Shown: in pieces, positions 1 through 55,650 of the stretch
Layout of the letters: every line of letters begins with the position of its first letter
Position numbering within the stretch: the stretch's first letter is position 1
Origin: Bacteroidota bacterium
GTDB lineage: Bacteria > Bacteroidota > Bacteroidia > Palsa-965
DNA: 55,650 nucleotides
Assembly: GCA_013298545.1 (NCBI GenBank)
Contig: JAAFIA010000022.1
Coordinates: 1-55,650 of the forward strand
Reading direction: 5' to 3'
The notes under the pieces: model-generated
Told to the model about the DNA's origin: nothing
What the model saw: only the letters and a program-made list of their open reading frames with translations
Databases searched by the model: none
Program-made: the position numbers and the translations under genes

Positions 1-39
1 GGTTAGGCCTTGCCGCTGCTTTTTTTTGCCCTCACATCA

Positions 40-1599
40 TCAATGTACGATGATGATTTTCTTCTGAATGTCGGTACAACTATTCAACACCCGCAAGACA
101 TAAACACCTGCCGGTTGACCCGAAAAATCAAGTTCGCGCTTGTAAATCCCCCAATCAAGTTTTACCTGTTCCTCAACAACAAGTCGGCCACGCATATCTG
201 TAATCTGGTACAATACATACGCGTCGTGTGTTGGCGAATCGAAATAAACCGTTACGCGCGAACTGCTTGGAACCGGATAGACATGAATCGATTCTTCGCC
301 CAGCGGGCTAACCGCATTGTTTTGCATACACGCCAATCCCGACGCGCACAACTGCTCCCGCAACTGATGGTAACGCTCACCAATAAAGGTTTTCAATCCC
401 GGTATTTTCGATAAAATCCATCCATTATAACTCGTGAAACCAAGATTGCCCTCAAACTGCGTATTGGAGTACATCTGATTGGATTGCGGCTCGGCATACA
501 CATACGGACGAATAACATCTGCCAAACTATCTATTTGCGCATACATGACTGAGGGGCGAAAATCTTCATTCAAATAGGTACAAATTGCCTCTAAATACGT
601 TTGCCGAAATTCATCAAATGCAAATAAATTTTTGTTGAGCGGAACACGATCTGGCGGATTAGGCATATAAAACAAATCCAATTCCTGGGATGCCGCTTGC
701 CCCCAAAGCGGAAATACCCCAAAGGCCAAACCCACATCCCAACTGATCCATTCAAATTTTCCGCTTGTACTATCGTCGTATAAATAATAATTGTGCGGAT
801 TGAACAAGTACGAATCCAGATTCACAAACACATTGTTTGCAGCCAATGTCCATAAATAAGCATTTACATCCAAGCGCTCGCGTATGCGTGTCGGAAATTG
901 ATCGCCGCTGTTGTTGATGCGATCAATCAAATCAACCAAACCCGTCCAATCGTTGGCCGTTTCATTGGTTGTCAATTCATAAGCATTGTAATACGTTTGT
1001 GGTGCAGCCCCAAACCATTGTAGAGTTCCATTCGGATCGCCTTTGTATAGATTGCCCTCATTATCGCCAAACGTTTGTTGCAAAAATGTTTTATCAATGG
1101 ATTCAATCATTTTATACAAGCCCACATATTCTTGGTTGAAATAAACCGCAGCATAAGTACATCGCGGAGCTGGAAGTCCATGCCGCCGCAATACATCGAG
1201 CATCAATTTTTCGCGCAGCATGGTTGGGTCGTAGGCACTGTTGTTGAGGTGCACAGATTTTAAACCATCGAATTTTTGTCCGTTGATGTAAGCATTAAAT
1301 TTCAGTTTCAAGGGTTTCTTGGTTCCCGGATGTCCAACATAACTTGCATTTCCTTTTAGCCTCACGCCTACGCTATCCATCACACGTCCATCAAGCGTTA
1401 CAATTGCCGGAATATAAATATCTTGGCCTGTTTGGTCGCCCAATGCTTTATTGGCCGTAAGCGTATCCCACCAACCCAACTGCGCAAAATCGATGTAAAC
1501 GGAATGTACGCCCCCCACCCCAAACAGGCTATCGCCTGTCCCCTGCCCACGAAGGCATGCAGAAATCAAAAGAGCAGTAAGAAAAAAAGTAAAACGCAT
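40..1599 (-). CDS. CotH-kinase-family secreted protein with T9SS sorting domain
   Basis: A 519-residue protein. The start at 1599 puts a hydrophobic leader ([18 protein letters not shown]) at the N-terminus; an in-frame ATG at 1650 would only add a non-leader extension. The LISAC stretch could also serve as a lipobox. The body has CotH-family features: VRLKGNAS near residue 80, [38 protein letters not shown] and a [11 protein letters not shown] segment that should carry the metal-binding acidic residue of the atypical kinase fold. The last ~80 residues (from [14 protein letters not shown] to KKIIIVH) look like a type A T9SS sorting domain, so export to the surface or medium is inferred. CotH proteins phosphorylate protein substrates in spore coats; the substrate here is unknown. 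It is transcribed divergently from recR. Confidence 0.85.
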
Positions 1600-1666
1600 C
1601 TTTTCGCCTGTTGAAAACAAATGTAATAAATCGGCAATGCCCTGCCACAATCCACCGCCGACGACT

Positions 1667-1674
1667 TATTTTTG
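1667..1674 (+). promoter_or_regulatory. Bacteroidota -7 box (TATTTTTG) of recR
   Basis: TATTTTTG matches TAnnTTTG and ends 8 bases before the recR ATG at 1683. Transcription should begin at or within a few bases of the start codon, leaving almost no 5' leader. No clear -33 TTG is visible. Confidence 0.6.
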
Positions 1675-1682
1675 CAGCTACA

Positions 1683-2306
1683 ATGATTCAATACCCATCC
1701 AAACTCATTGAAGAAGCCGTAGAAGCCTTCGCCCAATTGCCCGGCGTTGGTCGTCGTACCGCTTTACGCTACGTTTTACATTTACTCAAACAAGACCCCG
1801 CGCTCGTCAAACGTTTTGGCGAAACCCTCAGCCGTTTTCGCGACGAACTCAAACATTGTACCCGTTGCCACAACGTCAGCGATACCGACATCTGTAGCAT
1901 TTGCAGCAATCCACGCCGCGATGCCACGCTCGTTTGTGTCGTAGAAGATGTACGCGATGTCATGGCCATCGAAAACACCCAACAATTCAATGGCTTGTAT
2001 CACGTGCTCGGTGGCATCATTTCGCCTATGGACGGAATCGGTCCAAACGATTTACACATTGATAGTTTGGTCGAACGCGTTGCCTCGGGCGAGACACAAG
2101 AAGTCATCATGGCCCTCAGCACAACCATGGAAGGCGATACCACCAATTTTTTTATTTATAAAAAGTTGGGCGTTTATCCCATTCGCATGACCACCATTGC
2201 TCGTGGTGTGGCCATTGGCGACGAAATCGAATATGCCGACGAAATTACGTTGGGCCGTTCTATTCTGAATCGCGTGCCTTACGAGCGTAGCATTTCTGTT
2301 CGTTAA
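1683..2306 (+). CDS. recR: Recombination mediator RecR
   Basis: A 207-residue protein with the full RecR architecture: helix-hairpin-helix at the N-terminus ([17 protein letters not shown]), a four-cysteine zinc finger (CTRC then CSIC, near residues 54-70), and a Toprim domain with [15 protein letters not shown] and the [16 protein letters not shown] loop. RecR acts with RecO (and RecF) to load RecA on SSB-coated single-stranded DNA at gaps. The start at 1683 gives the normal family length; the upstream in-frame ATG at 1611 lies in front of the promoter box and is rejected. lpxK follows 39 bases downstream on the same strand. Confidence 0.97.
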
Positions 2307-2345
2307 ACAACCGAGCACCCTACAAAAACTGTAAATTCGCGCTTC

Positions 2346-3440
2346 ATGAATCTGATCCGCGTTTTGCTTTGGCCCATTTCTATCCTTTACGGATGGATTG
2401 TTGCTATTCGCAATCGTTGTTTTGATTATGGTATTTTTAAAAGCACTTCTTTTGCATCGCCTTTGCTCATTGGCGTTGGAAACCTAACTGCGGGTGGAAC
2501 GGGAAAAACTCCACATGTAGAATACCTCGTCAAACTTTTAGCGGCCTATAAAATTGCTACGCTGAGTCGTGGTTATGGACGCAAAACAAGTGGTTTTCTT
2601 GAAGCCAATAACGACTCAACAGCAATGGATATTGGCGATGAGCCGCGCCAATTTCGGCATCGTTTTCCGCAACACGTTTGTGTAGCCGTAGATGAAAAAC
2701 GCGTACACGGTGTGAATCAGCTCCGACAAAAATACCCCGATCTCGATGTGGTGATTCTCGATGATGTTTTCCAACACCGAAAGATAAAACCTGGTTTACA
2801 AATTCTGCTCACCGATTATACGCGCTTATTTTACAACGACCAATTGTTGCCAACCGGATTGCTCCGCGAATCGAAATCGGGAGCAGCTCGCGCCGATATT
2901 ATCATTGTTACCAAAACACCCAATATCTTTTCGCCGCTCGAACGCAAACGCATCATACGTGAATTGAAACCGTTGCCGCATCAGCAAATTTATTTTTCAA
3001 CCATTCGGTATGGCGATTTTATTCCGTTTGGTCAGAAATCAACTTCGGCCATGCTTGGGCGCGATTATTATTTTGAACGCGGTTATACAATTGTACTATT
3101 AACCGGAATTGCCAATTCGCAACCGCTCGAATTTTACCTGCGCGATAAAGCCGAAAAACTAATCACTGTAAGATACAAGGATCACCACCAATTTTCTGTT
3201 GCTGATTTGCAAAAATTGCAGACCTTGTTTGCCGAAATTCCGAACGAAAAGAAAATTATTTTGACCACCGAAAAAGATGCCATGCGCCTCGATTTTCCCG
3301 AACTTCGTGAGCAATTGGCCGGACTTCCGGTGCATTACATTCCCATAGAAATTACATTTCACGATAAAGACACCGAATTATTCAACCAACAAATTCTCGA
3401 TTATGTACGAAAAAATTCAGGCAACAGTCGCATTCATTAA
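2346..3440 (+). CDS. lpxK: Tetraacyldisaccharide 4'-kinase (lipid A synthesis)
   Basis: A 364-residue LpxK, which phosphorylates the 4' position of tetraacyldisaccharide-1-phosphate to give lipid IVA at the inner membrane. The N-terminal hydrophobic helix (MNLIRVLLWPISILYGWIVA) is the usual membrane anchor, and the Walker A loop reads GNLTAGGTGKTP near residue 47. LSRGYGRK, DVVILDDVFQHRKI and the C-terminal TTEKDAMRL motif are also present. The gene shows that the organism makes lipid A. Its last 38 bases overlap the start of the purine nucleoside phosphorylase gene in another frame. An off-consensus promoter (TAAATTCG) ends 6 bases before the ATG. Confidence 0.96.
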   Translation: MNLIRVLLWPISILYGWIVAIRNRCFDYGIFKSTSFASPLLIGVGNLTAGGTGKTPHVEYLVKLLAAYKIATLSRGYGRKTSGFLEANNDSTAMDIGDEPRQFRHRFPQHVCVAVDEKRVHGVNQLRQKYPDLDVVILDDVFQHRKIKPGLQILLTDYTRLFYNDQLLPTGLLRESKSGAARADIIIVTKTPNIFSPLERKRIIRELKPLPHQQIYFSTIRYGDFIPFGQKSTSAMLGRDYYFERGYTIVLLTGIANSQPLEFYLRDKAEKLITVRYKDHHQFSVADLQKLQTLFAEIPNEKKIILTTEKDAMRLDFPELREQLAGLPVHYIPIEITFHDKDTELFNQQILDYVRKNSGNSRIH

Positions 3441-4218
3441 CGAAAAGACAAACGGTTTTCAACCCGAACTGGGAATCATTCTGGGCACAGGTCTAGGCGG
3501 ATTGGTGCACGAAATTGAGGCCGAATACGTTTTGCCTTACGAAACCATTTTAAACTTTCCCGTATCAACCGTAGAAGGCCATTCTGGAAAACTCATTTTC
3601 GGAAAACTGGGCGGAAAAAATGTGGTGGCGATGCAAGGCCGTTTTCACTTTTATGAAGGATACGGCATGAGCGAAGTGGTATTTCCGGTGCGTGTCATGA
3701 AATATCTCGGCATCAAAAATTTATTTTTATCGAATGCAAGTGGTGGTGTAAATCCAAATTTTGAAGTGGGCGATCTCATGCTCATCACCGACCACATCAA
3801 TTTGTTTCCGGCGCATCCGCTCAATGGTAAAAACGACGAACGCTTTGGCCCACGATTCCCTGATATGAGCGAAGCATACGATCACCAACTCCTTGCACAA
3901 GCAAAAGCAACTGCGGCCAAACTCGATATTCACCTGCAAGAAGGTGTTTATGTCGGATTAACAGGACCAACATTTGAAACGCCAGCCGAATACAAGTATG
4001 TACGCATCATTGGCGGCGACACCGTTGGTATGAGTACGGTGCCCGAAGTAATTGCAGCACGACATCTGAATTTACCATGCTTCGCGATTTCGGTCATTAC
4101 CGATTTGGGTGTTCCCGGAAAAATCATCGAAGTGTCGCACGAAGAAGTGCAGAAAGTAGCCAAGGTTGCTGAAAAGAAAATGACCTTGCTAATGAAAACG
4201 ATGATCGCTGAAATGTAA
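3403..4218 (+). CDS. punA: Purine-nucleoside phosphorylase
   Basis: A 271-residue trimeric-type (PNP/MTAP family) purine nucleoside phosphorylase that cleaves inosine, guanosine or deoxy forms with phosphate for purine salvage in the cytoplasm. Visible motifs: GIILGTGLGGL (phosphate loop), VEGHSGKLIFG, the GRFHFYEGY segment, LSNASGGVNPNFEVGDLMLITDHIN, GPTFETPAEY and VGMSTVPEVIAARH. The length is normal for the family. The start at 3403 lies inside lpxK (38-base overlap); it is supported because MYEKIQATVAFI begins the expected N-terminal helix. Translational coupling with lpxK is likely, although the two pathways are unrelated. Confidence 0.95.
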   Translation: MYEKIQATVAFINEKTNGFQPELGIILGTGLGGLVHEIEAEYVLPYETILNFPVSTVEGHSGKLIFGKLGGKNVVAMQGRFHFYEGYGMSEVVFPVRVMKYLGIKNLFLSNASGGVNPNFEVGDLMLITDHINLFPAHPLNGKNDERFGPRFPDMSEAYDHQLLAQAKATAAKLDIHLQEGVYVGLTGPTFETPAEYKYVRIIGGDTVGMSTVPEVIAARHLNLPCFAISVITDLGVPGKIIEVSHEEVQKVAKVAEKKMTLLMKTMIAEM

Positions 4219-4272
4219 TCGTCCTTTTTCTTATATTTACTAGACAATTGGTTATACCCGAACTCTAAAATC

Positions 4273-5682
4273 ATGAAAAAAATATACGCATTCGTAGTTG
4301 CGCTAGCATTTTTTACGAACCTTGCAGCACAAAATTATTCCTCGCAAAACGTAACCCTATTGGGGCATTGGTACAATCCTGCCGAAGAAGACGAGCCTGT
4401 TTATGGCATCAGCTACCAAGGGTGTTATGGTTGGCACAACCCACAAGACAACCGCGAATACGCGATTATTGGTGGTTCTTCTGGAACGTATTTCATCGAC
4501 ATTACAAATCCTACGGCTCCAGTTCAAGCCGATTATGTAGCTGGAACACACCAAAATTGCATCTGGCACGAAGTAAAAACCTACGATAAGTATTGCTACA
4601 TCATCAGCGACGATTCGCCAAACAATAGTTTTCAGATTGTTGACATGAGTTATTTGCCCGATTCGGTACATGTGGTTTACGATGGTACTTCGATCTTTGA
4701 AAATGCACATACACTATTTGTTGATGGTACAAAACTCTGGTGCGCTAGTGTAACCTTGCCAAACAGCACCTACTATTCCATGGCCGTTTATGATTTGAGC
4801 AATCCGGTTGCACCAACGCTTATTCGTACACTCAATCAAGATTACCCCGCTATCGGAACTGTACACGATATGTTTGTGCGCAACGATACCTGTTACGCTT
4901 CTTGTGGTTATGATGGTTTGCATATTTATAAATTTGGCTCAAACTTTACCGAAATTGGGCAATTAACAAGCTATCCCGATCAAGGCTACAACCACAGCAG
5001 CTTTCTTACATCAGATGGTAATACATTGATCTTTATGGACGAAGTTCCAGTCAATCGTCGCGTGAAATCAATTGATGTTTCCAATATTGCCAACATCTCC
5101 ATCAATCAAACATTCACTTCTACAATTGGTTGTACACCGCACAATCCATACATCATCGGAAACAACACACTTGTTGCGGCTTATTACCAAGATGGCTTAC
5201 AGATTTTCAACATCAGCAATCCTTCCAATATTGTGCGCACGGGCTATTTTGATACCGATACATTAAATAACCAAAGCAATGGTTATCCGCAAGCGTATCA
5301 TGGCTGTTGGGGTGCTTACGAAGCCTTACCGAGTGGAACCATCATTGCATCAGACATGCAAAATGGTTTGTATCTTTTTGACATTTCACAAGCAATTTCG
5401 CTGAATGTTCCGGCACAACAATCTGGTCTTTCGAGTTCGGCCAATGCTTACCCGAATCCATTTGACAATAGCTTTTCGGTGAGTCTCGATCTAGCCAAAA
5501 AACAAACTGTCGTTTATTCGATTTACGACAATACTGGTCGTTTGGTTTATGAAGGGCGAAGCATACAACCCACAGGAACATCGCTTTTAGAAATTGATGC
5601 CGAAAATTTTGCAAACGGAATTTATACCATCAAAATTACTGGCGAAGATTTTGCGTCAAGTGTCAAATTGATCAAACAGTAA
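4273..5682 (+). CDS. LVIVD-repeat (choice-of-anchor B type) secreted protein with T9SS domain
   Basis: A 469-residue protein with a signal peptide (MKKIYAFVVALAFFTNLAAQ). The body has beta-propeller-like repeats of the LVIVD/choice-of-anchor B kind: YGWHNPQDNREYAIIGGSSG, TYFIDITNPTAP, QIVDMSYLPDSVH, MAVYDLSNPVAPTLI, HIYKFG, KSIDVSNIANIS, QIFNISNPSNIV and LYLFDISQAI. A T9SS sorting domain follows (NAYPNPFDNSFSVSL ... VKLIKQ). Such proteins are exported and probably bind ligands or sugars, but no enzymatic site is visible and the role is unknown. It stands alone between punA and a convergent VanX-like gene, with a strong terminator behind it. Confidence 0.88.
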   Translation: MKKIYAFVVALAFFTNLAAQNYSSQNVTLLGHWYNPAEEDEPVYGISYQGCYGWHNPQDNREYAIIGGSSGTYFIDITNPTAPVQADYVAGTHQNCIWHEVKTYDKYCYIISDDSPNNSFQIVDMSYLPDSVHVVYDGTSIFENAHTLFVDGTKLWCASVTLPNSTYYSMAVYDLSNPVAPTLIRTLNQDYPAIGTVHDMFVRNDTCYASCGYDGLHIYKFGSNFTEIGQLTSYPDQGYNHSSFLTSDGNTLIFMDEVPVNRRVKSIDVSNIANISINQTFTSTIGCTPHNPYIIGNNTLVAAYYQDGLQIFNISNPSNIVRTGYFDTDTLNNQSNGYPQAYHGCWGAYEALPSGTIIASDMQNGLYLFDISQAISLNVPAQQSGLSSSANAYPNPFDNSFSVSLDLAKKQTVVYSIYDNTGRLVYEGRSIQPTGTSLLEIDAENFANGIYTIKITGEDFASSVKLIKQ

Positions 5683-5700
5683 ACGTTCTAATTCATCAAA

Positions 5701-5731
5701 AAACGGATCGGTATAACTTATCGATCCGTTT
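5701..5731. terminator. Bidirectional intrinsic terminator
   Basis: A 10-bp perfect stem (AAACGGATCG paired with CGATCCGTTT) around an 11-base loop, with an A-run before it and a T-run after it. It sits between the convergent LVIVD and VanX-like genes and can serve both. Confidence 0.85.
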
Positions 5732-5740
5732 TTTTGTGCA

Positions 5741-6505
5741 TCATTTTACGAGTGGATAATTTTCTGCGGCAAACGCACGTGTACATGCATTGAAATGCCA
5801 CCATTCTGTTTGAATGCCCCAAAATCCCCCCGCCCGCATGGCCGCCCGCAAAATTTGACGGTTCTGAATGTGTGCTTGTGTCAATTCGCCCTTCGCCAAC
5901 AATTCTTGCTCTTTTACCGGATGCGCTTCTTCGCCAAAAAAATCATACGGCGTGCCCATATCTAAGGGCCTTCCCAACGAGTCCAAAATACTCACATCTA
6001 CCGCCGCACCATAATTGTGAATCGAACCGCGTGCTGGATTGGATAAGTATTTTGTTTTTTCTGCGCGTGGAAGTTTCACCGTATCCCACATCAATTGCTG
6101 AATGTGTAAGGGCCGAACAGCATCATACACCACCAAACGATAGGACGTATGTATTGCCTGAAGGGCGTGTTGTGCTTTCGCCAATTTTTCGGCCACATCT
6201 TTTTGCAAATACGCATGCGTCAAATCACCATACATATCCAACTTCATGAAATTATCCGTTGTTGAATATTTTAAATCGACAACAAGTGTTGAATCGAGTG
6301 TTTGTACATCAACCAACCCTGCTGCTTGCAATTCCAATTCAAGCACCGATAGTTTAAGTGCTATTTTTTTATTCGCAGAATCAACGGATGGCGTATCTCT
6401 TTTGACAGGCTTAGTCATGTTGGCTGCGTTCTTTTTTGGAGATGTATCCAGTTGACATGCCGCTAGAAAAAAGAGCATCAAAAAACACATGACATGATTG
6501 CGCAT
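5741..6505 (-). CDS. VanX/DdpX-like D-alanyl-D-alanine dipeptidase, lipoprotein
   Basis: A 254-residue protein of the peptidase M15D family. The start at 6505 gives a lipoprotein leader (MCFLMLFFLAAC); the longer upstream reading lies beyond the promoter box and is rejected. Zinc-site motifs are present: SIHNYGAAVDV (the SxHxxGxAxD signature) near residue 165, and TEWWHF near the C-terminus, with VYDAVRPL supplying the conserved arginine. These enzymes hydrolyse D-Ala-D-Ala. As an envelope lipoprotein without vanH/vanA neighbours, the likely role is recycling peptidoglycan fragments rather than glycopeptide resistance (inference). Confidence 0.88.
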   Translation of the reverse strand: MRNHVMCFLMLFFLAACQLDTSPKKNAANMTKPVKRDTPSVDSANKKIALKLSVLELELQAAGLVDVQTLDSTLVVDLKYSTTDNFMKLDMYGDLTHAYLQKDVAEKLAKAQHALQAIHTSYRLVVYDAVRPLHIQQLMWDTVKLPRAEKTKYLSNPARGSIHNYGAAVDVSILDSLGRPLDMGTPYDFFGEEAHPVKEQELLAKGELTQAHIQNRQILRAAMRAGGFWGIQTEWWHFNACTRAFAAENYPLVK

Positions 6506-6509
6506 GACA

Positions 6510-6517
6510 CAAAGGTA
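6510..6517 (-). promoter_or_regulatory. -7 box (TACCTTTG) of the VanX-like gene
   Basis: On the minus strand TACCTTTG ends only 4 bases before the ATG at 6505, so the transcript should start at the initiation codon. This also fixes the lipoprotein start. Confidence 0.6.
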
Positions 6518-6548
6518 ATTGATCTCTATATTTTCCGATCTTCGCATC

Positions 6549-7049
6549 ATGTTTCGATCCATCGCCGATTTTCTAGCCGTTTGGGAATACGAGTACCAAG
6601 CCACGCTCAATTTGTTTCAACTTATTGACGAAAAAAAATTTCATGTCAAGCCACACGATAATATCCGAAGTATTTCGCGGCTGGCTTCGCACATCACAGA
6701 AACCATTGGCGAAATGCTGGAACGTACAGGATTGAAAATTGATGGGTTTGAAGAAACACAGGATGTTTTTCTAACCAAATCTGAATTACTCCAAGCTTAC
6801 GAGCACCATGCAAAATCGGCAATGCATGCTGTGCAGAAAAACTGGAAAGACGAAAACTTAAATGATGAGGTGATGATGTATGGCGAAACGTGGACAAAAG
6901 GAAAAGTTCTTGATGTACTTGTTCATCACCAAACACATCACCGCGGACAACTAACCACCATCATGCGGTTGCACAATATGCCTGTAATTGGAATGTACGG
7001 TCCAGCTTATGACGAATGGGTGCAGCTGAATATTCCACCGATGGATTAA
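6549..7049 (+). CDS. DinB-family four-helix protein
   Basis: A 166-residue protein of the DinB/YfiT-like fold. The three metal-binding histidines expected for the fold are visible: one in SRLASHITETIGE near residue 48 and two in VLVHHQTHHRGQL near residues 125-131. Members include thiol-dependent transferases and damage-induced proteins of unknown function; the substrate cannot be read from the sequence. The ATG at 6549 is preferred over 6519 because the DinB helix begins at FRSIADFLAVWEYEY. It is divergent from the VanX-like gene. Confidence 0.85.
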   Translation: MFRSIADFLAVWEYEYQATLNLFQLIDEKKFHVKPHDNIRSISRLASHITETIGEMLERTGLKIDGFEETQDVFLTKSELLQAYEHHAKSAMHAVQKNWKDENLNDEVMMYGETWTKGKVLDVLVHHQTHHRGQLTTIMRLHNMPVIGMYGPAYDEWVQLNIPPMD

Positions 7050-7051
7050 TA

Positions 7052-7086
7052 AAAAGAACGTCAGCAAAAAATGCTGACGTTCTTTT
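7052..7086. terminator. Intrinsic terminator between convergent genes
   Basis: A 15-bp stem with AAGAACGTCAGCA on the left and TGCTGACGTTCTT on the right, a 5-base A loop and a following T-run. It terminates dinB-like transcription and, in the other direction, the amidase gene. Confidence 0.88.
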
Positions 7087-7099
7087 TTTATGCTTGCGT

Positions 7100-7906
7100 T
7101 TACAGCGCAACTACGCCGCCACTCCAAAAGAAATTGCCGTTGGTATCTTTATACCACGTTGTATTGCCATTCACGGCATCGCCCTGAACAACATCGGTAT
7201 AATCGATAACTGTTCCTGGAGGCACAACATTAACAACAGCAGCGCGTGTACTTGGCGATCCTGAGCGGATATTGAGTTTTACGGTTGCTTTGACCTTACC
7301 TGTTTTGGGTGGAACAACAGTAACCGTATTGAGGCTTTGTTCGCCTGCACATTCCGCGTATTCAGCAACCACATCGCGAAGTAATTGCTCGTAGGTGCGG
7401 CGGCTTTGCATCAATCCGGTAACGGGATCTGTTTTGCGGGTTGGATCGAGAAAGCAATGACCCGTTATGGCTTTTTGTGGATCGAGGTTAAATTTCCAGC
7501 AGATGAATGCAATCACCCAGACATAACGCTTGTAAGCTTCGTCAGCATTTATTTTCGATCCGTAGCAATACTCCACACCAATTGCGGCATCGTTGGCATT
7601 GACTCCATACAATTGATTATCGGTAGTAACATTGTAAAAGACATGCCATGCTTTTTCGGGCGTACCCGTAAGCGCGGGCACACATTCGATAATTTCTTTA
7701 TCATCGACAAATAAATGCGCGGAGGCACTCATCTCATCTCTTGAATTTTCATAATAACTCACATTGCCCTTAGCAGTTGAATTGGGATTTCCCGTATCGT
7801 GCGCAACGATGAAAACTACTTTCGGAATAATTTTGCCCGAACGTCGCTTGCTGGGTGTAGTCAGGTATCTGGAAACAATTGGGTATTTGATCGTAAACTG
7901 GCTCAT
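7100..7906 (-). CDS. N-acetylmuramoyl-L-alanine amidase (Amidase_2) with C-terminal SH3-type domain, no signal peptide
   Basis: A 268-residue protein. Residues ~1-165 form an Amidase_2/PGRP-like domain with the zinc ligands in VFIVAHDTGN and TGHCFLDPTRKTDP, plus SAHLFVDD and AAIGVEYCYG. The C-terminal ~65 residues (KVKATVKLNIRSGSPSTRA ... WYKDTNGNFFWSGGVVAL) form a bacterial SH3 domain. It should cut the bond between N-acetylmuramate and L-alanine. There is no signal peptide or membrane segment, which is the layout of a phage endolysin rather than of a housekeeping amidase. It follows the membrane-protein gene by 18 bases in the same operon, suggesting that the partner gives access to the wall (inference). 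Confidence 0.88.
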   Translation of the reverse strand: MSQFTIKYPIVSRYLTTPSKRRSGKIIPKVVFIVAHDTGNPNSTAKGNVSYYENSRDEMSASAHLFVDDKEIIECVPALTGTPEKAWHVFYNVTTDNQLYGVNANDAAIGVEYCYGSKINADEAYKRYVWVIAFICWKFNLDPQKAITGHCFLDPTRKTDPVTGLMQSRRTYEQLLRDVVAEYAECAGEQSLNTVTVVPPKTGKVKATVKLNIRSGSPSTRAAVVNVVPPGTVIDYTDVVQGDAVNGNTTWYKDTNGNFFWSGGVVAL

Positions 7907-7924
7907 GGTGTAGGGGATTTTAAA

Positions 7925-9238
7925 TTAACCAACTGGAGGTTCCTCGTGAATTTCTTCTGTACCATCTGTTGTCGTTTCGGTAACAGGAAGCGTAGCATCT
8001 TGTGTGTCAGGGACACTAACAGGTGTAGTTGATGACGAAGCTGTTGCTGGTGTAGGATTTAAGGGCTGATTGTCGGTTTGGGTACCATTCGTTACTTGCA
8101 ATGGCTTTTCTTGCGTTTTCAAACCAATATATGTTCCTGCACTCAGTCCCATCAAAATAAGCAAGTTGTCATTGAGGTCGGGCATGCTGAAATCGGAAAT
8201 AGAACGACGGACGAAGAACATGCCTATGATGAGCGTCCAAACAACCATTTGTGCCCGATGAATACTCATGCCATTGGCATCGGTTAAAATATCGCGCCAA
8301 AAACTTCCACTCGCTTGGCGAAGAGGCGCGGTGGTTGCGGTATTCAATCCACTCATGCGCTCAACAACGCGCGACGCTCCTGCTGTGGTAACACTAATTC
8401 CAAGAAGATAAAGCGTATCTTCAGTAAGGTTGGGTAAAACACCCGTAATGGCCCAAATGTAGAGAAAAGAAAACACGATGATAAACGTCCAGAAACCAAG
8501 CTGAACGCGCGACAAGCTATATGGTGCTTTCAAATCATTGGTTGGATTGCCTGTATCGTCGCGGAAAATATCGCGGTTTTTTCCAGCCCAAACACTTAAG
8601 ACAAGTATTCCAATCATAAATAAGGTCATCAACCAAAACGAACGTTTCCGCATGATGAGAAAATCAAAATTATAGGCTAGACTTTTTGGAGCGAGCTTGA
8701 GTGGCAATTCTGTCATGGTACAAATACTAACCGTTACAGGCCGTTTCCATCCTTTTTCTGGTTGTTGAAGAATATCCCAAACGTCGTGCTCCTCTCTACC
8801 ATCACTCGTCGTCCGAATCAATTCAAACAAGAGCATGCTGTCGTTGTTTGAGAACATCGGTTTTATATCATCAAACGGCAAGCCATTGATGGAGAGTCTT
8901 AAATTGTTGCGTATTGCTGGATTACTGAAAGCGGAATCTTCGTGATTTAATGTTATGATAATGACATCGCCCAAACCACCTTCTGACATGCGCGCAGTAT
9001 CGCCTTCGCGACGCACACTTTTTATAAATGTACGCGCGCGTATCTGTTTCCAAAGAATCGCTACTGAGTCTTCGGAGTCAATGCTGAGTGGTGTGATGAT
9101 TGTTCGTTCAATCACTTTGACAACCGTATCGGCAGTCGAATCGTCTTTTTTACCGTTTTGAGAAAAAACGAGACCCGTAGTCAACAGCAAGAGTAAGGCT
9201 GTTAAACTAATTTGTTTGTAGGGGTGCATTAAAAACAT
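7925..9238 (-). CDS. Multipass membrane protein with periplasmic N-terminal domain (unknown function)
   Basis: About 437 residues. The leader (MHPYKQISLTALLLLLTTGLVFSQ) is followed by a ~170-residue extracytoplasmic region, then four transmembrane segments: WLMTLFMIGILVLSVWAG, LGFWTFIIVFSFLYIWAITG, LTEDTLYLLGISVTTAGAS and VVWTLIIGMFFV, with a further hydrophobic stretch near NLLILMGLSAGTYIGL. A Pro/Thr/Ser/Glu-rich tail ends the protein. The YSLSRVQLGFWTFI...LLGISVTTAGA membrane block resembles one I recall from other bacterial proteins of unknown role, so the call rests on topology. ATGs at 9229, 9238 and 9277 are possible; 9229 or 9238 best fits the leader. It is co-transcribed with the amidase. 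Confidence 0.75.
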   Translation of the reverse strand: MFLMHPYKQISLTALLLLLTTGLVFSQNGKKDDSTADTVVKVIERTIITPLSIDSEDSVAILWKQIRARTFIKSVRREGDTARMSEGGLGDVIIITLNHEDSAFSNPAIRNNLRLSINGLPFDDIKPMFSNNDSMLLFELIRTTSDGREEHDVWDILQQPEKGWKRPVTVSICTMTELPLKLAPKSLAYNFDFLIMRKRSFWLMTLFMIGILVLSVWAGKNRDIFRDDTGNPTNDLKAPYSLSRVQLGFWTFIIVFSFLYIWAITGVLPNLTEDTLYLLGISVTTAGASRVVERMSGLNTATTAPLRQASGSFWRDILTDANGMSIHRAQMVVWTLIIGMFFVRRSISDFSMPDLNDNLLILMGLSAGTYIGLKTQEKPLQVTNGTQTDNQPLNPTPATASSSTTPVSVPDTQDATLPVTETTTDGTEEIHEEPPVG

Positions 9239-9330
9239 GGAAATGGATTTTAGGATGCAATATAAATCATAAACCATTATAAAATGTGTTTTTTCATTTC
9301 ATAATCGGTAAATTAGTAACTGTTTAAATT

Positions 9331-10668
9331 TTACCGCACTAAAATTAGTTTATTGGTAAACGTTCCGTTATGATTGCTTAACCGAATAAAATAGCAGCCG
9401 TTTGGGTACGCATCAACTGCCCATTCAAACGTTGATCCGACTACGGTATGAGTCTCTAACAAACACCCGTTTACATCAACTAATTCTAAATGCGTTTTCA
9501 GGTCGGTTTCGCCTTGCCATTTTAAGTATATAAATGCGTCTGCTGGATTGGGATACATTTCATAATTCATATTATCTGTGTTATCGAAAGAGAATGTATT
9601 TTCTTCAATTTTTACAGGCGAAAAACGTAATTCGTATGTAACTCCTGCGAGTTGTTGATTTCCCCACATACCGCCCACAATAAATTTAGTTGTTGTATCA
9701 AGTACAGCAACACCTCGTAAATCCATCGGTAAAAGAGCATTGCCCAAAAACATTTGCCCTGTTGCTGTGCTAACAAAAATTTCGTTTCCGGTAGGCGATA
9801 CTGTACCACTTCCATTGTAAGCAACACCATCGAAATTATAGCTCACGCTACTTCCGCCAAGCCACGATACAAAACCGGGCCAAGCAATTGCAGCTGTGCG
9901 GTAGCCTGTATAATTATTGAGTGAGACCGGCGGTAGCCATGCTATTTGCAAAGGGTTTTGTGGATCAATTACTCCTTTTCGCAACCAACTTTGCGCCGGA
10001 AAATTGGCCGACATATTGGCTCCTCCATAATAATAAATGGTGTCGCCAACAAGTACACCTGATGCGCCAAACGCTTTGTACTGTCCATTATTAGGCACGT
10101 TTGTAGCTGCTGCCCAAGTGTTCGTTCGCGCATTATAGACTTGCACATACGAGACATTGCCTACGTTGCTCCAACCCGTAATGACATAAATTAAGCTATC
10201 GCGCCAAACAACTTGCACTTGATCGTCGATGGCATGCGGTAAGGGCGCACCATCACTTAAATAAGAATTGGTGCTGATACAAAAACGATGTACGCGGGTT
10301 GATGATGTTTCATTTCCATTTTGAAAAACATGATAGCCACCCATGATGTAAATGGTATCGTGGATGCGGCTTGCAGCCGCTGCTAGTTTACCTAGTGTAT
10401 CGGGCAAATCGGGCAAGGTATCCCAAACATCTGTCCAAACATCGTAGCGGTATGCGTGGCGGCTGATGCCTGACCAAATTAAAGAAGTATCTATTCCTCC
10501 AAATGTATAAATGTAGGGGTGGTTGCCTATGAATCCTTCACAAACCGCATTGTTGGTGAGTTTTTCAGGCATGGGAGCATGACTGATGATGTTGATTGCA
10601 GGTTGTGCTATTAAAAACTTGCCATAAAAAATTCCGACAAGCCAGAAAAGTTTTTTGATCTTTGCCAT
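9331..10668 (-). CDS. Kelch-repeat secreted protein with T9SS domain
   Basis: A 445-residue protein with a signal peptide (MAKIKKLFWLVGIFYGKFLIAQ). Kelch motifs recur: HPYIYTFGGID, RYDVWTDVWDTLPDLPD, HDTIYIMGGYHVF, DSLIYVITGW, YNARTNTWAAATNVP, GDTIYYYGGAN and KFIVGGMWG, giving a beta-propeller of about 5-6 blades. The T9SS sorting domain starts at YEMYPNPADAFIYLKW and ends TNKLILVR. It is probably an exported binding protein without catalytic activity. It diverges from the PolX-like gene across only 24 bases, so promoters must overlap the coding sequence or be very compact. Confidence 0.88.
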   Translation of the reverse strand: MAKIKKLFWLVGIFYGKFLIAQPAINIISHAPMPEKLTNNAVCEGFIGNHPYIYTFGGIDTSLIWSGISRHAYRYDVWTDVWDTLPDLPDTLGKLAAAASRIHDTIYIMGGYHVFQNGNETSSTRVHRFCISTNSYLSDGAPLPHAIDDQVQVVWRDSLIYVITGWSNVGNVSYVQVYNARTNTWAAATNVPNNGQYKAFGASGVLVGDTIYYYGGANMSANFPAQSWLRKGVIDPQNPLQIAWLPPVSLNNYTGYRTAAIAWPGFVSWLGGSSVSYNFDGVAYNGSGTVSPTGNEIFVSTATGQMFLGNALLPMDLRGVAVLDTTTKFIVGGMWGNQQLAGVTYELRFSPVKIEENTFSFDNTDNMNYEMYPNPADAFIYLKWQGETDLKTHLELVDVNGCLLETHTVVGSTFEWAVDAYPNGCYFIRLSNHNGTFTNKLILVR

Positions 10669-10692
10669 ACACCGCTAAGATAAACAATCATT

Positions 10693-12306
10693 ATGCAAAC
10701 AGAAGCCATTGCTGATGCTATTAAACTCACTGCACAACTGCTCGAAGTGCATGGTGAAAATCCATTTAAAATAAAATCATTGAGCAATGCGGCTTATCGG
10801 CTCGATAAAACAGATATTGATCTTGCTGGAAAATCGTTAGCAGAACTCGAAGCAATAGACGGTATTGGTAAAAGTATTGCGGCTAAAATTTTCGAATTGC
10901 AGCAAACGGGCACAACAAAAGAATTAAGGGCTTTGCTCGAAAAAACACCTGCGGGTGTTATTCAAATGCTCGGCATCAAAGGTGTTGGCCCCAAAAAAGT
11001 GGCACAGCTTTGGCGCGAATTGGGTGTTGAATCTCCAGGCGAATTGCATTATGCTTGTTGCGAAAATCGGTTGGTTGAATTGAAAGGCTTTGGTGCAAAA
11101 ACACAAGAGTCGGTAAAAAAAGCGATTGAGTTTACGATGGCTAATGCGGGGAAATTCCATTACGCCTCAGTTGAAAAAACAGCCTTGCAGTTGGTCGATT
11201 ACCTCAAAAAAACGATGCAAACAGAATTGGTTTCACTCACGGGTCCCATGCGTCGTAAATGCGAGATCATTGAAACGATTCATGTGTTGGTGGCTGCCGA
11301 TGAATCGCCTGATATGGCTGGATTTGAACAGGAATCGGCTGTTCCGGTAGAAATTGAGTTGTGTAAACCGGAAGAATTTTACCGTGCATTATTTTTGGCA
11401 TCGGCAGATGTTTCGCATTTGAAGCAATTAGAAACATTAAACATCGCTTTTCCTACTGAAGCCGCATCAGAAGAAGCGATATATAGCCATTATGGTTTGC
11501 AATACATAGCGCCGGAATTGCGCGAGGGGCGTGGCGAAATTTTACTGGCACAACGAAACGAAATTCCAACACTCATCGAATTTTCGGATCTGCGCGGAAC
11601 GTTGCACAACCACACCAAATGGAGCGATGGCATGCACAGCATTCAAGATATGGCCGAAAAATGTATCGCCATGGGCTTGGAATATTTTGGACTTTGCGAC
11701 CATTCGCAATCGGCTTTTTATGCAGGTGGATTGAAGCCCGAAAAACTGATTGAGCAGTGGAAAGAGATTGACACGTTGAATGAAAAATTTGCTCCGTTTA
11801 AAATTTTCAAAGGCATTGAGTCTGATATTTTACATGATGGTTCGCTCGATTATCCAGAAGAAATTTTAAAACAGTTTGATTTTATTGTGGCGTCTGTTCA
11901 TAGTGGATTGAAAATGGATCGCGAGAAAGCCACCACGCGCCTACTCCGCGCCATCGAAAATCCATACACAACCATGCTCGGCCATCCCACAGGCCGCCTG
12001 CTCCTTTCGCGCGAAGGCTACCCGATTGATCACGAAAAAATCATCGATGCTTGTGCCGCCAATGGTGTTGCAATCGAACTCAATGCACATCCCTACCGCC
12101 TCGATCTCGATTGGCGTTGGATTCCTTACGCACTTGAAAAAGGTGTATTGATTTCGATCAATCCAGACGCGCATGAAAAAGAAGGTTTGCTCGATATGTA
12201 TTTTGGAGTTTGTGTTGCTCGAAAAGGAATGCTTACTGCAGATAAATGCCTGAACGCACAAAACCGCGAAGCGATCACAAACTGGTTTTCGCGCAAAAAA
12301 CAATAA
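10693..12306 (+). CDS. PolX-like protein with degenerate polymerase site and intact PHP domain
   Basis: A 537-residue protein. Residues ~1-145 hold the HhH/8-kDa-like segments (AIDGIGKSIAAKI, LGIKGVGPKKVAQLW, ELKGFGAKTQESV), ~150-295 correspond to the polymerase-X palm and fingers, and ~300-535 form the PHP domain. PHP metal motifs are intact: LHNHTKWSDG (H305, H307), LCDHS, GIESDIL, ASVHSGLKMD, LGHPTGR, ELNAHPYRLD and NPDAH. The palm motif GSxRR...GDxD reads GPMRRKCEIIETIH (184-197): both catalytic aspartates are replaced (T195, H197) and the third position is glutamate (E220). I infer a PHP nuclease or phosphoesterase in DNA repair without polymerase activity. Confidence 0.88.
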   Translation: MQTEAIADAIKLTAQLLEVHGENPFKIKSLSNAAYRLDKTDIDLAGKSLAELEAIDGIGKSIAAKIFELQQTGTTKELRALLEKTPAGVIQMLGIKGVGPKKVAQLWRELGVESPGELHYACCENRLVELKGFGAKTQESVKKAIEFTMANAGKFHYASVEKTALQLVDYLKKTMQTELVSLTGPMRRKCEIIETIHVLVAADESPDMAGFEQESAVPVEIELCKPEEFYRALFLASADVSHLKQLETLNIAFPTEAASEEAIYSHYGLQYIAPELREGRGEILLAQRNEIPTLIEFSDLRGTLHNHTKWSDGMHSIQDMAEKCIAMGLEYFGLCDHSQSAFYAGGLKPEKLIEQWKEIDTLNEKFAPFKIFKGIESDILHDGSLDYPEEILKQFDFIVASVHSGLKMDREKATTRLLRAIENPYTTMLGHPTGRLLLSREGYPIDHEKIIDACAANGVAIELNAHPYRLDLDWRWIPYALEKGVLISINPDAHEKEGLLDMYFGVCVARKGMLTADKCLNAQNREAITNWFSRKKQ

Positions 12307-12324
12307 GGGTCTGCGGAAATTCCA

Positions 12325-12332
12325 TAAGTTTG
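12325..12332 (+). promoter_or_regulatory. -7 box (TAAGTTTG) of the OmpA-family gene
   Basis: TAAGTTTG matches TAnnTTTG, 28 bases before the ATG at 12361. This leaves a short A-rich leader with no Shine-Dalgarno site, ending in a run of eight A. Confidence 0.6.
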
Positions 12333-12360
12333 CAGCCTGACAAAACCTAATCAAAAAAAA

Positions 12361-13839
12361 ATGAAAAAATCGTTACTCGTTGCACTAGCTGCTGCGCTCA
12401 TTTCTCCACTTGCTTTGGATGCGCAAAACATAGATAAAAAATGGGGCATTGGGGTACATGGCGGCGCCTTGCAATTCAACGGCGAAGGACTTTCCGAAAT
12501 GTTTAAATTCAATCCTATTCGCCCAGTTGTTGGTATCAACGCCGGACGCTACATCAATCCGTGGCTCGATGTTGCTGGCGATTTAAATATTGGTGGACTT
12601 GGCTGGGCTGGCCCAAATTTTGATTACCAAGGCGATTTGGTTGGTATAGATGTGTATGCGCGTTTGAAATTTTACAACGATAAATGGCTCAACCAAAATT
12701 CCATTCTTGGACCGTATTTGTTTGTTGGTTTTGGCGATGCTATTCACTTGAATAAATTCTATTATCGCCGTACGGGGTTCTCTGCCGATTTCAATTTCCC
12801 AATGGGTGGTGGCCTTCGTATTCGTTTAGGTAGCAATGCTGCAATTCGTTTGCAAAGCTCGTTTCACTTGACCTTGTCTGATACATACGACAATATGTCG
12901 AATAAAGGAGCTAAAGGAAACTTGAACGATCGTTTCTTGATGACAACTGCTGGACTCGTTTTCAACGTTGGTCGCAAAGACACAGATAAAGACGGTGTAT
13001 TCGATAAATTTGATAAATGTCCATCAACCGACGTTGGATTGAAAGTTGATTTGCGTGGATGCCCACTCGACAAAGACAAAGATGGTATTCCTGATTACCT
13101 CGATAAATGTCCTGAAGAAGCTGGTGTTGCATCTGCAAGTGGTTGCCCTGACAAAGATGGTGATAGCGTAAAAGACAGCGAAGATGCTTGTGTTGATGTT
13201 GCTGGTTTAGTGAATATGCAAGGCTGCCCTGATAGCGATAACGATGGTGTTATAGACAGCAAAGACCGTTGTCCGAAACAAGCAGGTGATCCGAAATTCA
13301 ATGGATGTCCTGATACTGATGGCGATGGCACACCAGATCTTGACGATAAATGTCCGAACGAGCGTGGCCGCGCAAATTTGCAAGGTTGCCCTGATAGTGA
13401 TGGCGATGGTATTCCCAATGCCGAAGATAAATGCCCAAATGCAATGGGTCTTCCTGAAAATAATGGTTGCCCAGTTGTCAAAGAAGAAACTCAAAAAGTG
13501 CTCGATCAAGCGCTTCGTGGTGTTCAGTTTGAAACCGGAAAAGACATCATCAAAAAACAATCGTATCCAATTCTTGATAACGTTGTGAAAGTGATGCAAG
13601 AAAATCCTTCTTACAAATTGAGCATTTCTGGCCATACCGACAATCAAGGCGATCCTGCAAAAAATCAGGACCTTTCACGTCGTCGCGCTGAGGCTGTTAA
13701 AGCTTATCTCGTCAGCAAAGGTGTTGATGCATCGCGTTTGACAACTGCTGGTTATGGTGATACACAACCTGTTGATGATAACAAAACGGCTGCTGGGCGA
13801 GCTAAAAATCGCCGTGTAGAATTTAAAATTGTCTTTTAA
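12361..13839 (+). CDS. OmpA-family outer-membrane protein with thrombospondin type 3 repeats
   Basis: A 492-residue protein with a signal peptide (cleavage near LALDAQ). Residues ~25-205 form an N-terminal beta-barrel. About six calcium-binding thrombospondin type 3 repeats follow (units such as DTDKDGVFDKFDKCP, DSDGDGIPNAEDKCP, each ending in a GCP turn) at ~206-375. The OmpA peptidoglycan-binding domain is at ~385-492 (VQFETGKDIIKKQSYPIL, LSISGHTDNQGD, NQDLSRRRAEAVKAYL, GYGDTQPV, NRRVEFKI). The arrangement anchors the outer membrane to the wall through a stiff calcium-dependent spacer. A strong promoter and terminator suggest a single-gene, abundant product. Confidence 0.93.
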   Translation: MKKSLLVALAAALISPLALDAQNIDKKWGIGVHGGALQFNGEGLSEMFKFNPIRPVVGINAGRYINPWLDVAGDLNIGGLGWAGPNFDYQGDLVGIDVYARLKFYNDKWLNQNSILGPYLFVGFGDAIHLNKFYYRRTGFSADFNFPMGGGLRIRLGSNAAIRLQSSFHLTLSDTYDNMSNKGAKGNLNDRFLMTTAGLVFNVGRKDTDKDGVFDKFDKCPSTDVGLKVDLRGCPLDKDKDGIPDYLDKCPEEAGVASASGCPDKDGDSVKDSEDACVDVAGLVNMQGCPDSDNDGVIDSKDRCPKQAGDPKFNGCPDTDGDGTPDLDDKCPNERGRANLQGCPDSDGDGIPNAEDKCPNAMGLPENNGCPVVKEETQKVLDQALRGVQFETGKDIIKKQSYPILDNVVKVMQENPSYKLSISGHTDNQGDPAKNQDLSRRRAEAVKAYLVSKGVDASRLTTAGYGDTQPVDDNKTAAGRAKNRRVEFKIVF

Positions 13840-13856
13840 TACGGATTAAAAAATCG

Positions 13857-13897
13857 CAAACAGGTTGTTTCCTCATACAATGGAAGCAACCTGTTTG
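13857..13897. terminator. Intrinsic terminator after the OmpA-family gene
   Basis: A 16-bp stem (CAAACAGGTTGTTTCC with GGAAGCAACCTGTTTG, one T-G wobble) around a 9-base loop, followed by a T-rich stretch. Confidence 0.85.
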
Positions 13898-13921
13898 TAT
13901 TTTAAAACACAACAGTCTTTG

Positions 13922-13929
13922 TACCTTTG
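13922..13929 (+). promoter_or_regulatory. -7 box (TACCTTTG) of pssA
   Basis: TACCTTTG ends 5 bases before the pssA ATG at 13935, again predicting a leaderless or nearly leaderless mRNA. A TTTG at 13894-13897 lies 24 bases upstream and may be the -33 element. Confidence 0.6.
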
Positions 13930-13934
13930 CATCA

Positions 13935-14717
13935 ATGAAACTTTTCTCCATTCCGAATCTAATCACGTTGGGCAATTTGCTCTGCGGATGCTTGGCCATT
14001 GTTTGCGCTTTTGATGGACAATTGGTCTGGAGTGCCTACCTCGTAGGCATTGCGGCTGTGCTCGATTTTTTTGACGGTTTTGTAGCGCGTTTACTCAATC
14101 AACACTCGCCAATCGGAAAAGAACTCGATTCGTTGGCAGATTGTGTAACATTTGGTGTTGTTCCAGGCATTGTCTTGTTTAAATTATTAGAGCTTGCTGC
14201 TTATGTCAAGTATCAAAGCATGTTGGCATACACTGATTTTGCAGGAGGAACGCCAGCGTTTGAAAAGCCGTGGTGGGTTTGGATGGCGTTTCTGATTCCA
14301 CTTTTTTCGGCATTGCGTTTGGCTAAATTCAATATCGATACACGTCAAAGCGAGAGTTTTGTGGGTGTTCCAACACCTGCTAATTCGATTCTGATTTGTT
14401 CGTTTCCATTAATTTTAAATGCGGTTCCGGGTGCTGATTTAGGCGCAATAACGGGTTACGAAGCATGGTTTTTAAATCCAATTCTTTTACTCGTTGTGGC
14501 CGTAGTCATGTCGTATTTATTAATTGCTGAGATTCCATTGTTTGCTTTAAAATTCAAATCATTTGGATGGAAAGGAAATGAAATTCGCTGGACGTTTTTG
14601 ATTGCGGCAGTCTTGTTGTTGTTATTGCTTCAGTACGCCGGTTTGCCGCTGATCATTATCTTGTATGTGTTGATGTCTGTGGTCAATAATTTCATGAAAC
14701 CCAAAATCAGTTCGTAA
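13935..14717 (+). CDS. pssA: CDP-diacylglycerol-serine O-phosphatidyltransferase
   Basis: A 260-residue integral membrane protein of the CDP-alcohol phosphatidyltransferase family. The signature DG(x)2AR(x)8G(x)3D(x)3D is read in LDFFDGFVARLLNQHSPIGK followed by ELDSLADCVTFGVVPG (residues ~43-80). Six or more hydrophobic helices follow. It joins CDP-diacylglycerol and serine to give phosphatidylserine, the precursor of phosphatidylethanolamine, at the cytoplasmic membrane. The PssA identity rather than PgsA is favoured by FSIPNLITLGNLLCGCLAIV at the N-terminus and the ALRLAKFNIDTRQSESFVGVPTPAN segment. No psd gene is in the window. Confidence 0.93.
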   Translation: MKLFSIPNLITLGNLLCGCLAIVCAFDGQLVWSAYLVGIAAVLDFFDGFVARLLNQHSPIGKELDSLADCVTFGVVPGIVLFKLLELAAYVKYQSMLAYTDFAGGTPAFEKPWWVWMAFLIPLFSALRLAKFNIDTRQSESFVGVPTPANSILICSFPLILNAVPGADLGAITGYEAWFLNPILLLVVAVVMSYLLIAEIPLFALKFKSFGWKGNEIRWTFLIAAVLLLLLLQYAGLPLIIILYVLMSVVNNFMKPKISS

Positions 14718-14724
14718 AGTATAA

Positions 14725-14741
14725 GCAGCATTTTATGCTGT
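14725..14741 (+). terminator. Short hairpin after pssA
   Basis: CAGCAT and ATGCTG pair around a 3-base T loop, with TTTT following. The stem is only 6-7 bp, so this is a weak terminator at best, directly in front of the next promoter. Confidence 0.45.
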
Positions 14742-14743
14742 TT

Positions 14744-14752
14744 TATATCTTG
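14744..14752 (+). promoter_or_regulatory. Possible variant promoter box TATATCTTG
   Basis: TTATATCTTGC here recurs exactly before the giant secreted-protein gene (50781-50791). It differs from TAnnTTTG by an extra base and may be a variant -7 element for the glycosyltransferase gene starting at 14807. Confidence 0.3.
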
Positions 14753-14806
14753 CACCAGAACTGAAATTCCGAGCTTGTTGGAAGATTCATTATTTAGAAA
14801 CCAGAT

Positions 14807-15898
14807 ATGCCCAAAATTTTATTCATTGCCGCACATCGTCCAGATCGCTCTCCTAGTCAGCGATACCGGTTTGAGCAGTATTTAGATTTTTTGAGTCGTC
14901 ATGGTTTCCAATACGATTATTCGTATCTCATTTCGGCCAAAGACGATCATTACTTTTATAGTCCGGGCAACTGGTTTCGTAAGTTTCGCATTTTTTTGAA
15001 GAGTGCGATTCGGCGTTGGCGCGATGCCATGCGAGCGGGCGAATATGCTCTTGTTTTTGTTCAACGCGAAGCCTTTATGACAGGTTCAGTAGCTTTCGAA
15101 CGGCGTGTTAAACGTTCGGGTGCAAAATTGGTTTTCGATTTCGATGATGCAATATGGAACTTAGATGTTTCGGATGCCAATCGAAAACTGGGTTGGCTCA
15201 AAAATCCGGGTAAAACAGCCGAAATTATTGCCCTCAGCGATCTTGTTATTGCCGGAAATGCGTATTTGGCCGATTATGCCAAACACCATAATCCGAGAAA
15301 TGTGGTGATCATTCCTACAACCATTAATACAGATTTATATCAGCGTGTAGCCGTCCCAAAACAAGCCGATAAAATCATCATCGGTTGGACAGGAAGCCTC
15401 ACCACCATTAAACATTTTGAATTTGCCTTGCCTTTTTTGCGCATACTGAAACAAAAATATGGTGAGCGCATTCACATCAAAGTTATCGGCGATCCTTCTT
15501 ATGTCAATGAAGAATTAGGGATTCGTGGCATGCGGTGGACAAGCCAAACTGAAATTCTAGATTTATCAGATCTCGATATTGGTATCATGCCTCTTCCAGA
15601 CGACGAATGGACCAAAGGGAAATGTGGTTTAAAGGGATTGCAGTATATGGCATTAGGTATTCCAACAATTATGTCGCCTGTTGGGGTCAATACAGAAATC
15701 ATTCAAGATGGCGTAAATGGTTTTCTAGCATCGGAAACACAGGAATGGATTCTCAAAATTGAGCGTTTAATGGAATCGGAGCAGTTGCGCAAGGAAATCG
15801 GAGAAGCGGCCCGCGAAACAGTGGTCAAAAAATACTCCGTTCGGGCACAAGAAAACCGTTATTTAGAAGTTTTATCTGCCCTGATTGCATCGGAATAA
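14807..15898 (+). CDS. GT4-type glycosyltransferase
   Basis: A 363-residue cytoplasmic protein of the GT-B fold. The N-terminal half contains RPDRSPSQRYRFEQY and LVFDFDDAIWN. The C-terminal half carries the nucleotide-sugar half-site: IIIGWTGSLTTIKH, IKVIGDPSYV and IGIMPLPDDEWTKGKCGLKGLQYMALGIPTIMSPVGVNTEII (read in pieces), where the E/K-rich EWTKGKCGLK region and the VGVNTE loop bind the donor. GT4 enzymes retain anomeric configuration; donor and acceptor are not readable. No sugar genes lie next to it, so it may act in envelope polysaccharide or lipid glycosylation as a stand-alone gene. Confidence 0.85.
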   Translation: MPKILFIAAHRPDRSPSQRYRFEQYLDFLSRHGFQYDYSYLISAKDDHYFYSPGNWFRKFRIFLKSAIRRWRDAMRAGEYALVFVQREAFMTGSVAFERRVKRSGAKLVFDFDDAIWNLDVSDANRKLGWLKNPGKTAEIIALSDLVIAGNAYLADYAKHHNPRNVVIIPTTINTDLYQRVAVPKQADKIIIGWTGSLTTIKHFEFALPFLRILKQKYGERIHIKVIGDPSYVNEELGIRGMRWTSQTEILDLSDLDIGIMPLPDDEWTKGKCGLKGLQYMALGIPTIMSPVGVNTEIIQDGVNGFLASETQEWILKIERLMESEQLRKEIGEAARETVVKKYSVRAQENRYLEVLSALIASE

Positions 15899-15971
15899 CT
15901 CGATTTCATGGGCTTCCCAAGGCAAATTTGACAAAATGAACAGATTCTTGTTAAAATAGTTTTGTTCTTGG

Positions 15972-16002
15972 TTTGGTAATTCGATGAAAGACCGTATATT
16001 TG
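15972..16002 (+). promoter_or_regulatory. rplS promoter (TTTG-N19-TATATTTG)
   Basis: TTTG at 15972-15975 and TATATTTG at 15995-16002 are separated by 19 bases, the textbook spacing of the Bacteroidota primary sigma factor. A 38-base leader to the ATG follows. Confidence 0.78.
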
Positions 16003-16040
16003 CACCCCATTATTGAACAACTATTTTAATCGCACTGATC

Positions 16041-16409
16041 ATGAATCTCTTACAATACGCCGAAAATCAACTGGTTTCAAAGGCTAAACACCCTGCTTTC
16101 AAAGCTGGTGACACCGTTACTGTTCACTACAAAATCAAAGAAGGTGACAAAGAACGTATTCAGATGTACACTGGCGTTGTTCTTCAACGTCGTGGCCATG
16201 ACCATGTAGCGTCTTTTACAGTTCGCAAAATGTCAAACGCGATTGGCGTTGAGCGTATTTTCCCTTTGCACTCACCCTTTATTGAGCGCATTGAAGTGAA
16301 GAAAAAAGGTGTTGTACGTCGCGCACGTATTTTCTACATCCGCAAACTCACTGGTAAAAAAGCACGTATTCAAGAAAAGATTCAAGTTTCTGAATCTTCT
16401 GAAGCATAG
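16041..16409 (+). CDS. rplS: 50S ribosomal protein L19
   Basis: A 122-residue L19. The diagnostic segments are [61 protein letters not shown] and [18 protein letters not shown]. It sits at the 30S-50S interface. It is transcribed alone here, without the rimM/trmD neighbours found in many other bacteria, from a strong promoter to a strong terminator. Confidence 0.97.
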
Positions 16410-16433
16410 ATTTTCCTGTTTTCTAAAGTACAT

Positions 16434-16462
16434 GAAACGGCCTCATATTTTGAGGTCGTTTC
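16434..16462 (+). terminator. Intrinsic terminator after rplS
   Basis: A 12-bp stem (GAAACGGCCTCA with TGAGGTCGTTTC, one G-T pair), a 5-base loop, then CTGTTTTTTT. The mpg start codon follows only 15 bases later. Confidence 0.85.
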
Positions 16463-16477
16463 TGTTTTTTTAAGACC

Positions 16478-17062
16478 ATGAGCAAACGTTTCCCTAAATC
16501 GTTTTACCTACAAGAAGATGTTGTTGCATTTTCAAGAAATCTTTTGGGCAAACGCATCTGTACATGTATTGATGGCATCACAACAACCGCCATCATTACT
16601 GAAACCGAAGCCTATACCGGAATAAATGACAAAGCATCGCATGCGTATGGCGGGAAAATAACACCGCGCACAGCGACGATGTTTCGCGAAGGTGGTATTG
16701 CGTACGTTTATCTCTGCTATGGTATTCACCATTTGTTCAACATCGTAGTCAATCGTCAAGGTATTCCGCATGTAACGTTAATCCGAGCAGTAATGCCAGA
16801 AAGAGGGATTGAAACGATGCTAAAAAGACGTTCAAAAAAAGTATTGGACAAGCAACTGTGTGCGGGGCCAGGAAGTGTTTCAAAAGCATTAGGGATAACG
16901 ACTGCACATACAGGTATTTCATTGCTCGATCAAACAATTTGGCTTGAAGATTCCGGCATCAGCATCGATCCGAAAGATGTATTTACAGGGCCGCGCATTG
17001 GTGTTGCTTATGCGGGTGATGACGCCTTGCTTCCGTATCGTTTCTGGATAAAATCTATGTGA
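16478..17062 (+). CDS. 3-methyladenine (alkyladenine) DNA glycosylase, AAG family
   Basis: A 194-residue protein of the eukaryote-type MPG/AAG family (Pfam Pur_DNA_glyco). Visible motifs are ARNLLGK-like SRNLLGKRI, ITETEAYTG (catalytic glutamate), ASHAYGGKITPRTATMF, AYVYLCYGIHHLFNIV, VTLIRAVMPERG, LCAGPGSVSKALGIT and a C-terminal GPRIGVAYAG. It removes alkylated purines and hypoxanthine in base-excision repair. The normal family length is about 190-200. It may depend on read-through of the rplS terminator, or have a promoter overlapping it. Confidence 0.94.
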   Translation: MSKRFPKSFYLQEDVVAFSRNLLGKRICTCIDGITTTAIITETEAYTGINDKASHAYGGKITPRTATMFREGGIAYVYLCYGIHHLFNIVVNRQGIPHVTLIRAVMPERGIETMLKRRSKKVLDKQLCAGPGSVSKALGITTAHTGISLLDQTIWLEDSGISIDPKDVFTGPRIGVAYAGDDALLPYRFWIKSM

Positions 17063-17156
17063 TAAAGGTGCTTTTCAGGTATCCTATTAACAGTATCATT
17101 CAACGGAATTAATGGTTTATTGATCGAATCTTCTTAGTTGCGCAGATGCTGTTGGA

Positions 17157-17164
17157 TACCTTTG
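17157..17164 (+). promoter_or_regulatory. -7 box (TACCTTTG) of the T9SS gene at 17172
   Basis: TACCTTTG ends 7 bases before the ATG. A TTG at 17138-17140 lies 16 bases upstream, slightly short of the usual -33 spacing. Confidence 0.55.
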
Positions 17165-17171
17165 TAGCATC

Positions 17172-18506
17172 ATGAAAAAATACTTCGCCTTATTCATTTT
17201 TACGATCACTTTACTCCTTAATTATAGGTTAAACGGACAGGCAAATTTTACAAGTTTAGGAACGCCATACACAGAAAATTTCAATACGCTTCCCAATACG
17301 CCTGATGCAGGCGATTGTCCTTGGGTAAACAACACAACTATTACGGGATGGTATGTAGAAGAGTCGGCAGTTTGTGCGGGTGATGCTTGCGACGATGTTC
17401 CAACAATTGAAGCAACTTGCGGACCGTTATCTACTGCAGTAAATAATGCGGGAGGGCTTTATGTAATCGCATCTTCAACAGATCGAAGTCTTGGTGCGCG
17501 TCCTGCTGGATCTACAGGAACGTGTTATTATGGCGTTCGCATTTTAAATAATACAGGTACAACAATCACATCTGTTTATGTTGCATTTTATGCCGAGCAA
17601 TGGTCGATTGCAGAAAACAGCAGTGGTCCAACATTCAATGCTCCTCCATTTAACAACAACCAAATTATTTTTGATTATCAAACAGCGACAACTGTAACAA
17701 GTTTAACTGCTGGTGCTTGGACGAGTGTTCCGGCTTTAACCTTTTCACAATTGCATAATTGTACGCTTGCAACATGTACGGGTTCATCTGCACAACGCGC
17801 CGCGCTCGACGGAAATTTAGCAGCAAATAGGCAACGTATGGCTGCTTGTATAACGGTTACAATTCCAGCAGGCAATGAAATCATGTTGCGTTGGTCTGAT
17901 GTTAATGATGGTGCAAATGATCATCACCTACAAATTGATGATGTTGAAGCATGGCCTTTTGATATTGCTTGCGCTACAATTTTGCCCGTAGAACTTTTAC
18001 AATTTGGTGCCGAAAAAGAAAACGATCGCGTACGAATAGAATGGTCAACTGCAAGTGAAAATCAGAATGCCGGATTTTTTGTAGAACGCTCTGTTGATGG
18101 TATTCGATTTGATAATTTGGTTTGGGTTGAGGGTAATGGAACAAGTTCTTCGATGCACAGCTATCGCATTTACGATACGCATCCGGCATTGGGAATAAAT
18201 TATTATCGGTTGCGTCAGGTTGATGAAAACGGCACATCAAGTTATTCTGCACCTGTTGCGGTAAGATTTGACGTATTAAATCAAGCCATTTGGACAACAC
18301 AAGAGCGCATCATTTTTCAAACGTCTGAGGAGCAGGTACAGCTTGAAGTATTGGATATGAATGGTCAGGTTGTTTTTCAAAAGCGAATTGATGCTTCGGG
18401 GGAGATAAATACACAAGGTTGGTCGGAGGGTATTTATCTGGTGCGCATGATTACAGCTAATAGTGTATTGGTGCGGAAGGTTTTTGTGCGGGGGGCAACA
18501 AATTAA
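17172..18506 (+). CDS. Secreted protein of unknown function with T9SS sorting domain
   Basis: A 444-residue protein with a signal peptide (MKKYFALFIFTITLLLNYRLNGQ). The N-terminal ~250 residues (from TSLGTPYTENFNTLPNTPD) resemble the jelly-roll or nuclease-associated N-terminal modules found in Bacteroidota exoproteins. Eight or more cysteines there (for example CAGDACDD, CTLATCTG) suggest disulfides. The second half begins LPVELLQFGAEKENDRVRIE and contains an Fn3-like segment (WSTASENQNAGFFVERSVDG, YYRLRQVDENGTSSYS), which commonly precedes the T9SS domain in this phylum. The sorting domain ends VLVRKVFVRGATN. There is no catalytic motif that I recognise. Confidence 0.82.
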   Translation: MKKYFALFIFTITLLLNYRLNGQANFTSLGTPYTENFNTLPNTPDAGDCPWVNNTTITGWYVEESAVCAGDACDDVPTIEATCGPLSTAVNNAGGLYVIASSTDRSLGARPAGSTGTCYYGVRILNNTGTTITSVYVAFYAEQWSIAENSSGPTFNAPPFNNNQIIFDYQTATTVTSLTAGAWTSVPALTFSQLHNCTLATCTGSSAQRAALDGNLAANRQRMAACITVTIPAGNEIMLRWSDVNDGANDHHLQIDDVEAWPFDIACATILPVELLQFGAEKENDRVRIEWSTASENQNAGFFVERSVDGIRFDNLVWVEGNGTSSSMHSYRIYDTHPALGINYYRLRQVDENGTSSYSAPVAVRFDVLNQAIWTTQERIIFQTSEEQVQLEVLDMNGQVVFQKRIDASGEINTQGWSEGIYLVRMITANSVLVRKVFVRGATN

Positions 18507-18642
18507 TTTAAATTTATTCAGGAAAATTGAAAGGTAACCGTACTTGCGTATGGTTGCTTTGCTGTATTATTGATGATCTGTTTCCAATACAATATGTCTT
18601 GGACAGATTTTAGCTTTTTTCAATCAATTCGTAGAGCACTTT

Positions 18643-18648
18643 AAAGGA
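18643..18648 (+). promoter_or_regulatory. Shine-Dalgarno-like AAAGGA before the dinD-like gene
   Basis: AAAGGA lies 7 bases before the ATG at 18656. A recognisable ribosome-binding site is unusual in this window and sets this gene apart from its neighbours. Confidence 0.55.
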
Positions 18649-18655
18649 TAAGACG

Positions 18656-19510
18656 ATGACTAAAAAACTGATTAGTACTAACAAAACAGCCTTCGAGCAA
18701 CTTAGAAAAGTAGATGCAAATAACAATGAATATTGGTCTGCGCGTGATCTAAGTAGTGTATTGGAGTATTCCGAATTTCGCCATTTCAAACCCGTAATTG
18801 AACGCGCGAAGGAAGCCTGCAAAAACAGCAGCAATAAGGTTTCTGATCATTTCGAGGATATCCTCGATATGATCGAATTAGGGAAAGGTGCAAAGCGCGA
18901 AATTGATGATATCAAGTTATCGCGCTATGCTTGTTATCTGATTGTCCAAAACGCTGATCCGGGAAAAGAAATTGTAGCATTAGGGCAAACATATTTTGCG
19001 GTACAGACACGCTTGCAAGAAATTCAAAAAATGCAATCGTATCAGCAATTAAAAACAGAAGCTGAGAAAAGGATTTTTTTACGTAAAGAATTATCCGAGC
19101 ATAACAAACAACTGGCCGAGGCAGCCAAAAATGCGGGCGTGATTGAGCCTATTGATTACGCGATATTTCAAAATCATGGATATATGGGCCTGTATGGAGG
19201 GCTTGATGCCAAAGGAATACATGAACGAAAAGGACTAAAAAAGAGTGAGCATATACTTGATCACATGGGGAGTACAGAACTTGCAGCTAATCTTTTTCGT
19301 GCTACACAAACAGAAGAAAAATTAAGGCGCGAAAATATCAAAGGAAAAACCAAAGCCAATCAAACACATTTTGAGGTAGGAAAAAAAGTACGAAAAACAA
19401 TTCAAGAACTTGGAGGAACGATGCCCGAGAATCTTCCTGTTGCCGATAGCATAAAAAAAATCCAGAAAAAAACTGAGCCAAAAAAAATTGCCCCGAAAAA
19501 GAAAAAATAG
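18656..19510 (+). CDS. dinD: DinD-like DNA-damage-inducible protein
   Basis: A 284-residue homologue of the DinD family. The N-terminal part matches the family closely (NNEYWSARDLSSVLEYSEFRHFKPVIERAKEAC in pieces, SDHFEDILDMIELGKGAKRE, LSRYACYLIVQNADPGKEIV, GQTYFAVQTRLQE). It is followed by a coiled-coil-like region (~125-165), IFQNHGYMGLYGG, AKGIHERKGL and ELAANLFRATQTEEKLR. The last ~25 residues are a lysine tail. Escherichia coli DinD is SOS-induced and inhibits RecA strand exchange; the fold resembles phage Bro-N/antirepressor domains. A quasi-palindrome lies inside the gene and recurs behind it. The Shine-Dalgarno site and phage-like family hint at horizontal transfer (inference). Confidence 0.87.
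   Translation: MTKKLISTNKTAFEQLRKVDANNNEYWSARDLSSVLEYSEFRHFKPVIERAKEACKNSSNKVSDHFEDILDMIELGKGAKREIDDIKLSRYACYLIVQNADPGKEIVALGQTYFAVQTRLQEIQKMQSYQQLKTEAEKRIFLRKELSEHNKQLAEAAKNAGVIEPIDYAIFQNHGYMGLYGGLDAKGIHERKGLKKSEHILDHMGSTELAANLFRATQTEEKLRRENIKGKTKANQTHFEVGKKVRKTIQELGGTMPENLPVADSIKKIQKKTEPKKIAPKKKK
18845..18874. repeat. 30-bp near-palindrome inside dinD
   Basis: GATCAT and ATGATC arms enclose TCGAGGATATCCTCGA. One symmetric pair is mismatched. It encodes the family-conserved SDHFEDILDM segment. Its core, 18852-18875, is identical over 24 bases to the palindrome at 19547-19570. Confidence 0.9.
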
Positions 19511-19524
19511 ATCAAAAACCCAAT

Positions 19525-19591
19525 AAAATTAAGGCTTCCGATCATATCGAGGATATCCTCGATATGATCGGAAATTTCCGAAAAATTAAGG
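19525..19591. repeat. 38-bp perfect palindrome flanked by 10-bp direct repeats
   Basis: Positions 19536-19573 form a perfect inverted repeat centred between 19554 and 19555, with ends TTCCGATC/GATCGGAA and centre GGATATCC. AAAATTAAGG occurs at 19525-19534 and again at 19582-19591, bracketing the palindrome. Bases 19533-19570 match dinD 18838-18875 at 35 of 38 positions; one of the three differences makes the downstream copy perfectly symmetric. There is no T-run directly after the stem. It may be a regulatory site, a terminator-like structure or an inserted palindromic unit. Confidence 0.9.
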
Positions 19592-19694
19592 TTGCAGTAT
19601 TTTTTGTTCCGGTAAAATAAACCATTTACATTTATCTTGATGCGTGAAATCAACTCTGGTTATTTCTAAATCCCTATTACGACTACATACACAA

Positions 19695-19937
19695 TCATTG
19701 ATTTCGTCCCATTGTTCCGCGCATGGCTAAAGCCATTTCATTGAAACGTGCTGTTACGTCATTTAAAAATTGCTCATCGACAAGCGTTTTGATGCGGTCA
19801 AATCCTTTGTAATCTTCCTCACTAAATTTATAGGTTTGCTCGAAAGGGCCTGCCTCAAACTTGATGAGGTATTTGGCATTCATCTGGAATACCGTGATCG
19901 TAAAATGTGGGTGAGGAATTTGTCCGGCAATACGCAT
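19695..19937 (-). CDS. Small conserved-looking protein of unknown function
   Basis: 80 residues, mostly predicted beta-rich then helical: HPHFTITVFQMNAKYLIKFE, QTYKFSEEDYKGFDRIKTLV and a C-terminal helix ending AMRGTMGRNQ. No family is recognised. It is the last gene of a tight minus-strand operon, starting 16 bases after the upstream stop codon. No signal peptide or membrane segment is visible, so it is probably cytoplasmic. Confidence 0.65.
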   Translation of the reverse strand: MRIAGQIPHPHFTITVFQMNAKYLIKFEAGPFEQTYKFSEEDYKGFDRIKTLVDEQFLNDVTARFNEMALAMRGTMGRNQ

Positions 19938-19953
19938 ATAGTTGATCTATCAA

Positions 19954-20379
19954 TTAAATTGGTGCAGAATAATAACCCGAAACATCCCCACTTTCATTGG
20001 AAACGTATTCGATGATTGCATTGGCAAGATCGGCATAGACATCAAACCCTTTAACACGAAGCCATTCCATAGCCTTTTTATCTTTGTTCACCGCATTGGC
20101 GGTAGCTGCCCAAAATACGCTATTGTATTGCATCAACCAACGAAAGGCATTTTTATCGCCACGCACGGCATTTGCAAATGCAGCTACTTCTAGGTGTTTG
20201 TGATCGATTAGCCAACGAAATGAAGCATCGCGGCCACTTTTTATACAAGCAGCACACTCAACTAGTTCGCGATAATTATTCTCGATGAGCCAATTGAATG
20301 CCGCCGAATTTCGCTCACCAAAAAGTAAGGTCATTTGCCGGATTGCGCTACCATGATAAGGTTTACTAATATCCGACAT
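19954..20379 (-). CDS. 25-residue-repeat protein B
   Basis: A 141-residue protein built of four units with pattern GDxxAxxWL...(8)...AxxANAV. The key tryptophans W30, W56, W81 and W106 are 26, 25 and 25 residues apart. Example units are GDKNAFRWLMQYN and KDKKAMEWLRVKG, each followed by ATANAV or DLANAI. The short two-helix unit does not fit ankyrin (33), TPR (34), Sel1 (36) or HEAT lengths; a degenerate helical repeat or protein-binding scaffold is the best guess. It is paralogous to the gene directly upstream, separated by 3 bases. No leader, no membrane segment. Confidence 0.75.
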   Translation of the reverse strand: MSDISKPYHGSAIRQMTLLFGERNSAAFNWLIENNYRELVECAACIKSGRDASFRWLIDHKHLEVAAFANAVRGDKNAFRWLMQYNSVFWAATANAVNKDKKAMEWLRVKGFDVYADLANAIIEYVSNESGDVSGYYSAPI

Positions 20380-20382
20380 GAT

Positions 20383-20760
20383 TTATTCTTCTTCAGCAAG
20401 TGATTTTTTGATGGCTTCCACCAATTGAATCCAAGCTTTATGGTTATTTTTCACCAGCCACTCCATCGAACGTGTGTCACCGAGAACTGCATGTGCAGCC
20501 ATCGCCATACGCGATTGTTTGCCATCAAACAATGCTTGAACAGCATGCGGATCGCCATAAACAGCCGTAATAAAAAGGCCCCATTCATCATGACCATTTT
20601 CGTGCAGCCATTCCAATGCACTATCGTCGTCATACCGAATCGAATCGTGAACCATCACTAATTCTTGACGGCCCTTGCGCTGCAATTCTTCTTGAGCACG
20701 ATCAGATCCGTTAATCGCATCTGCTAAATTTTTAACCAGTTGATCCGTAAGAAAAGCCAT
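20383..20760 (-). CDS. 25-residue-repeat protein A
   Basis: A 125-residue protein with four units of the same repeat as its downstream neighbour: DRAQEELQRKG, DDSALEWLHENGHDEWG, GDPHAVQALFDGK and GDTRSMEWLVKNNHKAW. Equivalent positions L26, W51, A76 and W101 lie 25-26 residues apart. The C-terminus is acidic (SLAEEE). The start MAFLTDQ at 20760 is chosen because it follows the stop codon of the zinc-ribbon gene by one base; the longer reading up to 20883 runs through that gene. Tight spacing implies translational coupling and a joint function with the zinc-ribbon membrane protein. Confidence 0.75.
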   Translation of the reverse strand: MAFLTDQLVKNLADAINGSDRAQEELQRKGRQELVMVHDSIRYDDDSALEWLHENGHDEWGLFITAVYGDPHAVQALFDGKQSRMAMAAHAVLGDTRSMEWLVKNNHKAWIQLVEAIKKSLAEEE

Positions 20761-20761
20761 T

Positions 20762-21868
20762 TTATTTTGTCTGTTGATAAATGTAAATACCTGCACCAAT
20801 AACAGCAAGGATACCAAGTACAAGGAATGTAATCTTCCATGCACTGTATGGACGTTCGCCCTGCACTTCGCCTGTGCGGCCATTGATCATAAAACGATAT
20901 ACCTTGTCTTTGTATTTGTATGCACTTAACCAAATTGGCAACAAAATATGTTTGAATGTAACCGCATTGTATTGTGTATCCAAGCTCAAAATCTGTTGTT
21001 CATCGCCACCAATGTCGGAACGGATTAATGCGCGAATTGGAGGATCCATGCGATCTTTCGCTTTTTCAAATGCTTCTTTTACACCAAGCTGATATTGTTC
21101 GGAAACAAAACCACTGATGAATTGCTCATTAAATCCGGTAAGTTGATGCAGATCCCATGGTTCTAATTCATTGACATATTTCTCTGGGAGCGAATTACTG
21201 GCATTGATCAACACATCATCAAACTTTCCATATACCGTTCCCGATGCTGGCGACCAACTTGTACGACGAACGCTTCGTGTTTGCGTTTGTCCATTTACGG
21301 TATATGTTTCTGTAACATAATAATGCGTTCCACGCATACCCGAATAACTAGTTACGGTTTCGGAATCGTATGTCCAGTATGGAATATACAGACCACGCAA
21401 ACGATCATTCTTTGCCGTCTTTTTCAACGCATTGGGTGCAAACCACAATTGGTGAATCCATTCCGAAAAAAGTTCCAAACTCTTCTTTTTATCGATTGAA
21501 AAAGGGAGCATATATTTCGGACGAATGATGTGTGAAACAGATCCCCCGCGAATAATGAGTGGTGTATCGCAAAACGGACAGGCATCGGAAGTAACGTTTG
21601 GGCGAAGCGAGGTCGAAGCACCGCAGTTATCACATTTAACCGTCGCAACATCCATTGTATCGGCTTGAGCAACGGCATTGTTGATGAATGTTTCAAAGTC
21701 AATTTCTTCGACTTCAACGGGCTTCATCTCTTCTGAAATATCATTTTTTGCGCCGCAGTATTCGCAAGCAAGACTACTTACACCTGGGTCAAAACGGAGC
21801 AATGCGCCACAATCATGACACTTTACTTTTTTCTCAACATCATGTGTTTTCTCGGAAAAGTCATTCAT
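20762..21868 (-). CDS. Double zinc-ribbon, C-terminally membrane-anchored protein
   Basis: A 368-residue protein. Two Cys4 ribbons are visible: VKCHDCG...CEYCG near residues 16-37 and VKCDNCG...CPFCD near residues 75-100. A middle domain of about 200 residues (RLRGLYIPYWTYDSET, HYYVTETYTVNGQTQTR, WDLHQLTGFNEQFISGF, LPIWLSAYKYKDKVYRFMINGRTGEVQG) precedes one C-terminal transmembrane helix (WKITFLVLGILAVIGAGIYIY). The layout resembles proteins often mislabelled as superfamily II helicase-like, and the YdjG partner of SPFH protein YdjI in Bacillus. ATG 21868 and ATG 21883 are both possible. It follows an SPFH gene and probably forms a membrane complex with it. Confidence 0.8.
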   Translation of the reverse strand: MNDFSEKTHDVEKKVKCHDCGALLRFDPGVSSLACEYCGAKNDISEEMKPVEVEEIDFETFINNAVAQADTMDVATVKCDNCGASTSLRPNVTSDACPFCDTPLIIRGGSVSHIIRPKYMLPFSIDKKKSLELFSEWIHQLWFAPNALKKTAKNDRLRGLYIPYWTYDSETVTSYSGMRGTHYYVTETYTVNGQTQTRSVRRTSWSPASGTVYGKFDDVLINASNSLPEKYVNELEPWDLHQLTGFNEQFISGFVSEQYQLGVKEAFEKAKDRMDPPIRALIRSDIGGDEQQILSLDTQYNAVTFKHILLPIWLSAYKYKDKVYRFMINGRTGEVQGERPYSAWKITFLVLGILAVIGAGIYIYQQTK

Positions 21869-21888
21869 AACAAACAGATTCAAAAGTG

Positions 21889-21930
21889 TGAATCAAAAAA
21901 GAAACGCGGCCAGCGCTCAGGCCAGCCGCG
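21889..21930 (-). terminator. Likely intrinsic terminator after the SPFH gene
   Basis: On the minus strand CGCGGC and GCCGCG form a stem (21925-21930 with 21905-21910), possibly with inner GGCC pairing, followed by TTTCTTTTTTG. It lies between the SPFH gene and the zinc-ribbon gene, so the downstream four genes may be only partly co-transcribed with the SPFH gene. Confidence 0.6.
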
Positions 21931-21947
21931 CGTTGACTGAATTTTAT

Positions 21948-23081
21948 TTATGCGATTGGCGGTGGCGGAGGAGGCGGAACTGCATTGAAGACAACCGCCA
22001 ATTCAGGCAATTGCCCTGCGGCTGTCCATGCAGCCATTCCTGCTTTCCAAACAAGGGTATCTTGTTTGAATGTTCCTGCTACGGCCATTTGTTGCAACGA
22101 TGCAATTGGAAACGGTCCTTGCTGTTGACCATTTACAGCCATGTAAAATTGTTCTACGGGCGGTGGTGGCGGTGGCGTATTTTGACCGGGTTGATTCATC
22201 GCACCAGTTTGCGGATTGAACTGGTTTTGTTGAAACATATTGCCCATTTGGTTGCCCATCGCAAAACCCATTCCCATACCAACTCCTGCACCAGCCATAC
22301 CGCCGGGATTATTGGCAGCAGCTTCCATGGATTGTGCCGCTTGAAACTGTGCATAAGCACCCAAATTGCCCACAATGCCCATACTCGTACGTTTATCAAG
22401 CACCTCTTCCACTTCTGGTGGCAACGAAATATTCTCAATGAGAAATTTCGTCATATCAATACCAATCTCGTTGAATTCTGGGTTCATTTTCTCATGAATG
22501 AATTTTGAAAATTCATCATAATTTGAAGCCATATCCAAAACTGGAATTTTGCTCGAAGCAACCGCATCGGTAAACCGTGTGATCACAATATTGCGAAGCT
22601 GCTCTGTAATTTCGTCTGTCGTAAACTCGCCATCTGTTCCAGCAATTTCTTTGATGAACAGTTTAGCGTCTTTTACTTTCATGGCGTACGAGCCAAACGC
22701 ACGAATACGCAACGGACCAAACTCTGGATCGCGCAACATAAACGGGTTTTTCGTGCCCCATTTTAGGTTGGTAAATTGTTTTGTGTTGACAAAGTAAACC
22801 TCGGCTTTGAACGGGCTGTTGAAACCATACTTCCATCCTTTGAGCGTGGTGAGGATAGGCATGTTTTGTGTTGTCAACTCGTACATGCCAGGCATAAACA
22901 AATCGGCAATTTGTCCTTCGTTAACAAACACAGCAACCTGTGATTCGCGCACAGTCAGTTTTGCGCCGTTTTTAATTTCGTTTTGATGACGTGGAAAACG
23001 CCAAACGATTGTGTCCTGAGTACTATCGGTCCATTCAATAATGTCGATAAACTCGCCTTTGATTTTGTCAAACAGTCCCAT
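21948..23081 (-). CDS. SPFH-domain protein (YdjI/virion-core type) with C-terminal GYF_2 domain
   Basis: A 377-residue protein without a membrane segment. Residues ~1-265 match the YdjI-type SPFH group: MGLFDKIKGEFIDIIEWTD, IVWRFPRHQNEIKNGAKLTV, ESQVAVFVNEGQIADLFMPG, LRIRAFGSYAMKV, LIENISLPPEVEEVLDKRTS and a helical AAQSMEAAANN region. A Gly/Met/Gln linker and proline run follow, then a GYF_2 (DUF4339) domain at ~315-370 (EQFYMAVNGQQQGPFPIASL, DTLVWKAGMAAW). SPFH proteins assemble scaffolds at membranes; the Bacillus relative works with membrane partners in PspA-type stress responses. Here the GYF_2 domain stands where the zinc ribbon of that relative would be. A promoter lies 49 bases upstream. 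Confidence 0.87.
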   Translation of the reverse strand: MGLFDKIKGEFIDIIEWTDSTQDTIVWRFPRHQNEIKNGAKLTVRESQVAVFVNEGQIADLFMPGMYELTTQNMPILTTLKGWKYGFNSPFKAEVYFVNTKQFTNLKWGTKNPFMLRDPEFGPLRIRAFGSYAMKVKDAKLFIKEIAGTDGEFTTDEITEQLRNIVITRFTDAVASSKIPVLDMASNYDEFSKFIHEKMNPEFNEIGIDMTKFLIENISLPPEVEEVLDKRTSMGIVGNLGAYAQFQAAQSMEAAANNPGGMAGAGVGMGMGFAMGNQMGNMFQQNQFNPQTGAMNQPGQNTPPPPPPVEQFYMAVNGQQQGPFPIASLQQMAVAGTFKQDTLVWKAGMAAWTAAGQLPELAVVFNAVPPPPPPPIA

Positions 23082-23130
23082 TGTAGTGTATTTATGTGTT
23101 ACTCTGGTTTAATGCGCAAAATGCGCCATT

Positions 23131-23138
23131 CAAATATA
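23131..23138 (-). promoter_or_regulatory. -7 box (TATATTTG) of the SPFH gene
   Basis: A perfect TAnnTTTG on the minus strand, 49 bases before the ATG at 23081. The leader contains a short GCGCA/TGCGC inverted repeat. Confidence 0.6.
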
Positions 23139-23189
23139 TGCAGATTTTAATCCAAGCCACATTATTTTTTCGGGCTTTGTGATGCAATT

Positions 23190-25487
23190 TTATTCCACTT
23201 TTGAAAACAGACCGCCGATGCTATATTCAGGCTTAATGATCCAGTCGCCAGTATTGTTTTGGTAACCAATACGTCCGTTAACATCTTCGCGCCAAACCAA
23301 CGGATAATTTTCTTGCGGAGGGTCTTTTTTATTGGGAATATACAATTTACTCACTTTGCCTTTTTTATCAATATAAACAGCATCTAACGTGGCCATGGCA
23401 ACCCAAGCCAAGCCATTATTGAAATCGTATGCCGTATTGTATTTTGGTGGAATCACAAATGTGCCTGTTTTATCGATATACCCTTTGTTCGTATAATCGA
23501 CCGAAGCAACAGCAAGACCTTCCGAAAATTCCGAGAGGTAAACAAATTTGGGCTGAATCGCCCACTCGCCTTTCGTGTTAATGTAACCATAAAACACATC
23601 GTCTTCATACTGCTCTACATCGCCAGCATTCGCAGCTAGTTTAGAATATCTTGCCCATGCCAATCCTTCTTTCGCAAAATCGCCAACAGACATGTACGCA
23701 ATTGGGATAACTTCCTTACCCATTTTGTCAATAAATCCCCAACGTTCATTCAGCTCCACTGCTGCTAACCCCTGTTGATAATGACGAATCGTGTTGTACA
23801 AAGGCGCAACAATAATTTTACCGCTTGTGTCCACCACACCATAACGCCCATTTTTGTAGATAATTCCCATACCTTCCTGAAATTGATAAATACTGACATC
23901 ACGCCCATAAGGAACATCATATTGCAAATTTTCAGCTACGGGTTCTTTCATTTTACCACGATCATTCCCACCCAAATACAAATATGAATATGAACGGCGT
24001 TGGTTGCGTTCAAAACTATTCGTCATCGATGGTGGCCAATCGAGAATGGGTTGCACAATCCAATTCCCTTTCTTGTCAATGATGCCCCACTTATCTCGGA
24101 AACAAACGTATGCGCGACCTTGCTGAAATGGCAAAGCCAAATCGTATTTGGGCGCAATGCTCATTTTTCCAGAAGCATCAATGTATCCATATAAACGGCG
24201 AACTGGAGTTTCAATCACTGTTTCAACGGGTTCATAACGCCTTGATCTGCGCACACCAAGACGTAACAGGCGGATTCGGTACGCATCATCTAACGATTCG
24301 TAATCGGTGTTATCATCTGTTGCTACTTCGCATACATTATCTGATGCGCGCATGGGAACAACAGCAGCAAGTCCTTCGCTGAAAATTCCGGCCCGAATAA
24401 ACTGTGGCTCAATGCTCCATTTTCCGGTTTGATCGATGAAGCCATAAAATCCGGGATCGCAGAAGATGTTGAGTGTGTTGGCTCGTTTGAATTGTGTGGG
24501 AGCCGCTACTTCTTTGCCATCGCGATCGATCCAAAAAATACGCTCGCCCAAACGGACTTTGGCAATACCGTTTTCAAAATCATAGACATAATCATAAATC
24601 GGTGCAATGATTTCGTTTCCCTCTTTATCTAAAAATCCCCAGCGCCCTGAAATTAGTTTCCCCGATGCATCGTAGCGTTTGCTTGATTTCCAAATTCCAC
24701 CTTTATTGAACGCTGCACGTCCCTCATTGTAATCGCGAATATAATCGTACTCTATTTTAGTAACCAATTGGCCCGATTGATTGAGGACAGACCATTTGCC
24801 GCCCCAATAATTAGCCCGCATATCGATGTATTTTTTTTCACTAGTAGATTCGTACGCAAAAAGTGCATTGAGGTATGACGAATTGGAACCTCCTTTGCTC
24901 ACAACAGCGCGACCATCGTAGAAAAAATCGGCAAAATCGTATTCTGCTTTTACCAACACTGTACCATCGGCATTGAGATAACCATAGTTGGAATAGATAT
25001 TTCCAAACACCAAACTTCCATCATCCGATAAAGCTAAGTAGTTGTATTGCGGATCAATCAGCCAGTTGCCAAGTTGATCCATCACACCAAAATAAAATGC
25101 ACTATCTGTATTCTCGCGGTAGGAAACTAATTGTTCGTCGGCAGTAACTTTGCGTAGCATTTTTTTCTGCACAATCATTTTCCCTGCGCGGTATTGCAAA
25201 ATGGGATAATTGACGGGCTGAACAAGCCATTCGCCTTTGGAATTAACAACTCCTGTTTTGCCATAATAAGCAGCAATCCAAGCATCGTTGTCTTGTGCCG
25301 TCAATTCTTCGTAAACTGGCGCAAGCACCTGAACGCCGCTAGTATCCTCCAATCCGTATAAGCGCGGTTTGCAGGCCGGCGCGAGCCATTTCCCAGTAAT
25401 TTTTGAAGCAACAGTTGCTGGTACCTGAGCAGGTGTTAAAAACGAAACGGAAACAATCCCGAGTGTTAGACAAATGGATTTCAACAT
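23190..25487 (-). CDS. Large secreted WG-repeat protein
   Basis: A 765-residue protein with a signal peptide (MLKSICLTLGIVSVSFLTPAQ). Almost the whole chain is WG/KWG repeats: units of about 45-60 residues such as RWGFLDKEGNEIIAPIYDYV, KWGIIDKKGNWIVQP, RYGVVDTSGKIIVAPLYN, RWGFIDKMGKEVIPIAYM and YGYINTKGEWAIQPKFVY, each ending in a F.EGLA or F.NGLA turn. At least a dozen units are visible, with a less regular insert near residues 365-415 that includes RLGVRRSRRYEPV. The repeat builds a beta-rich array; its function in bacteria is poorly known. No T9SS domain is seen, so the periplasm or cell surface is the likely location. Confidence 0.9.
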   Translation of the reverse strand: MLKSICLTLGIVSVSFLTPAQVPATVASKITGKWLAPACKPRLYGLEDTSGVQVLAPVYEELTAQDNDAWIAAYYGKTGVVNSKGEWLVQPVNYPILQYRAGKMIVQKKMLRKVTADEQLVSYRENTDSAFYFGVMDQLGNWLIDPQYNYLALSDDGSLVFGNIYSNYGYLNADGTVLVKAEYDFADFFYDGRAVVSKGGSNSSYLNALFAYESTSEKKYIDMRANYWGGKWSVLNQSGQLVTKIEYDYIRDYNEGRAAFNKGGIWKSSKRYDASGKLISGRWGFLDKEGNEIIAPIYDYVYDFENGIAKVRLGERIFWIDRDGKEVAAPTQFKRANTLNIFCDPGFYGFIDQTGKWSIEPQFIRAGIFSEGLAAVVPMRASDNVCEVATDDNTDYESLDDAYRIRLLRLGVRRSRRYEPVETVIETPVRRLYGYIDASGKMSIAPKYDLALPFQQGRAYVCFRDKWGIIDKKGNWIVQPILDWPPSMTNSFERNQRRSYSYLYLGGNDRGKMKEPVAENLQYDVPYGRDVSIYQFQEGMGIIYKNGRYGVVDTSGKIIVAPLYNTIRHYQQGLAAVELNERWGFIDKMGKEVIPIAYMSVGDFAKEGLAWARYSKLAANAGDVEQYEDDVFYGYINTKGEWAIQPKFVYLSEFSEGLAVASVDYTNKGYIDKTGTFVIPPKYNTAYDFNNGLAWVAMATLDAVYIDKKGKVSKLYIPNKKDPPQENYPLVWREDVNGRIGYQNNTGDWIIKPEYSIGGLFSKVE

Positions 25488-25515
25488 ACGCTGCTAAGTT
25501 AAACAAAGCAGCGAT

Positions 25516-26001
25516 TCAGAATACGCGGCAGATACGGATAAATCGTTGCGGATAGGCACTCGCTTCGTAATCGGTAATCACCACACCAGCATGTTTCTTT
25601 GAAGATGACGCATGAATAAAGCGCAGCGGTTCGCCAGGGTTTGAGATGACAATACCAACATGCCCCGCCCGCTCCTCCCCGCGCCGCGTTCCACGAAACA
25701 CAATCACATCGCCCTTGCGCGCCTCGCTCAATGCAACATCCTTCCCAAATTTTAAATATGCCGATGACGAACGCGGTACATCAATCCCAAAATGCGCAAA
25801 CACATAATTTGTAAATCCAGAACAATCAAAGCCCGATGGCGAAGCACAAGCATATTTATAAGGCGTTCCCAAAAACTGCATCGCATAATTCACAATACTA
25901 TCGCCATCAATCGTGGGCTTTTTCAACGAATCGGCTTGTGCTGCAACAGGCTCTTGTGCACCTATAAAAAGCAGGAAAAAGAATATCGCTAGCCGTTTCA
26001 T
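25516..26001 (-). CDS. NlpC/P60 cell-wall hydrolase
   Basis: A 161-residue secreted protein (leader MKRLAIFFFLLFIGAQEPVAAQ). The catalytic cysteine is in SGFDCSGFTNYVF near residue 60, the histidine in RAGHVGIVISN near residue 115, and the third residue in RFIHASSSK. YAMQFLGTPYKYACASP and KGDVIVFRG are further family hallmarks. NlpC/P60 enzymes typically cut D-gamma-glutamyl-diaminopimelate bonds in peptidoglycan. Its ATG overlaps the stop of the upstream GH114-like gene (25998-26001), so the two are translationally coupled. Confidence 0.93.
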   Translation of the reverse strand: MKRLAIFFFLLFIGAQEPVAAQADSLKKPTIDGDSIVNYAMQFLGTPYKYACASPSGFDCSGFTNYVFAHFGIDVPRSSSAYLKFGKDVALSEARKGDVIVFRGTRRGEERAGHVGIVISNPGEPLRFIHASSSKKHAGVVITDYEASAYPQRFIRICRVF

Positions 26002-26981
26002 TGAAGTTCCTCGAAATACTCATACGCTGTTACAATATCGAGATAAACACCATCAAAACCAGCATTTAAAATTCGCGACATGTACGAATCTTGCTGACCT
26101 AAAATGATTTGTTTCCATTGCGGATCCCAATACCTCACATAGAAATTATCTGTCCAGTAAGGATCTTCAGCTACGAACCAAGAAGGTGGATTCACCTGCA
26201 TCGGTTCGCTCCAGTACCAACGATACGATTCGGCTTGACCGATACTCATGTAACAAATAACAAGACGTGTACCGCCGTTTGGTTTTTGTTTCATCCGTTG
26301 CACATCTGTTGCTGTGAGCATTTCATCGTTGTAAAACAAATCAATGATTAGCGCGTCGTGCGCGGAGGAAGCCATTGCCTGAATAAATGCCTCTTTGGTT
26401 TCCCAAGCAGAAGGAGAAATGACATATAAGAAATTGCGCGCGTCGGCGAGGGCGGCAATGCTGTTGTTGTTTGCGTTGGGTGGAAGCGCGGGATAGGCTG
26501 GGATATTGTCTAACTCGCGGTGGTCGGCAGCGAATGCTAAAAACCCGTGGGCGGCATTTTGTGTGTAAGCATCATCCACTTTCGATCGGGTGTAAACGTA
26601 ATCTGTTGTCAAAACCTGCAAGCCCTGCGAAACCGCAAAATCACACATCCCAAGCCATTGAACCTGCTCATCTGTTGCTGCCTGTAAATCATCCTGATTA
26701 TCATATCCGTAAAACAATTCTTCTCGACCAAAACCATCAATGGCTAAACGAAACGATGCTTCTACTGTTCCTGCTGGCGTACCGTCTGCGGTGAGTAAAT
26801 CTTGTCCATTTTGTGGAATCACAATAAATCCGGGTCTTGCAGACCTGCCACGTTCGCTTATATCGCGTATAAACTGGCGCATTTCAGCACGGTAAGCAAC
26901 TGGCGATTCGGTTGTTTTCTGACAAGCATTCAGGAGAATCGACACGATGAGTAAGGCGAAAAAAGATGATTTTTTTTGCAT
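25998..26981 (-). CDS. GH114-like (endo-alpha-1,4-polygalactosaminidase/TM1410) lipoprotein
   Basis: A 327-residue lipoprotein (leader ending LLNACQ). The barrel carries features of the GH114/TM1410 family: VLTTDYVYT, DALIIDLFYNDEML, LVICYMSIGQAESYR, PYWTDNFYVRYWDPQWKQII and GFDGVYLDIVTAYEYF. The aspartates in DALIIDLF and GVYLDIV occupy positions usual for TIM-barrel glycosidases. Known members cleave galactosaminoglycan; the substrate here is uncertain. Its overlap with the NlpC/P60 gene suggests a paired role at the envelope, one enzyme on glycan and the other on peptide (inference). Confidence 0.8.
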   Translation of the reverse strand: MQKKSSFFALLIVSILLNACQKTTESPVAYRAEMRQFIRDISERGRSARPGFIVIPQNGQDLLTADGTPAGTVEASFRLAIDGFGREELFYGYDNQDDLQAATDEQVQWLGMCDFAVSQGLQVLTTDYVYTRSKVDDAYTQNAAHGFLAFAADHRELDNIPAYPALPPNANNNSIAALADARNFLYVISPSAWETKEAFIQAMASSAHDALIIDLFYNDEMLTATDVQRMKQKPNGGTRLVICYMSIGQAESYRWYWSEPMQVNPPSWFVAEDPYWTDNFYVRYWDPQWKQIILGQQDSYMSRILNAGFDGVYLDIVTAYEYFEELQ

Positions 26982-26988
26982 GATGGCT

Positions 26989-26996
26989 CAAATTTA
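26989..26996 (-). promoter_or_regulatory. -7 box (TAAATTTG) of the GH114-like gene
   Basis: A perfect TAnnTTTG on the minus strand, 7 bases before the ATG at 26981. It faces the tRNA promoter, with 11 bases between the two boxes. Confidence 0.55.
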
Positions 26997-27007
26997 GAGA
27001 AATGCAC

Positions 27008-27015
27008 TATCTTTG
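27008..27015 (+). promoter_or_regulatory. -7 box (TATCTTTG) of the tRNA-Leu operon
   Basis: A perfect TAnnTTTG followed by CA, about 105 bases before the first tRNA. It is the probable start of a transcript carrying both tRNA-Leu genes. Confidence 0.6.
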
Positions 27016-27119
27016 CACTCGCAATTCGCAAAAACGAATTTATTTCGTCGTTTTTACAACGAATTGTTACCGAAAATCGTATCGGTTTTGATTGAAATAC
27101 TGAAAATTAGTATTCCCCT

Positions 27120-27199
27120 GCCCAGGTGGCGAAATTGGTAGACGCACCATCTTGAGGGGGTGGCGGGCAACCGTGCTGGTTCGAATCCAGTCCTGGGCA
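27120..27199 (+). tRNA. tRNA-Leu (anticodon GAG)
   Basis: Acceptor GCCCAGG pairs with CCTGGGC (27192-27198), with A as discriminator. The D arm is GCG-AAATTGGTAGA-CGC, the anticodon stem CCATC/GGTGG, and the loop TTGAGGG places anticodon GAG at 27154-27156. A long variable arm (GCGGGCAACCGTGC) and a TTCGAAT T-loop identify a class II leucine tRNA. CCA is not encoded. Confidence 0.93.
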
Positions 27200-27259
27200 C
27201 ATTTTTTTCTAACGTTCTTTATCCTGAAAAGCAAACGCTTTTCTTTTTCTGCATCACCA

Positions 27260-27341
27260 GCCCTGGTGGCGAAATTGGTAAACGTTGCGGTCTCAGAAGC
27301 CGTTGGGAATACCCTTGGGAGTTCGAGTCTCCCCCAGGGCA
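27260..27341 (+). tRNA. tRNA-Leu (anticodon CAG)
   Basis: Acceptor GCCCTGG pairs with CCAGGGC (27334-27340). The anticodon stem GCGGT/GCCGT holds loop CTCAGAA, with anticodon CAG at 27294-27296. The long variable arm (TGGGAATACCCT region) and the GTTCGAGT T-loop fit a class II leucine tRNA. It shares the D-arm sequence with the tRNA 60 bases upstream. CCA is not encoded. Confidence 0.93.
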
Positions 27342-27348
27342 CAAAAGA

Positions 27349-27376
27349 AAAAGGCAATCCGTATGGGTTGCCTTTT
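27349..27376 (+). terminator. Intrinsic terminator after the tRNA-Leu pair
   Basis: A 12-bp stem (AAAAGGCAATCC with GGGTTGCCTTTT, one T-G pair) and a GTAT loop. The smpB -7 box begins two bases after it. Confidence 0.8.
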
Positions 27377-27377
27377 G

Positions 27378-27385
27378 TAGTTTTG
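27378..27385 (+). promoter_or_regulatory. -7 box (TAGTTTTG) of smpB
   Basis: Matches TAnnTTTG, 16 bases before the smpB ATG, immediately behind the tRNA terminator. Confidence 0.5.
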
Positions 27386-27401
27386 TGCCACTATCCAGTT
27401 T

Positions 27402-27854
27402 ATGTCGAAAGTATCAACCATCGAAATTAAAAACCGTCAAGCTTCGTTTGACTACAGCTTTCTTGAAAAGTATGTGGCCGGACTTGTGCTGACAGGAACA
27501 GAGATTAAATCATTGCGTTTGGGAAAAGCCAACCTGACGGATGGCTTTTGTGTGCTTGAAAATGACGAGTTCTGGTGTCGGAATATTCAGATCAACGAAT
27601 ACGAAAAAGGAACACATTACAACCACGCTCCGAAACGCGACCGCAAATTGTTGCTCAAAAAATCGGAGATGAAAAAATTAGTCAACAAACTGAAAGATCA
27701 GGGCTTGACGATTGTGCCACTTCGCATGTTCATCAACGAAAAAGGATGGGCTAAATTGGAGATTGCTTTAGCAAAAGGAAAAAAGACATTTGATAAACGC
27801 GAAGACATTAAGAAAAAAGATTTGCAACGCGAGACGGCTCGAAAATTTAAATGA
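27402..27854 (+). CDS. smpB: SsrA-binding protein SmpB
   Basis: A 150-residue SmpB, which binds tmRNA and enters the ribosomal A site to rescue stalled ribosomes. Family features: KNRQASFDYSFLEKYVAGL, LTGTEIKSLRLGKANLTDGF, INEYEKGTHYNHAPKRDRKLLL, LRMFINEKGWAKLEIALAKGKK and the basic C-terminal tail (KREDIKKKDLQRETARKFK) that mimics the decoding helix. Length is normal. No tmRNA gene was seen in the window. Confidence 0.97.
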   Translation: MSKVSTIEIKNRQASFDYSFLEKYVAGLVLTGTEIKSLRLGKANLTDGFCVLENDEFWCRNIQINEYEKGTHYNHAPKRDRKLLLKKSEMKKLVNKLKDQGLTIVPLRMFINEKGWAKLEIALAKGKKTFDKREDIKKKDLQRETARKFK

Positions 27855-27870
27855 TCGTAATGATGCAAAA

Positions 27871-27901
27871 AAAATCCACCGACAAACTGCCGGCGGATTT
27901 T
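27871..27901. terminator. Hairpin between convergent smpB and OMP genes
   Basis: AAAATCC pairs with GGATTTT and CCG with CGG, with one A-C mismatch between them, then TCTTA. A-rich before and T-rich after, so it can act on both strands. Confidence 0.7.
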
Positions 27902-27924
27902 CTTATGCGATTAACGCGAATAGA

Positions 27925-28800
27925 CTAGAAGTGGAAATGGATCAACAAAGATCCACCAGGAGCAACACCAAAGTTACTGTTTTCAGTTCCTAAACCGAAA
28001 GAAGAACTCTTTGCAGTTTTGGTTGTTGTGGTTTGTGTACCTGTTCCATTCCAAGACTCGCGAACTTCCTCTCCTTCGCCTGTAGAACTAAATCCAATAC
28101 CCCAGCCAAATTCACCACCTACAGAAAGTTTAGGCAATACGAAGTATTCAGCGCCGATGAAACCACGGATACCGAAACCAAGTTGTGAGCCGTATTTCTG
28201 TGATGTAAGACGTGTGCCAAGTGCACTTACAGAATTAAATTCTCCTGTTACTAAATCGATTGAAGTAGAAGTAGGAGCAGTGTTGGAAGTAGAGAAGGCG
28301 TTGCCGTATGTATAAGAATCTTTCTGAGTTCCCATCATAAACATTGCCATTGCACCGTAGTAACCTTGCAAACGGGTTTTGCCACGACGCCATTCGAGAC
28401 CGCCGCCAAGACCGATTACGCTTCCGCCAGATTTCATTTCGTCAGTAACCATTTCAGGTGGATTTGCAGTAGATCCGTCTTTGGTTACATAGTTGGCCAT
28501 TTTTTGTGAGCCGAAACCAATGTTGATCATGCCACGGTAAGCCATATTTGCATCAACGAAATATTTTCCGGTGATCATTCCACCACCGTTGGTGAAATCC
28601 CAACTTGGAGTACCGAAGTTGGTACCATTTCCGCCAATGAAGTTACCGAAGTAATCGAGGAATGGATTCGCATTTATGCCAATAGCCCAGTCGCCTGCTT
28701 CAGGAAGAATTGGTTCTCCTTTTTTAGAAGTCAGATCTTGTGCAAAAGCCGATGAAGTTGCAAAGGCCAATGCAGTAATTAAAAGTGTTGACTTTTTCAT
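27925..28800 (-). CDS. Outer-membrane beta-barrel protein
   Basis: A 291-residue protein. The ATG at 28800 begins a clear signal peptide (MKKSTLLITALAFATSSAFAQ). The mature chain alternates short amphipathic strands with glycines and aromatic girdles (AIGINANPFLDYFG, NMAYRGMINIGFGS, VIGLGGGLEWRRGKTRLQGY, YGSQLGFGIRGFIGAEYFVL, LSVGGEFGWGIGF) and ends with the strand SLLIHFHF, whose terminal phenylalanine suits Bam-dependent insertion. It is probably a porin-like or structural outer-membrane protein; no specific family name is justified. Confidence 0.85.
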   Translation of the reverse strand: MKKSTLLITALAFATSSAFAQDLTSKKGEPILPEAGDWAIGINANPFLDYFGNFIGGNGTNFGTPSWDFTNGGGMITGKYFVDANMAYRGMINIGFGSQKMANYVTKDGSTANPPEMVTDEMKSGGSVIGLGGGLEWRRGKTRLQGYYGAMAMFMMGTQKDSYTYGNAFSTSNTAPTSTSIDLVTGEFNSVSALGTRLTSQKYGSQLGFGIRGFIGAEYFVLPKLSVGGEFGWGIGFSSTGEGEEVRESWNGTGTQTTTTKTAKSSSFGLGTENSNFGVAPGGSLLIHFHF

Positions 28801-28853
28801 TCTTGTGTGGTTTTGGTTATACATGGTTAAGTTAAGTGCTTTCGCACCCGCAA

Positions 28854-28861
28854 CAAATTTA
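28854..28861 (-). promoter_or_regulatory. -7 box (TAAATTTG) of the outer-membrane protein gene
   Basis: A perfect TAnnTTTG on the minus strand, 53 bases before the ATG at 28800. It supports the signal-peptide start over the longer reading from 28866, whose start codon lies upstream of this box. Confidence 0.6.
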
Positions 28862-28928
28862 GTCAAATAGTATTGGTTTATGCGTTATCAACATTCTTGT
28901 ACTTTTTAACTGAATTTTGTTAATAAGT

Positions 28929-29576
28929 CTATTTCCATTCCCGCTCGCCCAGCATGGGTACAAACCGGAACTCACCAAAGGTATCTTCTTTTACACTACC
29001 GTCCAATGCTTTTGTGATTAATGTCATCACCTGAACTTCGCCCTCGCCCACAGGAATAACCAAACGTCCACCAGGCTTTATCTGCTCAATCAATGCCGGA
29101 GGGATAAATGGCGCACCACAGGTTACAAGCACACGATCAAATGGCGCGAAGGCAGGTTGTCCTTTATAACCATCGCCATAATACAAATTCGGCTGATAGC
29201 CCATTTGCGGCAAAAATGCTCTTGTTTTATCGTACAAGGCTTTTTGCCGTTCGATGGAATACACGCGGCAGCCACATTCGAGCAAAACAGCGGTTTGGTA
29301 GCCCGAACCCGTTCCGATCTCCAATACTTTCATGCCTTTGCTAACTTGCAGCAACTGCGTTTGAAAAGCAACCGTAAAGGGTTGTGAAATGGTTTGCCCA
29401 GCCCCAATCGGAAATGCTTTGTCTTGATAAGCAAATTCTAAAAAGGCCAAATCCATAAAAAAATGGCGCGGAATTTTATCGATAGCCGCCAGTACGGCAG
29501 CGTCCGAAATTCCTTTTCCACGTACTTCTTCCATCAGCTTGCGCCGCAGTCCTTTGTGCCGGTATGTATCTTCCAT
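28929..29576 (-). CDS. pcm: Protein-L-isoaspartate O-methyltransferase
   Basis: A 215-residue SAM-dependent methyltransferase that repairs isoaspartyl residues in ageing proteins. Motif I reads KVLEIGTGSGYQTAVL near residue 80. The family signatures IPRHFFMD, FPIGAGQTISQPFTVAFQT and DRVLVTCGAPFIPPALIEQ are all present, as is the PGGRLVIPVG loop. The start at 29576 (MEDTYRHKGLRRKL) matches the usual N-terminus. It is divergent from the Gfo/Idh gene. Confidence 0.96.
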   Translation of the reverse strand: MEDTYRHKGLRRKLMEEVRGKGISDAAVLAAIDKIPRHFFMDLAFLEFAYQDKAFPIGAGQTISQPFTVAFQTQLLQVSKGMKVLEIGTGSGYQTAVLLECGCRVYSIERQKALYDKTRAFLPQMGYQPNLYYGDGYKGQPAFAPFDRVLVTCGAPFIPPALIEQIKPGGRLVIPVGEGEVQVMTLITKALDGSVKEDTFGEFRFVPMLGEREWK

Positions 29577-29660
29577 ATATGGTGTTGCAATCAACGCTAC
29601 AATAACATTTCCCTGTTGATATGTTGCGAATGTAGTTCGGATCGGCGTTGCTGCGGCATC

Positions 29661-29668
29661 TATTTTTG
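29661..29668 (+). promoter_or_regulatory. -7 box (TATTTTTG) of the envelope cluster
   Basis: A perfect TAnnTTTG, 18 bases before the Gfo/Idh ATG at 29687. It probably drives the first three genes of the plus-strand envelope block. Confidence 0.55.
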
Positions 29669-29686
29669 TAAAAAATCAAACACCGT

Positions 29687-30688
29687 ATGTTGAAAATCGG
29701 CTTGCTGGGCGCAGGGCATTTGGGCAAGATACATCTTCGCTTGCTGAAAAACATTCCGCATTACGAATTGGTCGGGTTCTACGATACCGATCCGGAAACT
29801 ACGCGTATCGTAGAAGCGGAGACCGGTCTTAAAGGCTGGTCTTCGCTCGACCGGCTCATTGACGCATGCGATGTGGTTGATATTACGACACCAACTCTCA
29901 ATCATTTCGATGGGGCTTCGCGCGCCTTAAAAAAATCGAAACATGTATTTATTGAAAAACCGCTCACCACAACCTTAGTCGAAGCAAAATCGCTCATGCG
30001 CCTAGCCGAAGAAGCGCGAGTGAAAGTACAAATCGGCCATGTCGAACGCTTTAATCCGGCTTTTTTAGCCGCACAAGCACAACTCATCAATCCCTTATTT
30101 ATCGAAACGCATCGCTTGGCGCAATTCAATCCGCGCGGGACAGACGTTTCGGTGGTACACGACTTGATGATTCACGATATTGATATTGTATTGAGTTTAA
30201 TCAAAGCCAATATCCGCAGAATCAGTGCGAGTGGTGTGGCGATTGTCAGCGAAACGCCTGATATGGCAAATGCGCGTATTGAGTTTGATAATGGAGCTGT
30301 TGCCAACCTTACCGCAAGTCGTATTTCGTTGAAAAATATGCGGAAATCGCGTTTTTTCTGCTCGGATCGCTACATTTCGGTCGATTTTCTTGAAAAACAA
30401 GTGCGTGTGGCTAGTCTCCAAGATGGCCTTGCCGCAGACCAAGCCTCCTTTCACCTCGATTTGGGTGAAGGTCGTGAGCCGAAACACATTTTACTGCAAG
30501 CCCCTGAGGTTCAGCCCATAAACGCCATTCAGATGGAATTGGAAAGTTTTGCCACGGCTATTTTGAACAATTCGCGCCCTGCTGTTCCGATTGATGATGG
30601 GTATGCCGCATTAGAAGTTGCAAACAAAATCGTTGAACAACTCGAATGGAACGCTAATTTTGCGGCCCGAACAATAAACGAGCATTAA
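29687..30688 (+). CDS. Gfo/Idh/MocA-family NAD(P)-dependent oxidoreductase
   Basis: A 333-residue protein with an N-terminal Rossmann fold (KIGLLGAGHLGKIHLRLL) and the family EKP motif (HVFIEKPLTTT near residue 93). The GHVERFNPAF and HDLMIHDIDIVLSL segments supply the usual substrate-side lysine/histidine region. Members oxidise or reduce sugar rings, often UDP-linked, or biliverdin. Its position in front of sugar-transferase genes suggests a nucleotide-sugar substrate for surface polysaccharide synthesis (inference). Confidence 0.9.
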   Translation: MLKIGLLGAGHLGKIHLRLLKNIPHYELVGFYDTDPETTRIVEAETGLKGWSSLDRLIDACDVVDITTPTLNHFDGASRALKKSKHVFIEKPLTTTLVEAKSLMRLAEEARVKVQIGHVERFNPAFLAAQAQLINPLFIETHRLAQFNPRGTDVSVVHDLMIHDIDIVLSLIKANIRRISASGVAIVSETPDMANARIEFDNGAVANLTASRISLKNMRKSRFFCSDRYISVDFLEKQVRVASLQDGLAADQASFHLDLGEGREPKHILLQAPEVQPINAIQMELESFATAILNNSRPAVPIDDGYAALEVANKIVEQLEWNANFAARTINEH

Positions 30689-30713
30689 TGACGTTATTGC
30701 TTCGGGATCAACG

Positions 30714-31571
30714 ATGAATTATACAACTACGTCTTTTTTTAAAAGCGGCGTGGGCATTTTGCTTTTCACTTGGCTTAATTCCTGCTCCATCATTAATCCG
30801 GATGAAGAAATTCCTTCTTATATCCGCGTTGATTCTATTTCGTTTTCGGTTCAATCAGGACAAGGAACAGCGTCTGAAAAAATCACAGACGTTTGGGTGT
30901 ATATCGACGATAATTTCCAAGGTGCTTACGAATTGCCTGCGACTTTCCCCATTTTGGCCGAAGGGGCACATGATTTAAAAATCCGTGGCGGCATTAAAAT
31001 GAACGGAACCTCTTCGACACGCGCCATTTATCCGTTCTACAATTTCTACAACACTACGGTCAATTTGCAGCGTGGACAAACCACCAATGTTAGTCCGTCG
31101 GTCATTTATTTTCCGGCAATCACCTTTGTGTGGATGGAAGATTTTGAGAGTCCGGGCATTTCGCTTGATGATGCCACGAGTGCTGCGTTTCCGAATATTT
31201 TACGCAAAACAGCAACCGATGCTTTTGAAGGTCAGTATTCCGGCAAAGTGCATTTAAACAACGATACATTTGCCTTTCTTGCGCGGACATCAGCCTACGC
31301 ATTGCCAACCGATGGTCGTGAGACGTATTTAGAAATGAATTACAAATGCGATGCTGCATTAACCGTTGGTGTCATCACACCGCAGAATGAATTTCGCCCC
31401 TGGACCACCATAAACCCTTCTGCCGATTGGAATAAAATCTATATCCGGCTCACCGATGTTACCAGTTTGCAACCGCTTTACCCAACGTATCAGGTTTATT
31501 TTGCGATGAGCAAACCAACCGAGCAAGCGGAAGCAAATTTGTATCTCGATAATTTAAAACTGTTGAAGTAA
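30714..31571 (+). CDS. Lipoprotein of unknown function (PEGA-like N-terminal module)
   Basis: A 285-residue lipoprotein; the leader ends WLNSCS. The first half has a PEGA-like layout (DVWVYIDDNFQGAYELPATF, LAEGAHDLKIRGGIKMNG), and the second half reads as a jelly-roll carbohydrate-binding-like domain (FVWMEDFESPGISLDD, YSGKVHLNNDTFAFLA, LEMNYKCDAALTVGV, YIRLTDV, ANLYLDNLKLL). It lies 25 bases after the oxidoreductase gene and 9 bases before the sugar-transferase gene, so it probably belongs to the polysaccharide system. No catalytic residues are recognised. Confidence 0.78.
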   Translation: MNYTTTSFFKSGVGILLFTWLNSCSIINPDEEIPSYIRVDSISFSVQSGQGTASEKITDVWVYIDDNFQGAYELPATFPILAEGAHDLKIRGGIKMNGTSSTRAIYPFYNFYNTTVNLQRGQTTNVSPSVIYFPAITFVWMEDFESPGISLDDATSAAFPNILRKTATDAFEGQYSGKVHLNNDTFAFLARTSAYALPTDGRETYLEMNYKCDAALTVGVITPQNEFRPWTTINPSADWNKIYIRLTDVTSLQPLYPTYQVYFAMSKPTEQAEANLYLDNLKLLK

Positions 31572-31580
31572 TTCGCGTGT

Positions 31581-33002
31581 ATGAATAAGACCTGGCAGGT
31601 CATTAAGTATGTGTGTAGCGATATGATATCGGCTGCGGCTGCGTGGGCGGTCTTTTTCACGTATCGCAAAGTGCGTATCGAGTCGGTAAAATATGGGCAG
31701 GATATTCCTGTCGATTACGATTCCAACTTTTTTATGGGTTTGGCAGGTGTTACGCTATTCTGGCTTGTCTTGTATGCCATGTCTGGAACCTATCGCAACA
31801 TTTATCGCAAATCGCGTCTGAAAGAATTTGGGCAAACATTTTTACACACGTTTATTGGTGTTATCATTCTCTTCTTTGCATTGCTGCTTGATGATACCGT
31901 GATTGGGTATCAGACGTATTACGTTACTACGTTGACACTTTTTGTAACGCATTTTTTATTCACCGCCTTTGGTCGTTTAGTGTTGAGTACCATTACCAAC
32001 AGCCGCATCCGTAGTCGAAAAATTGGTTTCAAAACCATTCTTGTGGGTAGTAATGCGAATGCGTGGAAACTTTTCAATGAAATTGAAAGTCAGACACGCT
32101 CCTGGGGAAATAAATTTGTGGGCTTTGTGCATGTGGATAGTCGCAATGGGTTTTCGGACGAACTGAAAGCGTGTTTGCCACATCTTGGTGAGGTAGAGCA
32201 AATTCGTGGCATCATCAGCGACAATCAAGTGGAAGAAGTAATCATCGCCATTGAAACTTCAGAACACGATCGCATCAATGCCATCATCAATGAACTGGAA
32301 AATGCGCCGGTACTGATCAAAATCATTCCCGATATGTATGATATTTTATCGGGTTCGGTAAAAATGACTTCGATTTTTGGTGCGCCATTGATCGAAGTAA
32401 GCCGCGAGATTATGCCGCCGTGGCAACAATCGCTGAAACGTATTTTTGATATTGGCTTATCCATTATTGCCTTAACTGTTTTTTCGCCAGTTTACATCAT
32501 TGTGGCAATGTGCGTGAAATTTTCTTCGCGCGGCCCGATTTTTTACAGCCACGAACGCATTGGTTTGCATGGAAAGCCGTTTCAAATTCATAAATACCGT
32601 TCCATGTATATCGATGCCGAAAAAAATGGGCCTGCTTTATCAAGTAAAGCGGATCCGCGCATTACGCCATTCGGACGGTTTATGCGCAAAACGCGGCTCG
32701 ACGAAATTCCGCAGTTTTACAATGTACTCATCGGCGAAATGTCTATCGTGGGGCCGCGTCCAGAACGCCAGTTTTTTATCGATAAAATTGTGAGTGAAGC
32801 GCCACATTACCGTCACTTGCATAAAGTAAAACCGGGCATTACCTCGTGGGGACAAGTGAAATACGGCTACGCCGAAAATGTTCCTGAAATGATCGAGCGT
32901 TTGAAATATGATTTACTCTACATCGAAAATATGTCGTTGTATGTTGATTTTAAAATTCTGATTTATACGGTTCTCATCGTGGTTCAAGGGCGCGGAAAAT
33001 AA
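31581..33002 (+). CDS. Undecaprenyl-phosphate sugar phosphotransferase (exopolysaccharide initiating enzyme)
   Basis: A 473-residue protein of the WbaP/WcaJ polyisoprenyl-phosphate hexose-1-phosphate transferase family. Four to five N-terminal transmembrane helices (~10-135) precede a CoA-binding-like Rossmann domain (FKTILVGSNANAWKLFNEIE near 150). The catalytic Bac_transf domain follows (KRIFDIGLSIIALTVFSP helix, then FYSHERIGLHGKPFQIHKYR, KADPRITPFGRFMRKTRLDE, PQFYNVLIGEMSIVGPRPER). The DE-P and R-x-x-E motifs needed for phosphosugar transfer are intact. It starts assembly of a lipid-linked repeat unit at the inner membrane. Confidence 0.93.
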   Translation: MNKTWQVIKYVCSDMISAAAAWAVFFTYRKVRIESVKYGQDIPVDYDSNFFMGLAGVTLFWLVLYAMSGTYRNIYRKSRLKEFGQTFLHTFIGVIILFFALLLDDTVIGYQTYYVTTLTLFVTHFLFTAFGRLVLSTITNSRIRSRKIGFKTILVGSNANAWKLFNEIESQTRSWGNKFVGFVHVDSRNGFSDELKACLPHLGEVEQIRGIISDNQVEEVIIAIETSEHDRINAIINELENAPVLIKIIPDMYDILSGSVKMTSIFGAPLIEVSREIMPPWQQSLKRIFDIGLSIIALTVFSPVYIIVAMCVKFSSRGPIFYSHERIGLHGKPFQIHKYRSMYIDAEKNGPALSSKADPRITPFGRFMRKTRLDEIPQFYNVLIGEMSIVGPRPERQFFIDKIVSEAPHYRHLHKVKPGITSWGQVKYGYAENVPEMIERLKYDLLYIENMSLYVDFKILIYTVLIVVQGRGK

Positions 33003-33013
33003 ATTTATTACGC

Positions 33014-33021
33014 TATTTTTG
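33014..33021 (+). promoter_or_regulatory. -7 box (TATTTTTG) before the membrane-protein gene
   Basis: A perfect TAnnTTTG that ends 4 bases before the GTG start at 33026. If it is active, the mRNA begins at that GTG, or translation starts at the next ATG (33080). Confidence 0.45.
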
Positions 33022-33025
33022 ATCC

Positions 33026-34534
33026 GTGACCTATTTCCTTCTTCTACTCTATTTATTGATTTGCTTCCGCTACATTCGGATGCATCGTTTTTTTCAGTTG
33101 GAAGGAACAACAGCCAATGAACGTACGCTTTTCTTTTCGTTGAAATTACTTGCGGGCTTTGCGTTGTGGGCGATTTACACGTATTACTACACGGAAAGAA
33201 GCGCGGCAGATATTTGGAAATATTTCGACGATAGTGCCATCTTGCATCAAACGTTGCGCAAAGATCCTGCAACCTATTTCAGACTGATGTGTGGCATTGG
33301 AACAGAAACCGAAAATTGTTTGCAGGTACGTTCGTTGATGCAGCATTGGGATCGGTCGTTTGATAGTTTTTTATTTAACGATAGCCATACCATCATTCGG
33401 TTCAACACACTTGTGCGCCTTATTTCTGGCGGCAATTATCACATTCACACCTTGGTGATGTGTATGCTTTCGTTTATCGGACTTACCGCCTTGTATAAAA
33501 TTGTTCAGCCATTTTTGAGTGATTGGAAAAAACTTCCGGTATGGATTATTTTTCTATTTCCATCGGTTGTATTTTGGGGTTCGGGTGTTTTGAAAGAGGG
33601 CTTGTTGTTGTTTGCATTTGGATTGTTGATCTATCAATCAATTTTATGGGCACGCGATGGCAAGCCGAAACGGTTGTTTTGGATTTTTGTGTTTGCCGCT
33701 TTGGTTTTTGTAACCAAATTTTATGTGCTGGCGGCATTGTTTCCGGCCTTACTCAGTTGGATTATTATCGTAAAACGCAATGGCCGCAATGTATTTGCAA
33801 CGTTTGGAATTATGCTTGCACTCTTTCTCGGCACCGGTATCGTATTTTCAATATTTGCGGATAAGTACAATCCAGCAAAAATTATTGCGATAAAACAAAA
33901 CGATTTTTTGCGGCTTGCGGGTGGTGGCACGTATTTATACAACGATAGTATTGTGGTGCACCTTTCAAGCGAGCAGCATGGCGCAATTCAGTTCTCGCCT
34001 GATAAGCAAACGGCAACATTTGCAGTGGGAACGCCCTACACCTATTGGCACATTGAAAATGATTTCAACGATACAATGCAAGGCGTTCAACCCAATATAA
34101 ATGGTTCTTATACGGTGCTGACGGATTTTCCGCGCGCGGGAAGTTTGATGGACGTAAAACCGTTGCAACCTAATTTACGTGCTGTTTTATTTGCCGTTCC
34201 CGCCGCGATTTGGCGTGGACTTGTGCGCCCCTATCCGTGGGAAGTTCGAAATCCATTGCTTGTACTTCCATTTTTTGAAAATATTTTAATTCTCGTCTTA
34301 TTGCTTTTCGCCATGTTATTTTTCCGGCGCGATAAATCGGTAAATGTGATCGTACTTTCTTGTCTTACGTTCGCTAGTTTATTGTTGGCTATTTCAGGAC
34401 TAACAACGCCTGTTCTCGGAGCGTTGGTGCGTTACCGATTAATGGCTTTCCTCCTACTCGCCATTGGTTTAAGTGTGTGTATTGATCGAAAAAAACTGAT
34501 CGCACGTTTTCCGAAACTTGAAAAATGGTGCTAA
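33026..34534 (+). CDS. Multipass membrane protein, possibly polysaccharide polymerase-like
   Basis: About 502 residues with some ten hydrophobic helices (for example LLLLYLLICFRYI, LKLLAGFALWAIYTYYY, VMCMLSFIGLTALYKI, PVWIIFLFPSVVFWGSGVLKEG, LFWIFVFAALVFVTKFYVLA, ILILVLLLFAMLFF, LSCLTFASLLLAISGL). The FPSVVFWGSGVLKEGLLLF stretch recalls proteins of Wzy- or glycosyltransferase-like membrane families near sugar genes. The start is GTG at 33026, supported by its hydrophobic first helix; ATG 33080 would remove it. It lies directly behind the sugar-transferase gene, suggesting a role in polymerising or transporting the glycan (inference). Confidence 0.7.
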   Translation: MTYFLLLLYLLICFRYIRMHRFFQLEGTTANERTLFFSLKLLAGFALWAIYTYYYTERSAADIWKYFDDSAILHQTLRKDPATYFRLMCGIGTETENCLQVRSLMQHWDRSFDSFLFNDSHTIIRFNTLVRLISGGNYHIHTLVMCMLSFIGLTALYKIVQPFLSDWKKLPVWIIFLFPSVVFWGSGVLKEGLLLFAFGLLIYQSILWARDGKPKRLFWIFVFAALVFVTKFYVLAALFPALLSWIIIVKRNGRNVFATFGIMLALFLGTGIVFSIFADKYNPAKIIAIKQNDFLRLAGGGTYLYNDSIVVHLSSEQHGAIQFSPDKQTATFAVGTPYTYWHIENDFNDTMQGVQPNINGSYTVLTDFPRAGSLMDVKPLQPNLRAVLFAVPAAIWRGLVRPYPWEVRNPLLVLPFFENILILVLLLFAMLFFRRDKSVNVIVLSCLTFASLLLAISGLTTPVLGALVRYRLMAFLLLAIGLSVCIDRKKLIARFPKLEKWC

Positions 34535-34554
34535 AAAAACGCGAACTTTAAGGC

Positions 34555-35634
34555 ATGAAAAACTACTGGTTGGTTTTGCTGTTGATGGTGTGTGGGCATG
34601 TTGCGCAGGGGCAGTCGCGGTGGCACGATACGCGGGTGTATGCATCTTATCAGCAAGGTGCAGTTGTTCCCGAATACAGTAGTTTTTCTTATGTTGTGAA
34701 TGATTATGTGCGTTCGGCAGAACTGATCTTGCAACACGAAACAACGGGCAAGAATGATTGGGAAATAGCCTATCGTTTCCCTTCTTATGGCATCAGCTTT
34801 CAATATGCTTCGCTTGGTAGTAAAGCTGTTTTTGGTAATGAGTTTTCGGTCTTTCCGTATTGTATTTTTCACTTATACAAACACAATCGTTTTCAGCTCG
34901 ATCAGCAGATTGGCTTGGGGCTAGGTTATTCGACAAAAAAATTAGACTTACAATCCAATTATTTGGCTGTTGCTACGGGTTCGCACGTCAATGCCCATTT
35001 TACGTTACGGCTTGGTGGCGAGTACCGCTTAACAGAAAAAACACTTTTGCGTACAGGTATTGCATTCAGTCATTTTTCGAATGGCAATCTTCAAGAACCG
35101 AATTTAGGATTGAACTATTTGACACTTTATGCTGGACTTGGTTTGAAATTAAGTGCCGAAACGGAGAAAAACGCCAACACATTATCCGCTTGGACACGCA
35201 GTCAGAACTGGGAATTTATCTATGCCATGGGTGGAAAACGCACGCGCTCACTCGATTCCAGATACTACCTTACCTCCTCTATTTCGGGAGAATGGAAATG
35301 GAACGCGTTTCGGAAAGTGCGTTTTGGAATTGGAGCCGATTTTTTCTATGATTCGTCAACACGAGCTGAATTAAATAACGATGCTATTTATCAAAAATCG
35401 TTCGATTACCGAACAGGCATCCACATTTCGCAACAACTGGTTTACAACCACACATCCATTTTATTACAAGAAGGAATTTATTTGGGTTTAGTTGATCGTG
35501 TGAATGGGTATGTGATGTATAACCGTGGCATTGTTCGGCAGCATGTCAACGATCATTTATTTTTTTCGCTTTCGCTAAAATCACATTTGCACATTCTCGA
35601 TTATCCTGAATTTGGAATTGGTTATTCGCTGTAA
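34555..35634 (+). CDS. PagL-like lipid A deacylase (acyloxyacyl hydrolase family)
   Basis: A 359-residue outer-membrane protein with a leader (MKNYWLVLLLMVCGHVAQGQ). The central barrel carries the PagL-type active-site motif AFSHFSNGNLQEPNLGLNYLTLYAGLGL (read in pieces; histidine-serine pair near residues 172-174). YRLTEKTLLRTG and the strand pattern before it also fit. PagL removes the 3-O acyl chain of lipid A, lowering recognition or permeability. The chain is longer than PagL proper (about 170), with an additional barrel-like region of ~150 residues. It sits between a polysaccharide membrane gene and a head-GIN lipoprotein gene. Confidence 0.83.
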   Translation: MKNYWLVLLLMVCGHVAQGQSRWHDTRVYASYQQGAVVPEYSSFSYVVNDYVRSAELILQHETTGKNDWEIAYRFPSYGISFQYASLGSKAVFGNEFSVFPYCIFHLYKHNRFQLDQQIGLGLGYSTKKLDLQSNYLAVATGSHVNAHFTLRLGGEYRLTEKTLLRTGIAFSHFSNGNLQEPNLGLNYLTLYAGLGLKLSAETEKNANTLSAWTRSQNWEFIYAMGGKRTRSLDSRYYLTSSISGEWKWNAFRKVRFGIGADFFYDSSTRAELNNDAIYQKSFDYRTGIHISQQLVYNHTSILLQEGIYLGLVDRVNGYVMYNRGIVRQHVNDHLFFSLSLKSHLHILDYPEFGIGYSL

Positions 35635-35636
35635 AC

Positions 35637-36368
35637 ATGAAAAAACAAATCGTCCTTTTTTCAATCCTTTTATTTGCGCTATTCGTGCTCGTTTCGGGCT
35701 GCACGAAGCGGGAGATTGAACTTACGGTGATTGAAAAAACGCTTCCGCATTTTCGCGAAGTAGAAATAAATAATGTGTTTGATGTTTATTTGACAGAGGA
35801 TTCGGTTTTTTCTATTCGCATTGAAGCGGACAACGATTTTGCAGATAAAGTAACGTATGTGGTTGAGGATTCTATTTTGAAACTCGACATCGACAGCAAA
35901 CGCATGTGGTTGAAACCACGTGAGAAAAAAATAAAATTGTTTGTACACGCACATCATGTGCGCCTTGTACACATGAACCAAAGTTCACTGCTGGGAACAA
36001 CCAATGCGATTACGTCGCCTGAATTTGGCATCATCATGCAAGGCAAATTGCAAGAAGCCGATTTGGAACTGAATTGCCCAACATTTTTTTGTTGGAATGT
36101 GCATCCTTGCGGCGGTCAATTGAAACTGCGCGGCACTACGCAAAATCTTAAAATTTGGTCGGTGGCTTTGCTTGGCGTAAAAGCAGAAAACTTAACCACA
36201 AGTTATGCGTTAATTGAACAAGATTCAAAAGCAGATTGCCGCGTGCATGTAACGAATCAACTGGAATACGGCATTGGTGGTGAAGGGAATATTTTGCTTT
36301 CTGGGCATCCCGGAATTATTTCACAAACCGAACTGAGTTCTACAGGGCGTTTGATTGAAGTAGATTAG
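35637..36368 (+). CDS. Head-GIN domain (DUF2807) lipoprotein
   Basis: A 243-residue lipoprotein (leader ending LVSGCT). The DUF2807/head-GIN beta-helix begins HFREVEINNVFDVYLTED and continues with regularly spaced short strands (FSIRIEADNDFADKVTYVVE, LKLDIDSKRMWLKP, IKLFVHAHHVRLVHMNQSS and so on). Function is unknown; such proteins are common envelope proteins in Bacteroidota. It starts 2 bases after the PagL-like stop codon, so the two are surely co-transcribed. Confidence 0.87.
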   Translation: MKKQIVLFSILLFALFVLVSGCTKREIELTVIEKTLPHFREVEINNVFDVYLTEDSVFSIRIEADNDFADKVTYVVEDSILKLDIDSKRMWLKPREKKIKLFVHAHHVRLVHMNQSSLLGTTNAITSPEFGIIMQGKLQEADLELNCPTFFCWNVHPCGGQLKLRGTTQNLKIWSVALLGVKAENLTTSYALIEQDSKADCRVHVTNQLEYGIGGEGNILLSGHPGIISQTELSSTGRLIEVD

Positions 36369-36482
36369 AGGCCTGCACACATCCTTATACGCAATTGGTG
36401 ATTTTCCGAATTCGTAATTCAGTGAATTTGAAGGTTGACGAATTAAAGAGAACTTACCTCGCTGTGGAACGTTTGAAACAAA

Positions 36483-37103
36483 TCAACTCGTAATGCAATT
36501 GCGCAAAACATGAACCGCCGAAGGCCCTTCACAAAACAACAAATCCAACACACTCAGGTTCGGAAGAAATCCGTGCCGCTCTTCAAATACCTGTGTGTAA
36601 CGTTGTGGACGAAACGAAGTATCCTTATCTATGGCCACGCGTGGTGAAATGAGTTCACGCAAATCGTTTGTATGTGGCAACGTATATGTTTCTGCTTCTG
36701 CTGGCATTTCTAGTTTCAATGTGCGGCAAATTGTTTGCGTTGTTGCCCGATTAAATTCATGCAAATACACATAGCGATTCATTTCAAAAAATGGACGAAA
36801 CGCATCTTCATAAAATTCAAAAAAAGGAGATCGCTTATACGCCGATACAATACTGCGCCAATGGTTGCGTTGCCAGTCTTCGCGGTAAGAAATTTTTATC
36901 GCTCCGGTGGGTGTATGCGGTTCATATTTTTCAACAGGAACACTGAGCGTCTGCAATCCGTTTGCTCCAGCAATGACATAGCGGTTGCGGTAGGTTTGTT
37001 TGATGTAATGCTCATGCACATCGAACAGGCAATTGCCCGCAAGCATTTTGCTGTACGCTTGTATCGGTGCAAAACATAACGAAGGAAGAATTTGCGCAGC
37101 CAT
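36483..37103 (-). CDS. WbqC-family protein
   Basis: A 206-residue WbqC-like protein. Characteristic are the early cysteine/proline region (LPSLCFAPIQAYSKML), FDVHEHYIKQTYRNRYVIAGANGLQTLSVPV (in pieces), ISYREDWQRNHWRSIVSAYKRSPFFEFYED and the C-terminal RYTQVFEERHGFLPNLSVLDLLFCEGP. Related proteins lie in O-antigen clusters and are often described as involved in sugar acylation, but the reaction is not certain. It follows the first lepB gene by 8 bases; the WbqC-LepB-LepB order is common in this phylum. Confidence 0.87.
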   Translation of the reverse strand: MAAQILPSLCFAPIQAYSKMLAGNCLFDVHEHYIKQTYRNRYVIAGANGLQTLSVPVEKYEPHTPTGAIKISYREDWQRNHWRSIVSAYKRSPFFEFYEDAFRPFFEMNRYVYLHEFNRATTQTICRTLKLEMPAEAETYTLPHTNDLRELISPRVAIDKDTSFRPQRYTQVFEERHGFLPNLSVLDLLFCEGPSAVHVLRNCITS

Positions 37104-37111
37104 GCGGTTCT

Positions 37112-38398
37112 TTATTCAATCGACGAGAAACAGCGATCCCACCGCACATGCCCCGCTTTTTTATCGTACGAGAAAAGTACAAATGAAGCGCGTCCCACAA
37201 TATGATCTTCAGGCACAAATCCCCAGTAGCGCGAATCCATAGATAGGTTACGGTTATCGCCCATCACGAAATAATAATTCATCGCAAACGTGTATGTCGT
37301 GGCCAATTTTCCATCGATGAAAACCGAATCGCCTTGCGTTTGTATAACGTGGTGTTCGTACTCCACAATGATGCGTTGCCAAAGCGAAAGACTATCAGCC
37401 GAAATCGGAATGGTTGCTCCTTTTTTCGGAACATAAAGAGGTCCAAAATTGTCGAGGTTCCAAACAAAATTTTCATCGTGCGGAAACACTTGTGGATCTT
37501 GCGTTCCGGCGCGCGCCAGTTCAGGCTCAACAGAAATGACATACTTCAATCGGCGCAAACTGTCCACCTGTTCGGGCAATAACGGAAGGCCAAACAACCA
37601 AAAACGTCCTTGTCTGCTTTCACGTACCATGCCAAGCGAATCGAAGCGAATGCTTTCGCGGTTGAGCGAATCGATTTTGATGATGTAACTAAATAGTGCG
37701 GCGGGCGGAAATGCTTGAATACGTCCATTCACCAATACTTCGCGATCCGCAATAACGAGCGTATCGCCCGGAAGCGCCATGCAACGTTTGATGAAGTGCG
37801 TGCGGTGATCGACCGGAAACGATTGTGGATGACCTTCGAGTGGCATGATGTCTTCGGCAGGAAAATTGAACACGAGAATATCGCCGCGTTCAATATCATC
37901 ATACCCCGGAAGACGAGTATATGGAATAGAAATCCAATCGAGGTAAGCGGGTGTTGTTCCCCACAAGCGTTGATGCGAAAAAGGAAGCGAAAGCGGTGTT
38001 TGCGGAATGCGCGCGCCATACGCCAATTTATTCACCACAATGTAATCGCCAGCCAGCAAGGTATTGTCCATCGAATCGGATGGAATGGCAAACGGTTCAA
38101 AGACGAGTAATTTGAGAATTAAAACACCAATGAATGCAAAGATGAGGGCTTCGCCCCATTCGCGCCAAATGTTTTTTTTGCGGCGCGTTTGTTCGCCCGA
38201 TTCCGAAACCGGAGCAATCTCCGTGGTGTTTTCGGAACTAGTTTCAGCAATCGGATCTATACTTGTTTCGTCGCCTTGTGGTAATTCTTCAGGCAGATTG
38301 ATGTGCGGAATTTCCTCGTTCGGTATATCGTGCAGCGAATCGTCCGATTGATTTTCGGGATTTTCGGAGATTGGATTTTCGTGCTCGTTATCGCTCAT
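37112..38398 (-). CDS. lepB: Signal peptidase I with acidic N-terminal extension
   Basis: A 428-residue type I signal peptidase (S26). An unusually acidic N-terminal arm of about 75 residues (rich in E/D/N/S) precedes the single transmembrane helix (ALIFAFIGVLILKLLVF). The catalytic serine is S109 in AIPSDSMDNTLLAGDY; the general-base lysine lies in HFIKRCMALPGDTLVI. Box E is at YFVMGDNRNLSMDSRYWGFVPEDHIVG. It cleaves leader peptides on the outer face of the inner membrane. It is longer than its Escherichia coli counterpart (324) because of the arm and an insertion of ~150 residues between boxes D and E. It follows a second lepB gene by 6 bases. Confidence 0.93.
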   Translation of the reverse strand: MSDNEHENPISENPENQSDDSLHDIPNEEIPHINLPEELPQGDETSIDPIAETSSENTTEIAPVSESGEQTRRKKNIWREWGEALIFAFIGVLILKLLVFEPFAIPSDSMDNTLLAGDYIVVNKLAYGARIPQTPLSLPFSHQRLWGTTPAYLDWISIPYTRLPGYDDIERGDILVFNFPAEDIMPLEGHPQSFPVDHRTHFIKRCMALPGDTLVIADREVLVNGRIQAFPPAALFSYIIKIDSLNRESIRFDSLGMVRESRQGRFWLFGLPLLPEQVDSLRRLKYVISVEPELARAGTQDPQVFPHDENFVWNLDNFGPLYVPKKGATIPISADSLSLWQRIIVEYEHHVIQTQGDSVFIDGKLATTYTFAMNYYFVMGDNRNLSMDSRYWGFVPEDHIVGRASFVLFSYDKKAGHVRWDRCFSSIE

Positions 38399-38404
38399 AC
38401 AGGC

Positions 38405-40072
38405 TTAGGCTTTGCCTTTCGCTTTCGGTGCAGTTTTTTTGTCCTTGCCAGAACGTTTGCGGTATTCTTGATACCCAACATAGATGGCGATGATTCCAAC
38501 AAGATACCAAAGATAAGATTTAGACAATCCATCTTTGCCTACAAACGAAATCATGCGATTGGAGCGAATGCCGTCGTGTTCGCCTTTCGAGAACCAAACG
38601 AAAACAGGTTTTCCAACCACATTTTCTTGCGGCACAAATCCCCAGTAGCGCGAATCGAGTGAGTTGTGGCGGTTATCGCCCATCATGAAATAATAATTTT
38701 GTTTGAACGTGTAGGTGGTTGCAACTTGCCCATTGATGTAAATGGCATTGCCTTTCACTTCCAATTTATTGTGTTCATACACTTCGATGATGCGTCGCCA
38801 AAGCGGGAGGCTATCGAGGCTGAGACGAACCGTCATGCCTTCTTTGGGAATGACAAGCGGGCCAAAATTATCGCGGTTCCATTTGAAGGTTTGCGGAACA
38901 TGAGGAAAAACATCGTCCTCGGGAAACGCTGAATCTGCGGGATACATAACTGGTTGCGATTTGCTTCCAAGCAAAGCATCAAATGCCCCAATTTTTGAAA
39001 TGGAGACGGGAGAATAGTATGGATATGCAGTATCTCCTGTTTGGCCAATACCATCTGTAACACCAATATCTTTCAAGCGCAGTTCAAATTCTTCGGCTTG
39101 TCCTTGTGATAATTGTGGGACATTAAATTTCCGAGCAAATCGTGCTTCTTTGGGCAATTTTTCTTCTTTGCCGTTGATGAAAATAGCAGTATTGCGAATT
39201 TGGAATTTATCGCCAGCAACCGCAACGCAACGTTTGACATAATTGTCTTCTTTATCAACGGGACGAACGAGAATTTCGTCGCCATCAATCATTTGCCGAC
39301 GTACATCGGCTTCTGAACGGCTGCTTTGTCGGGCCATGTTGCGCACAATGGCGTAGTAACTGGCGCTAGTATTTGCTTTATAAACGGTATCGCCTTCGGG
39401 GAAATTAAAAACCACAATATCGTTGCGTTCTACATTTCCAAAACCGGGCAGACGTAAATGCGGCAGCTCGATCCAATCTAAAAATGAAGGCGATGTTTCA
39501 GTAAATGGCATCGTGTTATGTGTAAACGGAAATGTGAGTGGCATGGTCGGAACCTTTGCACCATAACTCATTTTGCTTACAAATAAATAATCGCCTGTGA
39601 GGAGCGTACTTTCCATAGAAGAAGATGGAATCTGAAAAGCCTCGAAGAAAAATGTGCGGATGAGTGTTGCGGCAATGATCGCAAAAACACCCGCTTCGCC
39701 CCATTCTTTCCACATACTGCGTTTTTCTTTGCTTTCAACAACACCAACAAATTTCACCTCTTTCGAAAAACCGAGAAAGGGCACCCAAACAAAATAACCG
39801 AGTACCACTTTGACGTGATCTGCGAAACTGCGTTTGTTGAAACAGTTAGACAACAAGACAAGCATGACGGCGAGCATGTAAAAACCAACTGTTGGAATGA
39901 GTACGAGAATGGCCCACCACCAAGGGCGTTGAATAATTTTGAGCCAGATCACAATATTATACACTGGAACAAATGCTTTCCAGCCAGGATAACCTGCTTT
40001 TTCAAATGCTTTGTAAAGGCCGACGAGTAATCCGATCAGCGAGAGCCACAAAAAAATATGTATTGGACGCAT
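38405..40072 (-). CDS. lepB: Signal peptidase I with N-terminal multi-helix (DUF5684-like) module
   Basis: A 555-residue type I signal peptidase. An additional N-terminal module of ~110 residues contains three hydrophobic helices (MRPIHIFLWLSLIGLLVGLY, AFVPVYNIVIWLKI, WAILVLIPTVGFYMLAVMLVLL) and the AGYPGWKAFVPVYN motif of DUF5684-type proteins. The catalytic serine is in QIPSSSMESTLLTGDYLF, the lysine in NYVKRCVAVAGDKF, and box E in YFMMGDNRHNSLDSRYWGFVPQENVVG. The C-terminus adds another transmembrane segment (YLWYLVGIIAIYVGY) and a lysine-rich tail. Two non-identical LepBs side by side suggest divided substrate sets. Confidence 0.93.
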   Translation of the reverse strand: MRPIHIFLWLSLIGLLVGLYKAFEKAGYPGWKAFVPVYNIVIWLKIIQRPWWWAILVLIPTVGFYMLAVMLVLLSNCFNKRSFADHVKVVLGYFVWVPFLGFSKEVKFVGVVESKEKRSMWKEWGEAGVFAIIAATLIRTFFFEAFQIPSSSMESTLLTGDYLFVSKMSYGAKVPTMPLTFPFTHNTMPFTETSPSFLDWIELPHLRLPGFGNVERNDIVVFNFPEGDTVYKANTSASYYAIVRNMARQSSRSEADVRRQMIDGDEILVRPVDKEDNYVKRCVAVAGDKFQIRNTAIFINGKEEKLPKEARFARKFNVPQLSQGQAEEFELRLKDIGVTDGIGQTGDTAYPYYSPVSISKIGAFDALLGSKSQPVMYPADSAFPEDDVFPHVPQTFKWNRDNFGPLVIPKEGMTVRLSLDSLPLWRRIIEVYEHNKLEVKGNAIYINGQVATTYTFKQNYYFMMGDNRHNSLDSRYWGFVPQENVVGKPVFVWFSKGEHDGIRSNRMISFVGKDGLSKSYLWYLVGIIAIYVGYQEYRKRSGKDKKTAPKAKGKA

Positions 40073-40193
40073 ATTGGGTTGTTAAAGTGCCGCAAGTTAA
40101 GCACTTTCAAACGGACATAAAGCAAAAAGTAGATAAACGGTCTTACAAGCCGATAAAGAAGGGATTATAGTATTCTTTAACAAATTATTACAT

Positions 40194-40231
40194 ACAAAAA
40201 AGCGACAAACAGATTGCTCTGTTCGTCGCTT
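40194..40231 (-). terminator. Intrinsic terminator of the DUF4397 gene
   Basis: On the minus strand AAGCGAC...GTCGCTT closes a stem, with an inner AACAG/CTGTT helix (one mismatch between them), then TTTTTTG. It ends transcription from the DUF4397 gene before the lepB promoter region. Confidence 0.85.
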
Positions 40232-40290
40232 CAATCACACAGGCATTACAAGTAAATCCTGTTGAAATTTAACCTGAAACTATCTACTCT

Positions 40291-42006
40291 TTAGCGAATG
40301 ATTTGTACTTGCTCGCGCGATACTTTACCATCGGCAACAATTTCGAGAATGTATAAACCTTGCTCTAATGTACTGGTCTCAATTACTTGGCGGAATGTTC
40401 CGGCAGCAATTGTACCTAAATCGTTTTGCATGATTACACGGCCAGTCATATCATACATACGAACGGCTAATTGCGATACGCTTTGTTCAAATGTTGCATT
40501 GAGGTTGATTTCTGTATTTGCCGGATTTGGGAATACGTTCACGTTGCTGAGTGTATTGCTTTCTGCAACGTTTGTTACTACAGGCAATTGAATCAATGGC
40601 CCACCTGAAGGTAATGCCACCCAAAGACCAAATGCAGGGCCATTGCTGTTGTTTGCTGGATTTAAAAATCCTGAAGCAACTACTGTCAATGCTGTACCTT
40701 GTAAGTTCAATGTTTGGAGTGGCGCTGCATAAGAAGCCACAACAACAGAACCCGTTGCATCTGTAATGCTGATTGCATAATCGGCTGTTGGAAGTGATAA
40801 ATAAGATGCGGTGTAATTACCATAAGTAATATCATCGACCAATAATGTGTTGCTAAATGCTTCACGCACATCTACCGTTGGTGCATCTGTTGAGCCGTGC
40901 AAAACAAGTAAATCTGTGTTACCTGCACTTGCAACTTCTTGTCCGAGCGCGAAAATATCGAGATCAAAAACAGGGTTTGGTGAGTAACCAACTGCGCTTA
41001 CAATACCGTTTGCAGCGATTACATATTTTGCATTTCCAGTCAAATTGATGCCACTAAAACGAGCTACTTCTTGCGTTGTATCGGTGCTTGTTGGTCCACA
41101 GATCGTAATGTCAAATGGTGTTCCAGCAGGTGCATCAATAAATGGAGAAGCCGTACGGAACATAAAGTTATCGATTAGCAATGTATTGTTGAGCCATACA
41201 TCAACACTAGCAGCAGCCGCATCGGCGCAATTGTGAATGACTTGTACACGAGCCGTCGAAATTGCAACACTTGGCAATTGAACCAACGCACCACCAGATG
41301 GTAATGCTGCCCAAAGACCAAAAGCAGGGCCATTGCTGTTGTTTGCTGGATTCAAAAAACCTGAAGCAACAACTGTTAATGCAGCACCTTGTAAGTTTAA
41401 TGTTTGAAGCGGCGCAGCGTATTCTGCAACAACATCTGTACCCGCAGCATTGCGAATTTGAATGTTGTAATCTGCTGTTGGCAAATTCAAATACGTTGCA
41501 TTGTAATTGCCATAAGCAATATTGTTGATGAGCGTTCCGGCACCAACCGCAACCACGTCAACGACTGGTGCATCGGTAGAGCCGTGCAAGACCAACACAT
41601 CGGTGTTTGCAACGTTTGTAGCCGTTTCTTGGCCCAGTGCAAAAATATCGAGTGTGAAGGCTGGATTTGGTGAATAACCCGCAGCACTAACAATACCATT
41701 TGCTGTAATCACATACGTTTCGTTTGCAGTTAACGTAATTCCCGAAAAACGAATGACCTCTTGTGTTGTATCTGTACTTGTTGGGCCACAAATGGTCAAA
41801 TCAATTGGTGTTCCTGCTGGTGCATTGACAAACGGACTTGCTGTACGGAATGCAAAATTATCGAGCAAGAGTGTTGTGTTTAACCAAACATCGACAGATG
41901 CTGCTGCTGCGTCTGCGCAGTTGTGAATGACTTGTACGCGGGCCGTTTGCGCGAACGAGGTCAGTCCGGCAAATCCCATAATAGCTAAAAGGGCGATTTT
42001 TTTCAT
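40291..42006 (-). CDS. Secreted protein with two DUF4397 domain blocks and T9SS sorting domain
   Basis: A 571-residue protein with a signal peptide (MKKIALLAIMGFAGLTSFAQ); start 42006 preferred over 42030. Two ~230-residue blocks (residues 22-251 and 252-481) share long identical stretches: ARVQVIHNCADAAAASVDVW, ASPF(V/I)(N/D)APAGTP, TICGPTSTDTTQEV, LVLHGSTDAP, GFLNPANNSNGPAFGLW. Each carries the DUF4397 signature (VIH..ADA..VDV). The T9SS domain begins NVFPNPANTEINLN and ends SREQVQIIR. Function is unknown; DUF4397 proteins are surface or extracellular adhesin-like proteins. Strong unit similarity also at the DNA level indicates a recent duplication. Confidence 0.9.
   Translation of the reverse strand: MKKIALLAIMGFAGLTSFAQTARVQVIHNCADAAAASVDVWLNTTLLLDNFAFRTASPFVNAPAGTPIDLTICGPTSTDTTQEVIRFSGITLTANETYVITANGIVSAAGYSPNPAFTLDIFALGQETATNVANTDVLVLHGSTDAPVVDVVAVGAGTLINNIAYGNYNATYLNLPTADYNIQIRNAAGTDVVAEYAAPLQTLNLQGAALTVVASGFLNPANNSNGPAFGLWAALPSGGALVQLPSVAISTARVQVIHNCADAAAASVDVWLNNTLLIDNFMFRTASPFIDAPAGTPFDITICGPTSTDTTQEVARFSGINLTGNAKYVIAANGIVSAVGYSPNPVFDLDIFALGQEVASAGNTDLLVLHGSTDAPTVDVREAFSNTLLVDDITYGNYTASYLSLPTADYAISITDATGSVVVASYAAPLQTLNLQGTALTVVASGFLNPANNSNGPAFGLWVALPSGGPLIQLPVVTNVAESNTLSNVNVFPNPANTEINLNATFEQSVSQLAVRMYDMTGRVIMQNDLGTIAAGTFRQVIETSTLEQGLYILEIVADGKVSREQVQIIR
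40564..41943 (-). repeat. Tandem 690-bp duplication within the DUF4397 gene
   Basis: Copy 1 spans 41943-41254 and copy 2 41253-40564 (reading the minus strand); matching codons are exactly 690 bases apart (for example GCT/GCC CGT/CGC GTA/GTA at the start of each). The copies stay in frame, without insertions relative to each other at the points checked. Confidence 0.8.
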
Positions 42007-42304
42007 GATTCTATGTTTTTTATGTTTCATTGCAAGTGGAACACATCAACGCCTATTTTGTTTAACGATTTCCAAGAAAAATTAAACAAAATAACTATTT
42101 TACATTTTCTTAACATTAGGCACTCCAGCTTCCCATCCGAAAAATTTAATTGGCAAGTATGCTTACCTGCTAAAAATTCAGCTTTTGATTTTTGCTGGTT
42201 TTAACAAATGCGTGTAAGCAAAAAGGCTTTATAAGTTAAAGTATGTGAACTACATACGAGCGATGATGCAGCAACGTACTTTGGTTGCAACAAAAACAAA
42301 AACC
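42007..42304. other. Divergent intergenic region
   Basis: 298 bases between the DUF4397 and DUF4349 genes. It is AT-rich with no ORF that looks real. A short ATTTTGTTTAACG stretch near 42055 is the only promoter-like motif; no perfect TAnnTTTG is seen for either gene. Confidence 0.6.
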
Positions 42305-43276
42305 ATGAACGTGCGTTTTATCGCCCTCGCTACTCCTGCTTTTGCAGGAATCCTGCTCTTGACTGCATGTGGCGGTTCGGAGCAACAACGCCAATTGGCA
42401 AAATTTGCCGATTCGACGAGATCAGAATCTCCAAACAGTGAAACAACGGATGCCGCAGAATTAAAAAATGCGCCCAACAAATTGGAATTGTCATCAACCG
42501 CGGCAGCAAACGATCCGAGCGATACGTTGCATGAGTTTATTCGAACGGCTGATATTCGTTGTCGCGTGGGCGATGTGCGGGAGGCAACTTATGCCATAGA
42601 AAATACAGTTCGGCATTTTGGTGGTTTTGTAACCTACACGCATCTGAATAGCACGGTTGAAAATCAACAGACGATTCCGTTTAGTACCGATTCGGCGATG
42701 GAGCATACGCGTTATAACGTGGGCAATACAATGACGATTCGCGTTCCGAATGCTTATTTAGACACAACGCTGAAATGTATTGCGCCGTTGATGGAATACA
42801 TTGATCACCGCACGATTCAGGCCAACGATGTGCATTTGGATAAACTAACAAACAAACTTGCGAAACAACGTCAAGAGCGTTATGCGGCCTTGGTGAATCA
42901 AGAAGCAACGGCAAGTAGTGGTAAACTGGATCAAAAAGTAAGCGCGCATACATCGGCACTTGCTGCGCAAGAACATGCGGACGAATCGTTGTTGGGCAAT
43001 TTGCGTTTGCAAGATCAAATTGCTTACAGCACCGTGAGTATGTATATCTATCAGAAACCTGTTGTAGCGCATACGCCAATCGAATTGGAAAAAACGGCGG
43101 CGGCTTATGAAGCGTCTTTTGCGACTGAATTTGCGGGTGCTATGCAAACGGGATGGCGTATTTTAAAAGCGATTCTCTTATTTTTTGTGCAGTTATGGCC
43201 ATTGGTTTTGTTGGCCGTTGCGGGCTTTTTCACGGTTCGTTATTTCGTGCGCAGAGGAACGCAAAGCGTTTCGTAA
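42305..43276 (+). CDS. DUF4349-domain lipoprotein
   Basis: A 323-residue protein. The start at 42305 gives a lipoprotein leader (ATPAFAGILLLTACGG); the in-frame ATG at 42245 adds 20 polar residues before it. The DUF4349 domain covers ~80-310: FIRTADIRCRVGDVREATYA, VRHFGGFVTYTHLNSTVE, TMTIRVPNAYLDTTLKCIAP, DHRTIQANDVHLDKLTNKLA (coiled coil ~180-250) and YSTVSMYIYQKP. A C-terminal transmembrane helix (AILLFFVQLWPLVLLAVAGFF) anchors the protein a second time. Function is unknown; the family is common in envelopes. A hairpin terminator follows. Confidence 0.88.
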   Translation: MNVRFIALATPAFAGILLLTACGGSEQQRQLAKFADSTRSESPNSETTDAAELKNAPNKLELSSTAAANDPSDTLHEFIRTADIRCRVGDVREATYAIENTVRHFGGFVTYTHLNSTVENQQTIPFSTDSAMEHTRYNVGNTMTIRVPNAYLDTTLKCIAPLMEYIDHRTIQANDVHLDKLTNKLAKQRQERYAALVNQEATASSGKLDQKVSAHTSALAAQEHADESLLGNLRLQDQIAYSTVSMYIYQKPVVAHTPIELEKTAAAYEASFATEFAGAMQTGWRILKAILLFFVQLWPLVLLAVAGFFTVRYFVRRGTQSVS

Positions 43277-43296
43277 ATACGTTCTAATGCCATTAT

Positions 43297-43330
43297 CGAA
43301 TGCCTGTTTCGTATGCGAAACGGGCATTCG
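43297..43330 (+). terminator. Hairpin after the DUF4349 gene
   Basis: A 15-bp stem (CGAATGCCTGTTTCG with CGAAACGGGCATTCG, one T-G pair) and a 4-base loop. No T-run follows directly; a second small hairpin (CACCTT/AAGGTG, 43341-43359) lies just after it. Confidence 0.65.
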
Positions 43331-43422
43331 TACGTTATACCACCTTTTATTATAAGGTGAAAAGCGATTTTGATTTATTTTTAATCTACTTTTAATCTAT
43401 AAAATCGATTCACCTAAAGATC

Positions 43423-44835
43423 ATGAGAACAAGCTTTTCACTTCTACTTTTACTAGTACACTTGACCGCTTTTGCGCAATTGCCATACACGCAAAACAAT
43501 TATGCGTATGATAGTTTGATCAATGTTGTTTATGGCGTGGATGTTCGTTACAATGGCGAGCAAGATACATTGGAGATGGATATTTACAAACCGATTGGTG
43601 ATGGCAATTGCTTGCGTCCGATTATGGTCATGGTGCATGGTGGTGCATGGTTTAGTGGTAGCAAGCAGGATCAAAATATGGTCCTTCTCTCTCGTGAGTT
43701 GGCGCGCAAAGGTTGGGTTGTTGCCAACATCAACTGGCGGCTTGGTACACATAAAGCATCGAATTACAATATGTATGCGCTTTGCAACACGAGTATTTCG
43801 GCACCTTGTGGGTACATTTGCGATAGCAGCGAAGTGATTCGGGCCAATTATCGGGGTATGCAGGATGCCAAAGGGGCTATTCGTTTTATGAAAAGCCGGC
43901 ATTTAATTGACTCGACCGATATTGATAACGTATTTATTACAGGCGAGAGTGCTGGCGGCTTTGTAGCTCTTGCGGTGGCATTTATGGATCAGGCCAGCGA
44001 AAAACCGATTGATTGTGGTGCAATTGCCAATGCGCCAACACCCTCGGCCAATCTAAATCCATACGCTTGTAATAGTCAACCAGGATACTTGCAACGTCCA
44101 GATTTAGGAAGTATTGATGGATCATTACACATTGGCACTTACAATGCAAAAATCAAAGGTGTTGCTAATTTTTATGGCGGGCTTTTCAATTTCTCTTTGT
44201 TTCAGCAGCAAACCGATACGCCTGCTGTTTATCTCTTCCATCAAGGCTCCGATGTTATTGTCAATTATACTTATGGGCAAGGTTTAGGCCGCTTGAGTTG
44301 GGAGTGTTATGCGCAAACGAATTTATGCCAATCCTATTTTTTCTATCCGTATGGACACGGTGGCGAGAGTATTCGCCAGTACTTTGTATCACTTGGAGGG
44401 AATGCACCTACCTATCAAGCCGATATTATTTACAATTATTCGTACTTGAATAATTGTGGCTCAAACGGTCATGCGATTGATAATTGGATCACGCGTTTGC
44501 AGGCGGAGGTCAATTTGTTTGCTCCAATCATTGCTGCTTCGGGCAATAATCCGACTACAAACTGTCAGACAATTGGATTCCCTGAACCCCAAGCGTCTTT
44601 TGCCTTTCGCGTTTATCCGAATCCAGCGCAAGGACAAGCGATGCTTCAATTTTCTGCTTATTTAAACAACCCGATTATTCGTATTTACAATGCGCAAGGG
44701 CAAGTGTTGCAGGAAGAAAAAGTAAGTGGAATGGTTTCTCAACAGCAGTTAAATACACCATTCAGTCCGGGTAGCTATTGGATAGAAGTGGAATCAGGCG
44801 GCAAAAAGTATCATCACCTTTTCCTTATTCAATAA
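43423..44835 (+). CDS. Secreted alpha/beta-hydrolase (carboxylesterase-like) with T9SS domain
   Basis: A 470-residue protein with a signal peptide (MRTSFSLLLLLVHLTAFAQ). The hydrolase domain shows the oxyanion motif MVHGGAWFSGSK near residue 70, the nucleophile elbow FITGESAGGFVALA near residue 175, an acid-bearing FHQGSDVIVNYTYG near 280, and the histidine in FYPYGHGGESIRQYF near 315. Cysteines (CNTSISAPCGYIC) may form disulfides. The T9SS domain runs from FRVYPNPAQGQAMLQF to YHHLFLIQ. It should hydrolyse carboxylic esters, perhaps acetyl or feruloyl groups on polysaccharide, outside the cell (inference). A perfect terminator follows. Confidence 0.88.
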   Translation: MRTSFSLLLLLVHLTAFAQLPYTQNNYAYDSLINVVYGVDVRYNGEQDTLEMDIYKPIGDGNCLRPIMVMVHGGAWFSGSKQDQNMVLLSRELARKGWVVANINWRLGTHKASNYNMYALCNTSISAPCGYICDSSEVIRANYRGMQDAKGAIRFMKSRHLIDSTDIDNVFITGESAGGFVALAVAFMDQASEKPIDCGAIANAPTPSANLNPYACNSQPGYLQRPDLGSIDGSLHIGTYNAKIKGVANFYGGLFNFSLFQQQTDTPAVYLFHQGSDVIVNYTYGQGLGRLSWECYAQTNLCQSYFFYPYGHGGESIRQYFVSLGGNAPTYQADIIYNYSYLNNCGSNGHAIDNWITRLQAEVNLFAPIIAASGNNPTTNCQTIGFPEPQASFAFRVYPNPAQGQAMLQFSAYLNNPIIRIYNAQGQVLQEEKVSGMVSQQQLNTPFSPGSYWIEVESGGKKYHHLFLIQ

Positions 44836-44881
44836 GCATAAAAAAAGCGTATTTAAAAAAGAATACGCTTTTTTTATGCTT
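44834..44881 (+). terminator. 20-bp perfect-stem intrinsic terminator
   Basis: The left arm (44834-44853) and right arm (44862-44881) are perfect complements around the loop TAAAAAAG. The stem contains runs of seven A and seven T. It begins inside the esterase stop codon region. Confidence 0.88.
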
Positions 44882-44939
44882 ACGCTTTTGCAGCGTAGTT
44901 ATTTCTTAATTTTCGGCATTCAAAAACGATCTCTTTTTT

Positions 44940-46019
44940 ATGAGTAACAAAGCTCACAATTTCAGCGCAGGTCCGGGGATTCTTCCGGCATCAGTGCTTC
45001 AGCAGGCGGCAGAGGCTTGCATCAATTTCGACAACCTCAATCTTTCTCTTCTGGAAATCTCGCATCGCAGCAAAAACTTTGAGGCGGTGATGGACGAAAG
45101 CCGTGTCTTGGTAAAAGAACTATTGGGCCTCGGCGATGGTTGGAATGTGATGTTTTTGGGCGGTGGCGCGAGTTTGCAATTTGCCATGGTTCCTTACAAC
45201 CTCTTGCGCACAGGCGGAACAGCTGCGTATGTCAACACAGGTGTGTGGGCAAGCAAGGCCATCAAAGAGGCCAAACTGATTGGCAACACCAACGTGATTG
45301 CGTCTTCAGAGGCAGATAAGTTTACATACGTCCCCAAAGGATATACGATACCAACGGATGCTGATTATTTACACATCACCTCCAACAATACCATTTACGG
45401 CACCCAAATGCCTTCGTTTCCGGAAACCAATATTCCGATAGTTTGCGACATGTCGAGCGATATTTTTTCGCGACGTGTGGATGGCAATAAATTTACGTTG
45501 ATCTACGCGGGGGCGCAGAAAAATATGGGTCCTGCGGGCGCAACAATGGTTGCTGTGCGCGAAGATGCGCTTGGCAAAACAGACCGTAAAATGTTGTCGA
45601 TGCTTGATTACCGTGTACACATCAAAGGCGAGTCGATGTACAATACGCCGCCTGTATTTCCAATTTATGTATCGATGTTGACCTTGCGTTGGTTGAAAGA
45701 AAATGGTGGGGTGGATTGGATCGAAAAAGTAAACAACGAAAAAGCGGCTACTCTTTACAACGAAATTGACCGCAACAGTTTGTTTACGGGAACGGTAACG
45801 GTAAAAGAAGATCGTTCAAAAATGAATGCAACGTTTGTGATGACAAAACCTGAATTGGAGCCTGAGTTTGATAAATTGTGGAAAGCAGCCGGAATTAGTG
45901 GTTTGCGTGGCCACCGCGATGTGGGTGGTTACCGTGCTTCGCTTTACAATGCGTTGCCGTTGGAGAGTGTACAGGTATTGGTTGATGCCATGCAGGAATT
46001 CGAAAAGAAATTTGCGTAG
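44940..46019 (+). CDS. serC: Phosphoserine aminotransferase
   Basis: A 359-residue class V PLP aminotransferase that makes 3-phosphoserine from 3-phosphohydroxypyruvate and glutamate. Motifs: HNFSAGPGILPASVLQQA, SLLEISHRSKNF, VMFLGGGASLQFAMVPYNLL, ICDMSS-like VCDMSSDIFSRR, and the PLP lysine in YAGAQKNMGPAGATMV. The C-terminus GLRGHRDVGGYRASLYNALP matches SerC. Length is normal. serA follows 26 bases downstream on the same strand, giving the first two enzymes of serine synthesis in one operon. Confidence 0.97.
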   Translation: MSNKAHNFSAGPGILPASVLQQAAEACINFDNLNLSLLEISHRSKNFEAVMDESRVLVKELLGLGDGWNVMFLGGGASLQFAMVPYNLLRTGGTAAYVNTGVWASKAIKEAKLIGNTNVIASSEADKFTYVPKGYTIPTDADYLHITSNNTIYGTQMPSFPETNIPIVCDMSSDIFSRRVDGNKFTLIYAGAQKNMGPAGATMVAVREDALGKTDRKMLSMLDYRVHIKGESMYNTPPVFPIYVSMLTLRWLKENGGVDWIEKVNNEKAATLYNEIDRNSLFTGTVTVKEDRSKMNATFVMTKPELEPEFDKLWKAAGISGLRGHRDVGGYRASLYNALPLESVQVLVDAMQEFEKKFA

Positions 46020-46045
46020 TTGATTCATTCATAAGCACGATTAGT

Positions 46046-47005
46046 ATGTCGAAAAAAATTCTCGCCAACGATGGCATTGATACAGCAGGGAAAGCCTTGC
46101 TCGAAAAAGCAGGATTTACCATTGTTACCGAAAAAGTAGCGCAAGCCGATTTGGCTCAGGCCATTCAACGCGAAGGCTATTTAGCACTTACTGTTCGCAG
46201 TGCAACACAAGTACGCCAAGATTTGATTGATGCTTGTCCAAATTTGCGTGTGATTGGGCGCGGTGGTGTTGGAATGGACAATATTGATGTCGAGTATGCC
46301 AAAAGCAAAGGCATTGCAGTCATCAATACACCAGCGGCATCTTCGCATTCGGTGGCCGAATTGGTGATGGCGCATGTGTTTGGTATGGTTCGTTTTTTGC
46401 CCGATGCCAACCGTCAAATGCCGCATACAGGTCATACACAATTCGAAGCGTTGAAAAAATCGTATTCGAAAGGAAAAGAATTGCGTGGCAAAACAATTGG
46501 TATTGTTGGGTTTGGTCGCATTGGCCAAGCGGTTGCAAACATTGCATTAGGTTTGGGCATGCATGTAAAAGCGTATGATCCGTTTGTGAAGGAAGCCAAA
46601 ATTGCCTTAACCATTTCGGGGCTTGCGTCACCTGTTGAAGTGCCGATTGCAACGGTTTCGTTGGACGAAATTTATGCTTGTGCCGATTTCATTACGCTGC
46701 ATGTTCCGGGTGGAAAACTGTTGGGTGCTGCGGAATTGAGCAAATTGAAAAAGGGCGTGATGCTCGTGAATGCTTCGCGCGGTGGTGTGATTGATGAACG
46801 TGCGTTGATTGATGCCTTGAATAGCGGACAGGTTGGGCAATGTGCATTGGATGTATTCGAAAACGAACCAACACCACTTGCTGATTTATTGAAGCATCCG
46901 AAAATTTCGCTCACACCACATATTGGTGCTGCAACCGAAGAAGCGCAAGAGCGCATTGGCATTGAATTGGCCGAAAAAATAATTGCTGCTTTTAACGCAA
47001 ACTAA
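46046..47005 (+). CDS. serA: D-3-phosphoglycerate dehydrogenase (short form, no ACT domain)
   Basis: A 319-residue D-2-hydroxyacid dehydrogenase. RVIGRGGVGMDNIDVEYAKS and INTPAASSHSVAEL open the family pattern, IGIVGFGRIGQAVANIALGL is the NAD-binding loop, and VNASRGGVIDERALI, CALDVFENEP and LTPHIGAATEEAQERIG carry the catalytic Arg/Glu/His set. The short form ends without the ACT regulatory domain, so serine feedback inhibition of the usual kind is not expected. Placement between serC and DUF1015 supports the SerA assignment over other hydroxyacid dehydrogenases. Confidence 0.93.
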   Translation: MSKKILANDGIDTAGKALLEKAGFTIVTEKVAQADLAQAIQREGYLALTVRSATQVRQDLIDACPNLRVIGRGGVGMDNIDVEYAKSKGIAVINTPAASSHSVAELVMAHVFGMVRFLPDANRQMPHTGHTQFEALKKSYSKGKELRGKTIGIVGFGRIGQAVANIALGLGMHVKAYDPFVKEAKIALTISGLASPVEVPIATVSLDEIYACADFITLHVPGGKLLGAAELSKLKKGVMLVNASRGGVIDERALIDALNSGQVGQCALDVFENEPTPLADLLKHPKISLTPHIGAATEEAQERIGIELAEKIIAAFNAN

Positions 47006-47008
47006 GGT

Positions 47009-48256
47009 ATGGCTCGGATCATTCCGTTTCAAGGTATTCGTCCCACACGCGATAAGGTTCACCTAGTCGCTTCGCGTTCGGTTGACAATTATGGCAAAAC
47101 CGATTTGCATGAAAAACTGCGGAGCAATCCGTTTAGTTTTTTGCATGTGATCAACCCCGATTTTAAAGACGGGAAACGTTCGCGCCCAGGTTCGCCAGAG
47201 CGGTTGCGTAAAGTAAAAGCGCAATACGAAGCGTTTCAGAATGAAGGAATTTTTGTGCAAGATGAAAAGCCATGCTACTATGTTTACCGGCAATACAAGC
47301 AAGGCAATACCTACACCGGAATTATTGCGTGTACAAGCATTGATGATTATTTGAATGGTACAATCAAGATTCATGAACAAACCTTAACAGACCGCGAGAG
47401 CAAACTCAAAGAGTATTTAGAAATCTGCGATTTTAATGCGGAGCCTGTTTTGTTTTGTTATCCCGATGATGCGGCGATTGATGCCGTGATTGCGACAAAA
47501 ACGAATGAACGTGCGGAGTATGATTTTACGACGACTGATCGGGTACGACATTCGTTTTGGGTAATCGACGGAAAAAAAGATACGACCACTATTCGTCAAG
47601 CTTTTGAAGCGATGCCTGCGGTGTATATTGCCGATGGGCATCACCGCTCGGCTTCTTCTACGTTGCTTGGGCAATCGCGACGCGAAAAAAATCAGAATTA
47701 TTCGGGCAATGAGCCTTGGAATTTTTACTTGGGCGTTTTTTTCCCAGAAACGCAATTGCGGATTTATGATTTCAATCGCGTGGTGAAGGATTTGAATGGC
47801 TTGGATGCACCGCAGTTTTTAGAAAAATTACGTGCTTCGTTTGAGATTCAAGATCACGGAAAAACAATTTTTACACCACAACACATTCATCAGTTTGGAC
47901 TTTATCTGGAAGGAAACTGGTTTGAATTGCGTTTGAAAAAAGAATTGATTCATGATGATGAACCCGTTGGTTCGTTGGATGCTTTTTTGTTGACAAAACA
48001 TGTTTTAGATCCGATTTTAGGAATCGTTGATTTGAAAACGGATAAACGGATTGGTTTTGTTTCGGGCATCAAAGGGCCGGAAGAATTGATGAATCAAGTG
48101 GATCATTGGAAATTTCAGGCGGCGTTTTCATTGTTTCCGGTTTCGATGAAACAACTGAAATACATTGCCGATACGAATAGCATTATGCCGCCCAAAACAA
48201 CTTGGGTTGAGCCGAAAATGCGCAGTGGTTTGGTGATGTTTTCGATTGCAGATTAA
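47009..48256 (+). CDS. DUF1015-family protein
   Basis: A 415-residue cytoplasmic protein of the DUF1015 (SerC-linked) family: IIPFQGIRPTRDKVHLVASR, NPFSFLHVINPDFK, CYYVYRQYKQGNTYTGIIAC, HEQTLTDRESKLKEYLEI, YIADGHHRSASS (a conserved histidine-rich loop) and FFPETQLRIYDFNRVVKDL. The family commonly lies beside serA/serC in Bacteroidota and Firmicutes; its activity is not established. It begins 3 bases after the serA stop codon, so it belongs to the serine operon. Confidence 0.9.
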   Translation: MARIIPFQGIRPTRDKVHLVASRSVDNYGKTDLHEKLRSNPFSFLHVINPDFKDGKRSRPGSPERLRKVKAQYEAFQNEGIFVQDEKPCYYVYRQYKQGNTYTGIIACTSIDDYLNGTIKIHEQTLTDRESKLKEYLEICDFNAEPVLFCYPDDAAIDAVIATKTNERAEYDFTTTDRVRHSFWVIDGKKDTTTIRQAFEAMPAVYIADGHHRSASSTLLGQSRREKNQNYSGNEPWNFYLGVFFPETQLRIYDFNRVVKDLNGLDAPQFLEKLRASFEIQDHGKTIFTPQHIHQFGLYLEGNWFELRLKKELIHDDEPVGSLDAFLLTKHVLDPILGIVDLKTDKRIGFVSGIKGPEELMNQVDHWKFQAAFSLFPVSMKQLKYIADTNSIMPPKTTWVEPKMRSGLVMFSIAD

Positions 48257-48280
48257 TTCATTTTTAAATTGTAGTTGGGT

Positions 48281-48931
48281 ATGGCTTCCGTAGCAGAAAA
48301 CATGAAACAGACTAAGGCGCAATTGCCCAACGAAGTAACACTTGTTGTGGTTTCTAAAACGCAACCCAATGTGTTGATTGAGGAAGCTTATACTAGCGGA
48401 CAACGGGTGTTTGGCGAAAATCGGGTGCAAGAATTAGTACCTAAATACGAAGCCTTGCCCAAAGATATTGCGTGGCATTTGATTGGTCATTTGCAAACCA
48501 ATAAAGTCAAATACATTGCGCCTTTTGTAGCTTTGATTCACTCGGTGGATAGCGAAAAATTATTGGTAGAGGTTGATAAACAGGCGGCGCGGTGTAATCG
48601 CAAAATTGAGGTGTTGTTACAAATGTATATTGCGCAAGAGGAAACAAAATTTGGTTTCGATGTGGCGGAAGCGGAGGAATTACTGAGTAGGCAAACCGAT
48701 TTTCAACATGTGCGTATTGTTGGCTTGATGGGCATGGCCACGAATACGGATAACAGCGATCAGGTGCGGAAGGAGTTTCGTGGATTGGCGCAATTCTTCA
48801 AAACACAACAGGAAAAATATGGCGCAACACATTTTCACACGTTATCTATGGGCATGAGTAGCGATTGGAAAATTGCCGTAGAGGAAGGAGCAACAATGAT
48901 TCGCATTGGTAGTTCGATTTTCCGATCCTAA
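48281..48931 (+). CDS. YggS/PLPBP-type pyridoxal-phosphate homeostasis protein
   Basis: A 216-residue single-domain PLP-binding protein (alanine-racemase-like barrel). The PLP lysine is in LVVVSKTQPNVLIEEAY near residue 26; FGENRVQELVPKYE, WHLIGHLQTNKVKYIAP, HSVDSEKLL, GLMGMAT and LSMGMSSDWKIAVEEGATMIRIGSSIF (in pieces) are classic. It buffers PLP and affects amino-acid metabolism rather than catalysing a known reaction. Start ATG 48281; a TTG six bases upstream is less likely. It is downstream of PLP-dependent SerC in the same block. Confidence 0.94.
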   Translation: MASVAENMKQTKAQLPNEVTLVVVSKTQPNVLIEEAYTSGQRVFGENRVQELVPKYEALPKDIAWHLIGHLQTNKVKYIAPFVALIHSVDSEKLLVEVDKQAARCNRKIEVLLQMYIAQEETKFGFDVAEAEELLSRQTDFQHVRIVGLMGMATNTDNSDQVRKEFRGLAQFFKTQQEKYGATHFHTLSMGMSSDWKIAVEEGATMIRIGSSIFRS

Positions 48932-49026
48932 TTGCTGGTAATGGTGCATTTCATTTCTTCCCGATTTCCGTTTTCATCTCTAGCCAATACGAATCTATTT
49001 ATTTGTTGTATCAACCAAATTAAGGT

Positions 49027-49974
49027 ATGCACTTTTCAGGCGAGCTTGCTGCAATTCTAACCACACTCGTTTGGAGTATTGGTATTTTTCCGTTTACAGA
49101 AGCATCGAAACGCTTGGGGTCTAATCCGCTCAATCATTTTCGGTTGGTGGTTGCGATTATTTTGTTGTGGGTGTTATTGGCGGCGTATTATGGGTTGGGT
49201 ATTTCGGACTTGTTTTTACAACCGGATTGGAAGCAGTGGTTGTGGTTAGGCTTATCGGGAATTATGGGTTTGACGATTGGCGATTATTTTGCGTTTCGGT
49301 CGATGGAGTTGTTGGGGGCGCGGCTGAGTAGTGCGTTTAGTACGTTATCGCCGGTGGCGGCATTGTTGTTTGGTTTATTGTTTTTATCGGAGGATATTAA
49401 TGTGTGGGGGATTTTAGGCTTGGTGGTAACGGTTGGGGGTGTTTTGTGGCTGGGATTGAGCAAGGGTGGGACGGCGGCGGGGCATTTGAGTGCGGCGGAT
49501 GTGCGGTTGGGGATTGTGGCGGCGGTCTTATCGCCTGTGTGTCAGGGCATCGGTTTAGTTTTTTCAAAACTGGCGTTTGATGTGGAGGGTGCGGAGGCGT
49601 TGTTGCCGGCACATGCGGCGTGGATGCGGATGGTGTGCGCGGGGGGATCGTTGTATTTGTTTACGGTAATGCGAGGGAGTTGGCGAATAATCCATGCGCC
49701 ACTTTTAGAAAATCGGGATGGTGGCTTAATTTATGGATTGGCGGGGGCCTTCTTTGGACCATTTTTAGGCATGTGTTTATCCATGTACACCGTATCCAAA
49801 CTGGATGCATCGGTAGCGCAGACTATTTTTTCGCTTGTTCCTGTATTTGTAACACTTGGGGCCATGATTTTTTACCGCGAACGGGTTTCGCTACTGGCTT
49901 GGATGGCAATGCTGATTTCAATTGCAGGTGTTCTTGTGATTGTTTGGCGCAATGAAATTGGTGCTTGGTTTTAG
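49027..49974 (+). CDS. EamA/DMT-family transporter
   Basis: A 315-residue membrane protein with ten hydrophobic helices in two EamA repeats (helices from LAAILTTLVWSIGIFPF to GGVLWLGLS, then VRLGIVAAVLSPVCQGIG to ISIAGVLVIVW). Sequences like VWSIGIFPFTEASKRLG, GLTIGDYFAFRSMELLGARL and PVFVTLGAMIFYRERVS fit the drug/metabolite transporter superfamily. The substrate is unknown. The middle of the gene (about 49300-49700) is rich in G-ending codons (GCG, GGG, TTG, GTG), unlike its neighbours. Confidence 0.9.
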   Translation: MHFSGELAAILTTLVWSIGIFPFTEASKRLGSNPLNHFRLVVAIILLWVLLAAYYGLGISDLFLQPDWKQWLWLGLSGIMGLTIGDYFAFRSMELLGARLSSAFSTLSPVAALLFGLLFLSEDINVWGILGLVVTVGGVLWLGLSKGGTAAGHLSAADVRLGIVAAVLSPVCQGIGLVFSKLAFDVEGAEALLPAHAAWMRMVCAGGSLYLFTVMRGSWRIIHAPLLENRDGGLIYGLAGAFFGPFLGMCLSMYTVSKLDASVAQTIFSLVPVFVTLGAMIFYRERVSLLAWMAMLISIAGVLVIVWRNEIGAWF

Positions 49975-50008
49975 ACTCCATTACGCGGGTATTTCTTATT
50001 TTCGCGGC

Positions 50009-50584
50009 ATGAGCAAAAAACAACAGGAAGAGGAATTTGCAGACGTTCCGAAAGGCGTTTATCATTTCAGCGATAATTTTAGCAGTGTCTATTTTGGTAC
50101 GCCACCCGAGCATGTCGTTGTCGAAAATGCTAAAAATGACAATTCGGGTTTAGTTAAAACGCTACTGGAGACTTTAAATACGGAAGGAAAAACAGGCGAT
50201 CGTGAAGCACAGGAATTGAAACATGCCGTATTGGTCAAACTGCGCGAAAATAAAGGCGAAGAAATTCTGATTCATTTACTGGAAAACGAGGCTTTGGAAA
50301 AACACCACCGCACCTTGACGATGGCTTGTTGGGAAAGTGGGATTAACTTTTTCGGGCATCTGATATTTTTTGTGGGCTTGGCTATAAAAAGTAATGTTGA
50401 AGTGTGCCTTGAAGCCATAACGGTTATTCAAGAAATGCGCGGCAATTTGGATGCCGAAGTAAAAACGCAAGCTATGGATTTATTAACGGAGGCATTAAAA
50501 CGCGAAAAGGGAACAATGAAAGCCAGTTTGTTGAACGATTTAAACGAAAATATCGAAAATAACCGTTGGCCGGAGGCTGTTTAA
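50009..50584 (+). CDS. Uncharacterised helical (HEAT-like) protein
   Basis: A 191-residue cytoplasmic protein. The start at 50009 (MSKKQQEEEF) is preceded by TATTTTCG, one base off the -7 consensus and 4 bases before the ATG, which argues against the longer reading from 49940. The N-terminus is short and aromatic (YHFSDNFSSVYFGTPPEH); the rest is paired helices (LVKTLLETLNTEG, LKHAVLVKLRENKGEEILIHLLEN, RTLTMACWESGINF, LEAITVIQEM, KTQAMDLLTEALKRE), suggesting a short alpha-solenoid. I do not recognise a family or a partner. Confidence 0.68.
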   Translation: MSKKQQEEEFADVPKGVYHFSDNFSSVYFGTPPEHVVVENAKNDNSGLVKTLLETLNTEGKTGDREAQELKHAVLVKLRENKGEEILIHLLENEALEKHHRTLTMACWESGINFFGHLIFFVGLAIKSNVEVCLEAITVIQEMRGNLDAEVKTQAMDLLTEALKREKGTMKASLLNDLNENIENNRWPEAV

Positions 50585-50855
50585 ACATTGCTATGTCAGC
50601 ATAAAACACTGACAATAAAACGATTATTTCAAAAAAGGGGGAATTAAACTTATCATCGGATCAAATGTTCATAAAACTGCTTGAGTGCGACAATTTCTTC
50701 GACGAAGAATCTTTTTTATTGGATTAATTCGATGTTTAACCTTAAGTTTTCAACAACAGACGGTTAACTTCGTCTGATTTTTATATCTTGCGGGACTTTA
50801 TTTCGCAAACACACTATTCATTTACACCCAAACAACTCACCAACTGCTTCCCCAC
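50585..50855 (+). promoter_or_regulatory. Intergenic region and possible promoter of the large secreted-protein gene
   Basis: 271 bases without a gene. A weak TGTCAG/CTGACA hairpin (50594-50614) follows the upstream stop codon. An inverted repeat CAGACG...CGTCTG (50757-50762 with 50771-50776) sits just before TATATCTTG (50782-50790), the same variant box found before the GT4 gene. The arrangement looks like a promoter with an overlapping operator, 65 bases before the ATG; this is inference. Confidence 0.4.
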
Positions 50856-53800
50856 ATGAAGAAGTTTTACACACAACTACGCAGTATATCGAAGACTGCA
50901 CGAGCGTGGATGATTGCAGCCGGACTATTAGCAAGTACCGGTATTGCATCTGCCCAAGTTTCTACGTATTCGTTTGCACAGAGCGCAGGCACTTACACAC
51001 CCATTACAGGTGGTACAGTACTTGGTGTTCCGGGTAATGACGATACGAACTTTCCAGACAATCCGATTGGATTTTCATTCTGTTACAATGGCGTAACCTA
51101 TACTCGCTTTGGTGTCAATGCCAACGGCTGGATTGTTATGGGCAATGTAGCCATGTTTAGTTCCTACACGTCTATCAGCTCGGGAACAAACAACAATGTC
51201 ATCTCTGCATTCAATATGGATATTCAGGGAGATGGTACAACTGGTGATTTGCAATTCGCTACTATTGGATCTGCACCCAACCGTACATTGGTTGTGCAAT
51301 GGACCAATTATGACCGCTATCAGAGTGTTTTAAATAACGATAACTACAACTTTCAGATTCGTTTAAGTGAATCTAACGGTAATGTGGATATTGTTTATGG
51401 AACATATACTGTTGCCTCTGCAATTCAAAACGTACAAGTTGGTCTTCGTGGCAACAGCAACGCAGACTTCAACAACCGTCAAGTTTCTAACGGTTTACAA
51501 ACTTGGGCTACATCTATTGCTGGTGCAACCAATACTGCAACTTGCGAAATCAATAACGTTCCCTTGTTTCCGGCTGCTGGTCAGACATATACATGGACAC
51601 TTCCTGCCGCTGCTGCCCCACCAATCACGCCTTCGTTTACAGCAGTAACAGCTACGGCGATGACCTTGAACTGGGTGGATAACTCTACCACAGAGGCGAA
51701 CTTCGTGGTTCAACGCTCTACTGATAATATTACGTTTACAACAGTTTCTACCATTCCTTCTACCTCAATTGCTACAACAGGCACAGCCTATAACTACGTA
51801 GCAAGCGGTTTGATGTCTGGTACACTTTATTACTGGCGTATTCTTGCTGCAAATACAAACTGCGGTGGTTCATTCCTCGCGATGCAGCAAGCAACTCTTG
51901 CTGGAACAATGTGCGGTACCTATACCGTAGGGCCAACAGGTGCTTATACTTCGTTAACGGCGGCATTTGCGGCTGTTGCTACGAACGGCGTACTTTGTCC
52001 ATTGGTATTCGACTTACAAGCGGCTTATGTCAGTACGGTTGAAACCTTCCCGCTCAACATTCCAAACTTGGGAACTGGTCCTGCAACAAGCATTACCGTT
52101 CGTCCTGAATTGGGTGCTACCAACCTTTCCATTGTTAGTAATGCCCTGCAAACCATCAACTACAACGGTGCAAACTATGTAAACTTTGATGGTCGTCCAG
52201 GCAGTGTTGGTGTTGTGAGTCACCTCACCATCGAAAATACATCGGTTACGGGTACTGCACTTAACTTAGCCAATGATGCGTCTAACAATACGTTCAACTA
52301 TTTGAAGTTCCGTGGTGTCAACACCAGCACAATTAGCGGTGTTGTTGCACTTGGTAACGCAACTTTGTTTGGTAACAACAACATGACGTTCACCAACAAC
52401 GAATTTTATGATGGAGCTACACAACCAACCAACCTCTTCTACGCAGCTAACAGCACATTGAACACCATTAGTAGCGGTTTGAATATCTCAAACAATCGCT
52501 TCTACAACTGGTTCAATGCAGCAACGACTTCTACTGCGATTACTATTTCTACTGGTAATACAGCTGCTACGGTTGCTAACAACAGTTTCTATCAAACTGC
52601 TACGCGTACATTTACTACAGGTGTTCTCACCTATGCCGTAAACTTAACACCAGGTTCTGGTTCGAACACAGGTAACTTTACTGTAACTGGAAACTATTTC
52701 GGTGGTACTGCTCCTTTGTGCGGTGGTACAGCTTATACAAGCCTTGGTGCTGTTGCACATCGTTTCATTGGTCTTCAGTTAAACACAGGAACTGGTGGAG
52801 CAAATAGCGTTCAAGGTAACACTTTCCGCAACTTCAACTTTACCACAACAAGTGCAACCACAACAACCAATGGTATTTGGTGTGCCATTAACTTAATTGG
52901 TACAAGTGGTGCTAATAACGTAGGTAACCTTGTGCCCAATGTTATCGGCAGCAACACTGCAAACGGACAAATTGTAACAACAACATCTGGCACAGGTGGT
53001 CTCACAGTTGGTATCAACTCATCTGCTTCAGGTGTTCAGAACATTTCTAACAACCAGATTGGTGGTATTACCGCTAACTCTACATTAGCAACTATTTCTA
53101 GTAGCGTTTTGGGTATTGGTGTTTCTTCTGGTACTGCAGTTACTATCAGTAACAACATCATTGGCAGCACATCACTCACTAGCAGCTTGATTAATGCAAC
53201 TAGTACAAGTGCTACTGCTGGTCTTGTTCAAGGTATTCAATGTTCTGCCTTTAACACGACATTACCAGGCAACCAAATCACCAACAACGTGATTTCTAAC
53301 TTGACCAACCAATATGCCGGTACATCGACAAGTGGTGTTACGCGTGGTATTTTTGCATCAAGTGGTATCAATACCATTTCTGGTAACACGATCAGCAACC
53401 TCAGCAATACAAACCCAAGTACTGGTTTAACAACATTGGCCGCAGTACAAGGGATTACTTTATCATCTGCTACAAGTGGTGCTAACCAAACTGTTTTCAA
53501 CAATACCATCACCAATTTGGCGAGCTTGGCTTTGACAGGAAATCCACAAGTTGTTGGTATCAATGCTTCTGGTTCAACTTTGCAAACCACATTTGTACAC
53601 CGCAATACAATTCGTGGTCTTGGTGCTGTATCCTCTGGTTCTGCTGTTATGCACGGTATCCAGATCTTCGGTGGTATTGTTCGTGTTTACAACAACTTTA
53701 TCAATATTGGAACTGATGCCTTGGGCAACTCGCTCACTTTGTCGCATGAGTTTAGCGGTATTACCAAAAACACCACAAACCGTGCAACAGTAGCATTCAA

Positions 53801-55650
53801 TACTGTAAATATTGCCGGAACAGGTGTCGGTGTTGGTACTGCAAACACGTATGCATTCCGTCGTTTGGCGAATCCAACCGCAACTCCTTCCGATTCAACA
53901 TACAGCAACATCTTCTCGAACTTCCGTTCAAACGGAGCTTCAACGGGATCGCACTATGCAATCAGTTTGAATAACGGAACCAACTACCTTGCTAATGGTA
54001 ACAACTACTTTGGTAATGGAACTGGTTATGTTTTTGGTTCATTCAATGCAGCAAACGTTCTTGGCTTACCAGCTTGGCAAGTTGCTACAACGCAAGATGC
54101 CAACTCATTCTCTGTTAATCCAAACTACATCAGCGCAACAAACTTGCACATCAACAACGCAGTTCAAAGTGCTTTGGAATCTCGTGCTACGCCGATGAAT
54201 ATCAACATCGATATTGATAACGATGTGCGTCCAGGCCCTGTTGCTTCTGTAAATGGTGGTGGTACTGGTCCAGATATTGGTGCTGACGAATTTGACGGTA
54301 TTCCGGTTAACGTTGATATTGGTATTCAATTGCTTGTTAGCCCTGCTGCTAGCGGTTGTTACACCAACTGTCACCCAATCCGTGTTCGTTTGCGCAACTA
54401 TTCTACACAAACGTTGAACATGGCTGTGAATCCTGTTACCATTACAGGTTCTGCATCTGGTCCAAACCCCGCAACATTTGGTCCGCTTGTGATTTCTTCG
54501 GGAACACTTGCTCCAAACGCGACATTGGACACAACCATCTTTGCTTGTTACAACATGACCGCATTGGGTACATACTCGTTCAACTTTACCACCACGCAAG
54601 TCAACGACTTCATTACAGGTAACGATGCGATGGCAACAACAGCCGTTACGGTTGCTGGTGGTACTGCGTCTGTTGTTCCAAATCCAATCTGTTTGGGTTC
54701 TGCTACCGTGTTGACGGTAACTGGTCAAACAAACGGTGGAACAATTCAGTGGCAATCTTCTCCAGACAACATCACCTGGACAAACATTGTTGGTGCTACA
54801 ACAAACGGATATTCTGTTACACCAACAGATACCACGTTCTACCGTGCGATGATCTGCGGTTTGCATCCTTCTACATCTGATACTATTCATACGATTCTGG
54901 TTCAACCTGCTGTTGGTGTTAATGCTAGCCGTTGTGGTGCTGGTAACATTACCCTTACTGGTTCAGGCTCTGGAGTATTGAATTGGTATGCAAATCCAAC
55001 TGGTGGTACTTCATTGGCAACCAACGATTCCTTGACCGTCTTTCTTGCTGCAACAGATACATTCTACTTGGAGAACTCGTTTAACTCGGCTACAATTGGA
55101 ACGCCTACCGCTCCAACGTGTTTCCCGACCTATTCATTCGCATGTTCTTCAAACGATTTCATCAACAACTTCTCTACAACTGGTGGAACAACAAACATTT
55201 CTAACCTGAACTCAGGATGTAATGGTATTGCTCCAAACAACACCACATTCTTCCCAACACAAATTGTAACGACTGTTGCTGGCGGTTCATTCAATATTGC
55301 GGCTCAGGCGGGTGCGGCATTTGGCCAAGGTTTCCGTTTGTGGATTGACTACAATAACGATGGCGACTTTGCTGACGTTGGCGAAAACGTTTGGGCTTCT
55401 GCAACATCAAATACGCTTGTCAATACAGCGACCATTACAGTTCCATCAAACGTAACTGGCGGTCCAAAACGCATGCGTCTCATGTGCCGTTATGCTACTG
55501 TTCCAACGGCTACTGATTACTGCTTGGCAACTGCATCTTTTGGTGAGGTTGAAGAATATACGTTGATGGTTAACTTGACATGTACTGCAACCCGCGTACC
55601 AGTTATTGCTACCATCACGCCAGCTCCTCCAATCACCCTTGCTTCTGGTA
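50856..55650 (+). CDS. Very large secreted repeat protein, 3' end beyond the window (partial)
   Basis: At least 1,598 residues, open at the window end. The signal peptide is long (MKKFYTQLRSISKTARAWMI then AAGLLASTGIASAQ). Residues ~35-250 form a jelly-roll-like domain (GVNANGWIVMGN, VVQWTNYDRYQ, VQVGLRGNSNADFNNRQVS), ~255-345 an Fn3 domain (MTLNWVDNSTTEANFVVQRS). Residues ~350-1130 are a Ser/Thr/Asn-rich region of right-handed beta-helix type with recurring ISNN.I, GNTISNL and VNNNTI units, and ~1150-1370 contain CARDB/Ig-like blocks. A GEVED domain near 1480-1590 (LWIDYNNDGDFADVGENVWA, FGEVEEYTLMV) follows. A T9SS sorting domain is expected downstream but is not in the window. It is probably a surface adhesin or matrix protein. 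Confidence 0.87.
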   Translation, partial: MKKFYTQLRSISKTARAWMIAAGLLASTGIASAQVSTYSFAQSAGTYTPITGGTVLGVPGNDDTNFPDNPIGFSFCYNGVTYTRFGVNANGWIVMGNVAMFSSYTSISSGTNNNVISAFNMDIQGDGTTGDLQFATIGSAPNRTLVVQWTNYDRYQSVLNNDNYNFQIRLSESNGNVDIVYGTYTVASAIQNVQVGLRGNSNADFNNRQVSNGLQTWATSIAGATNTATCEINNVPLFPAAGQTYTWTLPAAAAPPITPSFTAVTATAMTLNWVDNSTTEANFVVQRSTDNITFTTVSTIPSTSIATTGTAYNYVASGLMSGTLYYWRILAANTNCGGSFLAMQQATLAGTMCGTYTVGPTGAYTSLTAAFAAVATNGVLCPLVFDLQAAYVSTVETFPLNIPNLGTGPATSITVRPELGATNLSIVSNALQTINYNGANYVNFDGRPGSVGVVSHLTIENTSVTGTALNLANDASNNTFNYLKFRGVNTSTISGVVALGNATLFGNNNMTFTNNEFYDGATQPTNLFYAANSTLNTISSGLNISNNRFYNWFNAATTSTAITISTGNTAATVANNSFYQTATRTFTTGVLTYAVNLTPGSGSNTGNFTVTGNYFGGTAPLCGGTAYTSLGAVAHRFIGLQLNTGTGGANSVQGNTFRNFNFTTTSATTTTNGIWCAINLIGTSGANNVGNLVPNVIGSNTANGQIVTTTSGTGGLTVGINSSASGVQNISNNQIGGITANSTLATISSSVLGIGVSSGTAVTISNNIIGSTSLTSSLINATSTSATAGLVQGIQCSAFNTTLPGNQITNNVISNLTNQYAGTSTSGVTRGIFASSGINTISGNTISNLSNTNPSTGLTTLAAVQGITLSSATSGANQTVFNNTITNLASLALTGNPQVVGINASGSTLQTTFVHRNTIRGLGAVSSGSAVMHGIQIFGGIVRVYNNFINIGTDALGNSLTLSHEFSGITKNTTNRATVAFNTVNIAGTGVGVGTANTYAFRRLANPTATPSDSTYSNIFSNFRSNGASTGSHYAISLNNGTNYLANGNNYFGNGTGYVFGSFNAANVLGLPAWQVATTQDANSFSVNPNYISATNLHINNAVQSALESRATPMNINIDIDNDVRPGPVASVNGGGTGPDIGADEFDGIPVNVDIGIQLLVSPAASGCYTNCHPIRVRLRNYSTQTLNMAVNPVTITGSASGPNPATFGPLVISSGTLAPNATLDTTIFACYNMTALGTYSFNFTTTQVNDFITGNDAMATTAVTVAGGTASVVPNPICLGSATVLTVTGQTNGGTIQWQSSPDNITWTNIVGATTNGYSVTPTDTTFYRAMICGLHPSTSDTIHTILVQPAVGVNASRCGAGNITLTGSGSGVLNWYANPTGGTSLATNDSLTVFLAATDTFYLENSFNSATIGTPTAPTCFPTYSFACSSNDFINNFSTTGGTTNISNLNSGCNGIAPNNTTFFPTQIVTTVAGGSFNIAAQAGAAFGQGFRLWIDYNNDGDFADVGENVWASATSNTLVNTATITVPSNVTGGPKRMRLMCRYATVPTATDYCLATASFGEVEEYTLMVNLTCTATRVPVIATITPAPPITLASG

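Follow-up and report, generated by a model that had tools for sequence, protein, structure and literature searches.

A recurring pair of an endolysin-type amidase and an unnamed membrane protein in the holin position in Bacteroidota, a candidate lysis or release module

How large cytoplasmic particles or enzymes are freed from cells with no known lysis cassette is, to our knowledge, an open question for most Bacteroidota. The window analysed here, a 55,650-nucleotide stretch that forms one whole contig (JAAFIA010000022.1, assembly GCA_013298545.1) of a Bacteroidota bacterium, raises this question with two genes on the minus strand. The ORF for the membrane protein P0002 (7925..9277, 450 aa, unnamed family) is followed, after an 18-nt spacer (7907..7924), by the gene for P0001 (7100..7906, 268 aa), assigned by Pfam, PHROG and hydropathy as a leaderless N-acetylmuramoyl-L-alanine amidase with an SH3-like tail. 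These coordinates agree with the preliminary description of the locus, in which an amidase lay 18 bases behind a membrane gene; the end of the membrane ORF, given there as 9238, moves to 9277, and 9238 is a later in-frame ATG, an alternative start that may be the true one. The interval between the amidase and the convergent gene contains a palindromic terminator-like hairpin (7051..7087, listed on the plus strand), a consensus match only, and such sites are fewer in the region than in shuffled sequences (2 observed, mean 5.2 in shuffles). Judged from sequence, the two genes are a recurring pair, probably acting together in opening the cell envelope. With a recurrent module of two genes, one for an endolysin-type enzyme and one for an unnamed protein that takes the holin slot, the release question becomes directly testable.

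The sequence of P0001 marks it as an endolysin of phage type, and it has no recognisable export signal. The Amidase_2 catalytic domain (residues 30-161 by the Pfam range, 7424..7819, minus strand) matches Pfam with E 4.2e-18, over the curated cut-off, and the phage endolysin profile PHROG_833 matches residues 9-260, covering catalytic domain and tail, with E 7.1e-41. Among phage proteins, P0001 is closest to endolysins of Brevibacillus phages, with 58-61% identity over about 70% of its length. The residues H36, E112, H150 and D160 are all present, and we take H36, H150 and D160 to be metal ligands, after Amidase_2 structures; in 42 aligned rows, some of them fragments, H36 is conserved in 41, H150 in 40, E112 in 40-41 and D160 in 37. 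The SH3-like tail (7103..7291, minus strand, C-terminus FFWSGGVVAL) was placed by a sub-threshold SH3_3 match and by alignment to the amidase of G003, a genome of the same genus; the SH3 call is weak because the score, 19 bits, is under the cut-off of 27. Of the phage endolysin layout proposed earlier, Amidase_2 plus SH3, the first domain is well supported and the second is only sub-threshold. The proposed lack of a leader was borne out by a hydropathy script, used in place of a signal-peptide predictor: 26 amidases, P0001 among them, show no hydrophobic leader, every 17-residue stretch within their first 60 residues staying at or below 1.26, with a peak of 0.72 for P0001.

Of the two partners, the more interesting is the membrane protein, whose unnamed family has a duplicated hairpin and stands in the holin slot. 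NCBIfam gave no match for P0002, Pfam none with E below 0.23 and the PDB sequences none at E 1, and 0/12 family cores matched Pfam at E 0.01. A limited look at the open literature brought up no paper that we recognised as describing the family, and the excerpted text of PMC12419801 contains nothing on it. The AlphaFold2 model of P0002, built from 31 sequences (mean pLDDT 76.8), predicts an exported beta-sandwich at residues 84-207 (8657..9028, minus strand) and, with DSSP, five transmembrane helices within residues 211-389 (8111..8647, minus strand), namely 211-235, 255-278, 286-312, 339-362 and 370-389. A disordered Pro/Thr-rich tail of 61 residues (14 Thr, 9 Pro) follows, delimited by composition and low pLDDT (7928..8110, minus strand); it would be cytoplasmic, because five helices follow the exported N-domain. 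The multipass protein with a Pro/Thr-rich tail described previously was thus recovered, and its N-domain is predicted to be exported as a beta-sandwich, although the loop charges (K/R versus D/E, 2 versus 4, 2 versus 2 and, for the tail, 1 versus 10) do not clearly back this topology.

The last four helices are, from sequence comparison, an internal duplication of one hairpin unit. Repeat 1 (residues 250-312, 8342..8530, minus strand, S..R.Q...W ... LLGIS) and repeat 2 (residues 335-392, 8102..8275, minus strand, S.HR.Q...W ... LMG.S.GTY) were aligned with each other by hhalign with E 9.9e-15 and probability 98.4. Short family members, of about 185-270 aa, are without the beta-sandwich. Foldseek, with the whole model as the query, detected nothing at E <= 0.001 in the PDB and in the viral structures of BFVD. 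The best VIA-align result (Z 7.2, Ig/IPT-like domains) is below the telling level of the tool, with the rows mostly on the beta-sandwich.

Most phage holins are smaller than P0002. Holin homology was considered for the family and not accepted, the PHROG matches being weak: phrog_3427 matches 3 of 31 members with a best E of 0.0013, and two other holin families match one member each (E 0.015 and 0.021). The family stands in the holin position without clear holin ancestry. The strongest argument for its filling a holin role is the gene order, because this shows substitution in the slot. In four of the eight Bacillota loci with a related amidase, all from Paenibacillus (L179, L181, L182, L183), a PHROG-recognised holin is encoded directly upstream (E 9.7e-21 to 1.1e-6); the slot of L176 holds a protein of 113 residues that has one segment and matches no holin, and three of the eight have no membrane protein in the upstream slot. 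The window shares with the Paenibacillus holin-endolysin order the amidase family, the gene order and the close spacing, whereas its slot is taken by a different membrane family, and its pair is chromosomal with no recognised phage genes. In Gallionella the protein in the upstream slot matches a holin weakly (6.7e-4). L182 and L183 share identical amidase domains with the viral contigs L011 and L012; no member of the membrane family was found near the amidase in the seven viral loci examined, and four pattern matches for the membrane protein on viral contigs gave none that was confirmed. Should the family prove to function as a holin, folded enzymes would have a different-looking way across the membrane, and the other partners of the family would point to additional systems of export or self-lysis.

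The recurrence of the pair, proposed earlier as a check, was followed in named genomes. This set rests on the amidase, because a scan by membrane alignments returned 31 stretches of which none was confirmed. Two amidases as queries gave 30 loci; without L184, too distant at 30% identity, 29 amidase relatives remained, 21 outside the Bacillota and 8 within, and without L155 and L169, where the contig starts, 19 non-Bacillota loci had readable upstream DNA. The scan patterns favour close relatives, and the rates from this set are not frequencies in nature. The same membrane family is encoded directly upstream on the same strand in 13 of the 19 (L157, L158, L160-L163, L165-L168, L171, L173, L174), which include two Pseudomonadota (L160 Methylomonas, L163 Methylovulum) and 11 Bacteroidota, so that the pair recurs across phyla. 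The gaps are 11-16 nt in eight of these pairs, -4 in two, 62 and 72 in two, and 120 in one. Counting against the module, 4/19 loci (L156, L159, L164, L172) have in the slot an unrelated protein for which one or more membrane segments are predicted, and in 2/19 (L170, L175) no ORF of at least 50 aa ends there; some protein with a predicted membrane segment is found in the slot in 17/19.

The membrane family itself is sparse. It was detected in 14 of 295 genomes of the class by a four-row model, the two weakest matches (E 4e-5 and 5e-4) being doubtful, and by a twelve-row model in 26 of the 395 sampled from the phylum and 25 of the 294 sampled from another class, two overlapping samples whose counts are not additive. 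Pairing in 13/19 loci, against a family present in only 26/395 genomes of the phylum, argues that the association is more than chance. Within the window's order the family occurs in 3/12 genomes and the amidase in 2/12; the amidase-bearing genomes are that of the window (G000) and G003, and both have the pair, which is an accessory trait rather than a housekeeping one.

For 47 family genes in the 46 loci examined, amidases account for 7/101 close operon neighbours and 0/553 other genes (Fisher p 1.7e-6, or 7.8e-5 without the window and G003), an enrichment that is partly circular because the search model was built from the same seven amidases. The membrane protein is therefore not always found without the amidase, a pattern that would have spoken against a joint function, yet an amidase is missing from the close operon neighbourhood of 40 of the 47 family genes. 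Pairwise distances of membrane protein and amidase correlate over 14 pairs (r 0.71, 0/5000 permutations; L161, with a split frame, left out), a correlation that shared descent alone could also give. In the amidase tree, rooted by midpoint only and with six short or motif-less rows dropped, a single group takes in 21 of 22 non-Bacillota genome rows (87/92, which does not count as well supported), and L175 groups with the Bacillota and viral-contig rows. The membrane-partner label requires five changes on this tree, at least three of them forced by well-supported branches.

The pair was described earlier as lying away from capsid, tail and integrase genes. A PHROG scan at E 1e-12 covered 100 flank genes, those in the window's first 16 kb together with genes of 13 related loci, and matched 37 families; the 25 of these listed comprise 10 named families, three of them endolysins, and 15 unnamed ones, and no terminase, portal, capsid, tail or integrase is among the 10 named. 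Fourteen genes of G003 were left out of the scan (114 reduced to 100), because genes of its contractile injection system (CIS) would match phage tail families. The flank genes, which by eye look like housekeeping and secreted-protein genes, and the named families in the matches listed place the pair outside a phage and support the earlier statement, within matches where a single phage gene could be hidden.

We suggest that the pair is a holin-slot/endolysin module working like type 10 secretion or a lysis cassette, a reading to which we give an even chance. In response to a trigger, which the exported beta-sandwich may sense, the membrane protein in the holin position would pass the folded amidase across the inner membrane by a pore or translocation activity. 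Once across, the enzyme would cleave the bond between MurNAc and L-alanine and open the wall of the cell; as an outcome, either a fraction of the cells would be lysed, or the wall would be opened locally and cytoplasmic products, the putative cargo, would be released. In this form the lysis or release cassette of the preliminary description is favoured by the recurrence across phyla, the endolysin kinship and the holin found in the slot of half the Bacillota loci. Further wall hydrolases in related loci are also in its favour, with the amidase fused to a phage lysozyme in L168 and L174 and to an M23 peptidase in L160, and a separate phage lysozyme gene beside the pair in L157. Against the reading, no spanin was detected in the window cassette; the minus-strand ORFs of at least 60 aa at 6610-7100 amount to a single one of 80 aa, inside the convergent gene.

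The nearest described systems are the type 10 cassettes YenLC of Yersinia and SmaLC of Serratia, which, as far as the excerpts of PMC10847048 go, likewise combine a membrane protein with a phage-related wall hydrolase outside a phage. The pair differs from them in that its membrane protein is no recognisable holin and has an exported beta domain and duplicated hairpins, no spanin pair was detected in its operon, and its activity is a predicted one. Membership in type 10 is not claimed, because no spanin was detected in the cassette and the holin matches are weak. Excerpts of PMC10847048 argue that type 10 release is lysis, while those of a review (PMC9527704) and of a 2026 study of Salmonella (PMC13284979) favour a non-lytic use. 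The clostridial TcdE/UviB-type holins, in the portion of PMC9527704 that covers them, are similar in that the bacterium itself uses a holin-slot protein, in the case of UviB associated with an amidase; they serve named toxins or bacteriocins, whereas the window pair has no identified cargo.

The other partners of the membrane family extend the picture. Pfam was applied to 40 partner proteins picked by eye, a choice from which no rate can be derived. Beside the wall hydrolases given above, a subtilisin is fused to the amidase in L141 and a patatin gene stands beside the pair in L149. The operon neighbours of family genes include papain-like peptidases (L041, L105), a subtilisin (L041), a patatin (L109), an M15/VanY peptidase (L115), metallophosphoesterases (L102, L110), nucleases (L110, L142) and an arginine-deiminase-like enzyme (L143), the Pfam names being Peptidase_C1, Peptidase_S8, Patatin, Metallophos, VanY/M15, Endonuclease_NS and PAD_porph. 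Some family members stand beside lipases or without any hydrolase; with such partners, or none, the family may have a general role other than exporting wall hydrolases. The nucleases of L110 and L142 have their own hydrophobic N-terminus, that of L142 also a T9SS sorting domain, so that not every partner needs the membrane protein for export.

Eight loci encode a protein of about 350-420 residues. Six of these have a family gene (L016, L110, L118, L140, L142, L146); in the other two, L172 and L169, the latter cut by the contig start, the amidase is there and no family gene was detected. A protein of about 126 residues is also encoded in four of the eight. Pfam gave no match for the two members of the larger protein that were tested. 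The model of the L172 protein (pLDDT 71) has 12 strands, and the PDB entries that match it best are FadL, a Bdellovibrio OmpA and barrels of autotransporters, with E 5.2e-5 at best and low TM-scores (0.23-0.28), suggesting a predicted outer-membrane barrel. A broader reading, which we regard as doubtful, is that of an undescribed envelope-opening system of Bacteroidota and Pseudomonadota, in which a new holin-like duplicated-hairpin family (in its long form with the exported beta-sandwich), interchangeable hydrolases and, in some lineages, the small beta protein and the outer-membrane barrel would carry out the inner-membrane, wall and outer-membrane steps with no phage-derived holins or spanins.

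The same variety of partners could belong to a conflict or self-destruction module, in which the family would be a shared sensor or membrane effector with interchangeable hydrolases and the amidase one killing arm, for instance in abortive infection. The Pfam-confirmed neighbours, among them papain-like and subtilisin-like proteases, patatin and phosphoesterase, and the patchy distribution of the family fit this proposal. PADLOC on 31 family members gave nothing beyond one match at 0.0082, however, and no defence-type gene was recognised by eye beside the window pair; we consider such a module unlikely.

The duplicated-hairpin protein, an exported hydrolase, the small beta protein and the outer-membrane barrel might also form an envelope-spanning export route that works with no lysis. 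The co-occurrence of the two extra proteins and the barrel-type matches of the 12-strand model would agree with such a route, but both extra proteins are absent from the window and G003 operons, and nucleases with a hydrophobic N-terminus of their own, as in L110 and L142, would not need it. We find this quite improbable.

Routine muropeptide recycling, by a cytoplasmic AmpD-like amidase behind a membrane gene that lies in front by chance, has in our view a slim chance. AmpD is likewise leaderless with an Amidase_2 domain, and the NCBIfam AmpD model matches P0001 with E 2.8e-7. Against this, the equivalog score is 30.1 bits, short of the cut-off of 143, and the endolysin families score far better; P0001 further differs from AmpD in its SH3-like tail and its membrane partner, and the amidase is sporadic in the order while the membrane partner is recurrent.

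The preliminary description had also offered a remnant of a contractile injection system. In the G003 genome 393 nt separate the pair from the first gene of a CIS cluster that follows it on the same strand; the sheath of this cluster matches solved CIS sheaths with E 6.6e-110, and G000 has two CIS clusters with confirmed sheaths on other contigs (C140 and C102); the CIS reference set was taken from the clusters of these two genomes. No CIS genes were detected beside other family or amidase loci in sets of 13, 20 and 29, nor at the window, 7 viral and 45 genomic loci (15 of these new), with flanks of under 1 to about 10 kb; for the window, linkage was judged within the contig. The genomes G002 and G005 have CIS clusters and no match to either protein of the pair, and in G011 the family genes and the CIS genes are on different contigs. 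That the pair is the release arm, or a remnant, of a CIS is very improbable, and as a general explanation the remnant is rejected, since among the loci examined the pair adjoins CIS genes only in G003, where the neighbourhood may be a chance or lineage-specific link.

The neighbour common to the G000 and G003 pairs is a polymerase X gene, named by a match to a solved PolX and 63% identical between the two. It lies beyond one intervening gene, on the side away from the CIS, and is there whether a CIS is present or not. No gene of the pair was found beside polX in G002, G005, G006 and G008; in G011 the distance from polX to a family gene is about 10 kb.

The amidase-tail model matched a stand-alone 79-residue protein (9340-9579 of L041, a locus carrying a gene of the membrane family), which has the FWSGGV motif found in the tail of the window amidase; its gene is flanked by the membrane gene on one side and a subtilisin gene on the other. 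Pfam gave no match for this small protein.

In Methylomonas fluvii (L160, 5986-8553), the gene directly behind the membrane gene encodes an 855-residue enzyme with amidase, peptidoglycan-binding and M23 domains and no visible leader. At L161 (2268-3062), two ORFs take the place of the single amidase reading frame, and because of this split the copy may be broken or mis-sequenced.

A contractile injection system (CIS) cluster directly follows the pair in the same-genus relative G003 (11345-18796 of locus L014; 34344-62873 of contig C17), and at its end a large gene was judged by eye to be cargo-like and another to be ankyrin-like. The window's own genome has two contractile-injection clusters, on contigs C140 and C102 (loci L061 and L062), and the C140 cluster contains tandem sheath genes, resembling the G003 cluster.

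Elsewhere in the window, two adjoining long genes at 37112-40072 on the minus strand were named by eye as signal-peptidase-I-like. At 50856-55649, an open frame rich in repeats spans 1598 residues and continues past the window end; GC skew is strong just before it, at 48001-50000.

Follow-up and report, generated by a model that had tools for sequence, protein, structure and literature searches.

The window analysed here is the whole of a 55,650-nucleotide stretch (contig JAAFIA010000022.1, positions 1 to 55,650) from a Bacteroidota bacterium (assembly GCA_013298545.1). Its minus strand carries an inferred operon of five genes, separated by gaps of about 80, 1, 3 and 16 nt. The first gene (21948-23081) encodes an SPFH/Band 7 protein in which a proline- and glycine-rich linker leads to a GYF_2 domain at the C-terminus. 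GYF is a type of domain known to bind proline-rich peptides. The second gene (20762-21868) codes for a protein that has two zinc-ribbon-like CxxC...CxxC clusters and, at the C-terminus, a single hydrophobic segment that may lie in the membrane. The gene for P2 (20383-20760), a repeat protein of 125 aa, starts 1 nt past its stop, and another 3 nt separate P2 from the gene for P1 (19954-20379), a repeat protein of 141 aa. The two are distant paralogues, with 25% identity in alignment. The last gene (19695-19937) specifies an 80-aa alpha/beta protein without database match, for which AlphaFold2 predicts four strands and two helices (pLDDT 92.8). Structural comparison found no convincing relative for it, the best match being a profilin, with a Z of 5.8 and an rmsd of 2.9 over 64 residues.

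Beside the operon, the region 18656-19574 of the plus strand holds a dinD gene (NCBIfam NF008573, E 1.1e-125). Its codons for VSDHFEDILDMI (18835-18875) make up a near-palindrome, and a 41-nt copy of it, 93% identical, is found at 19530-19570, 20 nt past the dinD stop, where 38 nt make a perfect palindrome. The genome holds no other place of this kind. Long palindromes of different sequence also occur near two distant dinD loci (L160 and L161).

P1 and P2 each comprise four units, 25 residues in length, with a single spacing of 26 (W30-W56). In P1, unit 1 covers residues 24-49 (26 aa; W30; 20233-20310), unit 2 residues 50-74 (W56; 20158-20232), unit 3 residues 75-99 (W81; 20083-20157) and unit 4 residues 100-124 (W106; 20008-20082). 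In P2, the units are residues 20-44 (L26; 20629-20703), 45-69 (W51; 20554-20628), 70-94 (A76; 20479-20553) and 95-119 (W101; 20404-20478), all of them, as in P1, on the minus strand. A sequence-only reading had described two adjacent proteins built of 25-residue units; its coordinates were right, as was the spacing that it quoted for these eight residues. The period was confirmed by gapless BLOSUM62 self-comparison, where similarity peaks at offset 25 with a z of 5.0 for P1 and 5.4 for P2, a peak that 0 of 500 composition shuffles reached when maximised over offsets 20-40. The mean over 29 members of the family has peaks at offsets 25 and 50 only. Four divergent members (L018, L021, L022 and L027) show a weak period, or none, when each is taken alone. 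The consensus of 116 units, D-k-x-A-f-x-W-L-m-x-N-k/g-x-x-e-L-A-A-x-A-n-A-I/V-x-G, is 25 residues long, and leucine at position 8 is conserved in 97% of them, alanine at position 4 in 82% and tryptophan at position 7 in 64%.

The same units organize the predicted structure. The AlphaFold2 model of P1, made from a 29-row alignment (mean pLDDT 91.0, pTM 0.83), has nine helices, at residues 10-18, 25-33, 37-48, 51-59, 63-72, 76-84, 88-97, 101-109 and 113-130. The eight that come after the first are paired in step with the four units, each unit consisting of a first helix of about 9 residues and a second of about 10-12, the one followed by a turn and the other by a short turn; DSSP assigns alpha helices at both positions in the model. 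Helix A would start at the D/K position and bear A-x-x-W-L, helix B would bear E/L-A-A-x-A-N-A-I, and the linker from unit to unit would be a turn around G-D or N-K-D. In the model, the first helix (10-18) resembles the helix B of a unit that is missing, and serves as a cap. The protein would thus be a stack of four units with an N-terminal half-unit cap in front and an extended helix at the end, reaching residue 130 and followed by a flexible tail, of low confidence in the model. An alpha-solenoid, with an exact 25-residue tandem period in the sequence and, in the prediction, paired antiparallel helices in each unit stacking on the next, is a well supported fold. It is what the sequence-only reading had proposed in speaking of a compact two-helix solenoid, and the model of P1, with helices alternating in register with the units, supports it.

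Foldseek searches of PDB and BFVD with the P1 model turned up nothing at E <= 0.001. The best VIA-align match, a weak resemblance, was a designed PPR protein (Z 4.7, rmsd 6.9, 105 residues aligned); assignment to a single fold was rejected, this Z being shared with unrelated helical proteins. Short helical repeats align poorly, so that the lack of a fold match for a predicted structure of this kind is no proof of a new fold.

How did the pair arise? P1 and P2 are homologous and descend, as had been proposed, from duplication of a whole gene. The accompanying idea that units had also been duplicated inside each gene fares differently. Between proteins, units of the same position reach an average score of 31-41, a value somewhat raised by close relatives, as against 20 for different units within one protein, and each of the four units of P2 finds its best match in the same-numbered unit of other proteins. 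Since same-numbered units are the most alike across proteins, the four-unit architecture is ancestral, the duplication of units having preceded that of the gene. In the gene tree, the P1 orthologues make one group (100/98) and the P2 orthologues another (100/100). P1 is joined (90/96) by single-copy genes from several other families and stands apart from P2, which sits on its own long branch, with no firm placement of its deep position. Because P1 groups with those single-copy genes rather than with P2, the pair is old, or much diverged, and not a recent tandem duplicate. A third paralogue, with a glycine- or serine-rich C-terminal tail, is present at two loci of related genomes (L089 in G001:C40 and L090 in G004:C16), where it groups with single-copy genes of family f12.

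In its own genome, P1 and P2 are the only matches to the repeat family. Of 59 nearby genomes, 25 have relatives; a profile search detected them in 95 of the 295 genomes of the same class, usually as a single copy of about 136 aa. In an even sample of 395 genomes across the phylum the family appears in three, all belonging to that class, and a search of contigs with a 12-row alignment matched only uncultured Bacteroidetes MAGs. A match on a viral contig (L031) was rejected as a relative: the frame is methyltransferase-like and its single FNWLIENNY match is due to chance.

A recurrent neighbour of the repeat gene is the gene of the 80-aa protein. In 26 of the 54 genomes that have both, spread over five families, it sits downstream on the strand of the repeat gene, at a distance of 2-360 nt. 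The two genes co-occur with an odds ratio of 3.6 (Fisher p 1.3e-6), the genomes being related, so that p-values overstate the association. The 80-aa gene is found without the repeat gene in 54 genomes and the repeat gene without the 80-aa gene in 41; therefore neither strictly needs the other. P1 and the 80-aa gene, adjacent in other relatives, are separated in one (G006) by some 2.2 kb that include a long open frame (L068, 6939-9122). The zinc-ribbon and SPFH genes adjoin the repeat genes in the window and in G002, G004, G006 and G007, the SPFH gene alone doing so in G008; among the loci examined outside the family of the window, neither was seen next to a repeat gene. There, the neighbours are TonB-receptor-like, TfoX_N-like or pseudouridine-synthase-like genes. 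The TfoX_N-like gene (a weak assignment, E 0.065) is just upstream of the repeat gene at L076 (6549-6965), L077 (5335-5748) and L079 (6235-6639), which represent three families other than that of the window, and it overlaps the start of the repeat gene by 4 nt in two of these. Finally, the set is split in G004, P2 staying with the zinc-ribbon and SPFH genes at one locus (L091) and P1 with the 80-aa gene at another (L067), suggesting that each paralogue has partners of its own.

The upstream part of the operon brings to mind a known membrane system. In Bacillus subtilis, recruitment of PspA to the membrane requires the SPFH protein YdjI, which itself depends on the membrane proteins YdjG and YdjH (PMC8581546); a zinc ribbon is present in YdjG (PMC9239133). 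The window has the SPFH Band_7_1 domain expected of a Psp-like module of the YdjI/YdjG type (PF13421, E 6.5e-105) and, as in pspA-ydjGHI, an SPFH protein together with a zinc-ribbon protein bearing a membrane segment. By this content the operon resembles the YdjG-YdjI membrane module, with the difference that no repeat proteins are described in the B. subtilis operon, while the window has P1 and P2.

From these data we lean, by a small measure, towards seeing P1 and P2 as small cytosolic alpha-solenoid adaptors that bind proteins beside an SPFH membrane module, because a solenoid without recognised catalytic domain is found beside a recurrent small partner and, in the family of the window, such a module. 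The fold part of this proposal is well supported, as a prediction; the function and every binding event we infer from gene order. The solenoid protein would bind the 80-aa alpha/beta protein, and P2 or P1 would link the solenoid to the SPFH/zinc-ribbon membrane module. The repeat proteins might instead serve the 80-aa protein only, as its general partners or stabilisers, co-transcription with SPFH and zinc-ribbon genes being incidental. That five families have the 80-aa gene downstream of the repeat gene, when the SPFH/zinc-ribbon neighbourhood is restricted to the family of the window, speaks for this view, as does the location of the zinc-ribbon gene away from the repeat gene in many genomes. 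Yet in G004 it is with the SPFH and zinc-ribbon genes that P2 remains, without the 80-aa gene, and only 1 nt separates P2 from the zinc-ribbon stop in the window. We consider this explanation rather unlikely.

A different possibility is that P1 and P2 are diverged members of a family already described, DUF4116 (PF13475) or the leucine-rich variant (LRV) repeat (PF01816), and that their function follows that family. LRV units are about 24-26 residues long, with two helical segments, an alpha and a 3-10 helix. They share with P1 and P2 the short unit and its two helical segments, and the same self-comparison gives them a period near 26; they differ by their NPxTP-type motif, as opposed to the W-L and A-N-A of the P1/P2 family, and may differ by the alpha helices that the P1 model predicts for both segments. 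DUF4116, which has been modelled as an alpha-solenoid (PMC8078820), comes close as well: its model of 49 positions corresponds to two units, one Bacteroidota member shows a period of 25 by the same self-comparison, and an acidic residue opens the first helix, as in P1 and P2. It is, however, devoid of the A-x-x-W-L and A-N-A-I motifs. None of the 29 members matched either profile in the Pfam scan (hmmscan), and in profile-profile comparison the probability was 0.1% for each, the DUF4116 and LRV profiles being of only two sequences each. Membership in either family is very unlikely in our judgement.

The other classes of stacked helix pairs (TPR, PPR, Sel1, ankyrin, HEAT/armadillo) have longer helices and units of about 31-40 residues or more, compared with 25 here, a difference in length that had been pointed out from the sequence for ankyrin, TPR, Sel1 and HEAT; ankyrin, TPR, PPR, Sel1 and HEAT gave no Pfam match with P1, P2 or the 29 members. 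No acceptable match came from Pfam, NCBIfam, PHROGs, PADLOC or the PDB sequences, for P1, P2 and, where scanned, the aligned members; scattered matches to these collections were at chance level and were rejected as identities. An artificial repeated consensus matched many unrelated families in short pieces, and these matches were discounted because tandem repetition inflates scores. The suggestion that the solenoid was not yet catalogued therefore holds for the family, which no library matched, and not for its kind, since solenoids of short units, such as DUF4116, are known. P1 and P2 belong to one uncatalogued repeat family inside a known structural kind, widespread in one class of Bacteroidota.

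A role in immunity, defence or a mobile element, common among small paired paralogues of unknown function, has in its favour a weak, sub-threshold Imm49 score of the artificial consensus. It is highly improbable: the genes group in the tree largely according to host family, most genomes having a single copy, plasmid and phage matches (tblastn) and credible PADLOC matches are absent, and the neighbouring genes look chromosomal.

A more ambitious form of the adaptor proposal would make of this family the all-alpha two-helix solenoid with the shortest unit seen so far in bacteria, with a consensus of its own and four and a half units in fixed number, and a dedicated adaptor that in Bacteroidota joins the 80-aa protein to a membrane-stress module of SPFH type; taken as a whole, we regard it as unlikely. 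A compact, regular family with a clean 25-residue consensus would join the alpha-solenoid class, and be useful for the classification and design of repeat proteins. The operon also puts names on candidate partners, namely the 80-aa, SPFH-GYF and zinc-ribbon proteins, in a membrane module that has received little study in Bacteroidota.
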